A stretch of DNA of 64,000 nt from an uncultured Rhodocyclaceae bacterium (GTDB lineage: Bacteria > Pseudomonadota > Gammaproteobacteria > Burkholderiales > Rhodocyclaceae), in assembly GCA_907163075.1 (NCBI GenBank), contig CAJQTY010000001.1:3394580-3458579 (forward strand), written 5' to 3'. Shown one piece after another: positions 1-64,000 of the stretch. Both the position numbers and the translations under genes were made by a program. Under the pieces are notes generated by a model. It saw nothing but the letters and a program-made list of their open reading frames with translations, was not told the DNA's origin and ran no database searches. Position 1 is the first letter of the stretch. Each line of letters opens with the position of its first letter.

Positions 1-1232
1 GGGCGCAGGCCAATCTCGACTTCAGCTTCAGCATTCCGGCCACCCCGGCGGCGCAGCCGCAGATCGTCACCAACGGCAACACGGCGCTGGCGCTCGGCGT
101 CATGGCGTCGGGCATGGAACTGTGCGCGATGTACCCGATCACCCCGGCCACCTCGGCATCGCACTATCTTTCCGAAGTGTTCGAGAAAGTGGGCGGCATC
201 GTGCACCAGGCCGAGGACGAAATTGCCGCCTGCGCCTTCGCGATCGGCGCCTCGTATGCCAGCAAATGCACCATCACCATCACCTCGGGACCGGGCTATT
301 CGCTCAAGCAGGAAGCCATCGGCCTGGCGGTCATGGCCGAAATCCCGCTGGTCGTCGTCAATGTCCAGCGCGGCGGCCCGAGCACCGGCCAGCCGACCAA
401 GGTCGAGCAAGGCGATCTGATGACGGCCATCTTCGGCAGCCATGGCGATGCGCCTAAGGTCGTCATGGCCCCGGCGACCATCGAGGACTGTTTCTACTCG
501 GTCATCACCGCGCGCAAAATCGCCGAAGCCTTCAACATGGTCGTCGTCATTCTTACCGACGCCAGCCTGTCGTCGTCACAACAGCCCTTCACACGCCCGC
601 AGTTCAACGAGGCATGGCTGGCGCCTCCCTATGACCAGAGCCCGGTTCCTGAAGGCGCCAGGCCCTATGACTGGGATGCCACGACCGGGCTCGCCCGCCG
701 CTTCATTCCCGGCCAGCCTGGCGGCATGCATACCGTGACCGGGCTCGCCCACGACCGGGATAGCCATGTCGCCTACGATCCGGATATCAACCAGGAGAGC
801 CTGCGGGCGCGCAGCCTGAAACTGGCCGCGCTGCAAAAGACGCTGACGGCTCCCGAGATTTTCGGCGACGCCAAGGGCGATCTTCTTGTCCTCGGCTGGG
901 GCAGCACCAAGGGCGCCATCGAGGAAGCCGTGGCAAGCCTGCGCGCGGAAGGCAAGAAGGTGTCCTCGATCCACTTGCGTTTCCTGCAGCCGATGCAGCC
1001 CGGCATCAAGGAAATCATGAAGCGCTTCAAGAAAGTCATGACCATCGAGACCAACTGGAGCGACAGCCCGGACGAGGAAATCATCGACGAAAACAATCGT
1101 CGCTACTCGTCAATGGCGATCCTACTGCGCTCGCGTTATCTGGTCGATGTTGACTGCTGGAGCGAGGTCAGGGGCCAGCCGGTCAAGCCGAGCACGATCC
1201 GCCGCGTCGTCCTTGCCAAGCTAAACAAGTAA
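1..1232 (+). CDS. korA: 2-oxoacid:ferredoxin oxidoreductase alpha subunit (5' end outside window)
   Basis: Alpha (pyrimidine-plus-transketolase II type) subunit of a 2-oxoglutarate/2-oxoacid:ferredoxin oxidoreductase, which with KorB oxidatively decarboxylates a 2-oxoacid to its CoA ester and reduces ferredoxin in the cytoplasm. The reading frame is open from base 3, so the true start lies left of the window. Visible family marks are GNTALALGVMASG followed by MYPITPATSAS, the conserved core of the alpha subunit, then the SGPGYSLKQEAIGLAVMAEIP stretch. The C-terminal domain (LLVLGWGSTKGAIEEAV) is the transketolase-C-like domain. The N-terminal gamma-like domain usual in KorA is probably upstream. 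korB follows after 13 bases, so the pair is an operon. The exact substrate (2-oxoglutarate, pyruvate, branched-chain or aromatic oxoacid) cannot be fixed from sequence alone. Confidence 0.9.
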   Translation, partial: AQANLDFSFSIPATPAAQPQIVTNGNTALALGVMASGMELCAMYPITPATSASHYLSEVFEKVGGIVHQAEDEIAACAFAIGASYASKCTITITSGPGYSLKQEAIGLAVMAEIPLVVVNVQRGGPSTGQPTKVEQGDLMTAIFGSHGDAPKVVMAPATIEDCFYSVITARKIAEAFNMVVVILTDASLSSSQQPFTRPQFNEAWLAPPYDQSPVPEGARPYDWDATTGLARRFIPGQPGGMHTVTGLAHDRDSHVAYDPDINQESLRARSLKLAALQKTLTAPEIFGDAKGDLLVLGWGSTKGAIEEAVASLRAEGKKVSSIHLRFLQPMQPGIKEIMKRFKKVMTIETNWSDSPDEEIIDENNRRYSSMAILLRSRYLVDVDCWSEVRGQPVKPSTIRRVVLAKLNK

Positions 1233-1245
1233 GGGAAATGAAACC

Positions 1246-2199
1246 ATGAACTGTTCCGCCACGGATTGCCTGCTTCAGATGTACGACGAGCAACATGATC
1301 TGGAAGATTACCAGAGCGGCGTTCCGCGCTGGTGCACGGGCTGCGGCGACAATGCCATTCTCGCCGCCGTCCAGCGCCTGTGCCGCGACGAGGGATTGCG
1401 CCCGGAGAAGACCGTATTCGTGTCGGGGATCGGCTGCTCGAGCCGCTTCCCGCACTACATGAAAACCTACGGCTTCCATGGCATCCACGGGCGCGCGCTA
1501 CCGGTCGCCGAAGGCGTCAAGATGGCCCGGCCGGATCTCACCGTGTTTGTCAATACGGGCGACGGCGATTGCTGCAGTATCGGCGCGGCGCACTGGATCC
1601 ACGCCATCCGCTACAACATGAACCTGACGGTGTTTCTGCACGACAATCAGATCTACGGCCTGACCAAGAAACAGGCTTCGCCGACCTCACCGATCGGCAC
1701 CAAGAGCAACACCACGCCGCGCGGCAGCTATCTGGATGCCCTCAACCCGCTCAGTGTGACGCTGGGCGTGGCCAATGCCTCGTTCGTCGCGCAGGCCGTC
1801 GACTGGATACCGGAAAGCCTGTTCGAGATCGTCAAGGCCGCCTATCACCACAAGGGATTCTCGTTCGTCCGCATCCTGCAGCGCTGCCCGGAATGGCTGC
1901 CGAAGTCGCTCGACCCCTGGATGCAGGATCCCAACAGCGTCCAGTTGCTGCATCACGAAAACGCGCTGCAAATTAGCGCCGGACTCTCCAGGGTCTATAA
2001 AAACCAGTTGCGCCATGACCCCCTCGACATGAACCGGGCGCGCGAGATAGCCTCCAGCCACGACGTCATTCCGGTCGGCATCCTCTACCAGAACCGGGAT
2101 ATTCCCCGCTATGAGGAGACACGGCAAACCGGCGTCCTGCGGACGACCGCGACGGTGCGAAAAGGCTTTGAAGCCGAACTCGACAAGTACTCGGTCTGA
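1246..2199 (+). CDS. korB: 2-oxoacid:ferredoxin oxidoreductase beta subunit
   Basis: Thiamine-pyrophosphate-binding beta subunit of the oxidoreductase started by korA. It shows the cysteine motif PRWCTGCGDNAIL near residue 27, the GIGCSSRFPHYMKTYGFHGIHGRA segment, and the TPP/Mg site NTGDGDCCSIGAAHWIHAIRYN with HDNQIYGLTKKQASPTSPIGT, all as in KorB/PorB. Length (317 residues) is normal for the KGOR type. The chosen ATG has AAGGGAA upstream; a second in-frame ATG at 1279 would remove 11 residues that are not conserved in the family. This subunit carries the active-site TPP and one Fe-S cluster in studied homologues. The next gene begins about 105 bases downstream. Confidence 0.92.
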   Translation: MNCSATDCLLQMYDEQHDLEDYQSGVPRWCTGCGDNAILAAVQRLCRDEGLRPEKTVFVSGIGCSSRFPHYMKTYGFHGIHGRALPVAEGVKMARPDLTVFVNTGDGDCCSIGAAHWIHAIRYNMNLTVFLHDNQIYGLTKKQASPTSPIGTKSNTTPRGSYLDALNPLSVTLGVANASFVAQAVDWIPESLFEIVKAAYHHKGFSFVRILQRCPEWLPKSLDPWMQDPNSVQLLHHENALQISAGLSRVYKNQLRHDPLDMNRAREIASSHDVIPVGILYQNRDIPRYEETRQTGVLRTTATVRKGFEAELDKYSV

Positions 2200-2304
2200 G
2201 CCGGGACGTCACTGAATCAGAAACACAGCGGTAGCCTCGAAGGATCGGCATGACCCGACTCGAGGCACGTAGTTAAACGACTTAAACGGGATGGCTACAC
2301 TCCT

Positions 2305-4497
2305 ATGGATGCTGATCTGCAAGCGCATGTTGCTTTTTATCTGACCGGGAAGCGACTGAACTCCCAACTGCAGGCGATCGACGGACTTGGTCTTCGCCCT
2401 GCCCTGTTCGCCGGCTATCGCGACCTGACCCGGCTGCGTTACGACTTTCCGCTGGTCCTCCTCACGGACCGTCCGGACGGCGCCTTTGTTGAACCGCTGT
2501 CCGGCCTGATCGACGCCATTCTCGACAAGATCGCCAGGGGCGACGATGGCGAACGGATCAGGAAACACGTCCTGCGTCTCGAACAGGACATACGCGTGCT
2601 GGTGGCCGGCGGCGCCGGCGGCGCGTTCTCGGCACTCTGGGATCAGGCGGCCGCGCCCTTGATCGGGCAAGACAAGCTGATCGCCGACAGCCTGTCGCGC
2701 GCCCGTGTCAATCTAAAGATCGACGGCGACGTGGTCGACTGCGATGCGGCCCTGCCATTCCGCCTGCTCGGTCACGCCTGGGGCCTTACCCAGGAGCAGC
2801 GGGCAAAAAAATTTGGCGAAAACGTCAGACGGCTGGTTCTCAAGCTGTCCGATATCATCAAGGCCGACTTCGCGAATTCAAACGCCGGGAAAAGCGCCAA
2901 AATTCTCAAGGCCTCCTTCGGCGCCGGCCCGATGGACCACTTCGATTTCGAAGCGATGTCGCGCATTCTTACCCAGGCCGCGCCCAAGGTGAGTCTCTCC
3001 AAGAGCCGGCGACAGCGCGTGGAAGATCTCCTTGCCGTCCTCAAGTCGCAGAAGTTCTTCCCCTCGTCGGACGCTGAGGCCGGCACAAGCTACTCTTTCG
3101 CCTTCGATTCCTGCAGCAGCGCGCTCAAGGCCTATCGCGAACGTTTGCCCAAAGCGATCGAACTGGCCAGGGCCGTCGCCATTGCCGAGTTGGAGATCAG
3201 GGGCGAATACAGCGAAGCAAAGCATTCTTCCCTGTTCGAGTCGTTCGGCGAAAATGGGCTGGAAGCCAGTGAACTGGCCTTCCTGCCGGATTACCTGGTA
3301 CGCCTCGATGCCGGGAAGCTATCCGGCGCGGAACAGAACACGCTGACCGAGATCCTTTCGGCCGATTTGCCGATCAAGATCCTGGTGCAAACCGACGACG
3401 TCATCGAAGAATCGCCGGTCGGCAATGGCCATCTTGCCTTTGCCCTGCGCAGCCGGCAACTGGCCAGCATGGCCATGGGTGTCAACGAGGTTTTCGTGCT
3501 GCAATCCCCGGCGGCAAACCTTTATCCGATGCGCCAGCAGATCCAGCGCGGGCTCGACTATGCCGGCCCGGCCCTGTTCAGCGTATTCTCCGGTGCGGCG
3601 AAAACCACCGGCGGGCTTCCGCCCTACCTGATCGGCGCCGCCGCACTCGAGTCGCGCGTGTTCCCGGCCTTCACCTTCGATCCGTCGGCCGGACTGAACT
3701 GGGCGTCGCGCTTTTCTCTGGCCGGCAATCCGCAGGCCGAGCTTGACTGGCCCATCCGTGAATTCTCCTATGAAGACGAAAAGAATCAGGCCGTTACCGA
3801 GCAGATCCCCTTCACCCTGATCGATTTCGTCGCCTGCGACTCGCGCTACGGCAAACACTTTGCCAGCGTCCCGAGAGTGCGCTGGGACGACACGCTGACG
3901 CCGATCGGCGACGCCGTGGCGCGCGAACGCCGGGTGCAAGTCGAAACAGTGCCGTGCCTGATGATGGTCGACCCCGAAAACCGGCTGCAGCGGATCCTCG
4001 TCGACGAAAAACTGATCCGCGAAGCACGCCGTTGCCGGTCGATGTGGAACAGCCTGCAGGAACTCGGCGGAATTCATAACTCGCATGTCGAGCGATTGCT
4101 GGCGCAGGAAAAGAAGCGAGGGGAGGCATCCGCCGTGCCGGCAAACGTCTCGCCTCCGGTCCAGCCGACTGCGGCCACAGCCGCATCAGTAGCTCCACCA
4201 ACCGTGCCGGCGACGGTCGAAGCCGTAGCGCAGGAATCCGAGCGGTCTCCCGACGAGGCCTATATCGAGACGGCGCGCTGCTCGACCTGCAATGAATGCA
4301 CGCAGATCAACAACAAGATGTTCGCTTACGATGGCAACAAACAGGCCTACATCGCCGATGTCAGCGCGGGAACCTACGCCCAGTTGGTGGAAGCGGCCGA
4401 GAACTGCCAGGTGTCAATCATCCATCCTGGCAAACCGCGCAACCCGAACGAAGCGGGACTGGAAGAACTGCTCAAGCGTGCCGAGCTATTTGCCTAA
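2305..4497 (+). CDS. Large protein with C-terminal single-cluster ferredoxin-like domain, linked to korAB
   Basis: 730-residue protein without a characterised function that I can name. The N-terminal 600 residues look soluble, with no signal peptide or membrane segment. Around residues 615-655 there is a low-complexity Ala/Pro/Val linker, and the last 70 residues form a ferredoxin-like module: CSTCNECTQINNKMF, then ENCQVSIIHPGKPRNPNE, giving a CxxCxxC...C set for one [4Fe-4S] cluster. Its position 105 bases after korB suggests a partner that takes electrons from, or docks with, the 2-oxoacid oxidoreductase. The long N-terminal region resembles proteins found beside such korAB pairs rather than the NAD(P)H-oxidising KorC of the Thauera/Azoarcus type. 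The role is inference from the ferredoxin tail and the neighbours. A weak hairpin plus T-run follows at 4538-4560. Confidence 0.7.
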   Translation: MDADLQAHVAFYLTGKRLNSQLQAIDGLGLRPALFAGYRDLTRLRYDFPLVLLTDRPDGAFVEPLSGLIDAILDKIARGDDGERIRKHVLRLEQDIRVLVAGGAGGAFSALWDQAAAPLIGQDKLIADSLSRARVNLKIDGDVVDCDAALPFRLLGHAWGLTQEQRAKKFGENVRRLVLKLSDIIKADFANSNAGKSAKILKASFGAGPMDHFDFEAMSRILTQAAPKVSLSKSRRQRVEDLLAVLKSQKFFPSSDAEAGTSYSFAFDSCSSALKAYRERLPKAIELARAVAIAELEIRGEYSEAKHSSLFESFGENGLEASELAFLPDYLVRLDAGKLSGAEQNTLTEILSADLPIKILVQTDDVIEESPVGNGHLAFALRSRQLASMAMGVNEVFVLQSPAANLYPMRQQIQRGLDYAGPALFSVFSGAAKTTGGLPPYLIGAAALESRVFPAFTFDPSAGLNWASRFSLAGNPQAELDWPIREFSYEDEKNQAVTEQIPFTLIDFVACDSRYGKHFASVPRVRWDDTLTPIGDAVARERRVQVETVPCLMMVDPENRLQRILVDEKLIREARRCRSMWNSLQELGGIHNSHVERLLAQEKKRGEASAVPANVSPPVQPTAATAASVAPPTVPATVEAVAQESERSPDEAYIETARCSTCNECTQINNKMFAYDGNKQAYIADVSAGTYAQLVEAAENCQVSIIHPGKPRNPNEAGLEELLKRAELFA

Positions 4498-4537
4498 CCC
4501 GAACTTTGGCCCCTAAACTGTCCAGGACCCAGATCTA

Positions 4538-4560
4538 GCGAGGGCTTTCGCCGTTTTTTT
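4538..4560 (+). terminator. Candidate intrinsic terminator after the kor operon
   Basis: GCGA (4538-4541) and TCGC (4548-4551) can pair around a six-base loop, and a run of seven T follows at 4554-4560. The stem is short, so termination strength is uncertain, but the position 40 bases after the last kor-linked stop codon fits. Confidence 0.45.
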
Positions 4561-4640
4561 GACTTACATGTACCCATATCGGTGTAATTTTTATGTTTCG
4601 CTAGTCTAGTGATCCGATCTTGATGGCGCTTATTTGAAAG

Positions 4641-4741
4641 CTACGCCGGTTAGGCTTTAAGCGGCGTAGGGCGGATGAGCGTAGCGTTATCCGCCGAATG
4701 GCGCTCAGACGGCGGAAGGCGCTGCCCTTTTCCGCCCTACC
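4641..4741. repeat. Clustered palindromic repeat (REP-like)
   Basis: Three overlapping inverted repeats are visible. CTACGCCG (4641-4648) pairs with CGGCGTAG (4662-4669); GGCGGAT (4670-4676) pairs with ATCCGCC (4689-4695); GTAGGGCGG (4666-4674) pairs with CCGCCCTAC (4732-4740). This GTAGGGCGGAT...ATCCGCC pattern is the kind of dispersed intergenic palindrome common in beta- and gammaproteobacteria. It lies between the kor operon and a transposase remnant. No gene is supported in 4498-4799. Confidence 0.7.
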
Positions 4742-4799
4742 GGCCATTGGTATAAGTTCCAGGCAGCGGGCAACACTACACTAGTTATTTTTAGTGTCT

Positions 4800-5096
4800 A
4801 TGAATGTGGTCATGTACGTTGAGACCGTTCCCAACCGAAACTCGCCACCAGCCATCGGGCTGCGGGAGTCCTACCGCGAAGCGGGCAAGGTCAGGAAGCA
4901 AGCCTTGGCCAATCGGGTGGCCTGGCCGGCCGGGCTGGTCGGGCATTTCAAAGTCCTGTTGCGCGGCGACGCCGCCGTCGAATCGTCGCCAGCGGTGCTG
5001 GCGATCGAGCGCAACCGGCCACATGGCCATGTGGCGGCCGTGCGTGGGACGGCACACGCCCGCGTCGAAGCGGACGACCCGCCGCATGCTGCATGA
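4800..5096 (+). pseudogene. N-terminal remnant of an IS1634-family transposase
   Basis: Only about 95 codons survive. The translation MYVETVPNRNSPPAIGLRES, then YREAGKVRKQALAN, then LLRGD and later RNRPHGHVAAVRGTAH, follows the N-terminal order of IS1634-type transposases: opening motif, RESYREGGKVRKRTLAN, then the PHGHV segment. The frame then stops and the DDE catalytic region is absent. The remnant lies between the repeat cluster and the convergent serS stop codon. A full-length IS1634-type gene occurs elsewhere in the window (51483-53219), but the two are clearly different elements. Confidence 0.72.
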
Positions 5097-5152
5097 CGAC
5101 ACGGCGACCGGTCGCTCGGTCGTTCGGTCGTGTACTTCATATTGCCTGACTA

Positions 5153-7756
<2,604 letters not shown>

Positions 7757-7764
<8 letters not shown>

Positions 7765-8368
7765 CGATGACGTCGACGCCGGCTGGCGGCGTGAAGCGGA
7801 AAAGCGTCGATGCCAGCGGCGGATTGCGCTCGAGACGCGAGAAGATGAGCGATGTCGTCTGGCCAAAGTTGTCGAACAATTCCATCGCCTTCAGATCGTT
7901 TCCAGCAAAGCCAAGCTGCAATTTTTCAAAGCCGCTGTCCGGCTGTTTCGGTGTTGCTTCGAGCCATTCGAGCCCTTCGCGCTCGCCGACTTCGCGCAGA
8001 GTGAAGTTCTTGTCGAGCGAATTGCCGCCGAGGAGCAATGCCGCCGGTGTGCTGCCCAGCGCGGCACCGAACTGTTTCACCGTCACCTGGCGCAGGTCCG
8101 GGTCGTAGATCCAGACTTTCTCGCCGTCGCCGACCAGCAACTGGCTGTAGGGCTTATCGATCTGCCAGCGAAACTTGCCGGGGCGGGAAAGCATCATCAC
8201 GCCCAGCGACTGCTGCGGCTTCATTCCGTTCTTGGCAACAACGATCTGCGCGAAATCCGTGCGCAAAGTCTTCGTCGATTCGAGGAAGCGGTGCAGCTTG
8301 TCGATGGCACCAGCGCTGGCAATCTGGGCGACGACCATGGTCGCCGCGGCAAAAATAAAACGTCGCAT
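7757..8368 (-). CDS. lolA: Outer-membrane lipoprotein carrier protein LolA
   Basis: Periplasmic chaperone that takes lipoproteins from LolCDE and hands them to LolB at the outer membrane. It has a Sec signal peptide ([20 protein letters not shown], cleavage near residue 19-20). Mature-domain motifs typical of LolA include LRTDFAQ, SRPGKFRWQIDKPYSQLLVGDGEKVWIYDPDLRQV and a PAALLLGG turn. The 203-residue length is normal. Its start codon overlaps the ftsK stop (TGATG), and its end overlaps the rarA start by 8 bases, which marks a coupled operon. Confidence 0.94.
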
Positions 8369-10701
8369 CAGTTTTCTTCCTTGCGCGCGATGACCTCGCG
8401 GCCGCCACGTCCGTCCATGGCCGATACCAGACCGGCCTTCTCCATCGCTTCGATCAGGCGCGCCGAGCGGTTGTAGCCGATGCGCAGATGGCGTTGTACC
8501 AGCGAGATCGAGGCGCGGCGGTTCTTGAGCACGATCTCGACGGCCTGGTCGTAGAGCGCATCCGCCTCGGCATCGTCGGCTGCATCGGTGTCGCCGTTTT
8601 CGCCCTCGCCGTCATCGTCGAGACCGGCACCGGTGAGCACGCCTTCAACGTAGTCGGGCGCACCGGCACGCTTCAGGTAATCGACCACATGATGCACTTC
8701 CTCGTCGGCGACAAAAGCGCCGTGCACGCGCGTCGGGTAACCGGTGCCCGGCGCCAGGTAGAGCATGTCGCCTTGACCGAGCAATGCCTCGGCGCCCATC
8801 TGGTCGAGGATGGTGCGCGAATCGATCTTCGACGACACCTGGAAGGACATGCGCGTCGGAATGTTGGCCTTGATCAGGCCGGTGATCACGTCGACCGAAG
8901 GCCGCTGCGTCGCCAGAATCAGGTGAATGCCGGCCGCCCGCGCCTTCTGGGCGAGGCGCGCGATCAGCTGCTCAACCTTTTTGCCGGCAACCATCATCAG
9001 GTCGGCCAGTTCGTCGATGACGACGACGATGTGCGGCATGGAAACCAGCGGTTCGGCCGCTTCCGGCGTCAGCGAAAACGGGTTCGTCAGTTTCTTGCCG
9101 GCCTTCTCCGCATCCTTGATGCGGTGGTTGAGGCCGGCAATATTGCGCACGCCCATGGCTGACATCAGCTTGTAGCGCTTTTCCATTTCGGCCACGCACC
9201 AGTTGAGTGCGTTGGCCGCGTGTTTCATGTCGACGACGACCGGCGCCAGCAGATGCGGAATACCTTCGTAGATCGACAGCTCAAGCATTTTCGGGTCGAC
9301 CAGAATGAGCCGCACCTTGTCCGGCTCGGACTTGTAGAGCAGCGACAGGATCATGGCGTTGATGCCGACCGATTTGCCCGAGCCGGTCGTCCCGGCAACC
9401 AGCAGATGCGGCATCTTGGCCAGGTCGACGACCACCGGATGGCCGCCGATATCCTTGCCCAGCGTCATCGCCAGCGGCGATGACATGTCGTGATAGGCGC
9501 TGCTCGAAATGATCTCCGACAGCCGCACGATCTGCCGCTTGGCATTGGGTAGTTCAAGCGCCATGCACGATTTGCCGGGCACCGTCTCGACGACGCGGAT
9601 CGACGACATCGACAGGGCGCGCGCCATATCCTTGGCCAGGTTGACGATCTGCGCGCCTTTCACGCCGACCGCCGGCTCGATTTCGTAACGGGTGATGACC
9701 GGACCCGGATAAGCCGCCAGCACCTTGACCAGGACGCCGAAGTCGGCGAGCTTGCGCTCGATCAGGCGCGAGGTGTATTCCAGGCTTTCCGGGCTGACGC
9801 GATCGGTCTGCAAGGCCGCTGGTTCGAGCAAATGCAACGGCGGCAGCAGTCCGCCCGCCACCGCCTCGGGGAACAGCGGTACCTGGCGTTCGCGCTCGAT
9901 GCGCTTCTCGACCTTGGCCGGGACGGGTGCCACCGGCGGCGGCGTCTCGATGAAAATCGGCTCCTGCGTTTCCACGCGCTTTTTCTCGACCTCGACCACC
10001 GCTTCGCGTTCGCGCGCCACCTCGCGCCCGATCCGCCTGTCCTTCCAGCGATCGAAGAGGCTTAGCGCCGCCGCATAAGCGTCTTCGAGAAGCGCACCGA
10101 GGCGCTCCATCGTGGACAGCCACGACATTCCCGAAAACAGGCTCCAGCCGAGCACCAGCGCGGCGAGCAGGGTCAGCGTCGCGCCCGTGTAGCCGAGAAA
10201 ACGGACCGACAGCTTGCCCATCTCGATCCCCAGCAAACCGCCCGGAGCCAGCGGCAACTGGGTCTTGAGCGTGTAAAAACGCAGTGCTTCGAGCCCGCTG
10301 CTGGCGACGATCAGGACAACAAAGCCGGCCAGAGCGATAAAGAGGGGGCGACGATCCGCCGTGCGCAGTCCGTCCAGCCGGCGGTAACCCCACCACACGA
10401 AAGCGATCAGCAGGCCAATCCACCACCAGGCCGAGAGACCGAAGACATAAAGCAGCAGATCGGCCAGCCAAGCACCTCCACGGCCAGCCGGATTGTGCAG
10501 GGTCGTCGTCGGCATGGCGTGCGACCAGCCCGGATCGGCGCGATCATAGCCCCACAGCGCCAGGGCGAGAAAGGCGGCGACAACGACCAGCGCCAGCCAG
10601 CGCGATTCCTGCAGTACGGCCGCGATTTTTTCGGGAAGCGGGCTGGGCGGATTCGAAGCGCTGTCGATCCGGCCGGTGATTTTCTTTTGCAGCGAAGCCA
10701 T
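8368..10701 (-). CDS. ftsK: DNA translocase FtsK
   Basis: Septal DNA pump that clears and aligns the chromosome terminus during division and activates XerCD recombination. The N-terminal 200 residues contain four hydrophobic membrane segments, followed by a charged Glu/Arg linker. The motor domain has [14 protein letters not shown] (Walker A), [15 protein letters not shown] (Walker B) and [20 protein letters not shown]. The C-terminal gamma winged helix ([24 protein letters not shown]) reads KOPS. At 777 residues it is a short-linker FtsK (SpoIIIE-like length). First gene of the ftsK-lolA-rarA-serS unit. Confidence 0.96.
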
Positions 10702-10765
10702 CTATATCCGTGGAAACTGGAAAAGGGGGATTATAGCCGGCCCTCAGCTACTTCCGAGAATGCAC

Positions 10766-11440
10766 TTAATCCTCGGTAAGGACGATACGCCCCTCTTCAA
10801 CACGGATGTAACCGCTGCGCTCCAGGTCCTTCATGACACGACTGACCATCTCGCGCGAAGCGCCAACCATCTTGGCCATATCCTGCTTGGTCACCTTGCG
10901 CTTTATCACGCGCAAACCGTTTTCCTTGACGGAGAAATCCAGCAGCAGCTTGGCGACGCGGCCATAGACATCCATCAGCGCCAGGCTCTCGATCTTCCGG
11001 TTCGCCTCGCGCAAACGCCAAACGAGGTTCTTCATGATGTTCAGGCAGAGATCCACGTTTTCGGCCAATGCACTCTTGAAGTCTGTCTTGGCGATCACCA
11101 GCAGCTCGCAACTCTCGCTGGCCACAACGTCGGCGGAGCGCGGCGAACCGTCGATCAGCCCCATCTCGCCAAAGCACTCGCCGGCGCCGAGCAGCGACAG
11201 AATCACCTCGTTTCCTTCGCTGTCGCGGTTCAGCACTTTCGCACTTCCCTCTACAATAACGAAAAGCGAGTCGGTACTGGCGCCGGCGTGCACGATCGTC
11301 GTGTTGCGCGGCACCTTGCGGCGGATCGCCATACGCGAAATTTGCTCGAGCTGTGCGTCAGTCAGCCCGGCAAACAGGGGTATATTGAGCAACAAAACCA
11401 GGCCCGTTCCCCTGCCAGCTTGACGCTGTTCTATGTGCAT
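10766..11440 (-). CDS. Crp/Fnr-family transcriptional regulator
   Basis: 224-residue regulator with an N-terminal cyclic-nucleotide-binding-like beta roll (IPLFAGLTDAQLEQI, then FVIVEGSAKVLNRDSEGNEVILSLLGAGECFGEMGLIDGSPRSADV) and a C-terminal winged helix-turn-helix (KQDMAKMVGASREMVSRVMKDLERSGYIRV). There is no N-terminal cysteine cluster, so it is not an oxygen-sensing Fnr; the PRSADV phosphate-binding cassette is Crp-like. Target genes cannot be read from this window. It is divergent from trxB across a 146-base gap and lies 65 bases upstream of ftsK on the same strand. Confidence 0.9.
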   Translation of the reverse strand: MHIEQRQAGRGTGLVLLLNIPLFAGLTDAQLEQISRMAIRRKVPRNTTIVHAGASTDSLFVIVEGSAKVLNRDSEGNEVILSLLGAGECFGEMGLIDGSPRSADVVASESCELLVIAKTDFKSALAENVDLCLNIMKNLVWRLREANRKIESLALMDVYGRVAKLLLDFSVKENGLRVIKRKVTKQDMAKMVGASREMVSRVMKDLERSGYIRVEEGRIVLTED

Positions 11441-11522
11441 TGAATCTTCTTTCTTGTATTGATTTCGTTTTAACGAGCCACTGTCGAATTATTTAACACT
11501 TGCCACTTCCACAAGTCAAGCA

Positions 11523-11554
11523 TTGGCAGTCCATAATGTATTTTTGCTTATAAT
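11523..11554 (+). promoter_or_regulatory. Possible sigma-70 promoter for trxB
   Basis: TATAAT at 11549-11554 is an exact -10 consensus about 33 bases before the trxB start codon. TTGGCA at 11523-11528 could serve as -35, but the 20-base spacer is longer than optimal. An AAGGAG ribosome-binding site precedes the trxB ATG. Confidence 0.4.
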
Positions 11555-11571
11555 TTTCCATTCGTCATTAA

Positions 11572-12546
<975 letters not shown>

Positions 12547-12552
12547 ATGACG

Positions 12553-12584
12553 GCCGGCGGCGGGGTCTCTTCCCCGCCGCCGGC
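12553..12584 (+). terminator. Strong GC hairpin after trxB
   Basis: GCCGGCGGCGGGG (12553-12565) is perfectly complementary to CCCCGCCGCCGGC (12572-12584) with a six-base loop TCTCTT. No T-tract follows, so it is not a textbook intrinsic terminator. It may be a 3'-end stabiliser or attenuator between trxB and the Smr gene. It also argues that the downstream gene starts at 12604, after the stem, and not at the ATG touching the trxB stop codon. Confidence 0.6.
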
Positions 12585-12603
12585 AGCCACCCGCCCCTGC
12601 CCC

Positions 12604-13167
12604 ATGAGCCAGCGGTACCAACCCGATCCAGACGATCTCGCCGCCTTTCATGCAGCGGTCGACGGCGCCACGCCGCTGCGCAAGCCGGATCGCATCACCC
12701 TGGAGCCGCCCAAACCCAGCCCGCGCCCGCGCCAGAGCGAACTGGACGAGGCGGCGGCGATCGCCGAATCGCTGCATGGCACATTTGAAATCGACGACCT
12801 GCTGGCCATCGGCGACGTTGACTCCTTCCTGCGCCCCGGACTGCCGCGCAGCGTGTTGCGCGACCTGCGGCGGGGGCGCTGGTCGATCCAGAACCATACG
12901 GACCTGCACGGCCACAATCGCCACGAAGCGCATGAAGAAGTTGCGCGTTTTCTGGCTGAATCGCAGAGTGCCGGCAAACGCTGCATCCGCATCGTGCACG
13001 GGCGCGGACACGGCTCGCCGGGCCGCGAGGGCGTCCTGCGCCATCTCGTCAAGAGCTGGCTGGCGCGGCGCAAGGACGTCCTCGCCTTCTGCCACGCGCC
13101 GCCTTTCGACGGTGGCGACGGCGCACTGTGGGTCTTGCTCAAGGCCGGCCTGCACGCCAGGAAGTGA
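12604..13167 (+). CDS. Smr (MutS2 C-terminal-like) domain protein
   Basis: 187-residue protein with a C-terminal Smr domain, a fold with nuclease or nicking activity in MutS2 and YdaL homologues. The diagnostic elements are TDLHGHNRHEAHEEVARFL (the LDLHG motif) and IRIVHGRGHGSPGREGVLRHLV (the HGxG motif), with the usual AxxxxGGxGALWVLLK ending. The N-terminal 90 residues are a proline/acidic linker. An in-frame ATG at 12547 abuts the trxB stop, but the extra residues would be coded through a perfect 13-bp stem and look non-native, so 12604 is preferred. No strong ribosome-binding site is visible. The cellular role is not known from context. Confidence 0.87.
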   Translation: MSQRYQPDPDDLAAFHAAVDGATPLRKPDRITLEPPKPSPRPRQSELDEAAAIAESLHGTFEIDDLLAIGDVDSFLRPGLPRSVLRDLRRGRWSIQNHTDLHGHNRHEAHEEVARFLAESQSAGKRCIRIVHGRGHGSPGREGVLRHLVKSWLARRKDVLAFCHAPPFDGGDGALWVLLKAGLHARK

Positions 13168-13293
13168 AAAAGCGGCCGCCCGCCGCGGGACCCGTCGGCG
13201 CTCGAACACCGCATCCGGAGTATCGAACGCGATGGAACGATGGCTTCTTCGGTATACTTCGCCCTTGAATTTTTGCCGGCGAAAGAATCCTTG

Positions 13294-14904
13294 ATGAGCA
13301 CCAGCCCCTTTCCTCCCGAAATCCTGCGCGATGTCGCCAGGCGGCGCACTTTCGCGATCATCTCGCACCCGGACGCGGGCAAGACGACACTGACCGAAAA
13401 ACTGCTGCTCTTCGGCGGCGCCATCCAGCTGGCGGGGACCGTCAAGAGCCGCAAGAGCGCCCGCCACGCGACATCCGACTGGATGGAAGTGGAGAAGCAG
13501 CGCGGCATTTCGGTAACCAGCTCGGTGATGCAGTTCGAGTACCAGGAGCACACCGTCAACCTGCTCGACACACCGGGCCACGAAGATTTCTCGGAAGATA
13601 CCTACCGCGTGCTGACCGCCGTCGATGCGGCGGTAATGGTGATCGACGCCGCCAAGGGCGTCGAGGCGCAGACGATCAAGCTGATCAACGTCTGCCGCAT
13701 GCGCAACACGCCGATCATCACCTTCGTCAACAAGCTCGACCGCGAAGTGCGCGAGCCCTTCGAACTGCTCGAAGAAATCGAATCGGTGCTCAATATCGAA
13801 TGCGCGCCGATCACCTGGCCGATCGGCATGGGCAAGACCTTTCGCGGCGTCTATCACCTGCCCGGCGACAGCCTGCTGCGCTTTGCGCCGGGCGAGGAAC
13901 GACGCGTCGAGGCGGAAAAGCTCGACGGCATCAACAACCCGGTGCTCGATGAGCAGTTTCCGCTGGAAGTCGGCAAGCTGCGTGAAGACGTTGACCTGAT
14001 CAAGAGCGCGAGCAGCCCCTTCGACCTGGTCGATTTTCTCGCCGGCCTGCAGTCGCCGGTGTTTTTCGGTTCCGGGATCAACAACTTCGGCGTGCAGGAA
14101 ATCCTGCAGGCGCTGATCGACTGGGCGCCGCCACCGCAAGAGCGCGACGCCGGAATCCGCACCGTGCAGCCGGCCGAGCCGGCGTTCACCGGCTTCGTGT
14201 TCAAGATCCAGGCCAACATGGACCCCAAGCACCGCGACCGTATCGCCTTCTTCCGCGTCTGTTCCGGCCGCTACAGTGCAGGCATGAAGGTCAGGCACGT
14301 ACGCATGAACCGCGAGATGAAGCTGGCCAACGCGCTGACCTTCATGGCCAACGAGCGCGTGCTGATGGAGGACGCCGTCGCCGGCGACATCATCGGCATC
14401 CACAACCACGGCCAGTTGCACATCGGCGACACGCTGACCGAAGGCGAAACGCTGGCCTTCAAGGGCATTCCCTACTTCTCGCCCGAACTCTTCCGCGTCG
14501 CGCGCCTGCGCGATCCGCTGAAGAGCAAGCAACTGCAGAAAGGCCTGCAGGAACTCGGCGAGGAAGGCGCGATCCAGGTCTTCGAGAACCTGGCCAGCGG
14601 GGCCATGCTGCTCGGCGCGGTCGGCACACTGCAGTTCGAGGTCGTCGCCCAGCGCCTGCAGACCGAATACAAGGTCGACGCCATCTTCGAATCGGCCGAC
14701 ATCCACACCGCCCGCTGGCTGACCTTCCCCGACGACCTGACACGCCGCAACTTCGAGCGCGAACAGCAGCACCGCATGGCGAAGGACGTCGACGGCAACC
14801 TGGTCTATCTCGCCAGCACCCGCTACAACCTCGACGTGACCAGCGAGAAGTGGAGCAAGGTCGGCTTCCACGCCTCACGCGAGCATGGACAGCTGTTGGG
14901 CTGA
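13294..14904 (+). CDS. prfC: Peptide chain release factor 3
   Basis: Translational GTPase RF3, which recycles RF1/RF2 from the ribosome after peptide release. G-domain motifs are complete: [16 protein letters not shown] (G1), [12 protein letters not shown] (G2), [16 protein letters not shown] (G3) and FVNKLDRE (G4). Domains II and III follow ([20 protein letters not shown], then [20 protein letters not shown]). The ATG at 13294 gives the standard N-terminus and 536 residues; an upstream in-frame ATG at 13240 adds 18 non-conserved residues. Confidence 0.96.
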
Positions 14905-14964
14905 GGCGGCCAGGCACGTACCCTCTTCCCGAAAACCTCATCAAGGCGCTGCGCACCGGACTTT

Positions 14965-15765
14965 ATGACCAACATCTATTTTTTCGATATCGACAACACG
15001 CTGCTCGACCACCGATCCAACGAGATCCCGGAGTCGGCCATAGCCTCCATCGAGACGCTCAAGCACGCGGGCCACACGGTGGTCATCGCCACCGGCCGCA
15101 GCTACGGCCACGCCAAGCCGTACATCGACCAGATCGGGCCGAGTTATGCGATTACGCTAAACGGCGCCCAGATCCTGAAAGAGGATCAGGAAGTATTGGC
15201 CATCCCCCTGGCCCGGCAAGCGCTGATCGACCTGTTCAACTGGATGTACGCGCAAGGCTACCATTATGGCCTCAATGACGGCCTCAACGCCCACATCAGC
15301 GGGTCTGCGCCGGAGGTTCTAAGCGTGCTGCACTCCGTGGCAATGGCCGTTAAATCGGATGTCGGCGGCCTGCTGGAGCAGGATGTCTACCAGGGCTGGC
15401 TGTTTTTTGACGAAGCGCTGGACGCCACTCTGATGCCGGAAATCCTCGCGCGCTACCCGGATTTCGATCTCGTGCGCTGGCACCCGTCGGCGGTGGATGT
15501 TCTGCCCAAGGCCATCAACAAATGGACAGGCTGCCAGTGGGTGATGCAGCAGACCGGCTTCACGGCTGATCAGGCGATTGCCTTCGGCGACGGCCTGAAT
15601 GACATGGAGATGCTGCAGGGTGTCGGCCTGGGAATCGCGATGGATAACGGCCACCCCGAGTTGAAGGCGATCGCCAATCGCATCGCCCCGGCGCTGCATC
15701 TGGATGGCGTGGCGACGATGCTCAATGAACTGGCACAGATAAAAAGGCGTAAACACGTGCTTTGA
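14965..15765 (+). CDS. Cof-type HAD-superfamily phosphatase
   Basis: 266-residue haloacid-dehalogenase-like hydrolase of the Cof/YidA (IIB cap) type. Motif I is FFDIDNTLLD (nucleophile Asp8, acid Asp10), motif II ATGRS, motif III at Lys in VDVLPKAINKW, motif IV FGDGLNDMEML. Such enzymes dephosphorylate sugar phosphates, nucleotides or cofactors such as FMN and PLP; the substrate is not predictable here. It lies 60 bases downstream of prfC and about 100 bases before the GST remnant. Confidence 0.9.
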   Translation: MTNIYFFDIDNTLLDHRSNEIPESAIASIETLKHAGHTVVIATGRSYGHAKPYIDQIGPSYAITLNGAQILKEDQEVLAIPLARQALIDLFNWMYAQGYHYGLNDGLNAHISGSAPEVLSVLHSVAMAVKSDVGGLLEQDVYQGWLFFDEALDATLMPEILARYPDFDLVRWHPSAVDVLPKAINKWTGCQWVMQQTGFTADQAIAFGDGLNDMEMLQGVGLGIAMDNGHPELKAIANRIAPALHLDGVATMLNELAQIKRRKHVL

Positions 15766-15865
15766 TTCAGCGCTTTTACCCGAACGGAAAGGTCGGTGAT
15801 TCGGGCAAACGCGTTGCATCGACCGTGATGGCTAACCGGAACTCACTGATGCGGAAGGAGTCCCT

Positions 15866-16075
15866 GTGCAACTTATCGGAATGCTCGATTCGCCTTACGT
15901 CCGCCGCGTGGCGGTGACCTGGCAATTCACGCCGCAGATGCTGCCCGAGGTCGCCGCCGCCCGCTACCCGGCGCTGCGCGCGTTCTCCGCCCAGGCCGAG
16001 GCGCTGCCGGAATTCATCGCCGTGCCACATGACGCAGGGACCTACCGCGACAGCGGCCTGGCGGCGTCGCCATGA
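15866..16075 (+). pseudogene. Glutathione S-transferase remnant with in-frame internal deletion
   Basis: The 69-codon frame starts with a normal GST N-terminus (MQLIGMLDSPYVRRVAVT, GTG start with GGAAGGA upstream). It then jumps directly to a GST C-terminal tail (WQFTPQMLPEVAAARYPALRAFSAQAEALPEFIAVP). A typical member has about 200 residues, so roughly 130-140 internal codons, including most of the glutathione site and the helical core, have been removed without breaking the frame. The stop codon overlaps the start of the next gene (ATGA), as an intact operon partner would. The product is unlikely to be active as GST. Confidence 0.75.
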
Positions 16076-16677
16076 GTTGCACGGTCGGCATCTTCGTCTT
16101 CGACGACGTCGAGGTGCTCGATTTCGCCGGGCCCTACGAAGTGTTCACCACGGCTTCCCGTGTCTTCAAGCGCAGTGCGCCCTCGTCGCCGGAGCCGTTC
16201 ACCGTGATCACCGTCGGCAAAGCGTCGACCCCGGTTCGCGCCCGGGCCGGCCTACGCGTCTATCCGGATTACGGCTTTGCCAGCCACCCGGAAATCGACC
16301 TGCTGCTGATTCCCGGCGGGGTCGTCACGGCCGAACTCGAAACGCCGGACGTCATTAAATGGATCACCAGAAACGCCAAACGCGCGGCGCTCACCGCATC
16401 GATATGTACCGGCGCCTTCCTGCTGGCGAAAGCCGGCCTGCTCGACGGGAAATCGGCAACAACGCACTGGGAAGACATCGGCGACCTGCGCACGATGTTT
16501 CCATCGCTTCGGGTTCAGGAACGGCGCCGCTGGGTCGACGAAGGATCGGTCGTTACCTCGGCCGGAATATCCGCCGGCATCGACATGAGCCTGCACCTGG
16601 TCGAGCGCCTTGCCTCGCGAAAACTTGCCGAACGGACCGCACGCCAGATGGAATTCGACTGGACTCAAGACACCTGA
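16072..16677 (+). CDS. DJ-1/PfpI family protein (class I glutamine-amidotransferase-like)
   Basis: 201-residue flavodoxin-like fold protein of the DJ-1/PfpI superfamily, nearest to the isonitrile-hydratase/AraC-N-terminal branch. Characteristic segments are VGIFVFDDVEVLDFAGPYEVF, LLLIPGGVV and the nucleophile elbow ASICTGAFLLAKAGLLDGKSATTHWEDIGDL with its cysteine. The GISAGIDMSLHLVERL ending is typical of the branch. Possible activities in the family include isonitrile hydratase or glyoxalase III-like; none is shown by context. It begins in ATGA overlap with the GST remnant. Confidence 0.85.
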   Translation: MSCTVGIFVFDDVEVLDFAGPYEVFTTASRVFKRSAPSSPEPFTVITVGKASTPVRARAGLRVYPDYGFASHPEIDLLLIPGGVVTAELETPDVIKWITRNAKRAALTASICTGAFLLAKAGLLDGKSATTHWEDIGDLRTMFPSLRVQERRRWVDEGSVVTSAGISAGIDMSLHLVERLASRKLAERTARQMEFDWTQDT

Positions 16678-16699
16678 ACATCAGCGCGCTGGGAATCAA

Positions 16700-16972
16700 A
16701 TGACGATAGAACTCTCCAACGAGATCCGGCAAGCCCTGGTCGCCTCGATTCAACGCTATTTCCAGGAAAACATGGACGAGCCGATCGGAAACATCGGCGC
16801 CGGCGCGCTACTCGGCTTCGTTCTGGACGAGATCGGCCCGGTCGTTTATAACAAGGCGGTCGCCGACGTTCAGCAACGGCTTCAGGCGCGCGTCATGGAA
16901 ATCGACCTGGAGGTTTATGCGGATGAGTTTCAGTACTGGAACACGTCGGTTCGAAAAAAGAAACTGAAATAG
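16700..16972 (+). CDS. DUF2164 family protein
   Basis: 90-residue conserved hypothetical protein. The ATG at 16700 gives a compact acidic helical protein ([60 protein letters not shown]), matching the DUF2164 pattern. A longer in-frame start at 16610 would add 30 residues read through the end of the previous gene and is rejected. Function unknown. The gene follows the DJ-1/PfpI gene by 22 bases, so co-transcription is likely. Confidence 0.8.
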   Translation: MTIELSNEIRQALVASIQRYFQENMDEPIGNIGAGALLGFVLDEIGPVVYNKAVADVQQRLQARVMEIDLEVYADEFQYWNTSVRKKKLK

Positions 16973-17152
16973 GTTCGGCGAGGACGAGGCGCAGTGGATC
17001 GGAGCAAGCCGCCAGCGGCTCGACGCTCTTTCGGGCCATGGCCGCATCACTCCGTCCTGCCGATCTGCATGGTCCTTGGCGGCGGGAATACCTGCCACTT
17101 GACATGGTAAAACTAGTACTTTGCGATACGCTTACTAAACGTGGCGTACCGG

Positions 17153-17158
17153 TATAAT
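17153..17158 (+). promoter_or_regulatory. -10 element upstream of terC
   Basis: Exact TATAAT 51 bases before the terC start codon, with only a weak -35 candidate (TTACTA at 17132-17137, 15-base spacer). The implied leader is about 45 bases, too short for the manganese riboswitch that precedes some TerC/Alx genes. Confidence 0.4.
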
Positions 17159-17208
17159 CGCTCCTGTCGGTGGCCGTTTGGTCGCAGGTCTTTAATATAG
17201 GGATTCAA

Positions 17209-18021
17209 ATGGAATATCTCTCTCTGTTGAGCGATCCGGAGGTCTGGATTGCATTTCTTACGCTAACCGCGCTCGAGCTCGTCCTCGGTATTGACAACAT
17301 CATCTTCATTTCAATTCTCGTTGATCGCTTGCCCGCGCAAAGCCGGGAAAAGGCGCGGATGACCGGCCTGTTCTTCGCCATGTTCATGCGCATCGCCCTG
17401 TTGCTTCTTCTGTCGTGGATTGTCGGCGCCACCGACCCCCTGTTCAGCGTGCTGGGAAAATCGATTTCTCCGCGTGACCTCATCCTGATCGGCGGCGGCA
17501 TCTTCCTGCTCTGGAAAAGTACGCAGGAAATTCATCAATTGCTTGAAGGGGAAGAAGGGAAGGAGGCGAATGCCGTCGAGGCGACGTTCACCGCCATCAT
17601 TTTTCAGATTATGGTCATTGACCTCGTTTTCTCGCTTGATTCGATCATCACTGCCGTCGGCATGGTTGATAATGTCGCCGTGATGATTGCCGCGGTGATC
17701 GTTTCCGTCGGATTGATGATGCTTTTTGCAAGAAGCATCGGCAAATTTGTTTCCGATCATCCGTCAATCAAGATGCTGGCCCTGTCGTTTCTTCTTCTGG
17801 TCGGTATGGCGCTCATTGCCGACGGTTTGGGCCATCATGTGCCGAAGGGCTATATTTACGTCGCCATGGCGTTTTCGCTGGCGGTGGAAATGCTCAATCT
17901 GCGCATGCGAAAGAAACGCTCCAAACCCGTCCATCTGCGCGAGCCTTATATCCGTTTGCCCAGAAGACGCAGCAAGCCCGATCAACTTCGCGGTCAATCG
18001 GGCAACAATGCGCCGGACTGA
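17209..18021 (+). CDS. TerC/Alx family integral membrane protein
   Basis: 270-residue inner-membrane protein of the TerC family, linked in studied members to metal (manganese) handling and tellurite resistance. The ATG at 17209 gives the standard opening (MEYLSLLSDPEVWIAFLTL), followed by TALELVLGIDNIIFISIL with the conserved acidic/Asn residues in the membrane. The second half repeats this with IMVIDLVFSLDSIITAVGM, the known internal duplication. About seven hydrophobic segments are visible, with a basic C-terminal tail. An AGGG site precedes the start. Confidence 0.92.
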   Translation: MEYLSLLSDPEVWIAFLTLTALELVLGIDNIIFISILVDRLPAQSREKARMTGLFFAMFMRIALLLLLSWIVGATDPLFSVLGKSISPRDLILIGGGIFLLWKSTQEIHQLLEGEEGKEANAVEATFTAIIFQIMVIDLVFSLDSIITAVGMVDNVAVMIAAVIVSVGLMMLFARSIGKFVSDHPSIKMLALSFLLLVGMALIADGLGHHVPKGYIYVAMAFSLAVEMLNLRMRKKRSKPVHLREPYIRLPRRRSKPDQLRGQSGNNAPD

Positions 18022-18050
18022 TTTTTCTACATGACTGCATGACTGCATAA

Positions 18051-19370
18051 ATGGACGTAGTGCTTCTCTTGTTTCTGATATTGCTTAACGGCATTCTGGC
18101 AATGTCGGAGATCGCAGTGGTCTCCGCGCGCAAGTCGCGCCTGCAAAAACTGGCGGATGACGGGAGCCCCGGCGCCCAGTCGGCGCTGGAACTGAGCAAC
18201 GAGCCATCCGGATTCCTATCCACCATCCAGGTCGGCATTACGACCGTAGGCATTCTCAGCGGCGCCATCGGCGAAGGCGCACTGGCCGATCCGCTGACCC
18301 TGTGGTTGTCGCAGTTTTCGCTGATTGAGCCGTTTGCGCGAACTCTGGCGCTGACGCTGGTCGTCGTTTGCCTGACCTACTTCTCGGTGGTGGTCGGCGA
18401 ACTGGTTCCGAAGCGCCTGGGTTTGCTGGCACCGGAAGCCATCGCCGCGATGATCGCCGCACCGATGAACGTGCTGTCGCGGATCGCGCGACCGCTGGTC
18501 TGGCTGTTGTCCTCGTCCTCCAGCCTGTTGCTGCATGTGCTTGGCGCGCGCCGTCGGGAAGAGCCGCCGGTGACCAACGCCGAGATCAACGTGCTGATGG
18601 AGCAAGGAGCCGAGGCCGGCGTGTTCCACGAAAGCGAACAGGCCATCGTCTCCAACGTGCTGCGCCTTGACGAGCAGCGCATCGGTGCGATCATGACGCA
18701 CCGCAACGACATCTACGTCCTCGACCTGGACGAGCCGGAAGCCGAAATCCGCAGTCGCCTGGCCGAAAGTGCCTACACGCGCATCGTCGTCTGTCGCGAC
18801 GGGCTGGAACACATCGTCGGCATCCTGCGCACCGCCGACCTCCTCAAACTGGCGCTGGCGGGCGAAAAGCTGGATGTCGAACGCTTTTTGCGCCCTCCCC
18901 TGTATGTGCCGGAAGGCGTCACTACAACGCATCTGCTGGAGAGCTTCCGCAAGGCGCGGCAGCAATGTGCGCTGATCGTCGATGAATATGGCGAGTTGCA
19001 GGGGCTCGTGACTCTGACCGATGTGCTCACCGCGATCGTTGGCGAGCTACCTTCATCAGATACGGCGGAAGAACTGGATATCGTCGGGCGCACCGATGGT
19101 TCGTGGCTGGTCGATGGCAGCGTGGCAATCGAGCGCCTGAAGTCGGTTGTAGACATCGAGGACGGCCTGCCCGGCGAAGATGAAAACGCCTACAACACCC
19201 TGGGCGGCATGGTGATGTACGTACTCGGCCGGATTCCGGTGGTAACGGATCGATTCGAGGCGGCCGGGTTCAGTTTCGAGGTGGTCGACATGGACAAAAA
19301 CCGCGTTGACAAAGTGCTGCTGGCGAGGATCGCGTTGCCGGACGACGATGCCAGCGACGCTGCAGCGTAA
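18051..19370 (+). CDS. CNNM/CorC-HlyC family transporter with CBS pair
   Basis: 439-residue membrane protein of the CNNM (DUF21)-CBS-CorC_HlyC architecture, connected with magnesium/cobalt efflux. The N-terminal DUF21 domain (residues 1-190) has about four hydrophobic segments, with the MSEIAVVSARKSRLQKLADDG motif. Then come two CBS domains (MTHRNDIYVLDLDEPEAEIR; LLESFRKARQQCALIVDEYGELQGLVTLTDVLTAIVGELP) and the C-terminal CorC_HlyC FAD-like domain (LVDGSVAIERLKSVV, GFSFEVVDMDKNRVDKVL). Thirty bases separate it from terC; both act on divalent metals in the family, so a shared unit is plausible. Confidence 0.9.
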   Translation: MDVVLLLFLILLNGILAMSEIAVVSARKSRLQKLADDGSPGAQSALELSNEPSGFLSTIQVGITTVGILSGAIGEGALADPLTLWLSQFSLIEPFARTLALTLVVVCLTYFSVVVGELVPKRLGLLAPEAIAAMIAAPMNVLSRIARPLVWLLSSSSSLLLHVLGARRREEPPVTNAEINVLMEQGAEAGVFHESEQAIVSNVLRLDEQRIGAIMTHRNDIYVLDLDEPEAEIRSRLAESAYTRIVVCRDGLEHIVGILRTADLLKLALAGEKLDVERFLRPPLYVPEGVTTTHLLESFRKARQQCALIVDEYGELQGLVTLTDVLTAIVGELPSSDTAEELDIVGRTDGSWLVDGSVAIERLKSVVDIEDGLPGEDENAYNTLGGMVMYVLGRIPVVTDRFEAAGFSFEVVDMDKNRVDKVLLARIALPDDDASDAAA

Positions 19371-19395
19371 TGCGCGCGGCCCGGGAGCACAGTTG

Positions 19396-19830
19396 ATGGA
19401 AACACCCATTTCGGATATTTCCCACGTTATCCAGCTGGCGGTAGCGCCGGTATTCCTCCTGACCGCCATCGCCACCATGATCAACGCGATGAACACCCGC
19501 CTTGGACGTATCGTCGATCGTCGGCGTCTCATCGAGGATCGCCTCAGGGCCGCCAATGTCCCAATGTCGGCCGAAACGCTGGAGGAATTGCGCGCCCTGG
19601 CTCGCCGCAGCCATCTTTCCTACCTCGGCATCCTCTACGCGGTGCTCGCGGCGCTGCTGGTTTGCCTGGTGGTTGCCGGCGCCTTCATCGGCGCACTGAT
19701 CTCCGTTTCTCTGGCAAAAACCGTGGCTGTCCTCTTCATTCTTGCCATGTGCTCGATGATTGTCGCGCTCGGGATGTTTCTGCGTGAAGTCTATCTCGGG
19801 GTCAGTGCCGGGGTGCATTTGAGCCGCTAA
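19396..19830 (+). CDS. DUF2721 family membrane protein
   Basis: 144-residue protein with three hydrophobic segments. The ATG at 19396 (GGGAG upstream) starts METPISDISHVIQLAVAPVF, followed by LTAIATMINAMNTRLGRIVDR, a short cytoplasmic helix, and two adjacent membrane helices (LGILYAVLAALLVCLVVAGAF, then KTVAVLFILAMCSMIVALGMF). This is the DUF2721 pattern; no function is known. It follows the CNNM gene by 25 bases. Confidence 0.85.
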   Translation: METPISDISHVIQLAVAPVFLLTAIATMINAMNTRLGRIVDRRRLIEDRLRAANVPMSAETLEELRALARRSHLSYLGILYAVLAALLVCLVVAGAFIGALISVSLAKTVAVLFILAMCSMIVALGMFLREVYLGVSAGVHLSR

Positions 19831-19966
19831 CCGCCTGTCGGGCTTGATGGGTCGAAGCGAAAAAAGCGGGAGACGAGCGCAGTTTTTCACGGATTTGAAG
19901 CGAATACGAGCGCCTGAACCGCTCCCGTGCGTTTCTTGCCTTGGCCTTCGCCGCGCAGCCGAATGC

Positions 19967-20683
19967 TCAGCGCAATAGCAACAGCGGCAGGAGCGCCGCC
20001 GTCAGCATACCGTTGAGGCCCATGGCCAGCGCCGAGAAGGCGCCCATTTCCTCGCTTACGAGAAAGGCCCGTGCGGTGCCAATGCCGTGCGCGGCAACGC
20101 CAATGGCGAACCCTTGCGTGGCGTGGTCGCGGATACCAAGCACACGGAACAGTGCCGGGAATCCGATCGAGCCGACAATCCCGGTGACGATCACCAGCAC
20201 GGCGGTAAGCGAGGGAAGCCCGCCGATCTGTTCGGCGACGCCCATGGCGATTGGCGTGGTCACCGATTTCGGCGCCAGCGAATAGATGGTCGCCGGTGTT
20301 GCCCCCAGAGCTTTGGCAATAGCCATTGCCGACACGGCCGCCGTGAGCGAACCGGCAACCAGAGCGACGATAAGCGGCAGGGCCATGCGCCGCAGCCGTT
20401 TCCATTGAGCGAAAAGAGGTACGGCGAGCGCAACCGTCGCCGGCCCGAGCAGGAAATGGACGAACTGCGCGCCTTCGAAATAGCGCGGGTAAGGCATCCT
20501 GGTCGCCCACAGAACGAGTGTGACAACAAACATCGCGATGAGCACCGGGTTCGCCCAGGCACGCTGACCGCTGCGCCGGAACAGCCAGAAGGCCAGCTGG
20601 TAGGCGAGCAGCGTGATCGTCAGGCCAAGCAGCGGCGAGGTCGAAAGATAAACCCAGGTCGCGGTCATCGACAGAGCTGTCAT
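19967..20683 (-). CDS. lrgB: LrgB family membrane protein
   Basis: 238-residue integral membrane partner of LrgA in the CidAB/LrgAB holin/antiholin-like or carboxylate-transport system. The ATG at 20683 overlaps the lrgA stop (ATGA). Family marks: LLGPATVALAVPLFAQWKRLRR, the PKSVTTPIAMGVAEQIGG motif, FRVLGIRDHATQGFAIGVAAHGIGTARA, and a hydrophobic C-terminus. A longer in-frame start (20800) would lie within lrgA and is rejected. Confidence 0.92.
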   Translation of the reverse strand: MTALSMTATWVYLSTSPLLGLTITLLAYQLAFWLFRRSGQRAWANPVLIAMFVVTLVLWATRMPYPRYFEGAQFVHFLLGPATVALAVPLFAQWKRLRRMALPLIVALVAGSLTAAVSAMAIAKALGATPATIYSLAPKSVTTPIAMGVAEQIGGLPSLTAVLVIVTGIVGSIGFPALFRVLGIRDHATQGFAIGVAAHGIGTARAFLVSEEMGAFSALAMGLNGMLTAALLPLLLLR

Positions 20684-21045
20684 GCCTTGTCCTCCCCGGC
20701 GTCGGCGGCGGCCTTGCCGGTCATCGCCTTGAGCACCAGCCCGGTGACGGCCATACCGGCAAAGGTGCTGACCAGGAGGGCGACGGTGATCGGCAGCCAT
20801 TCATCGGCGACGCGCTGCAGATGCAGCATCACGCCAGCTCCCGCAGGCACAAAGAGCAGCGACAGATGTTGCAGCAGCGCGCCAGCACCGGTCTTCAGTT
20901 CGTCGCCAACCCGGCCCCGGATGAGCAGGGTCAGGAACAGCAGCGCCATGCCCAGCACCGGCCCAGGAATTGGCAAGCCGAGCGCCCGAACCAGAAGTTC
21001 GCCGACGAGTTGGTACAGAAGGAGGAGGCTCAGGGTGTTGATCAT
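20680..21045 (-). CDS. lrgA: CidA/LrgA family membrane protein
   Basis: 121-residue holin-like protein with four hydrophobic segments and the family signatures LLLLYQLVGELLVRALGLPIPGPVLGMALLFL and LSLLFVPAGAGVML. It is thought to work with LrgB in murein hydrolase control or in pyruvate/acetate transport. First gene of the lrgAB pair, divergent from map. Confidence 0.92.
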   Translation of the reverse strand: MINTLSLLLLYQLVGELLVRALGLPIPGPVLGMALLFLTLLIRGRVGDELKTGAGALLQHLSLLFVPAGAGVMLHLQRVADEWLPITVALLVSTFAGMAVTGLVLKAMTGKAAADAGEDKA

Positions 21046-21442
21046 GGGGCTGGGAGAATGGGTGTGGTTGGGTTTGGAACGATTCTACGGTAGTTTGAAA
21101 ACCGGATCACGGCTGGCACTGATATTCCGAGCGATTCTGCAAACCAATTCGTGCGCCACTGCTGTTCACGACTGGTTGTGACTGTCCCCGAAGACGGCTG
21201 TCGCGTGCGAAAGGGAAACGCCGCCCGCAACTGCCCGGCGTCAAAGTGCCTCAATGTGTTCGCCTCGCCTCCATGACGTTGATGTGTGCGAATACCGTGA
21301 CCTTACGCGTGGAGGCACTTTATGCCCGGGCCACAAAGCGATTCGGCATAAATTTTCGAACCTTTGAAGCGGTAAATTGCCTAAGCGTCCGCCTTGCTCT
21401 ATCCTCTGCCCCTTCACTCCATCCGCCCAGCCCCTCAAAAAA
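21046..21442. other. 397-base gap between divergent lrgA and map
   Basis: No convincing gene. A GC-rich patch near 21208-21241 holds AAAGGGAAA and CCCGCAACTG, which superficially recall cobalamin-riboswitch boxes, but spacing and the other boxes do not fit. The gap must contain the promoters for lrgA and map; no clear consensus pair stands out. Confidence 0.5.
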
Positions 21443-22243
21443 ATGAGCATTACACTAAAATCTCCTGACGAAATCAGAAAAATGCGGGTCGCTGGCCGTC
21501 TTGCGGCTGAAGTACTCGATTACATCACCCCTTTCGTCAAGCCCGGGGTAAGCACCGGCGAACTGGACAAACTGTGCCACGACTATATGGTCGATGTTCA
21601 GGGCTGTATTCCCGCTCCGCTAAATTACGCTCCCTCGGGCTATAAACCTTATCCGAAGTCGATCTGCACGTCGGTCAACCACCAGGTCTGCCACGGCGTC
21701 CCCGGCGACCGCCAGTTGAAGAACGGCGACATCGTCAACCTTGATATCACGACCATCAAGGAAGGCTATCACGGCGATACCAGCCGGATGTTCCAGGTCG
21801 GCGACGTGTCGATTCAGGCCAGACGTCTGTGTGAAATCACCTTCGAGTGCCTCTGGCTCGGCATTGCCCAAGTCAGGGCGGGTGCCCGCTTGGGTGACAT
21901 CGGAGAAGCGATCCAGGTCTATGCCGAAAAATCCGGCTATTCGGTTGTACGCGAATTCTGCGGCCACGGCATCGGCGCCAGATTCCACGAAGATCCTCAG
22001 GTCGTGCATTACGGCAAGGCCGGTACCGGGATAGAACTGAAGGCCAACATGATCTTCACCATCGAGCCAATGATCAACGCCGGCAAAGCCGCGATCCGCG
22101 AACTGGCCGATGGCTGGACGATTGTCACCAAGGACCACAGCCTGTCGGCACAATGGGAACACACCATCCTGGTGACTGAAACCGGATATGAAGTGCTTAC
22201 CCTTTCCGAAGGCTCGCGGCAGCGGCCGGACTGGATAAGATAG
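21443..22243 (+). CDS. map: Type I methionine aminopeptidase
   Basis: Removes the initiator methionine from nascent proteins; dinuclear metal enzyme. The ATG at 21443 gives [24 protein letters not shown], the usual N-terminus, and 266 residues. Metal ligands are in [23 protein letters not shown] (both Asp), [18 protein letters not shown] (His), [11 protein letters not shown] (Glu) and [12 protein letters not shown] (Glu). Its stop codon shares a base with the glnD start, as in many proteobacteria. Confidence 0.97.
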
Positions 22244-24831
22244 TGTCCATGAAAGCCGATGCCGACGCTCGCAACACACTCCTGAGCCGCTACAAATCGC
22301 TCGTGCAGTCAGGCCAGGCGGCCATTACCGAGCGCTACCGGGCCGAGCCCGACACCCTCCGCCTGCTGCACGGGCGCGCCCGACTGATCGACGAAATTCT
22401 GAGCGGACTGTGGAGCGAGCTGCATTTTCCGGATTCCCTGGCGCTGGTGGCCGTGGGCGGCTTCGGGCGCGGCGAAATGTGGCCCGCATCCGATGTCGAT
22501 CTGCTGGTGCTCCTTCCCGAACCACCCGACTCGGCACTCGCCGAACTGCTTGAGCAACTGGTCGGCCTGTTCTGGGACATCGGACTGGAGATCGGCCACA
22601 GCGTACGCACGGTGCCGGAATGCCTGAGCGAGGCGGCCGACGATCTGACCGTTCGAACGGCCCTGGTCGAAGCCCGGCTGCTGGTCGGAAGTCCCGCGCT
22701 TTTTGCCGAACTGACTCGCGAATTCAAAAAAATCCTCGATCCGCAGGCTTTTTTCCATGCCAAGCGGATCGAGCAGGACGAGCGTTATCTGCGCTTCCAG
22801 GAGTCACCCTACAGCCTTGAGCCGAACTGCAAGGAAAGCCCGGGTGGCTTGCGCGACCTGCAAAGCATTCTGTGGATTGCGCAGGCGGCGGGCTATGGCA
22901 ACAGCTGGCAGGATCTTGAGCGGCACGGCTTCATCACGCATCAGGAAGAGCAGGGCCTGGAGCGCCGTGAACGATTCCTGCAGCGACTGCGGATTCAGTT
23001 GCATCTGCACGTCGGCCGTCGCGAAGATCGCCTATTGTTTGACTATCAGACGGCGCTCGCCGAACAACTCGGCTTTTCGGCGACACCAACACGGCGTGCT
23101 AGCGAACAACTGATGCAGGAGTATTACCGCACGGCAAAAACCGTAACCCAGCTCAACACGATTCTTCTGCAAAACCTGGGGACAGCGATCTTTCCGTCAC
23201 CCGAACAGATTCCGCAGGCCATCAATGAGCGCTTCCAGAACACGCACCAGTTGCTTGACGTAACCGATGAAAGCGTTTTCAACGAATCGCCCGGAGCGAT
23301 CCTCGAAGCCTTCCTGCTGATGCAACAGCACTCTGAACTGAAAGGCATGACGGCGCGGACGATTCGCTCGCTGTGGCGGGCACGCAGCCTGATCGATGAC
23401 GATTTCCGCAACGATCCGGACAACAAGGCGTGCTTCATCGAACTGTTCAAGCAGGCCCGCGGCGTGCTGCACGAATTTCGGCGGATGAACCAGTTTGACA
23501 TCCTCGGCCGCTATCTGCCCAACTTCGGCGAAATCGTCGGCCAGATGCAGCACGACCTCTTCCATGCCTACACGGTCGATCAGCACATCATGCGCGTTCT
23601 GCGCAACCTGCGCCGTTTCTCCGAGAGCGAATTCGGCCACGAATACCCGTTTTGCAGTCAGCTCATCAGCAATTTCGACCGTCCCTGGCTACTGTATATT
23701 GCCGCTATCTTTCATGACATTGCCAAGGGACGCGGCGGCGGCCACTCGGAACTGGGCGCTGTCGACGCGCAGGAGTTTTGTACCAGCCACGGCCTCGACG
23801 CGGAAGACAGCGAACTCGTCGTCTGGCTTGTTCGGGAACACCTCATCATGTCCACCGTCGCGCAGAAAAAGGACATCTCGGATCCCGATGTACTCGCCGC
23901 CTTTGCCGCGACCGTCAAGGACGAACGCCACCTGACGGCGCTCTACCTGTTTTCTGTCGCTGACATTCGCGGGACCAGCCCCAAGGTATGGAACTCCTGG
24001 AAGGGCCAGTTGCTTGAAGAACTGTTCAACCAGACGCGTCGCCTGCTGCGTTCTGGCGGCCAGATGCCGGTAAAGCAAGGCATCGTTCAGGAGCGGCAGG
24101 AGGAATCCATTCGTTTGCTGCGCTATTACGCGATCCAGGACAAAGCCCAGGAGCGCCTGTGGAAGCAGCTCGACACCGTCTACTTCCTGCGCCATTCGAC
24201 TGAAGAAATCGCCTGGCACGCGCGCGCCCTGCACTATCGCATCGACAGCAAACAGCCTGTCGTCAAGGCGCGCATCAACCCCCAGGGCGACGGAATCGAA
24301 GTCATGGCCTATACCCTGGATCAGCACGACCTGTTTGCGCGCATGGTCGGCTTCTTCAGCCGCACCGGCTTCAACATCATGGATGCAAAGATTCACACGA
24401 CGCGCCACGGCTATGCCCTCGACAGCTTCATGCTGCTCGATGTCAGCGGGCGGGACAACGATCGCGACATGATCCAGTACATCGAGCACGAGTTGACCGA
24501 TCGCCTGACCCGTTGTGCCAAACCGGAAGCCCCTGCGGGCGGACGGCTTTCGCGTCAGGTCAAGCATTTCCCGATCCAGCCGCTGGTGACCATCCAGCCA
24601 GATGAGAAGGGCGTGTACTTTGTCCTCTCGGTAAGCGCGGCGGATCGCCCCGGCCTGCTGTACATGGTCGCCATGACGCTGGCCAAGCACAATGCCAATC
24701 TGCACACCGCCAAGATCGTTACGCTTGGCGAGCGGGTCGAGGACACCTTCTTGATTACCGGCGGCGATCTCGGTGAAAGCGCCCGCCGGATCGAGCTGGA
24801 AACGGAACTCCTGGATCAGCTCAAGTGCTGA
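22243..24831 (+). CDS. glnD: Bifunctional uridylyltransferase/uridylyl-removing enzyme
   Basis: Nitrogen sensor that uridylylates and deuridylylates PII proteins in response to glutamine. About 862 residues. Nucleotidyltransferase site [19 protein letters not shown] near residue 70; HD phosphohydrolase domain with [17 protein letters not shown] around residue 490; two C-terminal ACT domains ([23 protein letters not shown] and [25 protein letters not shown]). GTG at 22243 overlaps the map stop codon; an ATG two codons later (22249) is an equal candidate. Co-transcribed with map. Confidence 0.96.
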
Positions 24832-24833
24832 TA

Positions 24834-24866
24834 GCGCGCGGTGCCGCTATTGTGCCCACCGCGCGC
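24834..24866. terminator. Hairpin between convergent glnD and def
   Basis: GCGCGCGGTG (24834-24843) pairs perfectly with CACCGCGCGC (24857-24866) around a 13-base loop. Lying three bases after the glnD stop codon and eight before the convergent def stop codon, it could serve both transcripts as a bidirectional 3'-end structure. No T-run is present. Confidence 0.5.
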
Positions 24867-24874
24867 CTTGCCGG

Positions 24875-25402
24875 CTAATCCGCGCCCGCTGAACCCGGCA
24901 ATTCATCGACGAAACCGAACTTCGTCATGTCTCGAATCCGTGCCGGATAGAGAATGCCGTCCAGATGGTCGCATTCGTGCTGAACGACCCGTGCATGGAA
25001 ACCTTCGACCGAGCGGTCGATCGGCTTCCCGAGCGGGTCGAAACCGGTATAGCGCAGATGCCGCCAGCGCGGAACGACGCCGCGCAGTCCCGGCACCGAC
25101 AAGCAACCTTCCCAACCCTCCTCGATTTCCTCCGAAAGCGGCGTCAGCACGGGATTGATCAATACCGTATAGGGCACACCGCCGGCCTCGGGATAGCGCG
25201 GAGTATGCTCAAAGCCGAACACGACCACGCGCAAGCCAACGCCGACCTGCGGCGCCGCAAGACCGGCGCCATTGAGGTCAAGCATGGTCTCCTGCATGTC
25301 GGCAATCAGCGCCAGCAGTTCGCGCGTGGCGAACGTGCCGACCGGCCGCGCCTGCTGCCAAAGACGGGCATCGCCCATCTTAAGTACGGGTCGGATCGCC
25401 AC
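24875..25402 (-). CDS. def: Peptide deformylase
   Basis: Fe(II)/Zn enzyme that removes the formyl group from nascent proteins. Three motifs are complete: [11 protein letters not shown] (I), [11 protein letters not shown] (II) and [14 protein letters not shown] (III, HExxH variant HECDH). The GTG at 25402 gives the usual beginning ([14 protein letters not shown]) and 175 residues, and overlaps the end of mtnP by 23 bases. A start further upstream would read deep into mtnP and is rejected. Last gene of the ligA'-galU-hpt-mtnP-def run. Confidence 0.93.
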
Positions 25403-26135
25403 AGCCAACCATTTTCTCGATGAGGGTACGTACGTGCCCCATCGACTCGTGCAACACACCCTGGATCGACTCGAAACTGATTCCATCCCGGCTGTCGGCC
25501 CGCCCCGCTGCGTAATTGGACACCACGCTGATCGCCGCATAGGGCATACCCAACTCGCGCGCCAGTGCAGCTTCCGGCATCCCCGTCATGCCGACCACGT
25601 CGGCGCCGTCGCGTTCCAGGCGGTCGATTTCGGCCGCCGTTTCGAGGCGCGGCCCCTGCGTCGCCGCATAGACGGCGGACCTGCTCACCGCTATGCCGGC
25701 GGCGGCCGCCGCGGTGAATAGCCGCTCGCGCAAGGCGCGGTCGTAGGGCTCGGTGAAATCGATATGCGTCACCACGCAATCCGGGCCTTCGTGGTAGGTG
25801 GATTTCCGCCCCCAGGTGTAGTCGATGATCTGATGCGGAATAACCAAGTCGCCGGGTTTGAAGTCGGCCCGAATGCTGCCGACCGAGGCGACCGAAATGA
25901 TGCCGACCGCGCCGCGCTTGCACAGCGCCCAGATATTCGCCCGATAGTTCACTTCGTGCGGAGGAATCGTATGTCCGTAGCCATGACGCGCCAGGAAGGC
26001 AACTGGGCGGCCGCAAATCTGGCCGAAGGTCACGGCCCCCGACGGCTCGCCGTAGGGCGTGCGCAGCACTTCACGATGCGAGACATCCAGATTGGCCAGT
26101 TGCGACAGGCCGCTGCCACCAATGACGGCCAGCAT
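25380..26135 (-). CDS. S-methyl-5'-thioadenosine/thioinosine phosphorylase
   Basis: 251-residue member of the MTAP/PNP family that cleaves methylthioadenosine, or methylthioinosine in the MtiP subgroup, to the base and methylthioribose-1-phosphate. Seen: [11 protein letters not shown] (phosphate loop), [34 protein letters not shown] and [17 protein letters not shown]. Next to an HGPRT-like gene, so purine salvage from polyamine and AHL by-products is the likely job. The MTA-versus-MTI choice cannot be made securely here. The gene begins two bases after the hpt stop codon. Confidence 0.9.
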
Positions 26136-26136
26136 C

Positions 26137-26680
26137 TCACTCCTCCTTCATGGCATAGATTGCCGGAAGATTCCGCCACATTCCGCGGACGTCCATGCCA
26201 TAGCCGAAGACGAAGCGATCCGGTACGGTCAGCGCAACGAAATCCGCCGTCACCGGCTTGCGCTTGCCATTTAGCTTGTCGGTGGCGACCGCGGTATAAC
26301 ACGCCTTGGCACCGAGTTCCATCATGCGTTCAACAATCGCCGCGAGTGTCAGTCCCTCGTCGAGAATGTCATCGACAACAAGAACCGTGCGGCCCTTGAC
26401 CGGCGTCCACGGCGCCGAACGCCACGACAGCGCGCCGCCGGTCGTATCCTGACCGTAGCGCGTGACATGCATATAGTCGAACTCGAGCGGAAAATGCAAT
26501 TGCGTCATCAAATGGCCGGCAAAAGGGACGCCGCCGCTCATAACGCACAACAGCAAAGGATTGGTGTCGCCCAGCTTCACGGTGATCTCGTCCGCGACAC
26601 GACTAACCGCCGCAGTGACCGTCTCTGCCGAGTAAATCAATTCAGCGGCAGCGAGAATATCCTTCGCTTTTGTCTGTCAG

Positions 26681-26684
<4 letters not shown>
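26137..26684 (-). CDS. hpt: Hypoxanthine-guanine phosphoribosyltransferase with apparent 1-base frameshift near its start
   Basis: Purine salvage enzyme. PRPP motif [14 protein letters not shown], plus [14 protein letters not shown] and the [17 protein letters not shown] ending. In the main frame the only canonical start is TTG at 26640, and the frame closes with TGA at 26677-26679. An ATG at 26684 overlaps the galU stop (ATGA), but its frame reads MTDRQK and then goes out of phase. Adding one A to the A4 run (T4 on the plus strand, 26668-26671) restores [23 protein letters not shown], a natural HGPRT N-terminus. So the gene either carries a real deletion, is read by slippage, or the sequence has a homopolymer error. 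The coordinates given span the restored gene. Confidence 0.85.
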
Positions 26685-27553
<869 letters not shown>

Positions 27554-27569
27554 GAAGTGGATACTTTCC

Positions 27570-28496
<927 letters not shown>

Positions 28497-28518
28497 TTAT
28501 ATTGATTATTTAAAAGAC

Positions 28519-28536
28519 AGGAACTACACTGTTCCT
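28519..28536. promoter_or_regulatory. Inverted repeat near the island border, candidate recombinase site
   Basis: AGGAAC (28519-28524), a six-base spacer TACACT, then GTTCCT (28531-28536): a perfect inverted repeat with the geometry of a tyrosine-recombinase core site or of an operator. It lies 71 bases inside the ligA break and 27 bases before the first recombinase gene. It could alternatively be the autoregulatory operator of the gin operon. Confidence 0.4.
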
Positions 28537-28562
28537 ATCTGCATGCTTCAAGTAGGACGCTC

Positions 28563-30728
28563 ATGGTGACAACTGAAGAAAAAATCAAGGCGTTATTCAC
28601 ATCTTTAGACCAAAAACTTTTAACTATCCTAATTGAGTATACCAGAAGCCTAACACGCCAAAAAACAAACATCGTAATCAAATTAGTAGATACATACATT
28701 GAACTTATTCAGGCGCCAGTAAATAATTCAAATAGTTCAGAATTAATAAATAACCTTGTGTATATTCGCACACATTTGTGCCAGAACCACACACAGAAAA
28801 CGGCTCAGGTAAAGTTTTCTGAACTCTATAGTTTAATATCACGAATAGCTGCCGAGGGACTAATAAAAAGCGATTTTCTCTTCCCCGACAGACCCACCTC
28901 TGAAGCGAACTATAGTATTTACAGAAGCCAGACGATACCTGCTGTACACCTAAGCAAAATCAAACCCAAAAAGCGCAGCGCAGACGAAGAATTCTACGAC
29001 ACGTTATCAATAACATGCCCTAAAGAGATCGCCGACAGGCTGAAAGAGCACGTTTACAACTTTAAAATAATTAAACACCACAGAAGCCCACTAAATGATT
29101 TTCTAAACTTCGCATACACTGAAAACCCAAAGTGGTATGAACATTCAAAAACAATCGAAGGATCGTTAATTAAATTTAGAAACAACCTATTGACTGATTT
29201 ATCCAGAAACACGGCTTACGGAATTTTTCAAAACTTAAATAACTCTATCAAAGTATTACATGACCACAAGCTTATACCGAAGGAGACGGACTTTCCAGAC
29301 AACTTACGAAGATGTACAAAGACATCAAAAGTAAGAATAGACAACCCTCTACTATGCACTTTCAATATCTACGATGACCCAGTGCAAGAGCCACCCAGAA
29401 ACATGCCAGAATTTATAAGACAGACTACTGCGGAGATTGAATTCAACTTAAAGTCAATTATCGACGAAGCCAGAAAAATAGTTGTTGAAGGTTACCGCAT
29501 ATTTACAGATCGAGAACAGATAATTTCAAACAGCGAGCGCTCCGATTTAATTAATTACCTCGAACCTATAGTATCGAAAAGAGCGACAACAAATGATTCC
29601 CAAACCAAAGATTATAAGTGCAAATTTTTTTCGAGCAAAAGCAGAACGAAAGAAATAAGAACCAATAATCTTGTTGCATTTTTCGATCACTTCTACGAGT
29701 GCTTCATAGATTGCTCTGTCAAACATAACATAGAAGGCCTTTATTACACAGATGAAGTTAAAAAATATCTAGGATTAAATCCGTATTTAGCATCTGCTAT
29801 GCAAATCATTATTGTCGAGGAATTAGGAATCAACCCTTACTCACTTTACAGGGCAAAGGTCTATTCAGATGGACACGGTCATGAATTTATACAAATCACA
29901 GACGAAGGCTCTGTGAGACTAAGGGCTCTGAAGCCCCGTGCTAGGCATGTAAAAACAAGGGAAGCAACGGGTTCCTTAAGAACTCTATCAGACATCTCAG
30001 AACATGAAATTAATGCAGCCACATGCTTAAAAATGGCTCTTGAAATGACCGAAAGAGCTAGAGCTAGCACTGGTCTAAACCAGCTTTGGTTATGCCCTAC
30101 TATGAACAAAGTAACACACCCTACGCCTGATACCTTCCAAAATGAATTTAGAAAGATAAAAACAAAGGTATCTCTCAAAAACAAACAAATAGAATCAGCG
30201 ACATTGAAGAAAATTCGTTCATCAAAAGGGGTTTTGATATACCTAAAATCAAATGGCGACTCCCTGAAAGCAGCTCATTACTTTGGGAATACCGTAAAAA
30301 CAACTCTTGCAAGATATATTCCACAACACATAGCAGAGTTAGTATATAGAACAAAAATCAGAGCTTTTCAGAACTTACTTTTGTTTATGGCACTAGCACC
30401 AGATGACTCGCCCGCAAACTTACTCGGATTATCCCGCGAAAATTATAGAGAACAAGTTTTGAAATCTTTTGATAACCCAGATATGGGCGGCCGACTTTAT
30501 GAGAATTTAAGAGCACAAGCCAATCAGCATGAAATTCCGAGTGTTAAGTATTTTTGCGTATCTCTAAAAAATTTGATGCTAGCATTAAAGTATGCAAAAG
30601 AAGGCGAAGATCAAAGTCTAAAAGATGACTGCATAGTTGCAATCTCAAAAATTTCAGAAGGCCCAATCATCATGAAGCAACTTCTTAGACAAGCAGAGAA
30701 GAGGCTAAGCAGCACCGAGGGTAACTAA
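28563..30728 (+). CDS. ginA: GinA-like divergent tyrosine recombinase
   Basis: 721-residue basic, AT-rich-coded protein, first of four tightly packed genes. The C-terminal third has a tyrosine-recombinase-like ending: TLKKIRSSKGVLIYLKSN near residue 550, then SLKAAHYFGNTVKTTLARYIP near residue 570. There KKIR takes the place of the usual HxxR, Asn replaces the second active-site His, and the Tyr of RYIP sits at the nucleophile position. The N-terminal 450 residues have no motif I can name. Size, order and company match GinA of GInt islands, where all four gin products are needed for integration and excision. Codon use is strongly A/T-ending, unlike the ligA side. Confidence 0.72.
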   Translation: MVTTEEKIKALFTSLDQKLLTILIEYTRSLTRQKTNIVIKLVDTYIELIQAPVNNSNSSELINNLVYIRTHLCQNHTQKTAQVKFSELYSLISRIAAEGLIKSDFLFPDRPTSEANYSIYRSQTIPAVHLSKIKPKKRSADEEFYDTLSITCPKEIADRLKEHVYNFKIIKHHRSPLNDFLNFAYTENPKWYEHSKTIEGSLIKFRNNLLTDLSRNTAYGIFQNLNNSIKVLHDHKLIPKETDFPDNLRRCTKTSKVRIDNPLLCTFNIYDDPVQEPPRNMPEFIRQTTAEIEFNLKSIIDEARKIVVEGYRIFTDREQIISNSERSDLINYLEPIVSKRATTNDSQTKDYKCKFFSSKSRTKEIRTNNLVAFFDHFYECFIDCSVKHNIEGLYYTDEVKKYLGLNPYLASAMQIIIVEELGINPYSLYRAKVYSDGHGHEFIQITDEGSVRLRALKPRARHVKTREATGSLRTLSDISEHEINAATCLKMALEMTERARASTGLNQLWLCPTMNKVTHPTPDTFQNEFRKIKTKVSLKNKQIESATLKKIRSSKGVLIYLKSNGDSLKAAHYFGNTVKTTLARYIPQHIAELVYRTKIRAFQNLLLFMALAPDDSPANLLGLSRENYREQVLKSFDNPDMGGRLYENLRAQANQHEIPSVKYFCVSLKNLMLALKYAKEGEDQSLKDDCIVAISKISEGPIIMKQLLRQAEKRLSSTEGN

Positions 30729-30729
30729 A

Positions 30730-32733
30730 ATGGAAAACACGAGGCTACCAGCCCGAAAAGAACGTGCAACTCCAGACGAATTTGCTGAAATGATTGAAAG
30801 CAATAACTATCCAAAACCAAGCTGGATGCTAAATAAAAGCATATTCGATAGCACATGGGTGCTCTCAAAAACCGGGCTTGAATTAGACTACAACAAAAAT
30901 CTTGATTTTGGGCAAAAACTTTGTTTTGCAAATAAAACATCACATAACGAACTACTAACGGACGAAGTAAATCGATTTCTACTTGATGACTTAAGAAATA
31001 GCCTACTCTATTTAAATATCAAAGGCAAGATTAACAGACCAGAGCGGGTTATCGACATATTGCATACAGCGTGCTACCTACTACTTCATGCAAATGAGTT
31101 GCAAACACTCAACAACTTAAAACCTATAAGAAGCTTATCGGAAATAAGCTTTGAACACCTTAAAGACTATCTGCTGGCCTTCGAGGTCGAACGTCATATT
31201 TTTGACAAAAACTTAGACTTTATATTGAATCAATGGAGCTCCAAAAACGAGATAGATTGGAACTTATTAAAAACAAATATCTTCCTGACATCAAGGCAAT
31301 TTAATAGTCTTAAAGACAAGTTAATAAAATACCTAGACCGTTATCATGTAGGATTTCAAACTAGCCCAGATCACGGCTACATACGAAAATACGTAAATGC
31401 TAGCGATATCGAATTTGAAATAGATTATGATTTGGCACCGAATTTAAAAACAATATCTAACGAAATATCTAAACTTCAAGCCCTTTACTCCGCACGTCCC
31501 TGTCAAAAATACAAATTTAGACATTCTTCTCAGGATATTTTTTCTATTGGTTCAACCCTTTTTGATGAAATCGTTGAGTCTAAGAAAACTCCTCTAATGC
31601 CTGTTAAGGCAGCTCTTCATACGATTTCATCTGCGCTTCGCTTTGTTCGTGCCTACGGGCCGTCGCTAAGGAAATATTTTTCTTCTCTGAGTAAAGCAGA
31701 GAAATCATTAATCGATTCACACACTACGCGTGAATCCATTTGTTCTTTGCGTGAGTTTCAGCGGATAGCTTATGAAAACACACCAATACCTGACACGCTG
31801 AGCGACCTGAAAATCACCAGTTGGGACTATGAAAATAACATTGATAGTTACAAGAAGGATTTTGACGAAGGTATTCCAGTCGCTATAGCCGTTAAACTTT
31901 ACATAGCCGCTATGTGGATACTTCTTGCCACCTTTAGCAGCGCCAGATTCAAATCACTTATATCTTTAAGGCGTAACTGCTTCAAACAATCCCCAATAGA
32001 TGGTTTGTTTGATTTGGTTTTGCGAATACCAAAAAGCTCAGAAAGATGGGAACTTGAAGAAGCAAACAGACCAATTCCGGACTTGATATATGACTACGGG
32101 CTAGATTTTGCTGCATTTGCTACTGAGGTTGAGGAAAGACGCAGCCTAATCTCGAATGATAATGAATCTTTTCTTTTCAGTTCATCTCTCGACGCTCGTT
32201 CCCTTACCGCATCAACACTCGCTTATCGAGAAATTAAACTTCATCGAAAACCCACAAGCGCTGACTCATTAAACGAAAATTTAGATATATTTATCGATTG
32301 GATCGAATCTCCATTGATTAATGGTAAACGATGGTATCCAAGAACACATGAATTCAGACGATTTTTTGCGGTTCTATATTTCAATCTTTCTGATGAATCC
32401 GGGCTAGATGAGCTTTCGTGGTTTATGGGACACTCAAATTTAGACATGACATTCCATTATGCAGAATTAGCCCCAACTGACGAGTGGATTGAGGAAGCCG
32501 AATTAACGATTTCAAAAATCGGAGCCACCTTAAATAAGAATATCTACGCTGATAAACATATTCGTTCGATAGTTGACAAAGCCAGAAATACATCAAATAT
32601 ATCTACAGTAATAGAACCTCTCGTACGAAAGTTAATTGATGAGCACAAGGAAATCACCAAACAAGAAGTTCATTTTTGTAGGATTGATGGAGAGGAAGTT
32701 TTTTTCTATTTCTCTGAAAGAGAAGGAATTTAA
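30730..32733 (+). CDS. ginB: GinB-like tyrosine recombinase
   Basis: 667-residue site-specific recombinase, starting 1 base after the ginA stop. The catalytic set is readable: Arg in SSARFKSLISLRR (about residue 406), HEFRR (HxxR, about residue 540), GHSNLDMTFHYAEL with the second His (about 568) and Tyr (about 576). Thus the C-terminal domain appears fully competent, unlike GinA. The N-terminal 350 residues should hold the arm and core-binding domains. Second gene of the gin operon; A/T-ending codon use. Confidence 0.8.
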   Translation: MENTRLPARKERATPDEFAEMIESNNYPKPSWMLNKSIFDSTWVLSKTGLELDYNKNLDFGQKLCFANKTSHNELLTDEVNRFLLDDLRNSLLYLNIKGKINRPERVIDILHTACYLLLHANELQTLNNLKPIRSLSEISFEHLKDYLLAFEVERHIFDKNLDFILNQWSSKNEIDWNLLKTNIFLTSRQFNSLKDKLIKYLDRYHVGFQTSPDHGYIRKYVNASDIEFEIDYDLAPNLKTISNEISKLQALYSARPCQKYKFRHSSQDIFSIGSTLFDEIVESKKTPLMPVKAALHTISSALRFVRAYGPSLRKYFSSLSKAEKSLIDSHTTRESICSLREFQRIAYENTPIPDTLSDLKITSWDYENNIDSYKKDFDEGIPVAIAVKLYIAAMWILLATFSSARFKSLISLRRNCFKQSPIDGLFDLVLRIPKSSERWELEEANRPIPDLIYDYGLDFAAFATEVEERRSLISNDNESFLFSSSLDARSLTASTLAYREIKLHRKPTSADSLNENLDIFIDWIESPLINGKRWYPRTHEFRRFFAVLYFNLSDESGLDELSWFMGHSNLDMTFHYAELAPTDEWIEEAELTISKIGATLNKNIYADKHIRSIVDKARNTSNISTVIEPLVRKLIDEHKEITKQEVHFCRIDGEEVFFYFSEREGI

Positions 32734-32735
32734 CA

Positions 32736-33260
32736 ATGTCTAAATATAAGCCAGGAGAAACATCAGAAGCGGTAACAAACAGAAAAAACGCCATTACTAT
32801 TTCAATAGCGAAAAAATGTGAATTGATAAATTCAATTTCTTACCCTGATGACATCTTCGCATCACTAAACATTAGAGGAATTTATATTTCGGAAGCAGCC
32901 GTTCACAAGTGGGTCGATGATGAGAAAGGCATTATATCCTACTCTTGGAATACAGCACGAGCCGAACACAATGCCAAATCACTTAAACTACTCAAAAATG
33001 CAATTACAAATGCAAACGAGAGACTCGCTGGTTTTAAAAATGAAAGGTATGAAAAGCCTGATAATAAAGCAGAAACAAATGCCACAATTAAACTTAAAAA
33101 GGAGAACAGTGAATTAAAAATAGCCTTAGCAGAAGTATATCGCTCGTACATGCAACTAGTTGAAAGATTCCGTGAAGATCAGCTAATAGACAACGCCATC
33201 AGAACTTTAGTTTCTAGACCAAGCACGCATACTAGGAAAACACCGCGTACGGGAAGTTAA
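32736..33260 (+). CDS. ginC: GinC-like small helical protein
   Basis: 174-residue charged protein between the second and third recombinase genes, 2 bases after ginB and 3 bases before ginD. The N-terminal half has a putative helix-turn-helix-like stretch (GIYISEAAVHKWVDDEKG). The second half is a Lys/Glu/Asn-rich coiled coil (ATIKLKKENSELKIALAEVYRSYMQLVERF). It matches the small accessory DNA-binding protein described as GinC, and resembles TnpC-type accessory proteins of Tn554-like systems. Function is inferred from position and size. Confidence 0.65.
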   Translation: MSKYKPGETSEAVTNRKNAITISIAKKCELINSISYPDDIFASLNIRGIYISEAAVHKWVDDEKGIISYSWNTARAEHNAKSLKLLKNAITNANERLAGFKNERYEKPDNKAETNATIKLKKENSELKIALAEVYRSYMQLVERFREDQLIDNAIRTLVSRPSTHTRKTPRTGS

Positions 33261-33263
33261 GCA

Positions 33264-34625
33264 ATGTCAATCGTAATTATTGCGGATCAACCTAATCTAG
33301 GCAGCATATTAACCAGCAGAAAAATATCTGAAAGATCTAAGTGCCAACTCCCTCTGATCCTTCACAATGGTGGCAGATTTGATTGGAATGCAAACGAATT
33401 CATTACCCATGCTGCTGGCGGCCCAAATACATACAACATAAAACCCCTTGCGACCACCGTCATTAAAAAGGCATACAACTTAAATTTATTTTGCTCATTT
33501 CTAGAGCTAGAAAACAAAACAATTTACGACGTAAACGATAGTATTCTCTATCAATTTGTTGACCATCTGAAAGAAAGAAAGCTCTCTGATGACACAATAA
33601 AAAAACACGTCAGGTTAGCTCTTGAATACATAATCTATACATCTAATCGACAACCAGAGAAGCTGATTGCCAGTTCCGATAAAACCAACACCAAAAATTA
33701 CAAGGTACACTACTCGATAAAGACAATAAAAAAAAGACATATCGAAATACAATACATTACTCACCACTGCCTAGATGGCTTAATTCATATAAGCGATGAC
33801 GTTGACTTCATCCGTGATCATGAGTTGGAAATGTGGCTTGATGCTATAAATTGCACTAAATTCCACCCAGTTGTTGATGATTTCCTCCTTAGCAGATGGC
33901 AAGCCTTCACCACTTTACTAGACGTCACTGGCTCCAGAATTACTGAAGCACACCAAATAACCAGGTCGATGATTAAGGAAGCAGCAAAATTAATGCTTAG
34001 TGCCAACAAGTTGCTCATCATTAGAAACATTCCTGTCGTAAAAGGCAAGCACAAAGGCAAAACACGTGAAGTTCAAACCACTCAGGAAGACCTTCAAATT
34101 CTTCTATGGCATATAGAAATGATAGAGACCATGTTTCCGAATATCAACCATGATTCTATATTTGTCGACTCAAGAAACGGTTCGCCTTTAAAAGCAACAT
34201 ACCTAAAGAATTATGCAAAAAAGGTTATAAACGCAAGCAAATACCGCCACGATCTTTGTCACATAACCAACCATTCCTTCCGTCATAGATTTATTACGCT
34301 AACAATATCAAAATCAATTAGCAAAATTTCAAAATCTGGAAGTTTCAATAATATTTTAACGGTTGCTGCAAATGCGTGCCGAAAAATCACCATGCACGCA
34401 TCTAATGACACATTATCCAGATACATCCATCTCGCACAAGTAGTCAATCAACCAAGCTCAGATCAAAGGGCGGAAGAAGGCACAATATCCACCCAAATTA
34501 AGCTTAGACTAAAACATATGTTCAAGGTTATTGACGGCCTGCACTCAAATATAATTAGCAAAAATGAAGCCTTAGAATCTTTATTAAAAACCTTATCTGA
34601 GGTACGTAGGATTTCTACAACCTAG
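33264..34625 (+). CDS. ginD: GinD-like tyrosine recombinase
   Basis: 453-residue phage-integrase-like recombinase closing the gin operon. N-terminal SAM-like core-binding domain around residues 70-130 (TTVIKKAYNLNLFCSFLELE, LYQFVDHLKERKLSDDTIKKH). Catalytic residues: Arg in DVTGSRITEAHQI (about 225), Lys region VKGKHKGKTREVQT, HSFRHRFI (about 337) and Tyr in SRYIHLA (about 386). The tail ends in a helix-rich segment. A/T-ending codons. It is followed by 58 bases and then the ISAs1-type element. Confidence 0.8.
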   Translation: MSIVIIADQPNLGSILTSRKISERSKCQLPLILHNGGRFDWNANEFITHAAGGPNTYNIKPLATTVIKKAYNLNLFCSFLELENKTIYDVNDSILYQFVDHLKERKLSDDTIKKHVRLALEYIIYTSNRQPEKLIASSDKTNTKNYKVHYSIKTIKKRHIEIQYITHHCLDGLIHISDDVDFIRDHELEMWLDAINCTKFHPVVDDFLLSRWQAFTTLLDVTGSRITEAHQITRSMIKEAAKLMLSANKLLIIRNIPVVKGKHKGKTREVQTTQEDLQILLWHIEMIETMFPNINHDSIFVDSRNGSPLKATYLKNYAKKVINASKYRHDLCHITNHSFRHRFITLTISKSISKISKSGSFNNILTVAANACRKITMHASNDTLSRYIHLAQVVNQPSSDQRAEEGTISTQIKLRLKHMFKVIDGLHSNIISKNEALESLLKTLSEVRRISTT

Positions 34626-34822
34626 CATTCTTAGTGATTCTGAACTGAGGTGCCCCCGGATTTAGTGCAAAGGGTGTTTTGGTCAGGGTCTCCGCACTCG
34701 AACAGAATAAATTATTCATTATAGCCTCTATCAAAAACTCTCTAACCTTCAATGACTTATGAAAAGACCTTGTAAACATTCAAGAAACCCCGTCTACGCT
34801 GATCTTTTGGGCAGCGTAGAAG

Positions 34823-35195
34823 ATGACGAGAGAAACGGCTTTGATGGAGATGCTGAGTGATGTGGACGACCCGCGCCAACCGAGCAATGGCACACGGCAT
34901 GACTTCCAGGAATTGTTGGTGATGACGATCTCGGCAGTGCTTTCTGACTGCGACACGATTGAAGACGTCGCCGCTTGGTCGCGTGCGCACACCACGTGGC
35001 TGCGGCAGTTCCTCGTGCTCAAGAATGGCGTTCCCTCGGAAGACACTTCTGCGCGTCTTCCGTCTGCTCGAACCAAAACAGTTTGAGCGGTGCTTCCGCC
35101 AGTGGGTGTGTAGCCTCAGAGCACTGGCTCAGTTGCGTCGCATCCAGCATCACCGCATTACCCTCAATGGTTCTCAGCCCAGCGCCGGACTATCG
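34823..35195 (+). pseudogene. ISAs1-family transposase N-terminal remnant
   Basis: Translation from 34823 gives the family opening: MLSDVDDPRQPSNGTRHDFQ, then LLVMTISAVLSDCDTIEDVAAWSR and FLVLKNGVPSEDT. Near 35045 the frame breaks; in the next frame it continues as LRVFRLLEPKQFERCFRQWV, the expected ISAs1 continuation. About 30 codons further on, recognisable similarity ends, and the IS5-type element begins at 35196. The DDE catalytic part is absent, so the gene is dead. Confidence 0.75.
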
Positions 35196-36805
35196 AGTCG
35201 CCCCTGCAAAATTCATTTTCAAGCACCAGCTAGCCGAAAATCTGGACAACTCGAATCTGTTTGCCGCTTTTCGGCGATAGCGAAAGCGAACAAGGCCAGC
35301 CAAAGAGGGCGCAAAAAAACAGCCTTCAGGCCAAGACGGAGCATCGCCCGCATCAACCAGCGCAGGTTGTAGCCCGCTGCGCACAGCACCGCATGGAGCG
35401 CGTCGCCGAGAGAACCCTTCAACCAGCAGCGATCCATTCGGTTATCGGACTTTAGGTGTCCAATCGCCGGTTCGACGGCTTGCCGTCGCTTGAGCCAGCG
35501 TCGTTGCGGTTTCGTCAGCGACTTGAATTTTCCACGGTGGATGATTTGCACGTTCGGATTGTCTCCATCGACACCCCGAAAGCCGAGATCGACCACGACT
35601 TCCTTCGGCGCACGCCCCACGTCTTCAAGCAGGATCGTCGTCTGCTCCAGTTGCGCATTGAGCAGATGACCGTCGTAGGGGTTGCCCGGGAAGGTACGGG
35701 CTCCGACCATCAAGCCGCTCTTGTGGGTGACGGCCACGCTGGCCTTGACGCCGAACTCATAAGGTTTGCGCGCCTTACCTTTGCCAATGCATTCAACCTC
35801 CGGCGCATGCAAGGCGTAAAGCTTGTTCTTGTCCTTCGGTCGTTGCGTCCGGATACGCTCGGCGCGCTCCATCAAGGTCGTCAGGTGGGTCAGTGTTACG
35901 GTCGATTCGGTGCGTGCACTCGTCTGCTTGCGTTTGATCTCGCGCAGGACGATGCCGAGGATCGTGCGCTGCCGCTTGACGACCCGCCGCAGGCGTTTGA
36001 ATTGTTTGGCGTGGGCGTAACCGCCGGCCTTGTGCCGGAGTTCTTTGCCTTCCTTGGCAAAGGTCTGTTTGAGTTCGATCCCGGCTTGCTTGGCGGCCTT
36101 AACAATCTTGGCGCGGGCGATTTCGAGCAGGCGGCTATCCACGGGGTGAGCAATGGCTTTCTCTTGTACGGTGGTGTCGACGATGAGGCGTTCGAATTCG
36201 TTCGGGCGAACGGCTTTGCTGGTGACCGCTGCGTCAATGGTGGCCTTGAGCAGTTCTTCAACGCCAGCTTCGCCAATGGCGGTGCGGAAACGTCCGATCT
36301 GGGTGGCATCGCAGGGGAGCCGGGGCTCGTAGTAGTCCAGGCCGCTGAAGTATTGCCAGACGACGTTCTCCGACCAGCGGGCGACCAGGTCGTCGTCGCT
36401 GAGATTGAAGGCGTGCTTGAGGTAGAGCAATGCGGCCATCAGGCGGATCGATAGGCGTGGGCGTCCGGCGGCACTGAGGCCGGCACCGGCTATTTCCTGC
36501 GTGGTGCCGAAAAGGTCACTCCTTTCGATCACTTGGCCCTGCCGATTCTTGCGGGCAAAGTTCGGCGCCAGTGCCATTTCGATTTGGCACCACGGCATCC
36601 GTCCGGCGAGCACCGCCAGTGGATGTCGCAGGTCAATCATCTGGTCCAATCGGGCTCGGAAAAAATCGTCGGTCGCCATTGCTTTGCTTTCGATTTCTCT
36701 CAGGTTTCGATAGCCAACATTTTAATATCTCGGAGATTCAGGCGGCGAGGTATCTGCCTCAATCCTAGCGCTCATGCGGCTTTCGGGAGTTTTGCAGGAC
36801 CGACT
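35196..36805 (-). mobile_element. IS5-type insertion sequence, apparently intact
   Basis: About 1610 bp. Left end AGTCGCCCCTGCAAAATTC and right end (reverse strand) AGTCGGTCCTGCAAAACTC form imperfect terminal inverted repeats. The element is flanked by a 4-bp direct repeat ATCG (35192-35195 and 36806-36809). It carries one transposase gene (35219-36679) and is inserted in the ISAs1-family element. Confidence 0.8.
35219..36679 (-). CDS. IS5-family transposase
   Basis: 486-residue DDE transposase, longer than the 330-residue IS5 type and closer to the IS1478-like group. The N-terminal DUF772-type domain has MAALLYLKHAFNLSDDDLVARWSENVVWQYFSGLDYYE and PCDATQIGRFRTAIGEAGVEELL. DDE acidic residues fit LIVDTTVQEKAI, EVVVDLGFRGVD and AVEPAIGHLKSDNRM. 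The middle carries a basic linker. Frame and ends look intact, so it may be active. Confidence 0.9.
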   Translation of the reverse strand: MATDDFFRARLDQMIDLRHPLAVLAGRMPWCQIEMALAPNFARKNRQGQVIERSDLFGTTQEIAGAGLSAAGRPRLSIRLMAALLYLKHAFNLSDDDLVARWSENVVWQYFSGLDYYEPRLPCDATQIGRFRTAIGEAGVEELLKATIDAAVTSKAVRPNEFERLIVDTTVQEKAIAHPVDSRLLEIARAKIVKAAKQAGIELKQTFAKEGKELRHKAGGYAHAKQFKRLRRVVKRQRTILGIVLREIKRKQTSARTESTVTLTHLTTLMERAERIRTQRPKDKNKLYALHAPEVECIGKGKARKPYEFGVKASVAVTHKSGLMVGARTFPGNPYDGHLLNAQLEQTTILLEDVGRAPKEVVVDLGFRGVDGDNPNVQIIHRGKFKSLTKPQRRWLKRRQAVEPAIGHLKSDNRMDRCWLKGSLGDALHAVLCAAGYNLRWLMRAMLRLGLKAVFLRPLWLALFAFAIAEKRQTDSSCPDFRLAGA

Positions 36806-37079
36806 ATCGACGACCAGCCCCGAGCAAACACAGATCTTGGCAGCTTTGAATCTCGAAAAACCACGATTGCCGGAGCAATTAACCTTGCTGTAGTGGCATT
36901 TTTTAAAACGACCTCTAATAAATTCAGATACTTGCGTCTGTAACTGTTGAACTCGGGGGAGTACGGTTTTGCTCAATTCTTGTGCAACTTTCGAGTCCTT
37001 TTTGGCTATGCATTTCGAGTGCGGAGACCCTGGCTTACAGCCAAGTATTATGTGACATTCCTAACTAAAATCTTAGTAA

Positions 37080-38885
37080 CTAAGCTATCGCGGGGAGAAT
37101 CCGGGGGTCACAATATTCCTCGTTAACAATAGAACCGTTATCAACAACATAAATGTGATCTACCCATTTAATGGCGCTAACTTTATGAGTAATTATTATC
37201 GATATTCTATACTTCAAAAAAAATTGCAGACTGTTCCATAATAAACTCTCTGTTTCAGCATCCAGGGCTGATGTAGCTTCATCTAAAATAACAATTCTTG
37301 GATCCCTAAGAATCATGCGCGCTATAGCTAATCGCTGTTGCTGCCCGCGTGATAGATGCCCTCCCTTATGCCCAACTGGTGCATCTAATTGTTCTTCTAG
37401 ACTAGTCACGTAATCCTTCAATTGTGCAATCTCTAAAGCATTCCACAACTGTGAATCAGTGAAATTCCCTCCCATGCATAAATTACTTCGAATCGAGCCA
37501 TCAAAAAAATACGCCTCTTGGAAAACGGCAACAACATTCTCTCTCAAAGCGTCGCGCCCAATATTTTCTATAACAACGCCACCGTATCGTATGCTTCCTT
37601 CCGGGAAAGAATATGCGCCCAGCAAAAGTTGTACCAATGTTGATTTGCCGCTGCCGCTTTTTCCAACAATCGCTATTGATTTCCGATTGCCAACACACAT
37701 ATCGATTCTATTTAATAGCGGCAACTCCTTAACATAAGAAAAGCTCAGTCCTTTGATCGACACCGAGATACTATCCTCATTAAATGGGTTATTCTCGCCC
37801 CCTGTTAAGAGCTCCTCACCTTCGAGTTCAAAAAAATGATTAATGCGTGCCAGTGATTCCCTTGCCTCACAATAGGTACGATGGGCGATTAGAAGATCAT
37901 AGATAGGAGCCGAGATTAGAAACAAATAAGAGAATACCGCAAACATCATTCCAATTGTTAAATCGGAATTTATAACCAAAAATAGCCCTCCGATTCTGAA
38001 CACATCTATTCCAAGCTGTAGAACAAATAAGCTGAACTGCACCGTTTTGTAGCTATCTGCTTTGAAAGCATAGCTAGCCGCTTTGTATTCTTTAGAACAA
38101 GACGCAAGCTTAGAGGTGTAATAAGCCAACCGGTTTGTCAGTTTTAGCTGACGATATGAATCGAGAGTATCACTCAGGAGGCTTAGAAATTTATCGTATA
38201 TAGTATTTTCATAAACTCTAGCTTCACCAACGTTATTCCCAAGCCTACTCGCAATATAAATCACTGCTGGATTTATCGTTATAATACAAATTGCCAGTTT
38301 CCAATGAATGGAGAACAGCGCAATGAATGCTCCTATTAAAAATACAGAGGAAACCACTATTTTACTAGTAGAGGCGTTTATAAAATCTTCTATCGCGTCA
38401 ACGTCTTTTAAGATTCTAGTAGAAATTCCTGAATTTCCAATTTTATTGTATTCGTTTATTGCCACGCCATTCAGTGCATATAAAAGCCGAAGTCGCAAAT
38501 GATGAGAGATTTCTTTTGAAATGATAACGAACTTATTATATTGTGAAATATCCATTACCAAATTTACAACTTTTAATGCGGCACCCATAATACCTATTAA
38601 AGCTAGATATGTAAGCGGCTTTTGCAAATACTCTGGCAGCAGCCTATTAATCGTTTGCAAGAAAAAACCTGGACGGTTTAGCAATACCTCATCAACAATT
38701 AGAGGTATGAGCAACGGGCTAGGGACGGCAGCTAATGCTGCCAAAATCGCAACTACGTTCGCCTCAAGAAGCGCCACTCTATTTCTATGCGTGATAAAAA
38801 GAAGATTCTTCCATGTATATTTCTTGGTCCAAAATCTTGATTTGCTCATATGATTGGCGGAATTAAGAACGTCGCTAGTATTCAT
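37080..38885 (-). CDS. ABC exporter (fused permease-ATPase)
   Basis: 601-residue half-transporter of the MsbA/type IV exporter kind. N-terminal membrane domain with about six hydrophobic helices (residues 30-320), C-terminal ATPase with Walker A IVGKSGSGKST, Q-loop VVAVFQEAYFFDGSI, signature LSRGQQQRLAIARM and Walker B RIVILDEATSALD. No N-terminal peptidase domain, so it does not process a double-glycine leader itself. A strong AGGAGAGC site precedes the start. It is the last gene of the leftward cargo set, and the obvious export or self-protection candidate for its product. A/T-rich codon use, unlike the host genes. Confidence 0.92.
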   Translation of the reverse strand: MNTSDVLNSANHMSKSRFWTKKYTWKNLLFITHRNRVALLEANVVAILAALAAVPSPLLIPLIVDEVLLNRPGFFLQTINRLLPEYLQKPLTYLALIGIMGAALKVVNLVMDISQYNKFVIISKEISHHLRLRLLYALNGVAINEYNKIGNSGISTRILKDVDAIEDFINASTSKIVVSSVFLIGAFIALFSIHWKLAICIITINPAVIYIASRLGNNVGEARVYENTIYDKFLSLLSDTLDSYRQLKLTNRLAYYTSKLASCSKEYKAASYAFKADSYKTVQFSLFVLQLGIDVFRIGGLFLVINSDLTIGMMFAVFSYLFLISAPIYDLLIAHRTYCEARESLARINHFFELEGEELLTGGENNPFNEDSISVSIKGLSFSYVKELPLLNRIDMCVGNRKSIAIVGKSGSGKSTLVQLLLGAYSFPEGSIRYGGVVIENIGRDALRENVVAVFQEAYFFDGSIRSNLCMGGNFTDSQLWNALEIAQLKDYVTSLEEQLDAPVGHKGGHLSRGQQQRLAIARMILRDPRIVILDEATSALDAETESLLWNSLQFFLKYRISIIITHKVSAIKWVDHIYVVDNGSIVNEEYCDPRILPAIA

Positions 38886-38899
38886 GCTGCTCTCCTGAA

Positions 38900-39028
38900 C
38901 TAGTCTGTGGATACACTGCGGGTGCGCCGCGCAATTAGCTGAGAGGTCTTATTATGGGAATTATCGGCGCCGTATCTCGCAATGTCGCAATGAGAGCTAC
39001 TTGCGATCTGACCGTCTTGTTTTCCCAT
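38900..39028 (-). CDS. Doubtful 42-codon ORF between ddl and the ABC exporter
   Basis: Small frame starting ATG at 39028 and ending 14 bases before the exporter start codon, in the 237-base gap between the ligase and exporter genes. The product would be hydrophilic with one Cys and a Ser/Asn/Arg-rich tail. A purine-rich GAAGTAGAG just before the ATG is a poor but possible ribosome-binding site. The same frame extends upstream into the ligase gene. No homologue is recognised. It is listed because a precursor peptide next to an exporter would matter; chance is at least as likely. Confidence 0.2.
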   Translation of the reverse strand: MGKQDGQIASSSHCDIARYGADNSHNKTSQLIARRTRSVSTD

Positions 39029-39122
39029 CTCTACTTCGGTATCGTGCCAATGCTGATTAATTTCACATTGAATAACGAATTCCGCCCAACTGAATGCCCA
39101 GTATGCCGGAGGTACTTCGCTC

Positions 39123-40217
39123 CTACTCTTCCAAAAATTTATCCTGCGCAAACCTATCGATGGCAAATGTAATTAATTTGTTAACCAAATCCCTATAGCT
39201 AATACCGGCGGCCTCAAATAATCTAGGATACATACTGATATCAGTAAATCCTGGAATAGTATTAATTTCGTTAATAACTAGGCTTCCATCATGCTTGAGG
39301 AAAAAGTCTACGCGAGCAAGACCTTCACAGCAGAGCACTTTGAATGCCTTGACTGCAAGTTCTCTGACTTGAGCGCTAATCGCATCGTCGATTTTGGCTG
39401 GTATTGTCGATGTAGCACCATTTTTATCAAGGTACTTCGCTTGATACGAATAGAAATCATGGAGAGGGATGATCTCACCAACTACCGATGCAATGGGGTT
39501 CTGGTTACCGAGCACGCCACACTCCACCTCTCTTCCGTCAATGAATGACTCAATAAGTATCTTTTTGTCATACCTAAACGCAATTTCAATAGCCCTTGCC
39601 AAATCAACTTTGATCGAGACCTTGCTAATACCCACTGAAGACCCAAGATTTGCGGGCTTAACGAAAACAGGCATTCCTAGTTCAACCGCAATCTTATCGT
39701 AATCAAACGTTTTTTCGCGATCTAACGCGATAAACCTTCCCACAGGAAGCCCTGCCTCGCGTAGAAGACGTTTTGCAACATCTTTATCCATTCCTATTGC
39801 AGAACCAAGAACTCCGGAGCCAACAAAAGGCACATCTGCCAATTTCAACAAACCCTGAATTGTACCGTCTTCGCCAAATGGTCCATGTAGCAAGGGAAAG
39901 ACAACATCAACGTCACAAAACTTAGTGTTGTTTGATAGATTTATTAACGTACCGCCGCTTTGCGGCACAAGTGCAACATGAACTCCCTCATCTGAATTAA
40001 TGCGAATAGAATTGGGATTGTTTTGATCAAACAAAAACTTCGTATTTCTAAAAGCGAACCATTGACCTGATCTAACTATCCCGATAGGAATTACATCATA
40101 TCTGTCTCTATCGATGGCCTTAATTACGTTATTTGCAGACTGTAATGAAACACTGTGTTCTGCAGATTTTCCACCAAATAAAATAGCTACACAGATCTTC
40201 TTGTCGGTAATACTCAT
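39123..40217 (-). CDS. D-alanine-D-alanine ligase type ATP-grasp enzyme
   Basis: 364-residue Ddl of the DdlA size class. N-terminal domain ILFGGKSAEHSVSLQSANNV, central PLLHGPFGEDGTIQGLLKLADVPFVGSGVLGSAIGMDK, ATP-grasp core VFVKPANLGSSVGISKV, then EVECGVLG, and metal/substrate motif ARVDFFLKHDGSLVINEINTIPGFTDISMYPRLFEAAG. All catalytic motifs are present. Coded on the AT-rich island within a biosynthetic gene set, and starting in ATGA overlap with the oxygenase gene. It is therefore either a self-resistance ligase (as Ddl homologues are in D-cycloserine clusters) or a peptide-bond-forming step of the pathway. The host should have its own ddl in the murein gene cluster. Confidence 0.9.
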   Translation of the reverse strand: MSITDKKICVAILFGGKSAEHSVSLQSANNVIKAIDRDRYDVIPIGIVRSGQWFAFRNTKFLFDQNNPNSIRINSDEGVHVALVPQSGGTLINLSNNTKFCDVDVVFPLLHGPFGEDGTIQGLLKLADVPFVGSGVLGSAIGMDKDVAKRLLREAGLPVGRFIALDREKTFDYDKIAVELGMPVFVKPANLGSSVGISKVSIKVDLARAIEIAFRYDKKILIESFIDGREVECGVLGNQNPIASVVGEIIPLHDFYSYQAKYLDKNGATSTIPAKIDDAISAQVRELAVKAFKVLCCEGLARVDFFLKHDGSLVINEINTIPGFTDISMYPRLFEAAGISYRDLVNKLITFAIDRFAQDKFLEE

Positions 40218-41014
40218 GTATGATTTCCTTTTTTAATCCAGTAATTTATAAGCAATTTCCGATAAGGACATTTCAATTCTGTTGCGCGATGGAGTCCTCT
40301 TGAATCAAATATAATTAAAGTACCCGCCGGCCCTGTGCAAATTACATCTTGCAGCCCATATAAAGTCTTAAACTCATTAACTTCATAAGGCCAGTAACAA
40401 CCAATAAATGCCAAATCGGGACTCGCCGCATAGCCACGATCGTTAGTCTTATAGCGAGCATCTATTCGTGCTTCCATTGGGAGCCTCCACGCTCCTTCAT
40501 GGCTGCCTTTTAAATAGATCATCGGGGCTTCGTCCATCCCAACATCATGTAAATACAGAAACGCCTTTAAACGATGTTTCCACGTATCCATGTGATACAT
40601 GCGATCGCACGCAATCACCTGGCCTTTGGTGCGTCTCCATTCAATGCTTCTCCGTAAGGAAATAACATCATTGCCAATATATGCTTTTGCAATATCACCA
40701 AGCAATTGACTATTGAAGAACTCAGAGAAACCAGAAAGAGTGTGCGCATTCAGATAAAATAACGCCCGATCGCCCTCTACGGATTCCTCGAAGCTGCTTT
40801 CGTCTGGAACACATGCGAGCATTCGAGCTGCGGTTTGTTTAGAAACAAAATCTGGAATGACAACAAAACCGTCTCGCTTAATTCTATCGACATGCCCTCG
40901 CAAGTGATCTGGCGGACGTATTGTCTTGACATTTGAAAAATAACGTCGTTTTCTTTCTAAGAAAATTAACGTGGTTATGAATCCCAACTGACTTTCGATG
41001 AAATGTCTATTCAT
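40214..41014 (-). CDS. Phytanoyl-CoA dioxygenase-like Fe(II)/2-oxoglutarate oxygenase
   Basis: 266-residue PhyH-type protein. The double-stranded beta-helix iron site reads His141-x-Asp143 in RMYHMDTWKHRLKAFLYLHDV, and the distal His242 in IIFDSRGLHRATELKCPYRK, followed by the Arg that would hold 2-oxoglutarate. GTLIIFDSRGLHRA and YLKGSHEGAWRLP are standard PhyH features. Such enzymes hydroxylate, halogenate or desaturate natural-product intermediates, mostly free or carrier-bound amino acids. The gene overlaps the ligase gene (ATGA) and lies 23 bases after the ATP-grasp gene, so all three are one transcription unit. Substrate unknown. Confidence 0.82.
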   Translation of the reverse strand: MNRHFIESQLGFITTLIFLERKRRYFSNVKTIRPPDHLRGHVDRIKRDGFVVIPDFVSKQTAARMLACVPDESSFEESVEGDRALFYLNAHTLSGFSEFFNSQLLGDIAKAYIGNDVISLRRSIEWRRTKGQVIACDRMYHMDTWKHRLKAFLYLHDVGMDEAPMIYLKGSHEGAWRLPMEARIDARYKTNDRGYAASPDLAFIGCYWPYEVNEFKTLYGLQDVICTGPAGTLIIFDSRGLHRATELKCPYRKLLINYWIKKGNHT

Positions 41015-41037
41015 ATTGGCTAACTTTATTAGTCAGG

Positions 41038-42282
41038 CTAAACAAGAAGTTCTTGGCGAATATTAGCTGCTTTTTGGGTAATTTCGGCGTAATCTTGCCC
41101 AACTATCCACGCTCGGGCCACACAACATCGCCCACCTGTCTGTTGCCAGTTGACAATAGCATCCGATCCATAGATTTGCGTTGCTTTTACGACGCCTGGG
41201 ATCTTTCTGATTTCTGGAAATTTTTCCAATTTCAATAAATCTCGTACGCGCCCAGTGTGGGGCGAAGATATGGCAAACATAGCTCCCACGCCCACCGGAC
41301 TGCTTGGTCGATCGCTTTTCTCAACGCGGAGCCCACATGCTATCTTGAGGGCTGCTGGATACTGTGATTTACCAAAAACGTTTCGGTAGAGCGGTGTCAT
41401 TGAGGAACAAACTCGCCCATTAACTTCAGTAACCTGAATCTTGCCGTCGTCCCGAACCCAGATCTCAACATTCCAAAAACCGTCTTTAAGTCCGAATCTT
41501 GCGACGGTATCCATTGCCACATCGCAAACAGCTTGAGACATTACGTCGGTCAAGCGAGTTGGGATACTGTTATTGTCTAGGGCTGCAGATAATCCCGGAA
41601 AATAGTTGTTATCCGAAACTGCCCAAATATGCTGAACCCCATCAGCATCCGTCCATCCCTCGACTGCATGTTGGCTAATAGCATTTCCCACAAACTCCTC
41701 AGCGAGAAAGCAATGTTGATCGGCAAGAGGGTATTTTTCATCGTCAATATAATGACTAAATAATTCAACGAATGGACGCTCCCATTCAGGGGCGCTCGCC
41801 TTCAATCGTGAAACTGCTCTTTCGAGCTCCTTTTCACAATGGACAGTAGTTTGAAGCAAACTAAAAAAAAGTGAAACTGGTTTCACGTGGATTGGAAAAT
41901 CCACTGCATTTCTCCACTTGTCACTATCGAAAGAAAACCCAGTGAAACGGATAGGGCTACGCTCGGTGGCGCGGGAATATAGCTTATGGTTTGCCAAGAA
42001 CATTGATTCGATTGACGGAGCCGCTAATCCAACAGTTTTTGCCACGATTGCAGCAATAAAATTGGCCAAATCATCCGTGTAAAATATCCCACATGCGTTA
42101 GTCTGTCTTACACGCTCGACACATCTGTTGACGTAAGCAAGGGGAAAAAAACCAGTAAGTGATGGTTCATAAGATCGCCAGTTTTCGTCGTCAAGAAAGT
42201 CAAATGTGTATCCTGCACTTTCTAAGCTTTGGAGCTCATCGTAATCTTGTTTTGATGGAAGTAGTACCAGAACGTGTTTCAT
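41038..42282 (-). CDS. ATP-grasp ligase (carboxylate-amine ligase type)
   Basis: 414-residue ATP-grasp enzyme. Recognisable parts are the N-terminal Rossmann-like part (MKHVLVLLPSKQDYDELQSL), a VKPVSLFFSLLQTTV strand region, CFLAEEFVGNAISQHAVEGW, and the metal-binding GFWNVEIWVRDDGKIQVTEVNGRVCSS. The last matches the ExNxR motif of L-amino-acid ligases such as BacD-type enzymes. The C-terminal 120 residues fit the extra domain seen in those ligases. It would join an amino acid or small acid to an amine through an acyl phosphate. First gene after the IS4-type insert; two GATAATATCC boxes lie 150-190 bases upstream. Substrate unknown. Confidence 0.8.
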   Translation of the reverse strand: MKHVLVLLPSKQDYDELQSLESAGYTFDFLDDENWRSYEPSLTGFFPLAYVNRCVERVRQTNACGIFYTDDLANFIAAIVAKTVGLAAPSIESMFLANHKLYSRATERSPIRFTGFSFDSDKWRNAVDFPIHVKPVSLFFSLLQTTVHCEKELERAVSRLKASAPEWERPFVELFSHYIDDEKYPLADQHCFLAEEFVGNAISQHAVEGWTDADGVQHIWAVSDNNYFPGLSAALDNNSIPTRLTDVMSQAVCDVAMDTVARFGLKDGFWNVEIWVRDDGKIQVTEVNGRVCSSMTPLYRNVFGKSQYPAALKIACGLRVEKSDRPSSPVGVGAMFAISSPHTGRVRDLLKLEKFPEIRKIPGVVKATQIYGSDAIVNWQQTGGRCCVARAWIVGQDYAEITQKAANIRQELLV

Positions 42283-42428
42283 AATTTAATTCCTATAAAT
42301 TATATAGATATTCCGCGCAAGTGTTTGGTAATCAATAAGATAGGACATTGAATCGCGTAAGTGATAAATACAAATTTTTGAACTAGCCAAAAAATATTAG
42401 AATAGAGTGACCTCGCGTCTTCTGTGGT

Positions 42429-42470
42429 GGGATAATATCCTGTAGTTAAATTTGCGGTTGATAATATCCG
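42429..42470. promoter_or_regulatory. Paired operator-like repeats upstream of the ATP-grasp gene
   Basis: GATAATATCC occurs at 42431-42440 and again at 42460-42469, 29 bases apart, close to three helical turns. With its preceding base the first copy is a perfect odd palindrome, GGATA-A-TATCC; the second is TGATA-A-TATCC. They lie 148-187 bases before the ATP-grasp start and 30 bases from the IS4-type element. This pattern suits a dimeric repressor or activator. No regulator gene was seen within the cargo. Confidence 0.45.
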
Positions 42471-42502
42471 TGTCAGAAAGAGCCTGCCTTATATGGCTAA
42501 AG

Positions 42503-43992
42503 TCATTCCCTTACACACAACTCATATAGCATTTATTGACCGCATATGCTCGATCCCGTCCACAAAATCCCTGATGCGCACGAAGCCAAGCCAAAGCGTC
42601 TTGACGCCGGGTTCGCCGTCACTTTTCCGGGCGAGGAAGCCGCCGAGCATGGCGATCCGCCGGATGACCTCGTGGAGCGTGGGCGTTGTTTTCGGGATGG
42701 GTTTCTTGGCCAGGATATACGCGCCTTTCCACTCCTCATCAGTGAAAAGAGCCGTCGCAACGAGGTCCGGATGGGTTCGTCCCAGGCGGACCAATCGTGC
42801 CAGTCGCCACGACACGACCATATAAACGGCCAACGCCAGTTCAATCTTGCCAACGCTCCCGAGTTGCAAGGCTTCGACCCGACAGCCGTTCTTGAGCACA
42901 TGGAAGAAGGTCTCGATTTCCCAGCGGCAACGATACCATTCGATCAGTTCAACGAGGTCGTCAAGCGTCTGCGTTACGCGGTTCGTCAGCAGTCGCCACT
43001 CGACCGGCTTGACTCCGTCGGGCGCGGCAATCTCCTTGGCAATCAAGCAGGTCACCGACATGCTGCCGCCTTGGCCGTCAGCCAGACTGATTTGGCGAGC
43101 AAAGATCTGCTGACGCACCATTCGCTCCGCCTGCCCGTGACGCGAAGCCATCATGAATTCAAGCTCACCGAGCGGCGCACCGGCAAGAACGGCCGCCCAC
43201 AGCTTTCCGCCATCAGGAAGGCAGCGATTGTGTTTCGATCGGATCAGCCAGTCGGCAGGGCTTCCCAATGCGTGACCGCGCTGCATCAATTCGACAATGT
43301 CGGCTTCCCGGTCAGCCACATAAACGAGCCGGGTGTCCGGCAGGGTTGCCGCCATTTCGGCAATGCGCTCGTAGCCTTCCGTCCAGCGCAGGCTTTCACG
43401 GATTCCCGGACGCGTACCGTCAGCCGTTTTGGGTTCTCGTGCCCACATCCAGGCATCGGTGATACCCAACGGTTCGCGTTCCGGCGTCACGACATAGGTC
43501 GGATGCAGGTACATCCCACGCTGTGCTTCGTAAGAGAGCGGACCGAGGCCGCTAATGTCTTGTCCGTTAAAGTCCAGTTCGGTACTGTCTTGCAGGCAAA
43601 GGACGACCGGGTGCTGGCGCATCCTGGCTTCCGTCTGGGCGATGTGCGGATCGAGGATATCCTGCCAGCCCAGCGAGCGCTTGCCGTCGCTGGCTTGATC
43701 GAAAAATCGATAAACCCCTTGGGTCTCCGCCCAGTCGGGGCACGCGCCGGGAATACTGGCCGTCGGTTTGTCGGCAAAACGTGCCGCCAGTTTGATCAAC
43801 CGACGGTTCAACCGACCGTCCCCCAGTTCCGCACCGGCAAATTCTTCCGCCGCCCAAGTCGCCATCGCCATCTCCTCGTCGAAATGACGATTCGAAAGCA
43901 AGGTGTATACCCGTTTGCTCGGAAAATCGGAAAAATTAGTACGGATAGTCACGGTGTGGTTTTATGCAATTCGAGTTGTGTGTAATGGAGTG
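42503..43992 (-). mobile_element. IS4-family (Tn5-like) insertion sequence, apparently intact
   Basis: About 1490 bp. Ends: left TCATTCCCTTACACACAACTC and right (reverse strand) CACTCCATTACACACAACTC. Perfect 8-bp direct repeat GGCTAAAG flanks it at 42495-42502 and 43993-44000. One transposase gene inside. It lies between the fusion-protein gene and the ATP-grasp gene of the cargo set, so it may have cut an operon. The clean duplication points to a recent insertion. Confidence 0.88.
42522..43865 (-). CDS. IS4-family transposase (Tn5/IS50-like)
   Basis: 447-residue transposase. The ATG at 43865 has GAGGAG six bases upstream and gives MATWAAEEFAGAELGDGRLN, the usual N-terminal DNA-binding start of the Tn5 group; longer in-frame starts exist up to 43952. 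Catalytic motifs: LCLQDSTELDFN (first Asp), LVYVADREADIVELM (second Asp) and the YREK-like stretch WYRCRWEIETFFHVLKNGCR (Glu). High-GC codon use, unlike the AT-rich cargo around it, in keeping with an origin in the host or its relatives. Confidence 0.92.
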   Translation of the reverse strand: MATWAAEEFAGAELGDGRLNRRLIKLAARFADKPTASIPGACPDWAETQGVYRFFDQASDGKRSLGWQDILDPHIAQTEARMRQHPVVLCLQDSTELDFNGQDISGLGPLSYEAQRGMYLHPTYVVTPEREPLGITDAWMWAREPKTADGTRPGIRESLRWTEGYERIAEMAATLPDTRLVYVADREADIVELMQRGHALGSPADWLIRSKHNRCLPDGGKLWAAVLAGAPLGELEFMMASRHGQAERMVRQQIFARQISLADGQGGSMSVTCLIAKEIAAPDGVKPVEWRLLTNRVTQTLDDLVELIEWYRCRWEIETFFHVLKNGCRVEALQLGSVGKIELALAVYMVVSWRLARLVRLGRTHPDLVATALFTDEEWKGAYILAKKPIPKTTPTLHEVIRRIAMLGGFLARKSDGEPGVKTLWLGFVRIRDFVDGIEHMRSINAI

Positions 43993-44096
43993 GGCTAAAG
44001 TATCCGCAACCGAAATACGGTCAGAACAACTGCTGCCAAAGTTGAGCATAGACGTTAGAACACAAAAGCAGGAGCCGTTGATTGGCAAAACATGGT

Positions 44097-44440
44097 CATA
44101 GCCTTACACACAACTCATTTTGCCTGAAGCGCTCGCGTATGTTCGTCGCGCGACGAAATCCCTGATGCGCTAAAACCCCAGGCTTCAGGATTGTTGTCTC
44201 ATTCGGGATGGCGCTCTGGAATGCGTCAAGGTCGGCAAATTGCCATAACAACGGCATGTGATGCGTTTCATCCGTCGGGGGATCAGAGTAGCCAAACCTG
44301 CGCTGCAAGCAGTGAATCCGGAACTTCGCCGACAGCCCTGTTGGACGACTGCCACGACCTGCCTTTTGAGAAACACCAGGGCTTCCGCACTCGTAATGCA
44401 TACGCTGAAAATTCCTGAACTTACACAGAATTTGAGCAAA
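44097..44440. mobile_element. Fragments of a second IS4-type end and a second ISAs1-type end
   Basis: Bases 44101-44118 (CCTTACACACAACTCAT) repeat the left end of the neighbouring IS4-type element, and ATCCCTGATGCGC at about 44157-44169 repeats its internal sequence. The similarity fades by about 44240. At 44373-44391, CAGGGCTTCCGCACTCGTA followed by ATGCATA is a diverged copy of the right end of the ISAs1-type element at 37032. TTGAGCAAAACC further in is also shared. Both are old relics with no coding capacity. Confidence 0.6.
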
Positions 44441-44940
44441 ACCTGTTTCGTACCTCGCTAGTCCGAGCGCCTTTATGCAAAATGGTCACCAGTGCAACAT
44501 AACGACCGAATAAATCGCCAAAAATCTGCACCATTTCACTAGCATTGAACCTCTATGCCAGCCCAGTTCAGAACTCTGGTGCGCGAACACTACGACACAA
44601 CCGTGTTCATCCCAGTAAGTAACTGACCCAGCTCGATTTTGCCACGCTTGGGTAGAATTCTCGTTTCGGCTAGACTCAGTTGCCCATCTACTTCTCACTC
44701 ATGTCGTTGCAATAGCAAAATTATCGCTGCTCAGCTGCTCAGCGTCGCTATTTGTGCTGATTTCTTTCGCGTTTTTCTATAGCCATTCTGCTTTGTATTT
44801 ATTACGTGGTACCAAGATATTTTCGGAGGCATCGCAAGAGAGCTTCTATCGTATCAATTTAGCAAAAACAACTAGATTCAAAGTCCTCAATGCATGCATT
44901 GATCCAAGTGAATCCGATAAATAGTGCAGATGAATGAGCA
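44441..44940. other. 500-base stretch without a supported gene
   Basis: AT-leaning sequence downstream (in transcription sense) of the fusion-protein gene. No open frame with a credible product and no clear terminator was found. It may contain further worn IS sequence. Confidence 0.4.
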
Positions 44941-47703
44941 TTATCGACCCAATTTCAACAGGTGGTTCTTGATGTAAGGAAGAAGAGCTTCTGCATCTTT
45001 ACCTTGATTACAAAGACAAGTTGAACTTAGCCTCTGAAGATTAAATAAACCTACAAAGAAAATACCTTCTTCCGGAGAGACGCCGTCATGTCCTAAAGGA
45101 TAAGAAAATTCATCAAATAAATTTTCTACTTCTAGCCATGGCCACTCGCTCCTAAATCCCGTTGCGTAAATAACAGTTGAAATTCCGGCTGTTTTTAAAT
45201 TAATTTGAGTTGGTGCATCAGGAACTAACCAATTATCAGTCACTTCCGGTGGTGTAAATTCTCCCTTGCTAATAGAACAAATATTTTTTTTACCGTAGAA
45301 TTTGGAAGCAATTCTTAAAAGTTTTTCATATTCATTACGAGTCCCAGAAATAGCGCGTTCAATTTGTTCCCTTATTGCCTTAAATTCCGCGACGCCTTCT
45401 TTATTCACCGACCGAAGCTTTCCAAGCAATACAACCCCAGCCTCAGACAGCGTTTTTAAACTAATAGAATGCCCAAAACCATTGCCACCATTGCCCGATA
45501 CCAAGGGGAACTCGGTTGACCTTGCTTTTTGCAGAGCCCCCGGTTTACCAGACAGAACATCCGGATCGTCATCGATGTGCCGATGCATGATTCCGCCGAT
45601 CTCCCACCATTCCATGAAATCTTTGCCGTAAATTCGACGAGTGTTCGATGGGCGATCAGACAAAGACCAATAGACTTCTCGCCCCGTAGCAAGTAAATCC
45701 TCGGTTATTTGGGCACCAGATTGCCCTCCTCCAACTACTAGGATGGCGCCTTGCTTCAACAACATTGCATTGCGATAATCCCGCGAATGTACCTGGTCGA
45801 TTTCAGGAGAAAAGCCGCCGTCAATCAGCGGTTTGCGAGGAGAGGAATACTCACCAGTCGCAATTACTATTGATTTTGCGAAAATTCGAGATGTTTCTGT
45901 CGTGATAAAAAACTTTTTTCCTTCACGTTTAACGGATATGACACGATTATTACAAGCTACAGGTAATTGAAATTTTTCAGCGTACGAGGACAGAAAATTA
46001 ATGACATCTTCTTTTGTGCTGAATCCGTCCGGATTAGATCCGGCGTACCTCATACCCGGAAGTGCTAATGTCCGATTTGGCGTATTGAGGCGAAAGCTAT
46101 CCCATCGGTTCTGCCAACTTGAACCAATAGTATTGGCCTCAATCACCAGATGGTTGATCCCACTCTGTTTCAAGGTGTAGCTAGCACTTAAACCGGATTG
46201 GCCTGCGCCAATGATTACGACATCGCATTCTAGTGACGTATCGCCTTGTCCAAGTCGCGAAAAAGTAGGTTCAATGAGTTTTGTTGGCAGTTTAATCCAT
46301 TTCACCTCGGCATATTTGTTACCAGATGTAATGGCTGCCGCGTCGGCTTGGGTTGCATATTCAACAAGCACCGCATGACGAATGCCTTTCTTGAGGCAGG
46401 TAGCTACCGCTACTAGGCATTCCTCATGAGATGGAACACATTCCCATGCAACATGGTTAGTGTTTAGCAAATCTTGCCAATTACGGATATTTTCCTGCAT
46501 ATCAAACAGACTCTGTGTGGCACCTATGACTTCCTTTGCATAGTCTTCATCTTTGAAGGCACATAGCATTAGATAGGAAAAGCAGCACTTAGTACATTTT
46601 TGGCACCAAGGCTTATCGATGTTGCAAGAGTGCGTTTTTCGAAGAAGATCTTCTTCAGTGGCGGCAATCGCGTAAATGGAGCTGTCGCTAAGACCGCGTA
46701 ATGTGCTTGAGAAGCCATCGAATCCACGAACGCCAGTTATGTTAGCAAATAGATCGGTACTTAATTTTTGATACTCTTGTGTCTTACACCACTGGTGATT
46801 GATGCTTTCCTCACCCCATTGGACCATTCCTCGATCTGCGGATTCTTCGATATTGAACCACACACCCTTGTATTCGTGATACAGCACTAATGGGAAGTAT
46901 CCAGGATAGTTGGCTGTATGGCCAACAGAAAAATCAGATTTGTAGTGCTTTGTGGTTACGCCAATTCTGGCGAAATCTTCGTGCGTGGTTGAGAAGAAGT
47001 TGTCTTGGATTGAAACCTTAATCAATTGATTGCTGCTTGGTGCAGCGGCATCACGAAGGTTACTTAACAGCGATTCTTGCACGATCGACGAGCCACCAAT
47101 AGGTAGGCTCCCTTCGTATATATCAAAACTCAGCTTTGCATCTTTCATAAGAATCATGCCGACAAGTGAATCTTTACCGCCGCCGTTTGTCAGAAGTATC
47201 CGGTTTCCTGGGATTCCCCGACCAACTTCATCCGATAGTTTGGGTACCTGATTCAATGTTGCGGCATTATTCTGAAGAAGTGGGTAGCTATGGGCGCGGT
47301 AGGAAAATTGGTTACGATACCGCCACTCTCCAAATTGCCTTCTAAAGCAGGTTCGCCAGAGTTCTTGAGTTTTCTCATCAAGATACACGTCATCGCAAAG
47401 AGTTAGGGTTTCACCACCGAGAGCCATAAATCGCATGCAGTCCCAAGCGATTAATGCACCAATAAGTTGCGATTTGCATAAACTGGTTTCGAACTTGTTC
47501 CAAAGTGCATTCCACGAGGGGATAGAGTGATATGTTATTTTTGAGAAAAAGTTTTCGCCGGCAATGTCGACGTATATTGTTATACTCGCTGGATTAGATT
47601 CCAAAAGGAATCTCGTAACCGTCACATTGAAACGGGGATCAGATTGAATTGCTCTGGCTTGCTTTGTGTTGTCCACTGTTTTGTTGTGAGTTTCTTCTGT
47701 CAT
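44941..47703 (-). CDS. Fusion protein: PP-loop/MurL-like domain plus flavin-dependent monooxygenase
   Basis: 920-residue two-part enzyme. Residues 1 to about 480 resemble the MurL (UDP-MurNAc-peptide L-Glu epimerase) type: an ATP-pyrophosphatase-like loop GGGKDS at 174-179, and a cysteine cluster Cys360, Cys367, Cys370, Cys373 and Cys374 within CNIDKPWCQKCTKCCFSYL. Residues 493-920 are a class B flavin monooxygenase of the CzcO/FMO type: FAD site VVIIGAGQSGLSASY (499-504), LPGMRYAGSNPDGFSTKEDV, NADPH site VVGGGQSGAQ (about 640) and YATGFRSEWPW. One chain could thus activate a carboxylate with ATP, perhaps for epimerisation, and oxidise a nitrogen or carbon. A good AGAAGG site precedes the start. 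The FMO assignment is firm; the N-terminal one is tentative. Confidence 0.72.
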   Translation of the reverse strand: MTEETHNKTVDNTKQARAIQSDPRFNVTVTRFLLESNPASITIYVDIAGENFFSKITYHSIPSWNALWNKFETSLCKSQLIGALIAWDCMRFMALGGETLTLCDDVYLDEKTQELWRTCFRRQFGEWRYRNQFSYRAHSYPLLQNNAATLNQVPKLSDEVGRGIPGNRILLTNGGGKDSLVGMILMKDAKLSFDIYEGSLPIGGSSIVQESLLSNLRDAAAPSSNQLIKVSIQDNFFSTTHEDFARIGVTTKHYKSDFSVGHTANYPGYFPLVLYHEYKGVWFNIEESADRGMVQWGEESINHQWCKTQEYQKLSTDLFANITGVRGFDGFSSTLRGLSDSSIYAIAATEEDLLRKTHSCNIDKPWCQKCTKCCFSYLMLCAFKDEDYAKEVIGATQSLFDMQENIRNWQDLLNTNHVAWECVPSHEECLVAVATCLKKGIRHAVLVEYATQADAAAITSGNKYAEVKWIKLPTKLIEPTFSRLGQGDTSLECDVVIIGAGQSGLSASYTLKQSGINHLVIEANTIGSSWQNRWDSFRLNTPNRTLALPGMRYAGSNPDGFSTKEDVINFLSSYAEKFQLPVACNNRVISVKREGKKFFITTETSRIFAKSIVIATGEYSSPRKPLIDGGFSPEIDQVHSRDYRNAMLLKQGAILVVGGGQSGAQITEDLLATGREVYWSLSDRPSNTRRIYGKDFMEWWEIGGIMHRHIDDDPDVLSGKPGALQKARSTEFPLVSGNGGNGFGHSISLKTLSEAGVVLLGKLRSVNKEGVAEFKAIREQIERAISGTRNEYEKLLRIASKFYGKKNICSISKGEFTPPEVTDNWLVPDAPTQINLKTAGISTVIYATGFRSEWPWLEVENLFDEFSYPLGHDGVSPEEGIFFVGLFNLQRLSSTCLCNQGKDAEALLPYIKNHLLKLGR

Positions 47704-48124
47704 TGTATGACCTTCTCTTATAGTTGGTTACCATGCAGTTAAGATAAACGGGGCCCGGTTTGTTAAGATCGGAGTGGGGAAACGCCGAATGTTTCGAAAT
47801 CTTCGGAGGAACTTGCGGCAAAGCCTTCACCACTACATTCGATCGGGCGTTTTCTCCGGCTTTTCCCTTGTTTTGTCATCTCAGTTATCTCACCGTTCTT
47901 CGAGCGACCCGCTGTCGAACTCGATCACTTTACGAAGCGGCGGAAAGGAATGCGGCAGGCGGCAGCATGTTCTTATTCGAATCGATCGCTTACGTCTCGC
48001 CCATTCCTCGTTTCCCCACTTTCCGAGAGTGAGCGCTATTCCACGGAGGTTAACAAGGGCCACCTTCGCAGTTTAAATTTACCCGCATCATTCCCGTTCG
48101 CCGGAATGACAAGCAATTTCGGAT
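47704..48124. other. Gap between the island cargo and cobD, with a palindrome
   Basis: About 420 bases. The right part must contain the promoter of the fusion-protein gene (minus strand). TCATTCC (48089-48095) and GGAATGA (48104-48110) form a small palindrome of the dispersed TCATTCC...GGAATGA type, 15 bases beyond the cobD stop codon, and could act as its 3' hairpin. Open frames here have no recognisable product. The island's right border may fall in this gap. Confidence 0.45.
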
Positions 48125-49027
48125 CTATTCAACAAAGCCGAACAACGTTGTGGTACACACAAACATCAGAGCAACGATCCAAGCGGTCAGTTCAACATGG
48201 TGCACCGCTAACCCAATATCCGCCTCTGACGGTTCATGTCCGCTTGCGTTCAGCACATAGCCATTGGGTTTTCGAAGTAGCAAATTGCGAGACAATGCTA
48301 GAGCGCCCATGGTCCACCCCTGATTTGGCGACTCGGTACGAGCGGCTTCGCTAGGAAGCCGCGGAAACAGTCGCATGGCACCCGGGCCGACGAGCAGCAG
48401 CGCAAGACCTGCGATTCGTGCGGGTATCAGATTTAGGAGATCATCTGCCCGCGCAGCGAACTTTCCGGCCCATTCCCAACGACCTCGATATCCCCACATA
48501 GCATCAGCTGTATTTGCAAAGCGATAAACAGCTGCGCCTGGAAGGCCGAACAACGCAAACCAGAACAAAGGTGCAATCACTGAGTCCGTAAAATTCTCGG
48601 CCAGAGAAATTAGAGAAGACTCGCGAATTTCGCTCCTATCCAGACGAGCCGTATCGCCTCTAACAATTCTGCGCAAGCGCTCTCGGCCTTGCTCGACACT
48701 GTCCTTCAACGCGGTCTCAACTGCGCTCACTTCACGAAGAAGTAAGCGCAGAGCAAACAGTGGTTTTAGAAGCATGGCCGTGACAGAAACCTCCAGCCAT
48801 GCGGGAAGATTTGTCAACAAGAAGGCAATGTAGCTGTACATGACCGCTATCAGCGTCGCGCCAACAAGCCAATAGGCAGCGCCAAGAATCAGCGCACGGG
48901 TCGGGGCATGAGCAGGCAAGTCACGCCCTAGTTGCTCCAAATAATATCCCATCCAGACAACCGGATGTAGCCGATTGGGCGGCTCTCCAAGCCAACGGTC
49001 AATCAATAAAGCAAGGATAGTAGTCAT
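48125..49027 (-). CDS. cobD: Adenosylcobinamide-phosphate synthase (CobD/CbiB)
   Basis: 300-residue membrane enzyme that attaches aminopropanol (phosphate) to adenosylcobyric acid. The ATG at 49027 gives TTILALLIDRWLGEPPNRLHPVVWMGYYLEQL, the standard opening. Later motifs are VRGDTARLDRSEIRESSLISLAENFTDSVIAPLFWFALFGLPGAAVYRFANTADAMWGYRG and LLNLIPARIAGL. Four to five membrane helices. An upstream in-frame ATG (49096) adds 23 non-conserved residues. It is on the same strand as, and downstream of, the cobalamin operon, but separated from cbiP by the nested IS block. Its base composition is less GC-rich than the main operon. Confidence 0.92.
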   Translation of the reverse strand: MTTILALLIDRWLGEPPNRLHPVVWMGYYLEQLGRDLPAHAPTRALILGAAYWLVGATLIAVMYSYIAFLLTNLPAWLEVSVTAMLLKPLFALRLLLREVSAVETALKDSVEQGRERLRRIVRGDTARLDRSEIRESSLISLAENFTDSVIAPLFWFALFGLPGAAVYRFANTADAMWGYRGRWEWAGKFAARADDLLNLIPARIAGLALLLVGPGAMRLFPRLPSEAARTESPNQGWTMGALALSRNLLLRKPNGYVLNASGHEPSEADIGLAVHHVELTAWIVALMFVCTTTLFGFVE

Positions 49028-49391
49028 GATATCGAGTGGTGTCCGTGAACGAGCAACCGCGTAAACATTCACTTCTACGACTGCCCAGATTGCCAATGCT
49101 AAAACTCGAAATTAGGAGGTTGTAAAATATAAAATCTGTTGCCGTAAAACCGGTTGAACGCAAATAGGTCGTCCACAAAATACAGTAGGCATATAATAGC
49201 ATTTATACAGCAAGACCAATAGTGGTTTGACATACCGTCCTACCGCGCCCTCTGGCCCGTGTCGTGGCGATGACTTCGTGCATGGCCGCCAAGCTGTTCT
49301 TCAAATTTGCTGCGAACCTTCAGTAATTCATTACCGGCCGTAGTCGACGTCGACCCGTTCGACCCGGGCTCGACAAATTCACGAAGATTGA
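49028..49391. other. Leader of cobD and left flank of the IS3 element
   Basis: Bases 49110-49230 are AT-rich. Bases 49240-49391, on the minus strand, form the end of an open frame ([12 protein letters not shown]..., ending [16 protein letters not shown] and a stop at 49240) that continues into the IS3 end; without the IS it would join the cbiP 3' flank at 53541. I do not recognise it. It may be the tail of a lost gene between cbiP and cobD. Confidence 0.4.
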
Positions 49392-49441
49392 TGAATCGCC
49401 CCGGGTTTGATGGAGGCTCTAACTCTTGGGAAGATAGAGCC

Positions 49442-49765
49442 ATGAAGAAATCAGTTAAGTTCTCCCCCGAAGTTCATGAGCGCGCCGTGCGCATGGTTGC
49501 TGAGTGTTGCCGCGATCACTCCTCGCAATGGGCGGCAGTTGAATCCATTGCGGCCAAGATCGGCTGCACGCCACAAACGTTGGTCACTTGGGTGCGTCAG
49601 CACGAGCGAGATAGCGGCCAGCGTGAAGGACCGACGACAACAGATCAGAAACGCGTCAAGGAACTGGAGCGCGAAGTCCGAGAGCTACGCAACGCCAGCG
49701 AAATCCTGAAGCTGGCCAGCGCGCTTTTCGCCCAGGCGGAGCTCGACCGCCGATTCAAGTCTTGA
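49442..49765 (+). CDS. IS3-family OrfA (helix-turn-helix transposase subunit)
   Basis: 107-residue OrfA. Starts [20 protein letters not shown], with the helix-turn-helix [28 protein letters not shown] and leucine zipper [30 protein letters not shown], as in the IS51-like group. It is intact, but its partner orfB is destroyed, so the IS3 element cannot move by itself. Confidence 0.9.
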
Positions 49766-49863
49766 GATCTTTCGTCGACGAGCATCTTGATGCCTTCGGG
49801 GTCGAGCCGATCTGCAGGCAGTTGCAGACCGCCCCGTCCGGCTACCGGCGCCATGTCGCCTTA

Positions 49864-50719
49864 GAAGCTGTTTTAGAAATTAGGAAAGGCGTTTGAGAAG
49901 CAGATGGATCATGGCGAGTTGAATCATAGCTTCGGACTGCTGCGGGATGATTTCGTGGTCGCGATTGAGGCGACGCGAGAGTGCCAGCCACGCGAAGGTA
50001 CGTTCAACGATCCAGCGCTTTGGCAAAACGATGAACTTTCCAGCGTCGCTACGTTTGACGATCTCAATCGTCCAGGCAAACATTGCCGCCGTCCAGTCGA
50101 TCAATTTGCCGGTATAGCCACCATCGGCAAAGATCTTCTGAATGCTGGGGATCAGGCCAAACAGGCGAATCAAGACCGCACGCGCCCCGACGCGATCCTG
50201 AATACCGGCCGAATGGACCACAACCGTCAAAATGAATCCCATCGTATCGACGGCGATATGCTGCTTTCGCCCTTTGGTTTTCTTGCCCGCGTCGTAACCG
50301 CGTTGCCCCCTTTTCCAGCACTCTTGACTGAGCGTGAATCGATGATCGCGACGGAGGGCTCTTTGTTTCGCCCAGCCTTCTCGCGGGCCGCCTCACGCAA
50401 GGCCCTCATGGCCTTGGCCCAGCGTCCATCAAGTCGCCAGCGTCGGAAACATCCGTACACCGTTTGCCAGGGTGGGAAGTCCTTCGGCAGAAACCGCCAC
50501 TGGCATCCTGTCTTTACCACGTACAACATGCCGTTAACCTCCGCACGAAAATCCTGCTTCGGCGGTCGCCCCCGCCGACGAACGACCGGCATCGGTTTAA
50601 CCAAGTGCGGTGACAGTATCTTCCATTGCGCTTCCGTCAAATCGCTTGGGTACATCGCGCTCTCCAGATCAGTAACGATCCGGCTCAGCATTTCTCGTGC
50701 CAATTTCTAAAACAGCTTC
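49864..50719 (-). mobile_element. IS5-type (IS427-like) insertion sequence inside the IS3 orfB
   Basis: 856 bp. Perfect terminal inverted repeats GAAGCTGTTTTAGAAATT at both ends; 3-bp direct repeat TTA at 49861-49863 and 50720-50722. Carries two overlapping transposase frames on the minus strand. Confidence 0.9.
49880..50703 (-). CDS. IS5-family transposase in two overlapping frames
   Basis: The upstream frame (50227-50703, 158 codons) gives the DUF4096-type N-terminus MYPSDLTEAQWKILSPHLV, then GRPPKQDFRAEVNGMLYVVKTGCQWRFLPKDFPPWQTVYGCFRRW, and the first catalytic Asp in VAIIDSRSVKS. The downstream frame (49880-50242, 120 codons) gives the second Asp in IFADGGYTGKL and the Glu in RWIVERTFAWLALSRRLNRDHE. 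The frames overlap by 16 bases, consistent with the programmed frameshift of IS427-like elements, so the transposase is probably functional. Confidence 0.85.
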
Positions 50720-51333
50720 TTACAGCGCAATCCTGAGCGACGCAGTCAGCGAGTGTTGCGCGATGAAACTTTGATTCCCAAGATTGAGCACGTCTGGCAG
50801 GCCAACCTGCAAGTCTATGGTGCTGACAAGGTTTGGCGGCAGCTGAACCGGGAAGGTATCGTGGTAGCCCGCTGCACGGTCAAGCGGCTCATGCGTCGTC
50901 AGGGCTTGCGAGGGGTTAAGCGCGGCAAGGTGGTGCGCACCACGCTCAGCAATCCCAAAGCACCGTGCCCGCTGGATCGAGTCAATCGGCAGTTCAAGGC
51001 TGAGCGGCCCAATCAGGTGTGGGTCTCGGACTTTACCTATGTCTCGACTTGGCAGGGCTGGCTGTACGTGGCTTTTGTGATCGACGTCTTTGCCCGCCGC
51101 ATCGTGGGCTGGCGCGTGAGCAGTCCCATGCAGACAGACTTTGTACTCGATGCCCTGGAGCAAGCCCTGTACGCCCTTCAGCCGAGCCCAGAAGCAACTT
51201 TGATCCATCACTCGGACCGTGGCTCGCAGTACGTCTCGATCCGCTACAGCGAACGGCTGGCTGAAGCGGGGATAGAACCGTCAGTAGGAAGCAAAGGAGA
51301 TAGCTATGACAACGCCCTGTCAGGAACGATTAA

Positions 51334-53296
51334 ACTGAAGTTCTCCTGATTTTGTAGTCACCCCATAGTGTGGAAGCGCTGATTCCTGCTGGCAAGCGGG
51401 GCTGATCGGCGCTTTATATTTGCTTCTAATTGTAGTCACTAAAATGACTTGTATTTGGGCCAGCAGCGACTATAGCGTAGGCATGCCAGCTAGAAACGGA
51501 ACCGCCCACGTCGTCACCACGACCCGCAAGTATAAGGATCGGGTTTATCGCACGCATCTTTTGCGCCGCAGTTACCGCGAAGGCGGGACCGTCAAGAACG
51601 AGACCTTGGGCAATCTGTCGCACCTGCCCGATGGGTTGGTGGACATCATCCGTCGCTCCTTGCAGGGCGAAACCTTCGTGCCGCTCGGCCAAGCCTTCGA
51701 GATCACGCGTTCGCGTGCGCATGGTCACGTGCAGGCGATTGAGACGGCGATGCAGCGGCTGGGCTTGGCGTCGCTGATCGCGGCCAAACCATGCCGCGAA
51801 CGCGATCTGGTCCTGGCCATGGTCGCTTCGCGTATCGTGGCACCGCAGACCAAACTGGCGACCACCCGCTGGTGGCAGACGACGACCCTGGCCGAGGACT
51901 TCGCCGTCAGCGACGCAAACGAGAGCGAACTGTACGCCGCCATGGACTGGTTGCTGCAGCGCCAGGGCACCATTGAGAAGAAACTCGCGGCACGGCATTT
52001 GAGCACGGGCGGCTTGGTGCTCTACGACCTCTCGTCGAGCTACTTTGAGGGAACGACCTGTCCGCTGGCCAAGCGCGGTTACAGCCGCGACGGCAAGCAC
52101 GGCATGCTGCAGGTTAATTATGGCTTGCTGACCAACGCTCGGGGGTGCCCGGTCGCGGTTTCGGTCCATGAGGGTAACACCTCAGACAGTACGACCTTCC
52201 TGCCGGAGGTGCAGCGTCTGCGCACTGATTTCGGCATCGAGCGTATGGTAATGGTCGGTGACCGGGGGATGATCGCGCAAAAGGCCATTGACGAGATGCG
52301 CGATATGGAGGGTGTCAGCTGGATCACGGCACTCAGAAGCGTTTCGATCCGCGCCCTGATCGAGCAGGGACAGTTTCAGCTCGACTTGTTTGACGAGCGC
52401 AATCTACTCGAACTGAGTTCCCCGGACTATCCGGGCGAACGCTTGATGGCCTGCCGCAATCCGCCGTTGGCCACGTTGCGTGCGATCAAGCGGGAAGAGT
52501 TGCTGGGCGCAACCGAGAAGAGCCTTGAGAAGATCAAGGCCTGCGTGGCGGCCACCAAGCTCGTCGGCAAAGAGAAGATCGGCGTACGTGTCGGCAAGGT
52601 CGTCAATCAGTACAAAGTCGCCAAGCATTTCGAACTCGAGATCGGCGAGGCGTCATTCTCATTCCGGCGCAAGGCCGACAGCATCGCCGCTGAAGCGGTG
52701 CTGGATGGCATCTACATCATTCGAACCTCGGTGCCCGCCAACGCCATGGAAGCGGCGGACTGCGTACGCAACTACAAGTTGCTCGCCAACGTCGAGCGCG
52801 CTTTCCGCTCGCTCAAGACGGTCGATCTCAAGGTTCGCCCGATTCATCATCGCCTGCCTGACCGGGTGCGTTCGCACATCTTCCTGTGCATGCTGGCGTA
52901 CTACATCGAGTGGCACATGCGCGAAGCCTGGCGGGAGCTGATGTTCGCCGATCCGGATCAGGAGGCCAAGGCGATCCGCGATCCAGTGGCACCCGCTGTC
53001 CGCTCCGACGCCGCTTTGAAAAAGGCCACCCGCCATATCCTCGATGACGACTCGCCGGCGCACAGCTTTGCCACCTTGATGGCCGAATTGGCCACCATCG
53101 TGCGCAATACCTGTCGCACGCCGCAAAGCACTGAAACCGCGCCAACCTTCGACCTGCTGACAACACCCACCGCAAAGCAACAACACGCCCTCCAACTCGT
53201 GCGGCAAATCTCCGTGTAGTCAGAACACGGAACTCATCTCTCAAGCCAATCGCTTGAGCAGCAGGCGAAAGTCGACTATCCGCCGAAAGAACTTCA
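51334..53296 (+). mobile_element. IS1634-family insertion sequence inside the IS3 orfB
   Basis: About 1.96 kb. Direct repeat GATTAA at 51328-51333 and 53297-53302. Short terminal inverted repeat TGAAGTTCT at 51336 and, reversed, at 53296. One transposase gene. Its insertion separates the conserved SYDNAL motif from the C-terminus of the IS3 integrase. Confidence 0.82.
51483..53219 (+). CDS. IS1634-family transposase
   Basis: 578-residue DDE transposase. ATG at 51483 gives MPARNGTAHVVTTTRKYKDR, then LLRRSYREGGTVKNETLGNLSHLP, SRAHGHVQAIETAMQRLGL and MVASRIVAPQTKLATTRWW. Catalytic parts: LVLYDLSSSYFEGTTCPLAK, MVMVGDRGMIAQKAIDEM and NVERAFRSLKTVDLKVRPIHHRL. Full family length with no break. A start at 51420 would add 21 residues outside the conserved region. 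Confidence 0.92.
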   Translation: MPARNGTAHVVTTTRKYKDRVYRTHLLRRSYREGGTVKNETLGNLSHLPDGLVDIIRRSLQGETFVPLGQAFEITRSRAHGHVQAIETAMQRLGLASLIAAKPCRERDLVLAMVASRIVAPQTKLATTRWWQTTTLAEDFAVSDANESELYAAMDWLLQRQGTIEKKLAARHLSTGGLVLYDLSSSYFEGTTCPLAKRGYSRDGKHGMLQVNYGLLTNARGCPVAVSVHEGNTSDSTTFLPEVQRLRTDFGIERMVMVGDRGMIAQKAIDEMRDMEGVSWITALRSVSIRALIEQGQFQLDLFDERNLLELSSPDYPGERLMACRNPPLATLRAIKREELLGATEKSLEKIKACVAATKLVGKEKIGVRVGKVVNQYKVAKHFELEIGEASFSFRRKADSIAAEAVLDGIYIIRTSVPANAMEAADCVRNYKLLANVERAFRSLKTVDLKVRPIHHRLPDRVRSHIFLCMLAYYIEWHMREAWRELMFADPDQEAKAIRDPVAPAVRSDAALKKATRHILDDDSPAHSFATLMAELATIVRNTCRTPQSTETAPTFDLLTTPTAKQQHALQLVRQISV

Positions 53297-53557
53297 GATT
53301 AATGGTTTGTACTAGGCAGAGATGATCCATCGGTGCGCACCCTGGAAAACCAAAGAATCCGTGGAGCTGGTGACTCTGGAATGGGTGTCCTGGTTTAACC
53401 ATCACAGGCTGCTTGAACCGATCGGCTATATCCCGCCCGCAGAAGGTGAGGCAAACTACTACAGGCAACTTGCCAGTCAGGCCGCCATCGCAGCCTGACT
53501 TAAACCAACCGGCCTCCACGGAACCCAGGGCGATTCATGATGTAGCAATTACAAATT

Positions 53558-55069
53558 CTACGAACGTGGTTCATTCACTTCGACAACGCGCTTTAGCGGC
53601 AGCCACTTAACAAGGCACTCAAGGTCGAGGCTTTCTTCCACCGCGTCGGCCAGTCGGTTGAGGTCGCGCTCGCGGCGTTCGTTGGGATCGAAGAGGCTGG
53701 TTGACTTGTGCCCGGCCCATTCAAGCAGGGATGAAAGGGCTTCGGGCGTATCGAACAGCCCGTGGCAGTACGTCGCCAGAATCTGGTTGTCTTCGGAAAT
53801 GGCGCCTTCGGGCGCTCCGCCGAGCCGAGTCGATGCGCGGTTCAGTGCCGACCCGTGCGTCACGCCCATGTGGATGCGATAGCCGGCAATCGGCGGTGCA
53901 CCCGGCAACGTCAACTCACCTCTTACATTCTCCAGGGTCTTTTCACCTTCCAGCGTCGTTTCGTAGTCGAGCAGGCCGAATCCCGGCGCGCTGCCTGGCT
54001 TGCCTTCCAGTCCAAGTGGGTCGTGCAGCTGCGTTCCAAGCATCTGCAGGCCGCCACAGATGCCGATCAGCTTGCCCCCGTAGCGCAGATGGCGGCGAAT
54101 GGTGTCTTCCCAGCCCATGCGACGCAGCCAATTGAGGTCGCCTTGCACCGCCTTCGATCCGGCCAGGATGATCAGATCGCAAGGCGGCGGCGTATCGTGC
54201 GGGCCAACAATCGTGAAATCGACGTCGGGATGAAAGCGCAGCGGGTCGAGGTCGTTGTGATTCGAGATGCGCGGGTAGGCTGGTGCGATGACTCTCAGCT
54301 TGGTGTCACCCTTGGCCTCCTTGGTGCGCGGCAGGGCATCTTCAGCGTCGAGGTACAGGCCGTGTAGGTAGGGCAGCACCCCGAGAACCGGCTTGCCGGT
54401 GCGGTCTTCCAGCCAGCGCAGGCCAGGTTCGAGCAGCGAGATGTCGCCGCGAAAACGATTGATGACGAAGCCTTTTACACGCGCCTGTTCCGAAGGGGAG
54501 AGCAGGTCGAGCGTACCGACTAGATGCGCGAACACACCGCCTCGATCGATATCGGCGATCAGGATCACCGGGCAATCGACCACTTCAGCAAAGCCCATGT
54601 TGGCGATATCGCGCGCGCGTAAGTTGATTTCGGCCGGGCTGCCGGCGCCTTCCACCACCACGCAATCGTAGGCCGCGCACAGGCGGTCCCAGGATTCAAG
54701 CACGGCTTTCATCGCACGCGGCTTGTACTCGTGGTAATCGCGGGCGTTGAGGTCGTTCATCGCCTTGCCGTGGATGATGACCTGGGCGCGCTTGTCGGTG
54801 GAGGGCTTGAGCAGGATGGGGTTGAAGTCGATGTGCGCCGGAACGCCGGCGGCCAGTGCTTGTAGCGCCTGCGCCCGGCCGATTTCGCCACCGTCGATGG
54901 TCACCGCCGAATTGAGCGCCATGTTTTGCGGTTTGAACGGGGCGACACGTACGCCACGGCGGGCCAGTACCCGGCACAAGGCGGCGACGAGAATGGTTTT
55001 TCCGGCATCCGAGGTGCAGCCCTGAACCATCAGGCTGGGCGTTGCGTTGGGGGGGTTGGGGGTATTCAT
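53558..55069 (-). CDS. cbiP: Cobyric acid synthase
   Basis: 503-residue CbiP/CobQ, which amidates carboxylates b, d, e and g of adenosylcobyrinic acid diamide with glutamine and ATP. The N-terminal dethiobiotin-synthetase-like domain has [41 protein letters not shown] and [15 protein letters not shown]. The C-terminal glutaminase domain has [14 protein letters not shown] (nucleophile Cys) and YCHGLFDT (His). It lies 40 bases after cobA and is the last intact gene before the IS nest. Confidence 0.95.
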
Positions 55070-55109
55070 CTCTAGTTCCGATTTGCTTTCGAAAAACGCT
55101 CCGGCTTCG

Positions 55110-55895
55110 TCATGCGGCTCTCAAGGCAGGCGATACACCCACCCCAGCCAGCCTCAACACACTACCGATAACGACCAACGCTGGCGGCCGGATTCTCTCT
55201 GTGCGACCGGTAACCGCCAGTTCAGCCAGCGTTGTCACGACGAAGCGTTCGTCAGGCAGTGTCGCCTTGTAAACGAAGGCGGCTGGAGTATCACCGGACA
55301 ATCCGTGCTTCATCAGTTCGCTTGAAATAATGCCAAGTCCGGTTATCCCCATGTAGAAGACGAGCGTCTGTCCCGCACGCGCAAGGGCAGGCCAATCGAG
55401 ATCGACGCTGTGATCCTTGAGATGGCCCGTCACAAACACACAACTCTGAGCGTGCTCACGATGCGTCAGAGGGAACCCGCAACTGGCGGCGGCACCTAAA
55501 GCGGCCGTAATGCCTGGGACGATGCTTACGAATATACCTGCGGCCTGCAGAACTTCCATCTCTTCGCCGCCGCGACCGAAAACAAAGGGGTCCCCGCCTT
55601 TTAAGCGGACGACCTGTTTACCGGATAGTGCCAGCCGTAACAGCAGCTGGCTGATTTCTTCCTGCGGCAAGGTATGGTGACCCGCCTTCTTCCCGACGTA
55701 GATACGCTCTGCACTCGGCGGGATGAGGTCGAGAATCTGAATTCCGACCAGATTGTCGTAAACTACGACCTCGGCTGACTCGAGCAGACGCAAAGCCTTC
55801 AAGGTAATCAGTTCTGGATCCCCCGGCCCTGCGCCGACGAGCGCCACACTACCCTTGTTCCCGGATCGACCTGTATTCACGCTTTTTCCTTCCAC
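55110..55895 (-). CDS. cobA: Uroporphyrinogen-III C-methyltransferase
   Basis: SAM-dependent enzyme making precorrin-2 from uroporphyrinogen III, the entry to corrin and siroheme. 261 residues: [73 protein letters not shown] and [10 protein letters not shown], all standard. No fused siroheme-synthase (CysG N-terminal) domain. It is 95 bases downstream of cbiA and 40 bases upstream of cbiP on the same strand. Confidence 0.95.
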
Positions 55896-55990
55896 TTCAA
55901 AATATGTTCAAAACCAGAAACGGTACGCGAGCCCATGCAACACCCGCGTTCCGTCATTTTTCACTCCACTCCTTTTCCATCGGCTCGTAT

Positions 55991-57280
55991 TCATGGCAGA
56001 AAGAGGCCGACAGCCGCCGCCGGATTGTACGGAAAGTAAAAGTGGAGGTAGGACGCCGTAAGTCTTTGTCTGAGCCAGACCGGCTCGCCACTTTGGCCAT
56101 CGGGACGAGTAGCCTGCGCCGCGGGAAGCAGGTCGGTTTCACATCGGGAATGATGGAAGGTATGGCCACGGAGAGTACCTCCAGCCAGTTCGACCTGCTG
56201 GGAGCCCAGCGCAGCGAGGCGTTTACCCATGACTGTTCTTCCTGGCAGCAACGCCCCCATCGTGTGCGACTGCCCGTCCAGATCGATCAGCGTGTCGAAT
56301 AAAGCCATCATTCCACCGCACTCGGCCAACAGCGCCTTTTCGGCTTCAACGTGTGTTTTCAATTGCGTCCACAACGCAGAACACGCGGATAGCCTCTCGG
56401 CATGAAGCTCGGGATAGCCGCCCGGTAGCCAGACTGCATTGCAATCCGGCAAGGCGTCGCCAGCCAAGGGCGAGAAGAAGCACAGACGTGCCCCCATGGC
56501 TTCGAGCAACTCGAGATTGGCCGGATAGATGAAGCAGAATGCAGCGTCACGCGCGATAGCGATCGTAGAACCGGCAAGTGCGTCGGGTAGCGGCGCCTGC
56601 GCCGGGGCATCAAAGTCAATCGCTGGCGGCAACTCCGCGAGCGGCGTGCTGGCGAGCGCATCCGCGAGAACGTCGATACGCTGCATGAGATCATCGATTT
56701 CGCTTGCGGGCAGCAGACCCAGATGCCGTTCTGGAAGTGCCGCAGCGGCATGTCGCTCAAGCGCACCGAACCAACGGATATCGGCAGGCAAGGCCGCGTG
56801 CAGCATCTCGGCATGGCGGGCACTACCAACGCGATTGGCAAATACGCCATGAAAAGGAAGTCCCGGCCGAAAGTTTGCCAGTCCGAACGCAACTGCAGCA
56901 AAAGTCTGCGCCATCGCCCGGGCATCAATGATGGCAAGAACCGGCAAACCAAAGCGCTCGGCGATGTCAGCGCTGCTCGGCAGACCGTCAAACAGGCCCA
57001 TGACGCCTTCAATCAGGATTAGGTCCGCCTCTCGTGCCGCCGCTGCGAAGCGGGCGCGAATATCGTCTTCACCGCAAATCCACATATCAACGTTGTCGCA
57101 GGGCGTACCGCTGGCCATGGCGTGGATCTTCGGGTCCAAGAAATCAGGCCCGCACTTGAACACCCGCACACGGCGGCCGCTGCGCGCGTGAAACCTCGCC
57201 AGTGCCGCGGTGATGCTGGTTTTTCCTCCACCCGATGCGGGCGCAGCAATCAATAGGGCAGGACAACTTACGCGGTCCAT
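55991..57280 (-). CDS. cbiA: Cobyrinic acid a,c-diamide synthase
   Basis: 429-residue CbiA/CobB type amidotransferase. N-terminal ATPase: LLIAAPASGGGKTSITAALARFHARSGRRVRVFKCGPDFLDPKIH and LILIEGVMGLFDG. C-terminal glutaminase: AVWLPGGYPELHAERLS and ALLAECGGMMALFDTLID (nucleophile Cys). Near the C-terminus, YLHFYFPYNPAAA replaces the usual TYLHLHF ending. Begins 1 base after the cobO stop region. The choice between hydrogenobyrinate (CobB) and cobyrinate (CbiA) substrate follows from CbiD/CbiG upstream, i.e. cobyrinate. Confidence 0.94.
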   Translation of the reverse strand: MDRVSCPALLIAAPASGGGKTSITAALARFHARSGRRVRVFKCGPDFLDPKIHAMASGTPCDNVDMWICGEDDIRARFAAAAREADLILIEGVMGLFDGLPSSADIAERFGLPVLAIIDARAMAQTFAAVAFGLANFRPGLPFHGVFANRVGSARHAEMLHAALPADIRWFGALERHAAAALPERHLGLLPASEIDDLMQRIDVLADALASTPLAELPPAIDFDAPAQAPLPDALAGSTIAIARDAAFCFIYPANLELLEAMGARLCFFSPLAGDALPDCNAVWLPGGYPELHAERLSACSALWTQLKTHVEAEKALLAECGGMMALFDTLIDLDGQSHTMGALLPGRTVMGKRLAALGSQQVELAGGTLRGHTFHHSRCETDLLPAAQATRPDGQSGEPVWLRQRLTASYLHFYFPYNPAAAVGLFLP

Positions 57281-57281
57281 T

Positions 57282-57887
57282 TCAGAACTCGATCCCCGGC
57301 ATCGCCGCGACGCCTTCTTTATAGGCGTGCTTGATCATCGACACGTCACTGACGGTGTCTGCGGCTTCAATTAGAGCGGGTGGCGCGGCACGCCCGGTGA
57401 TCACCACATGTTGCATCAAAGGCCGGGACCGCAAATCAGTAAGGACTGCATCGAGTTCAAGCCATCCATACTTGAATGCGTAGGTCAGCTCATCCAGAAC
57501 CAACAAGCCAATTCCTGGATCAGCAAGATATCGTTGTGCTTGTTTCCAAGCCTCACGTGCTGCAATGGCGTCGCGCTCTTTATCCTGTGTTTCCCAGGTG
57601 AATCCCTGGCCCATTACATGCCACTCGACATTCGCGCAAAGGCGGAAAAATCCTTCCTCACCGGTGTCTGAGCGGCTTTTGACGAACTGGATAACCGCCA
57701 CCTTGAGACCATGCCCGAGAGCACGCGCCACCACTCCGAACGCCGCGGACGATTTGCCCTTGCCATTCCCCGTGTTGACCACTATCACTCCGCGCCTAAT
57801 CTGTGCGGCCTCGATGTGTTCATCGATGACCGCTTTCTTATGCAGCATGCGTAGAACATGACGTTCATCAGCACTATTCGGATTCAT
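57282..57887 (-). CDS. cobO: Cob(I)yrinic acid a,c-diamide adenosyltransferase (CobO/BtuR type)
   Basis: 201-residue ATP:corrinoid adenosyltransferase. P-loop GNGKGKSSAAFGVVARALGHG; FVKSRSDTGEEGFF; WHVMGQGFTWETQDKERD; LLVLDELTYAFKYGWL; VVITGRAAPPALIEAADTVSDV. The start overlaps the cbiH stop (ATGA), and cbiA follows at once. Provides the adenosyl ligand of the cofactor. Confidence 0.95.
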   Translation of the reverse strand: MNPNSADERHVLRMLHKKAVIDEHIEAAQIRRGVIVVNTGNGKGKSSAAFGVVARALGHGLKVAVIQFVKSRSDTGEEGFFRLCANVEWHVMGQGFTWETQDKERDAIAAREAWKQAQRYLADPGIGLLVLDELTYAFKYGWLELDAVLTDLRSRPLMQHVVITGRAAPPALIEAADTVSDVSMIKHAYKEGVAAMPGIEF

Positions 57888-58861
57888 GCTTCGATGGCCT
57901 CCTCGTCGCCCGCCTCGATCACCAGCGGTTCGCTCAACACGGCGGCGATATAATCTTCGGGCAACCGATACTGCCTGGCCAACTCAGCGGCGCTCTTACC
58001 GCTGGCATGAATGGCGGCCAGCCAGCCGTTAAGCCCGGTCGACAACGACTTTCCGGCCGTCTCGCCCTCGCGCGCGCCACTGCGGCCCATCTCGACATCG
58101 TATTTGTTGGCATACCCGCGCGGCGTGATCATCAGACCGTGCTTGACGAAGGTGTTGGAATTGCCGATCAGCACCGTCGTCAGCATGCCGATGTCAGCCT
58201 CGCCCATCTTCTCCAGCGTGGTGAATTCGATGCGCTGTTTCGGGCGATACGCCGACTTGACGATGGCCACCGGCGTTTGCGGATCGCGGTGACGCAGGAA
58301 GAGGCGCTGCGCCTCCTCGATCTGGCGCGTGCGGCGGCCGCTTTTCGGGTTGTAGAGCGCCACCACGAAATCGGCATAGGCCACCGCGTCGAGGCGGCGG
58401 GCAATCGTTGGCCACGGCGTCAGCAGGTCGGAGAGCGAGATGGCGCAGAAGTCGTGCGTCAGCGGCGCACCGACCAGCGCCGCGCAGGTATTGAGCGCCG
58501 AGGCGCCGGGAACGATCTCGACCTCAATGCTCGAATCCGGCGTCCAGCCGGCCTGGAACAGCACTTCGAAGGTCGGCCCGGCCATGCCGTAGACGCCGGC
58601 ATCGCCCGAAGACACGATGGCCACCTTCTTGCCCTGCTGGGCTCGCTCATAGGCTTCGATGGCGCGATCCAGTTCTTCGGTCATGGCTTTCTTGATGACT
58701 TCCTTGCCATCGAGCAACTCCTTGACCAGTCGGATGTAGGTGGCGTAGCCGATCACCGTATCGGCTTCGGCAATCGCCGAGCGGGCGCGTGCGGTCAGGC
58801 AATCGTGGCTACCCGGGCCAAGGCCGACGAGCATGATCTTTCCGTGTTTCGGTGCGGTCAT
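57884..58861 (-). CDS. cbiH: Precorrin-3/cobalt-factor III C17-methyltransferase
   Basis: 325-residue SAM methyltransferase of the CobJ/CbiH family performing ring contraction and C17 methylation. IMLVGLGPGSHDCLTARARSAIAEADTVIGYATYI, VAIVSSGDAGVYGMAG, VEIVPGASALNTCAALVGAPLTHDFCAISLSDLLTPW, VALYNPKSGRRTRQI are diagnostic. About 75 extra residues follow the methyltransferase core (from around residue 250), a C-terminal extension not needed by the minimal enzyme. The start overlaps the next upstream gene (ATGA). Confidence 0.94.
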   Translation of the reverse strand: MTAPKHGKIMLVGLGPGSHDCLTARARSAIAEADTVIGYATYIRLVKELLDGKEVIKKAMTEELDRAIEAYERAQQGKKVAIVSSGDAGVYGMAGPTFEVLFQAGWTPDSSIEVEIVPGASALNTCAALVGAPLTHDFCAISLSDLLTPWPTIARRLDAVAYADFVVALYNPKSGRRTRQIEEAQRLFLRHRDPQTPVAIVKSAYRPKQRIEFTTLEKMGEADIGMLTTVLIGNSNTFVKHGLMITPRGYANKYDVEMGRSGAREGETAGKSLSTGLNGWLAAIHASGKSAAELARQYRLPEDYIAAVLSEPLVIEAGDEEAIEA

Positions 58862-59253
58862 TCTGCAATCCTTGCGATGGAGACGGTGGCGTTGCGCCCA
58901 TCCGGGCCGCGCAACTTGTGTTTTTCGAGGAGGAGTCGGGTCTTGTCGGTGCCGCCGACGAGCAGCGCGGCGGCTTCGGAAACCGAGGGTGTGCCGGTAT
59001 GCTGGCGCACCGTTTCCGAGGGGTTGAGCACGTCGACGGCGGCCAATTCGGCGGCCGGGTAGAAACGAATCGTCCAGCCGTGCTTCTCGGCCACCTGGAG
59101 AAGCCCGTATTCATTGGCCTTCAGGTCGATGCTGGCGACGCGGTGCACATCGTCCGATTGCGCGCCACAGGCGGCCAGCGCTTCGGCAATCGCCTGCTCG
59201 ATGGTGGCGGCCGGCGTTCCGCGGTCGCAGCCCAGGCCGAGAGCGAGCTTCAT
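58858..59253 (-). CDS. CobE / CbiG C-terminal-type protein
   Basis: 131-residue protein equal to the C-terminal domain of CbiG, as found alone in CobE: LALGLGCDRGTPAATIEQAIAEALAA, VASIDLKANEYGLLQVAEKHGW, VSEAAALLVGG and KHKLRGPDGRNATVSIARI. It sits between cbiG (ATGA overlap) and cbiH (ATGA overlap), so CbiG is encoded here as two adjacent genes instead of one. Confidence 0.88.
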   Translation of the reverse strand: MKLALGLGCDRGTPAATIEQAIAEALAACGAQSDDVHRVASIDLKANEYGLLQVAEKHGWTIRFYPAAELAAVDVLNPSETVRQHTGTPSVSEAAALLVGGTDKTRLLLEKHKLRGPDGRNATVSIARIAE

Positions 59254-60164
59254 GCCGACGATCCCGGTCGATAGGTCACGCAGCGCCCGGTCAGCTTTGC
59301 TGCAATATCAGCCGACATTTGACGCGGGCTGATCCACAACACGGCGGCGAAGCGGTCGGTGTCGACGTCTTCAAGCCGTTCGAACAGGCTGAGATTGGCA
59401 GGCAGCGGCAGTTGGCGGCCGTTGGCGTGATGGTTCCACCAGTCCGTACGGCCGGCTTCCTGCACCAGGGCCACCGGCTCGTCGTTCACCACGGCGGCGC
59501 TGACATGGACGATTGCCTCGTGACTGGCCTCAATGACCCAGCCCAGTTCGCGACCGAGCAGGTCAACGGCCAAGGTCTGGCGAACGTCGGAAGCCGTGGT
59601 CAGCACCGGGATCGCGCCCAGTGCTGTCGCCAGCTGCCCGGCCAGCGCGTTGGCGCCGCCAAGGTGGCCGGAGAGCATGGGGATGACGAACTCCCCGGCT
59701 TTGTCAAGGACGATCACCGCCGGGTCGACGTTCTTGGATTTCAGGTGCGGGGCGATCAGGCGAACCATGGCGCCGAGCGAAACAATGGCGATGATGGCGT
59801 CGAAGGCGGCGAACAGCACCGGAATCTGGTCGCCGGTTTTGCCGCTGTAGCAGGTAGCGTAATCGGGCGCGGTAGCCTCCGCTTCGGCACGAAACTTTTC
59901 CGGCGCAAAGAGCTGCGCGCCGGGCAACGCGGCGACGACGCGTCCGCCGAGCGCGATGCCATGGCGGGTAATGGCGACGACGGCGATTTTCTGCGACGGG
60001 CTTACCGGCGCTTTCGTTAGCGCCGCCGTCGCCTGCATACGCGCTGCACGAAGCGACGCGACGAGGCCCGGAACGGGCTTGGCTGGCGCGTTCTGTTCCG
60101 TGCTAGCGGTTGGCTCGGCGAGCGGCACCGCCGCTTCGCGGATGCTTTTCAGGCGGTCACACAT
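59250..60164 (-). CDS. cbiG: Cobalt-precorrin-5A hydrolase, N-terminal and central domains
   Basis: 304-residue CbiG, opening the delta-lactone and releasing acetaldehyde in the anaerobic corrin pathway. Conserved part begins near residue 58 (KIAVVAITRHGIALGGRVVAALPGAQLFAPEKF), with IVSLGAMVRLIAPHL and VIPMLSGHLGGANALAGQLA. The preceding 57 residues are an Ala/Pro-rich extension; the start at 60164 overlaps the cbiL stop by 8 bases, which favours it, though a later ATG (60038) is possible. The usual C-terminal domain is the separate downstream gene. Confidence 0.92.
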   Translation of the reverse strand: MCDRLKSIREAAVPLAEPTASTEQNAPAKPVPGLVASLRAARMQATAALTKAPVSPSQKIAVVAITRHGIALGGRVVAALPGAQLFAPEKFRAEAEATAPDYATCYSGKTGDQIPVLFAAFDAIIAIVSLGAMVRLIAPHLKSKNVDPAVIVLDKAGEFVIPMLSGHLGGANALAGQLATALGAIPVLTTASDVRQTLAVDLLGRELGWVIEASHEAIVHVSAAVVNDEPVALVQEAGRTDWWNHHANGRQLPLPANLSLFERLEDVDTDRFAAVLWISPRQMSADIAAKLTGRCVTYRPGSSA

Positions 60165-60942
60165 GCACGCTTGCGTCCAGGGCGTCCTTGCGCTGGCGGC
60201 AACCGCGCCGCAGTTCGCCGCGTTCGCGCTTGGGGTTCTGCACCAGCATCAGCGACAGGTAATTGACCTTCTCGCCCTTCAGGCTCGCCACGTCGCGCAC
60301 GATACGTTCGTCGGGCGAACCGACTTTTTCGATAAAGCAGCTGGTGGCCAGCAGGCCACGCCGTTCGAGCAGTTCGATCACCTCATCCATCAGCGGTTTG
60401 ACCTTGAGCAGAACCAGCGTATCGAACTCGTCGAGCAGATGATCGATAACGCCCACACCGTACGCGGCCGGAATGATGGCCAGCGTTTCGTCTTCTTCGG
60501 CCAGACTCATCTCGGCGCTGGCGGCGGCGGCAGCAAACGAAGAGACGCCAGGGATGGTCTCGACCTCAATCTCCGGCACCAGCTCGCGCACGACGCGAGC
60601 GAGGTGGCCGAAGGTGGCAAAGGTGGAGGCATCGCCCTCGACCAGGAAGACCAGATCGCGCCCTTCGGCGAGTAGTTCGACGGTACGCGCCGCCGCGTTG
60701 GCCCAGGCTTTGAGCAGGATTTCCGCATCCCGCGTCATCGGGAAGACGAGCTCTTCGGCATCGGCCGGCACGGCCAGCCCGCCACGTTCGACGATGGACA
60801 GGGCATAGGACGATTCCTCGGCCTTTTTCACCGGGTACAGCCAGCGCGCACCGGATTGCAGCACGGCCCAGCTGCGCCGGGTAATCAGTTCAGGGTCGCC
60901 GGGGCCGAGCGAGGCGCCGATCAGTTTTCCGTAACGAGTCAT
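60157..60942 (-). CDS. cbiL: Precorrin-2/cobalt-factor II C20-methyltransferase
   Basis: 261-residue SAM methyltransferase (CobI/CbiL). [97 protein letters not shown] and LLKVKPLMDEVIELL are typical. The start overlaps the cbiET stop (ATGA). Second methylation step of the macrocycle. Confidence 0.95.
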   Translation of the reverse strand: MTRYGKLIGASLGPGDPELITRRSWAVLQSGARWLYPVKKAEESSYALSIVERGGLAVPADAEELVFPMTRDAEILLKAWANAAARTVELLAEGRDLVFLVEGDASTFATFGHLARVVRELVPEIEVETIPGVSSFAAAAASAEMSLAEEDETLAIIPAAYGVGVIDHLLDEFDTLVLLKVKPLMDEVIELLERRGLLATSCFIEKVGSPDERIVRDVASLKGEKVNYLSLMLVQNPKRERGELRRGCRQRKDALDASVHV

Positions 60943-62222
60943 GCGTGTTCCTTATGCGCGCTAACAATCCACACCGGGTTTTGCGCGGCCATCCGGTGCA
61001 TGTCGAGAATCGGCTGGCTGCGCGAGGCCTGGAGCTGGACGACGTCCCAGCAGGCCCCTGCGACGGTCAGTTCGTGGGTGGCGGTGGCCAGGTTTTCTAG
61101 GGTGACGAAGTTCATTACCAGCCGACCGTTGGGTTTAAGGCGACCGAGGATCAGGCGGATCAGTTCGGCCAGTTCGCCGCCGGAGCCGCCGATGAACACG
61201 GCGTCGGGGTCGGGCCAGGCATCGAGATGCGTTGGCGCCTTGCCTTCGGCCAGCGTGTAGTTGCCGACCCTGAAACGGGCGGCGTTGGCACGCGCGTTGG
61301 CGGCATCGGCTTCATTCTTTTCGATGGCCCAGACGTGGCCGTGCGGAGCGAGGCGCGCCGCCTCCAGGCCGACCGAGCCGGAACCGGCGCCGATGTCCCA
61401 GACGATGGCATTTGACGCAAGGCGCAGCTTGGCCAGCGACAGGGCGCGCGCTTCCTGCTTGGTGATCAGGCCCTTTTCCGGCGTGCGCTGGATGTAGTCG
61501 AGGTCTTCGAGGCCGAACGCGGGTTGGCGAGCATCAGGCTGGCGTTCGATGAGCACGACGTTCGGCTCGGAGAAGTCCATGGCGGCGGCTTCGGCCGGCG
61601 TCAGTCCGGGGAACAGTTGTTCGTCGGGCAGAAGCAGGCGGCAGGCTATTGAGAGTTTTACGTCGCCATAGCCAGCGGTAATCAGCGCCCGCGCCAGGCG
61701 CGCCGGGTTGTTTTCCGGGCCGGTGAAGGTGGCGACCCGTGAGTGTTGGGCGATGGCACGCATCAGCGGGTAGAGGCCGTGCGCCGGCGTTGCGCCGACA
61801 AACCATTCGCCGGCGTCGGCACGGTGGCAAGAGGCAATCTTCACATCCTGCCAGGCTTGCTTGAAGCGGGCAAAGGCCAGTTGCAGCGTGGATACGGCGG
61901 GCAGGATGACGAAACCGTCACGCCCGAGCTTTCCGGTCAGCCACGAGGCGATGCCGTGGCACAGTGGGTCGCCGGTGGCGAGTACCACAACGTTTTGGCC
62001 AGCCTCACGTGCCGTGGCGATCCAACCCGGCACTTCGCCGAGGGTGCCGTCCATGTCTTTCAAATCGGTGCTTTCCGGCAGCTGCGCACGGATCAGTTCC
62101 AGAGTGCGCCCGGCACCGATCACCACATCAGCCGTGGCCAGACGCTGGCGGGCGGTATCCGACAGGCCGGCCCAGCCGTCGTCGAGGATGCCGATCAGGC
62201 TCCAATCTTCAGAGGGCTTCAT
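60939..62222 (-). CDS. cobL: Precorrin-6Y methyltransferase/decarboxylase (CbiE-CbiT fusion, CobL)
   Basis: 427-residue fusion. The N-terminal tetrapyrrole methylase CbiE has LATADVVIGAGRTLELI, VVVLATGDPLCHGIASWLTGKLG and VATFTGPENNPARLARALI; the C-terminal class I methyltransferase/decarboxylase CbiT has GLITKQEARALSLAKLRLASNAIVWDIGAGSGSVGLEAARLAPHGHVWAIEKN and AVFIGGSGGELAELIRLIL. ATG at 62222 gives MKPSEDWSLIGIL and overlaps the cbiD 3' end by 14 bases; an ATG six codons upstream is possible. Confidence 0.94.
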   Translation of the reverse strand: MKPSEDWSLIGILDDGWAGLSDTARQRLATADVVIGAGRTLELIRAQLPESTDLKDMDGTLGEVPGWIATAREAGQNVVVLATGDPLCHGIASWLTGKLGRDGFVILPAVSTLQLAFARFKQAWQDVKIASCHRADAGEWFVGATPAHGLYPLMRAIAQHSRVATFTGPENNPARLARALITAGYGDVKLSIACRLLLPDEQLFPGLTPAEAAAMDFSEPNVVLIERQPDARQPAFGLEDLDYIQRTPEKGLITKQEARALSLAKLRLASNAIVWDIGAGSGSVGLEAARLAPHGHVWAIEKNEADAANARANAARFRVGNYTLAEGKAPTHLDAWPDPDAVFIGGSGGELAELIRLILGRLKPNGRLVMNFVTLENLATATHELTVAGACWDVVQLQASRSQPILDMHRMAAQNPVWIVSAHKEHA

Positions 62223-63393
62223 GGTCCTCCACGCGAACAATGAAGCGCCCGTCGAAATCGCAGACGTGGACGCTCAGGTGATAGGGCCCCGGGTAAAAGG
62301 ACTTGAGACTGCGGATGGCCTTTCTGGCCAGGGCGCGGTGGAAATCAACGGTCAAGCCGAGTGCGGCGAGGCGTTCGGCGGCGAAGCGCGCTGTTTCGGC
62401 GGCGCGTATTTCCTCGACCAGATCGGGCGCTGCACCAACCTCACGGGCGCAGTCGGCGAGCAGGTCGCGGTCGATCTCGGCTTTCCAGGCATGGGTGACG
62501 GACAGGCCCTGCCCCATCTTGGTCAGCTTGCCAGCCATCGCGCCGACGTGGATGTCCGCCATCTTGTGCTTGTTGGCGGTGACGAACGCCGCCTTGACGA
62601 AGTCGCCCATCTGCACGAAACAGGATTCGTCGAGTTCCGGCAACTGGCGCATGGCGAACTTTTCGCTGCGCCCGCCGGTGGTAAACACGATACTCGTCTG
62701 CCCCTGGCGCGCGGCGACGTCGATGGCCTGCACCACGCTGGCGCGGAAGGCGGCGGTTGAATACGGGCGCACGATGCCCGTGGTGCCGAGAATGGAAATG
62801 CCGCCGAGAATGCCCAGACGCGCGTTCAGCGTCTTCTTCGCCATCTCGTCGCCGCCGGGGACAGAGATGGCGACTTCCAGACCATCGTGGTCCAGCAGCT
62901 CGTTCGCCACGGCGCTGACGTTGTCGCGGATGTTGCGCTGTGGAACCGGGTTGATTGCCGGCCCGCCGACTTCGAGGCCGAGCCCTTCCTTGGTGACAAC
63001 ACCGACACCGGGACCGCCCGTGAGGACGATTTCGCCGGCACGGCCGGGAAGCAGGCGAACGTCGGCGGTCAGGCGTGCGCCATTGGTGGCGTCCGGGTCG
63101 TCGCCCGCATCCTTGACGATGGCGGCGTGTGCGGTACGCTCCAGGCCTTCGCCTTCGAAACGACCATCGATCACGGCGAAGTTCACTTCCTGCCCATTGG
63201 GCAGGACACACTGCACGTTCTCCGGCACTTCGCCGTTGACCAGTCCGAGCGTCGCCGCGCGAGCCGCCGCCGCCGAACAGGCGCCGGTGGTGAAGCCGGT
63301 GCGGTTGCCGCGCTGCCGGCGACCATCGCCCTTGCGCACCTTGCCGGCGTGACCGCCGAAAGGTGGTTCGGCCGGATTGACGGTTTCGCTCAT
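62209..63393 (-). CDS. cbiD: Cobalt-precorrin-5B C1-methyltransferase
   Basis: 394-residue CbiD, specific to the oxygen-independent route. RTGFTTGACSAAAARAATLGLVNGE is the signature; also GGPAINPVPQRNIRDNV, ISILGTTGIVRPYSTAAFRASVVQAID, IVFTTGGRSEKFA and MGDFVKAAFVTANKHKMADIHVGAMAGKLTKM. ATG at 63393 overlaps the cbiC stop (ATGA). The frame can be extended upstream to 63492 but would run inside cbiC. Confidence 0.95.
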   Translation of the reverse strand: MSETVNPAEPPFGGHAGKVRKGDGRRQRGNRTGFTTGACSAAAARAATLGLVNGEVPENVQCVLPNGQEVNFAVIDGRFEGEGLERTAHAAIVKDAGDDPDATNGARLTADVRLLPGRAGEIVLTGGPGVGVVTKEGLGLEVGGPAINPVPQRNIRDNVSAVANELLDHDGLEVAISVPGGDEMAKKTLNARLGILGGISILGTTGIVRPYSTAAFRASVVQAIDVAARQGQTSIVFTTGGRSEKFAMRQLPELDESCFVQMGDFVKAAFVTANKHKMADIHVGAMAGKLTKMGQGLSVTHAWKAEIDRDLLADCAREVGAAPDLVEEIRAAETARFAAERLAALGLTVDFHRALARKAIRSLKSFYPGPYHLSVHVCDFDGRFIVRVEDHEAL

Positions 63394-64000
63394 GCCGCCC
63401 GTTTTTGCGCGGCTTCGGCCAGGCCGAGCAGCGCATGAATGGCGGCGACGACCAGCGTCGATCCGCCCTTGCGGCCGCGAATGGCGACCCATGGGATGTC
63501 ATTGACCGACATCAGCAGGTCCTTAGACTCGGCAGCGGAGACGAAACCGACCGGCATGCCGACGATCAACGCCGGTTTGGCGCCCTCCTCGCGGATCAGG
63601 CGGATGACTTCGATCAGGGCGGTCGGCGCATTGCCGATGCCGACGATCGCGCCGTCCAGCTTGCCTTCGCGGTGCGCCTTGCGCATGGCCTGCACGGCGC
63701 GCGTTGTTTCCTCGGCCCTGGCCTGTTCGATCACGTCCGGGTCGGAAATGTAGTGGTGCGCGCTCATGCCGAAGTGCTTGAGACGCGGCGCCGAGAGGCC
63801 GACGCAAATCATCTCGACATCGGCGACGATGGGCGTGCCGCCTTTGAGCACGGCGGCCAGGCCGGTCTGCATCGCGTCCGGGTGAAACGTCGTAAGGCCA
63901 TTGAATTCGAAGTCGGCGTTGGCGTGAATCATGCGGCGCACCAGCGGCCACTGTTCGGCGGTGTAATTATGCGGGCCGACCTCGGCGTCGATGATTGGGC
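63390..64000 (-). CDS. cbiC: Cobalt-precorrin-8 methylmutase (5' end outside window)
   Basis: CbiC/CobH, which moves the C11 methyl to C12. The frame is open to the right edge: IIDAEVGPHNYTAEQWPLVRRMIHANADFEFNGLTTFHPDAM reads into the window. Then VADVEMICVGLSAPRL (with the region of the catalytic His nearby), GNAPTALIEVIRLI, and MPVGFVSAAESKDLLM. About 203 codons are present, so only some 5-10 codons are missing. First visible gene of the cobalamin operon. Confidence 0.93.
   Translation of the reverse strand, partial: PIIDAEVGPHNYTAEQWPLVRRMIHANADFEFNGLTTFHPDAMQTGLAAVLKGGTPIVADVEMICVGLSAPRLKHFGMSAHHYISDPDVIEQARAEETTRAVQAMRKAHREGKLDGAIVGIGNAPTALIEVIRLIREEGAKPALIVGMPVGFVSAAESKDLLMSVNDIPWVAIRGRKGGSTLVVAAIHALLGLAEAAQKRAA

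Follow-up and report, generated by a model that had tools for sequence, protein, structure and literature searches.

A candidate NRPS-free peptide pathway with an extra D-Ala-D-Ala ligase gene on a mobile island inside ligA of a Rhodocyclaceae bacterium

Five foreign genes and the IS elements among them

The window analysed here, a stretch of 64,000 nucleotides from the genome of an uncultured Rhodocyclaceae bacterium, carried a set of five genes, all of which were complete, full length and encoded on the minus strand. The first in the order of transcription was the gene for a fusion of a MurL-like domain with a flavin monooxygenase (FMO) (44941-47703; 920 aa). It was followed by an ATP-grasp gene (PF13535; 41038-42282; 414 aa) for a proposed peptide ligase, a gene for a PhyH-type Fe(II)/2-oxoglutarate oxygenase (40214-41014; 266 aa), a gene for a DdlA-type D-Ala-D-Ala ligase (39123-40217; 364 aa), which was complete by sequence and is proposed below to be a self-immunity copy, and a gene for an ABC exporter whose membrane and ATPase domains are fused (37080-38885; 601 aa; PF00664 and PF00005). 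The exporter contained the motifs GKSGSGKS, LSRGQ and IVILDEA. As the preliminary description had stated, the three middle genes overlapped or nearly touched: the Ddl and PhyH genes shared 4 bases, and the PhyH and ATP-grasp genes were spaced by 23 bases. The last four genes were closely spaced except for the 237 bases that separated the Ddl gene from the exporter gene. Promoter-like sites were not more common than expected by chance (12 versus a mean of 18.2 in shuffled sequences). Family profile scans of the five proteins revealed no NRPS, PKS or lanthipeptide family, in agreement with the earlier claim that such enzymes were absent.

The genes and their coordinates had been described correctly, but the set was not contiguous. 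A gap of 2.66 kb, which had been passed over, lay between the MurL-like/FMO gene and the other four and contained an intact IS4-type element and relics of IS elements. The IS4/Tn5-type element (42504-43992, minus strand) encoded a transposase (42522-43952; PF02281, PF14706 and NF033590, the latter with 347 bits), ended in the inverted repeat I2 (42504-42532/43964-43992) and had the 9-base target duplication GGCTAAAGT directly outside both ends. The relics of IS ends (44095-44443) consisted of the direct repeats D1 and D3 and the inverted repeats I1 and I4, which were common to both IS elements, and were older than the intact element. Among the frames of the gap (42.3-44.9 kb), the transposase and a 101-aa frame at 44096-44401 were scanned for families, and no Pfam match was found for the 101-aa frame. 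The other IS element, of the IS5 family (34684-37033, minus strand; transposase at 35219-36679, NF033578 with 516.5 bits; terminal inverted repeat I3), was located between the recombinase genes described below and the exporter gene. Elsewhere in the window, an ALIL pseudoknot (RF01497) was found at 49720-49836 in an IS3-like region; this pseudoknot is a frameshift signal of IS elements.

The set was co-directional and AT-rich, as previously described: GC at third codon positions was 0.36-0.40 in the five genes versus 0.75 in three host genes. Codon use in the exporter, Ddl, PhyH and ATP-grasp genes correlated mutually at r=0.65-0.87 and with that in the three host genes at r=0.03-0.15. For the MurL-like/FMO gene, the correlation was r=0.87 with the recombinase genes and 0.67-0.76 with the other four genes of the set. 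Both the set and the recombinase operon differed from the host genes in base composition and codon use, which points to a foreign origin. Codon use provided only moderate evidence that the MurL-like/FMO gene belonged with the other four; since this gene was separated from them by IS elements and was closer to the recombinases in codon use, it may have been acquired separately.

An island inserted in ligA

The five genes were cargo of an island of approximately 45.6 kb that was inserted inside the host ligA gene and carried another complete ligA. The C-terminal half of the host gene formed the left flank of the island (27570-28493, minus strand); it encoded the LigA C-terminal domains, with the first residues encoded by the island. 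The N-terminal part lay towards the beginning of this contig (contig positions 19773-21041). In all six same-genus genomes that were searched (out of 27 others listed for the genus), ligA was one open frame of 676-787 aa, and the two halves matched these contiguous genes end to end with 63-83% identity. The nucleotidyltransferase gene after ligA was the same neighbour here and in the same-genus genomes. The ends of the contig overlapped (window 54327-63995 and contig 1-9905, 92.5% identity); therefore, closure of the chromosome is most likely, with an insert that extends from window position 28497 to about contig position 19770, roughly 45.6 kb. This match was most likely an assembly end overlap, and one copy of the overlapping 9.7 kb was probably of low quality. 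At the junctions of the island, GACGTG and GATGTG (about 6 nt) were present on the two sides, with GATGTG at the left ligA junction. A rearrangement was considered as the origin of the break in ligA and was rejected since the break fitted the two ends of the island.

The second ligA (contig 17069-19093) was located near the right end of the island and was approximately 30% identical to the ligA of the genus. Its product scored 407.5 bits with TIGR00575, below the cut-off of 444.45, and 373 bits with NF005932, above the cut-off of 369. It was as if the island, in splitting the essential ligA, brought its own replacement.

A four-gene recombinase operon (28563-34625, plus strand) with products of 721, 667, 174 and 453 aa occupied the left end of the island. 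The 667-aa and 453-aa products matched the integrase family phrog_1 (E=4.2e-6 and 8e-12, respectively), and the 721-aa and 174-aa products had no PHROG match; the small 174-aa product was third in gene order. GInt islands, such as the phaseolotoxin island, have been described as inserted site-specifically and as carrying a recombinase operon at one end, and those of pseudomonads as flanked by imperfect direct repeats of 10-11 nt (PMC5385486). The operon was compared with the GInt arrangement, in which three tyrosine recombinases and one small protein are encoded in one operon. The island resembled GInt islands in its apparently site-specific insertion and in its recombinase operon at one end followed by cargo. 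It differed from them in that only two of the four products matched an integrase, the small protein came third, and the insertion site was in ligA, with another ligA aboard. Because integrase models matched two of the four products, membership in the GInt group was likely but not established. The proposed mobile location was borne out: the foreign gene set was part of an apparently site-specific island inside ligA.

Genes for B12 (cobalamin) synthesis and cobalt uptake were also found inside the island (window 53558-63492, and positions 1301-6413 of the locus at the contig start). The four B12 genes that were tested had host-like codon use (r=0.94). A cobD-like gene was present at window positions 48125-49096.

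The cargo enzymes and their relatives

The ATP-grasp protein matched PF13535 with 40 bits (cut-off 27). When a three-sequence profile was used, its best solved relative was 3vot, the L-amino-acid ligase BL00235 (E=0.0075), and BacD was matched at E=0.99; when the single sequence was compared with the PDB, no characterised amino-acid ligase was found at E<=0.1. The predicted link to L-amino-acid ligases is weak. Free-standing ATP-grasp ligation has been described for TabS (tabtoxin) and DdaF (dapdiamide) (PMC12568646). The set resembled the bacilysin (BacD), tabtoxin (TabS) and dapdiamide (DdaF) sets in its putative free-standing ATP-grasp ligase, with weak profile matches to BL00235 and BacD. 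To our knowledge, none of these three sets includes a MurL-like epimerase or an extra Ddl. A product made by free-standing ligases had been proposed earlier; the ligase fitted this proposal, with BL00235 reached only by the profile, and the product class is putative.

The PhyH-type protein had the intact metal triad that had been reported for it, with HMD at residue 141 and the distal histidine in an LH near residue 241, but its family assignment was weak (PF05721, 22.5 bits versus a cut-off of 22).

The ATP-grasp and PhyH proteins were both rare. The former was matched in 13 of 398 genomes of the phylum, including its own (the best other match was 29% identical over part of the length), and within the genus only in its own genome (1/28). 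Its full-length relatives, 31% and 29% identical, were found in two Syntrophomonadaceae assemblies. A scan of genome contigs gave 62 pattern stretches and three relatives, whose loci (5.7-13.2 kb) contained none of the other cargo parts, and no relatives were found in viral contigs. The PhyH protein was matched at E<=1e-6 in two of 398 genomes of the phylum, including its own; among plasmids, a single record had a match to it, with 26% identity.

The FMO fused to a MurL-like domain was confirmed as one 920-aa frame, with both model scores below the curated cut-offs. The MurL-like half (residues 1-484, approximately) matched the MurL model NF041275 at E=6.5e-17 with 61.1 bits, below the cut-off of 700. 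The FMO half (approximately residues 493-917) matched TIGR04046 at E=3.2e-85 with 286.5 bits, below the cut-off of 498.35, and was aligned over model positions 2-396 of 400. The fusion contained the motifs GGGKDS at residue 174, GAGQSG at 499 and GGGQSG at 658. The MurL-like half was aligned with five MurL-like proteins, three from Pseudonocardia plasmids and two from other genomes, one of which scored above the MurL cut-off. Among the six sequences, 36 columns were invariant, including GG(K/R)DS, NHQWxK, SCN and WCxxCxKC, although the MurL-like half was only 21-24% identical to the others. Thus, this half resembled MurL in GG(K/R)DS and other invariant residues and differed from it in its low identity, in its fusion to an FMO and in the absence of a MurD-type partner from the set: neither a MurD2-type partner nor a Mur ligase was found among the five cargo proteins. 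The FMO half aligned over nearly the full length of the MSMEG_0569-family flavin oxidoreductase model (TIGR04046), but it scored below the cut-off and was fused to a MurL-like domain. According to the passages on MurL in two reviews (PMC8788868, PMC5808125), this enzyme is an ATP- and Mg-dependent one-way L-to-D epimerase, for which adenylation of the substrate carboxylate has been proposed; its mechanism is called unclear there.

On the three Pseudonocardia plasmids (L044, L045 and L046; about 9.6-11.1 kb), the MurL-like gene, encoding approximately 465 aa, occurred in the same setting, with neighbouring genes for a long WD40 or hypothetical protein, a sigma factor and a GH16 protein.

At E<=1e-6, the MurL-like half was found in two of 399 genomes of the order, including its own. 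It had matches in three plasmid records, none of which covered 80% of it, and the whole MurL-like/FMO protein was matched by 1466 plasmid records, none over more than 80% of the protein. In 27 other genomes of the genus, there was no match to either half at E<=1e-30, and viral contigs contained no relatives of the fusion. One genus of the same class, perhaps a xanthomonad, had relatives of the FMO half with 45-50% identity in 29 of its 91 genomes. In all 14 of the 29 loci that were fetched at 20 kb (L097-L110), the FMO relative adjoined PotF-like and glutamine-synthetase/gamma-glutamylputrescine-synthetase-like genes; the PotF-like and glutamine-synthetase-like reference products scored below curated cut-offs. 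Searches of these 14 loci revealed neither a MurL-like part (best E=2.3) nor relatives of the PhyH, Ddl and ATP-grasp proteins at E<=1e-4. A 46% identical FMO relative in another genome (G094) began at a contig edge, where its N-terminal side was not readable. Since the FMO relatives in the 14 loci lacked a MurL-like part, a general partnership of MurL and FMO was argued against, and a polyamine-related substrate was left possible. The closest FMO relatives, some of them in open frames of up to 949 aa, resembled further fusions, but the 14 loci contained no MurL-like part.

The constant neighbourhood of the FMO relatives, observed within one genus, and the fact that MurL and Ddl are families of cell-wall enzymes are consistent with a system for cell-wall or polyamine modification, in which the FMO would act on a polyamine-type amine, the ligase and Ddl would change cell-wall precursors, and no product would be secreted. 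This is quite improbable, considering that the set includes a dedicated exporter and that the five proteins were found to include neither a MurD-like partner nor a polyamine gene product nor a cell-wall polymerase. An alternative cell-wall pathway with MurD2 was likewise rejected because none of the five proteins was a Mur ligase. An anti-phage defence system was also rejected because there was no PADLOC system match; the individual matches were three of ABC/ATPase type to the exporter and a short one in the FAD region of the MurL-like/FMO protein, with none for Ddl, PhyH and ATP-grasp.

The expectation that the set would recur in unrelated bacteria was not borne out by any search. No recurrence was found in the genome contigs, viral contigs, plasmids (queried with the MurL-like/FMO protein, ATP-grasp, the MurL-like half, PhyH and Ddl) and whole genomes searched; in one whole-genome search, scoring was confined to two candidates in each of most genomes, and weaker matches may have been missed there. 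Among 97 non-host loci (of 110 in total), many of about 4 kb, no two relatives of the MurL-like half, ATP-grasp, PhyH and Ddl occurred together at E<=1e-5. In those loci that had two matches, the second was always an ABC protein, nearly always by its ATPase domain only; this domain is very common. The view of the set as an unmatched one on an island holds, the set having been seen once. In open-licence titles and abstracts on MurL with biosynthetic gene clusters, on MurL and on ATP-grasp dipeptide pathways, the combination was not described among the matches listed, and nothing was found in the open-licence literature on Ddl self-resistance with ATP-grasp.

Non-recurrence is among the observations expected if the genes were chance neighbours, that is, unrelated cargo of an IS-rich island, or if at least the MurL-like/FMO gene had no connection with the remaining four. 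The IS elements that lie between parts of the set, the codon use of the MurL-like/FMO gene, closer to that of the recombinases, and the presence of IS and B12 genes on the island point in the same direction. However, the three genes for ATP-grasp, PhyH and Ddl are overlapping or almost adjoining and resemble the exporter gene in codon use, and all frames are intact, so chance association appears rather unlikely.

The extra Ddl and the proposed pathway

The island Ddl scored 479.5 bits with NF002525, above the NCBIfam equivalog cut-off of 457 for D-alanine--D-alanine ligase. In an alignment with Enterobacter DdlA, the host Ddl and others, the motifs SAEH, GSSVG, AKY, RVD and NEIN, which we take to be active-site motifs of Ddl, were intact. 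Its closest solved relative was a DdlA (3q1k, E=1.7e-112). In a plasmid database, an Enterobacter ddlA (L056, 5986-7083) carries the label of vanG glycopeptide resistance, at 38.9% identity. At E<=1e-20, the host had two Ddl proteins among 61 genomes of the family, whereas 59 of the 60 others had one and the remaining genome had none. The preliminary description had allowed for closer housekeeping relatives in the host, and for four of the five proteins none was found: the host's own Ddl was 42% identical to the island Ddl over 250 residues, and within the genome there was no other match to ATP-grasp at E<=1e-3, to PhyH at E<=1e-6 or to the MurL-like/FMO protein at E<=1e-30.

Because the island Ddl exceeded the equivalog cut-off, retained its motifs and was an extra copy beside the host's own, it more likely serves self-immunity through target duplication than product formation. 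In the simplest reading, it would be a spare target, possibly a less sensitive one. The earlier proposal of two peptide-bond-forming ligases for the product thus lost one of them, as the canonical DdlA score and the extra copy make immunity more likely. Integron-borne ddl copies have been reported to give D-cycloserine resistance (PMC7691350), and DcsI and DcsJ of the D-cycloserine cluster of Streptomyces lavendulae have been described as involved in self-resistance (PMC6100412). As in that cluster, the biosynthetic genes of the island are accompanied by genes for a membrane protein and an additional Ddl, here putatively for export and immunity. The D-cycloserine cluster also includes an ATP-grasp enzyme. 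Its arginase-like, O-acetylserine-sulfhydrylase-like and haem enzymes were not found among the five proteins here, and PhyH, FMO and MurL-like domains are present instead.

Alternatively, Ddl could be a product-forming ligase that joins D-residues supplied by the MurL-like domain with D-Ala, giving a D,D-dipeptide derivative, in which case the set would have no immunity gene. The handling of D-amino acids is common to the MurL and Ddl families, and the 4-base overlap of the ddl and oxygenase genes suggests that they are probably translated together. Nevertheless, we consider this unlikely: the score above the equivalog cut-off and the normal motifs are those of a canonical Ddl and not of a diverged ligase, and the clustered Ddl of the D-cycloserine precedent serves immunity (PMC6100412).

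Returning to Ddl as an immunity copy, we tentatively propose that the five genes could encode a pathway without NRPS whose product, a small modified peptide, would interfere with the synthesis of D-Ala-D-Ala, and that they include their own immunity; this is a real possibility, somewhat short of probable. The ATP-grasp enzyme would join two L-amino acids, as its family suggests. The MurL-like domain would then activate the C-terminal carboxylate with ATP and turn that residue from L to D, by analogy with MurL and in line with the conserved residues. Judging from their families, the PhyH-type enzyme and the FMO of the fusion would oxygenate the peptide, the ABC protein would export the product, and the extra DdlA-type ligase would keep the cell-wall synthesis of the producer going. 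This order of ligation, epimerisation, oxygenation, export and immunity appears likeliest because the MurL-like half retains residues common to MurL-like proteins. At the sequence level, the proposal draws on the completeness of the genes, the foreign codon use that they have in common, their intact catalytic motifs and the additional Ddl, which relatives were not seen to have. As a reading from family logic and one example, it is the best available, and its weakest points are the absence of recurrence and the IS-separated fusion gene.

In the passages on MurL in the reviews cited above (PMC8788868, PMC5808125), this type of ATP-dependent epimerase is described in cell-wall synthesis only. A more specific version of the proposal, which is doubtful as a whole, is that a MurL-type epimerase was recruited and fused to an FMO and installs a D-residue in a ligase-made antibiotic targeting Ddl, while the island carries a spare copy of the target and both disrupts an essential gene and brings its replacement.

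The five intact genes are few enough for testing in laboratory strains. If the immunity reading is true, the extra Ddl directly indicates what the natural product would act on, D-Ala-D-Ala ligase, for which we know of few natural inhibitors beyond D-cycloserine, and MurL-type epimerases would gain a role outside the cell wall.
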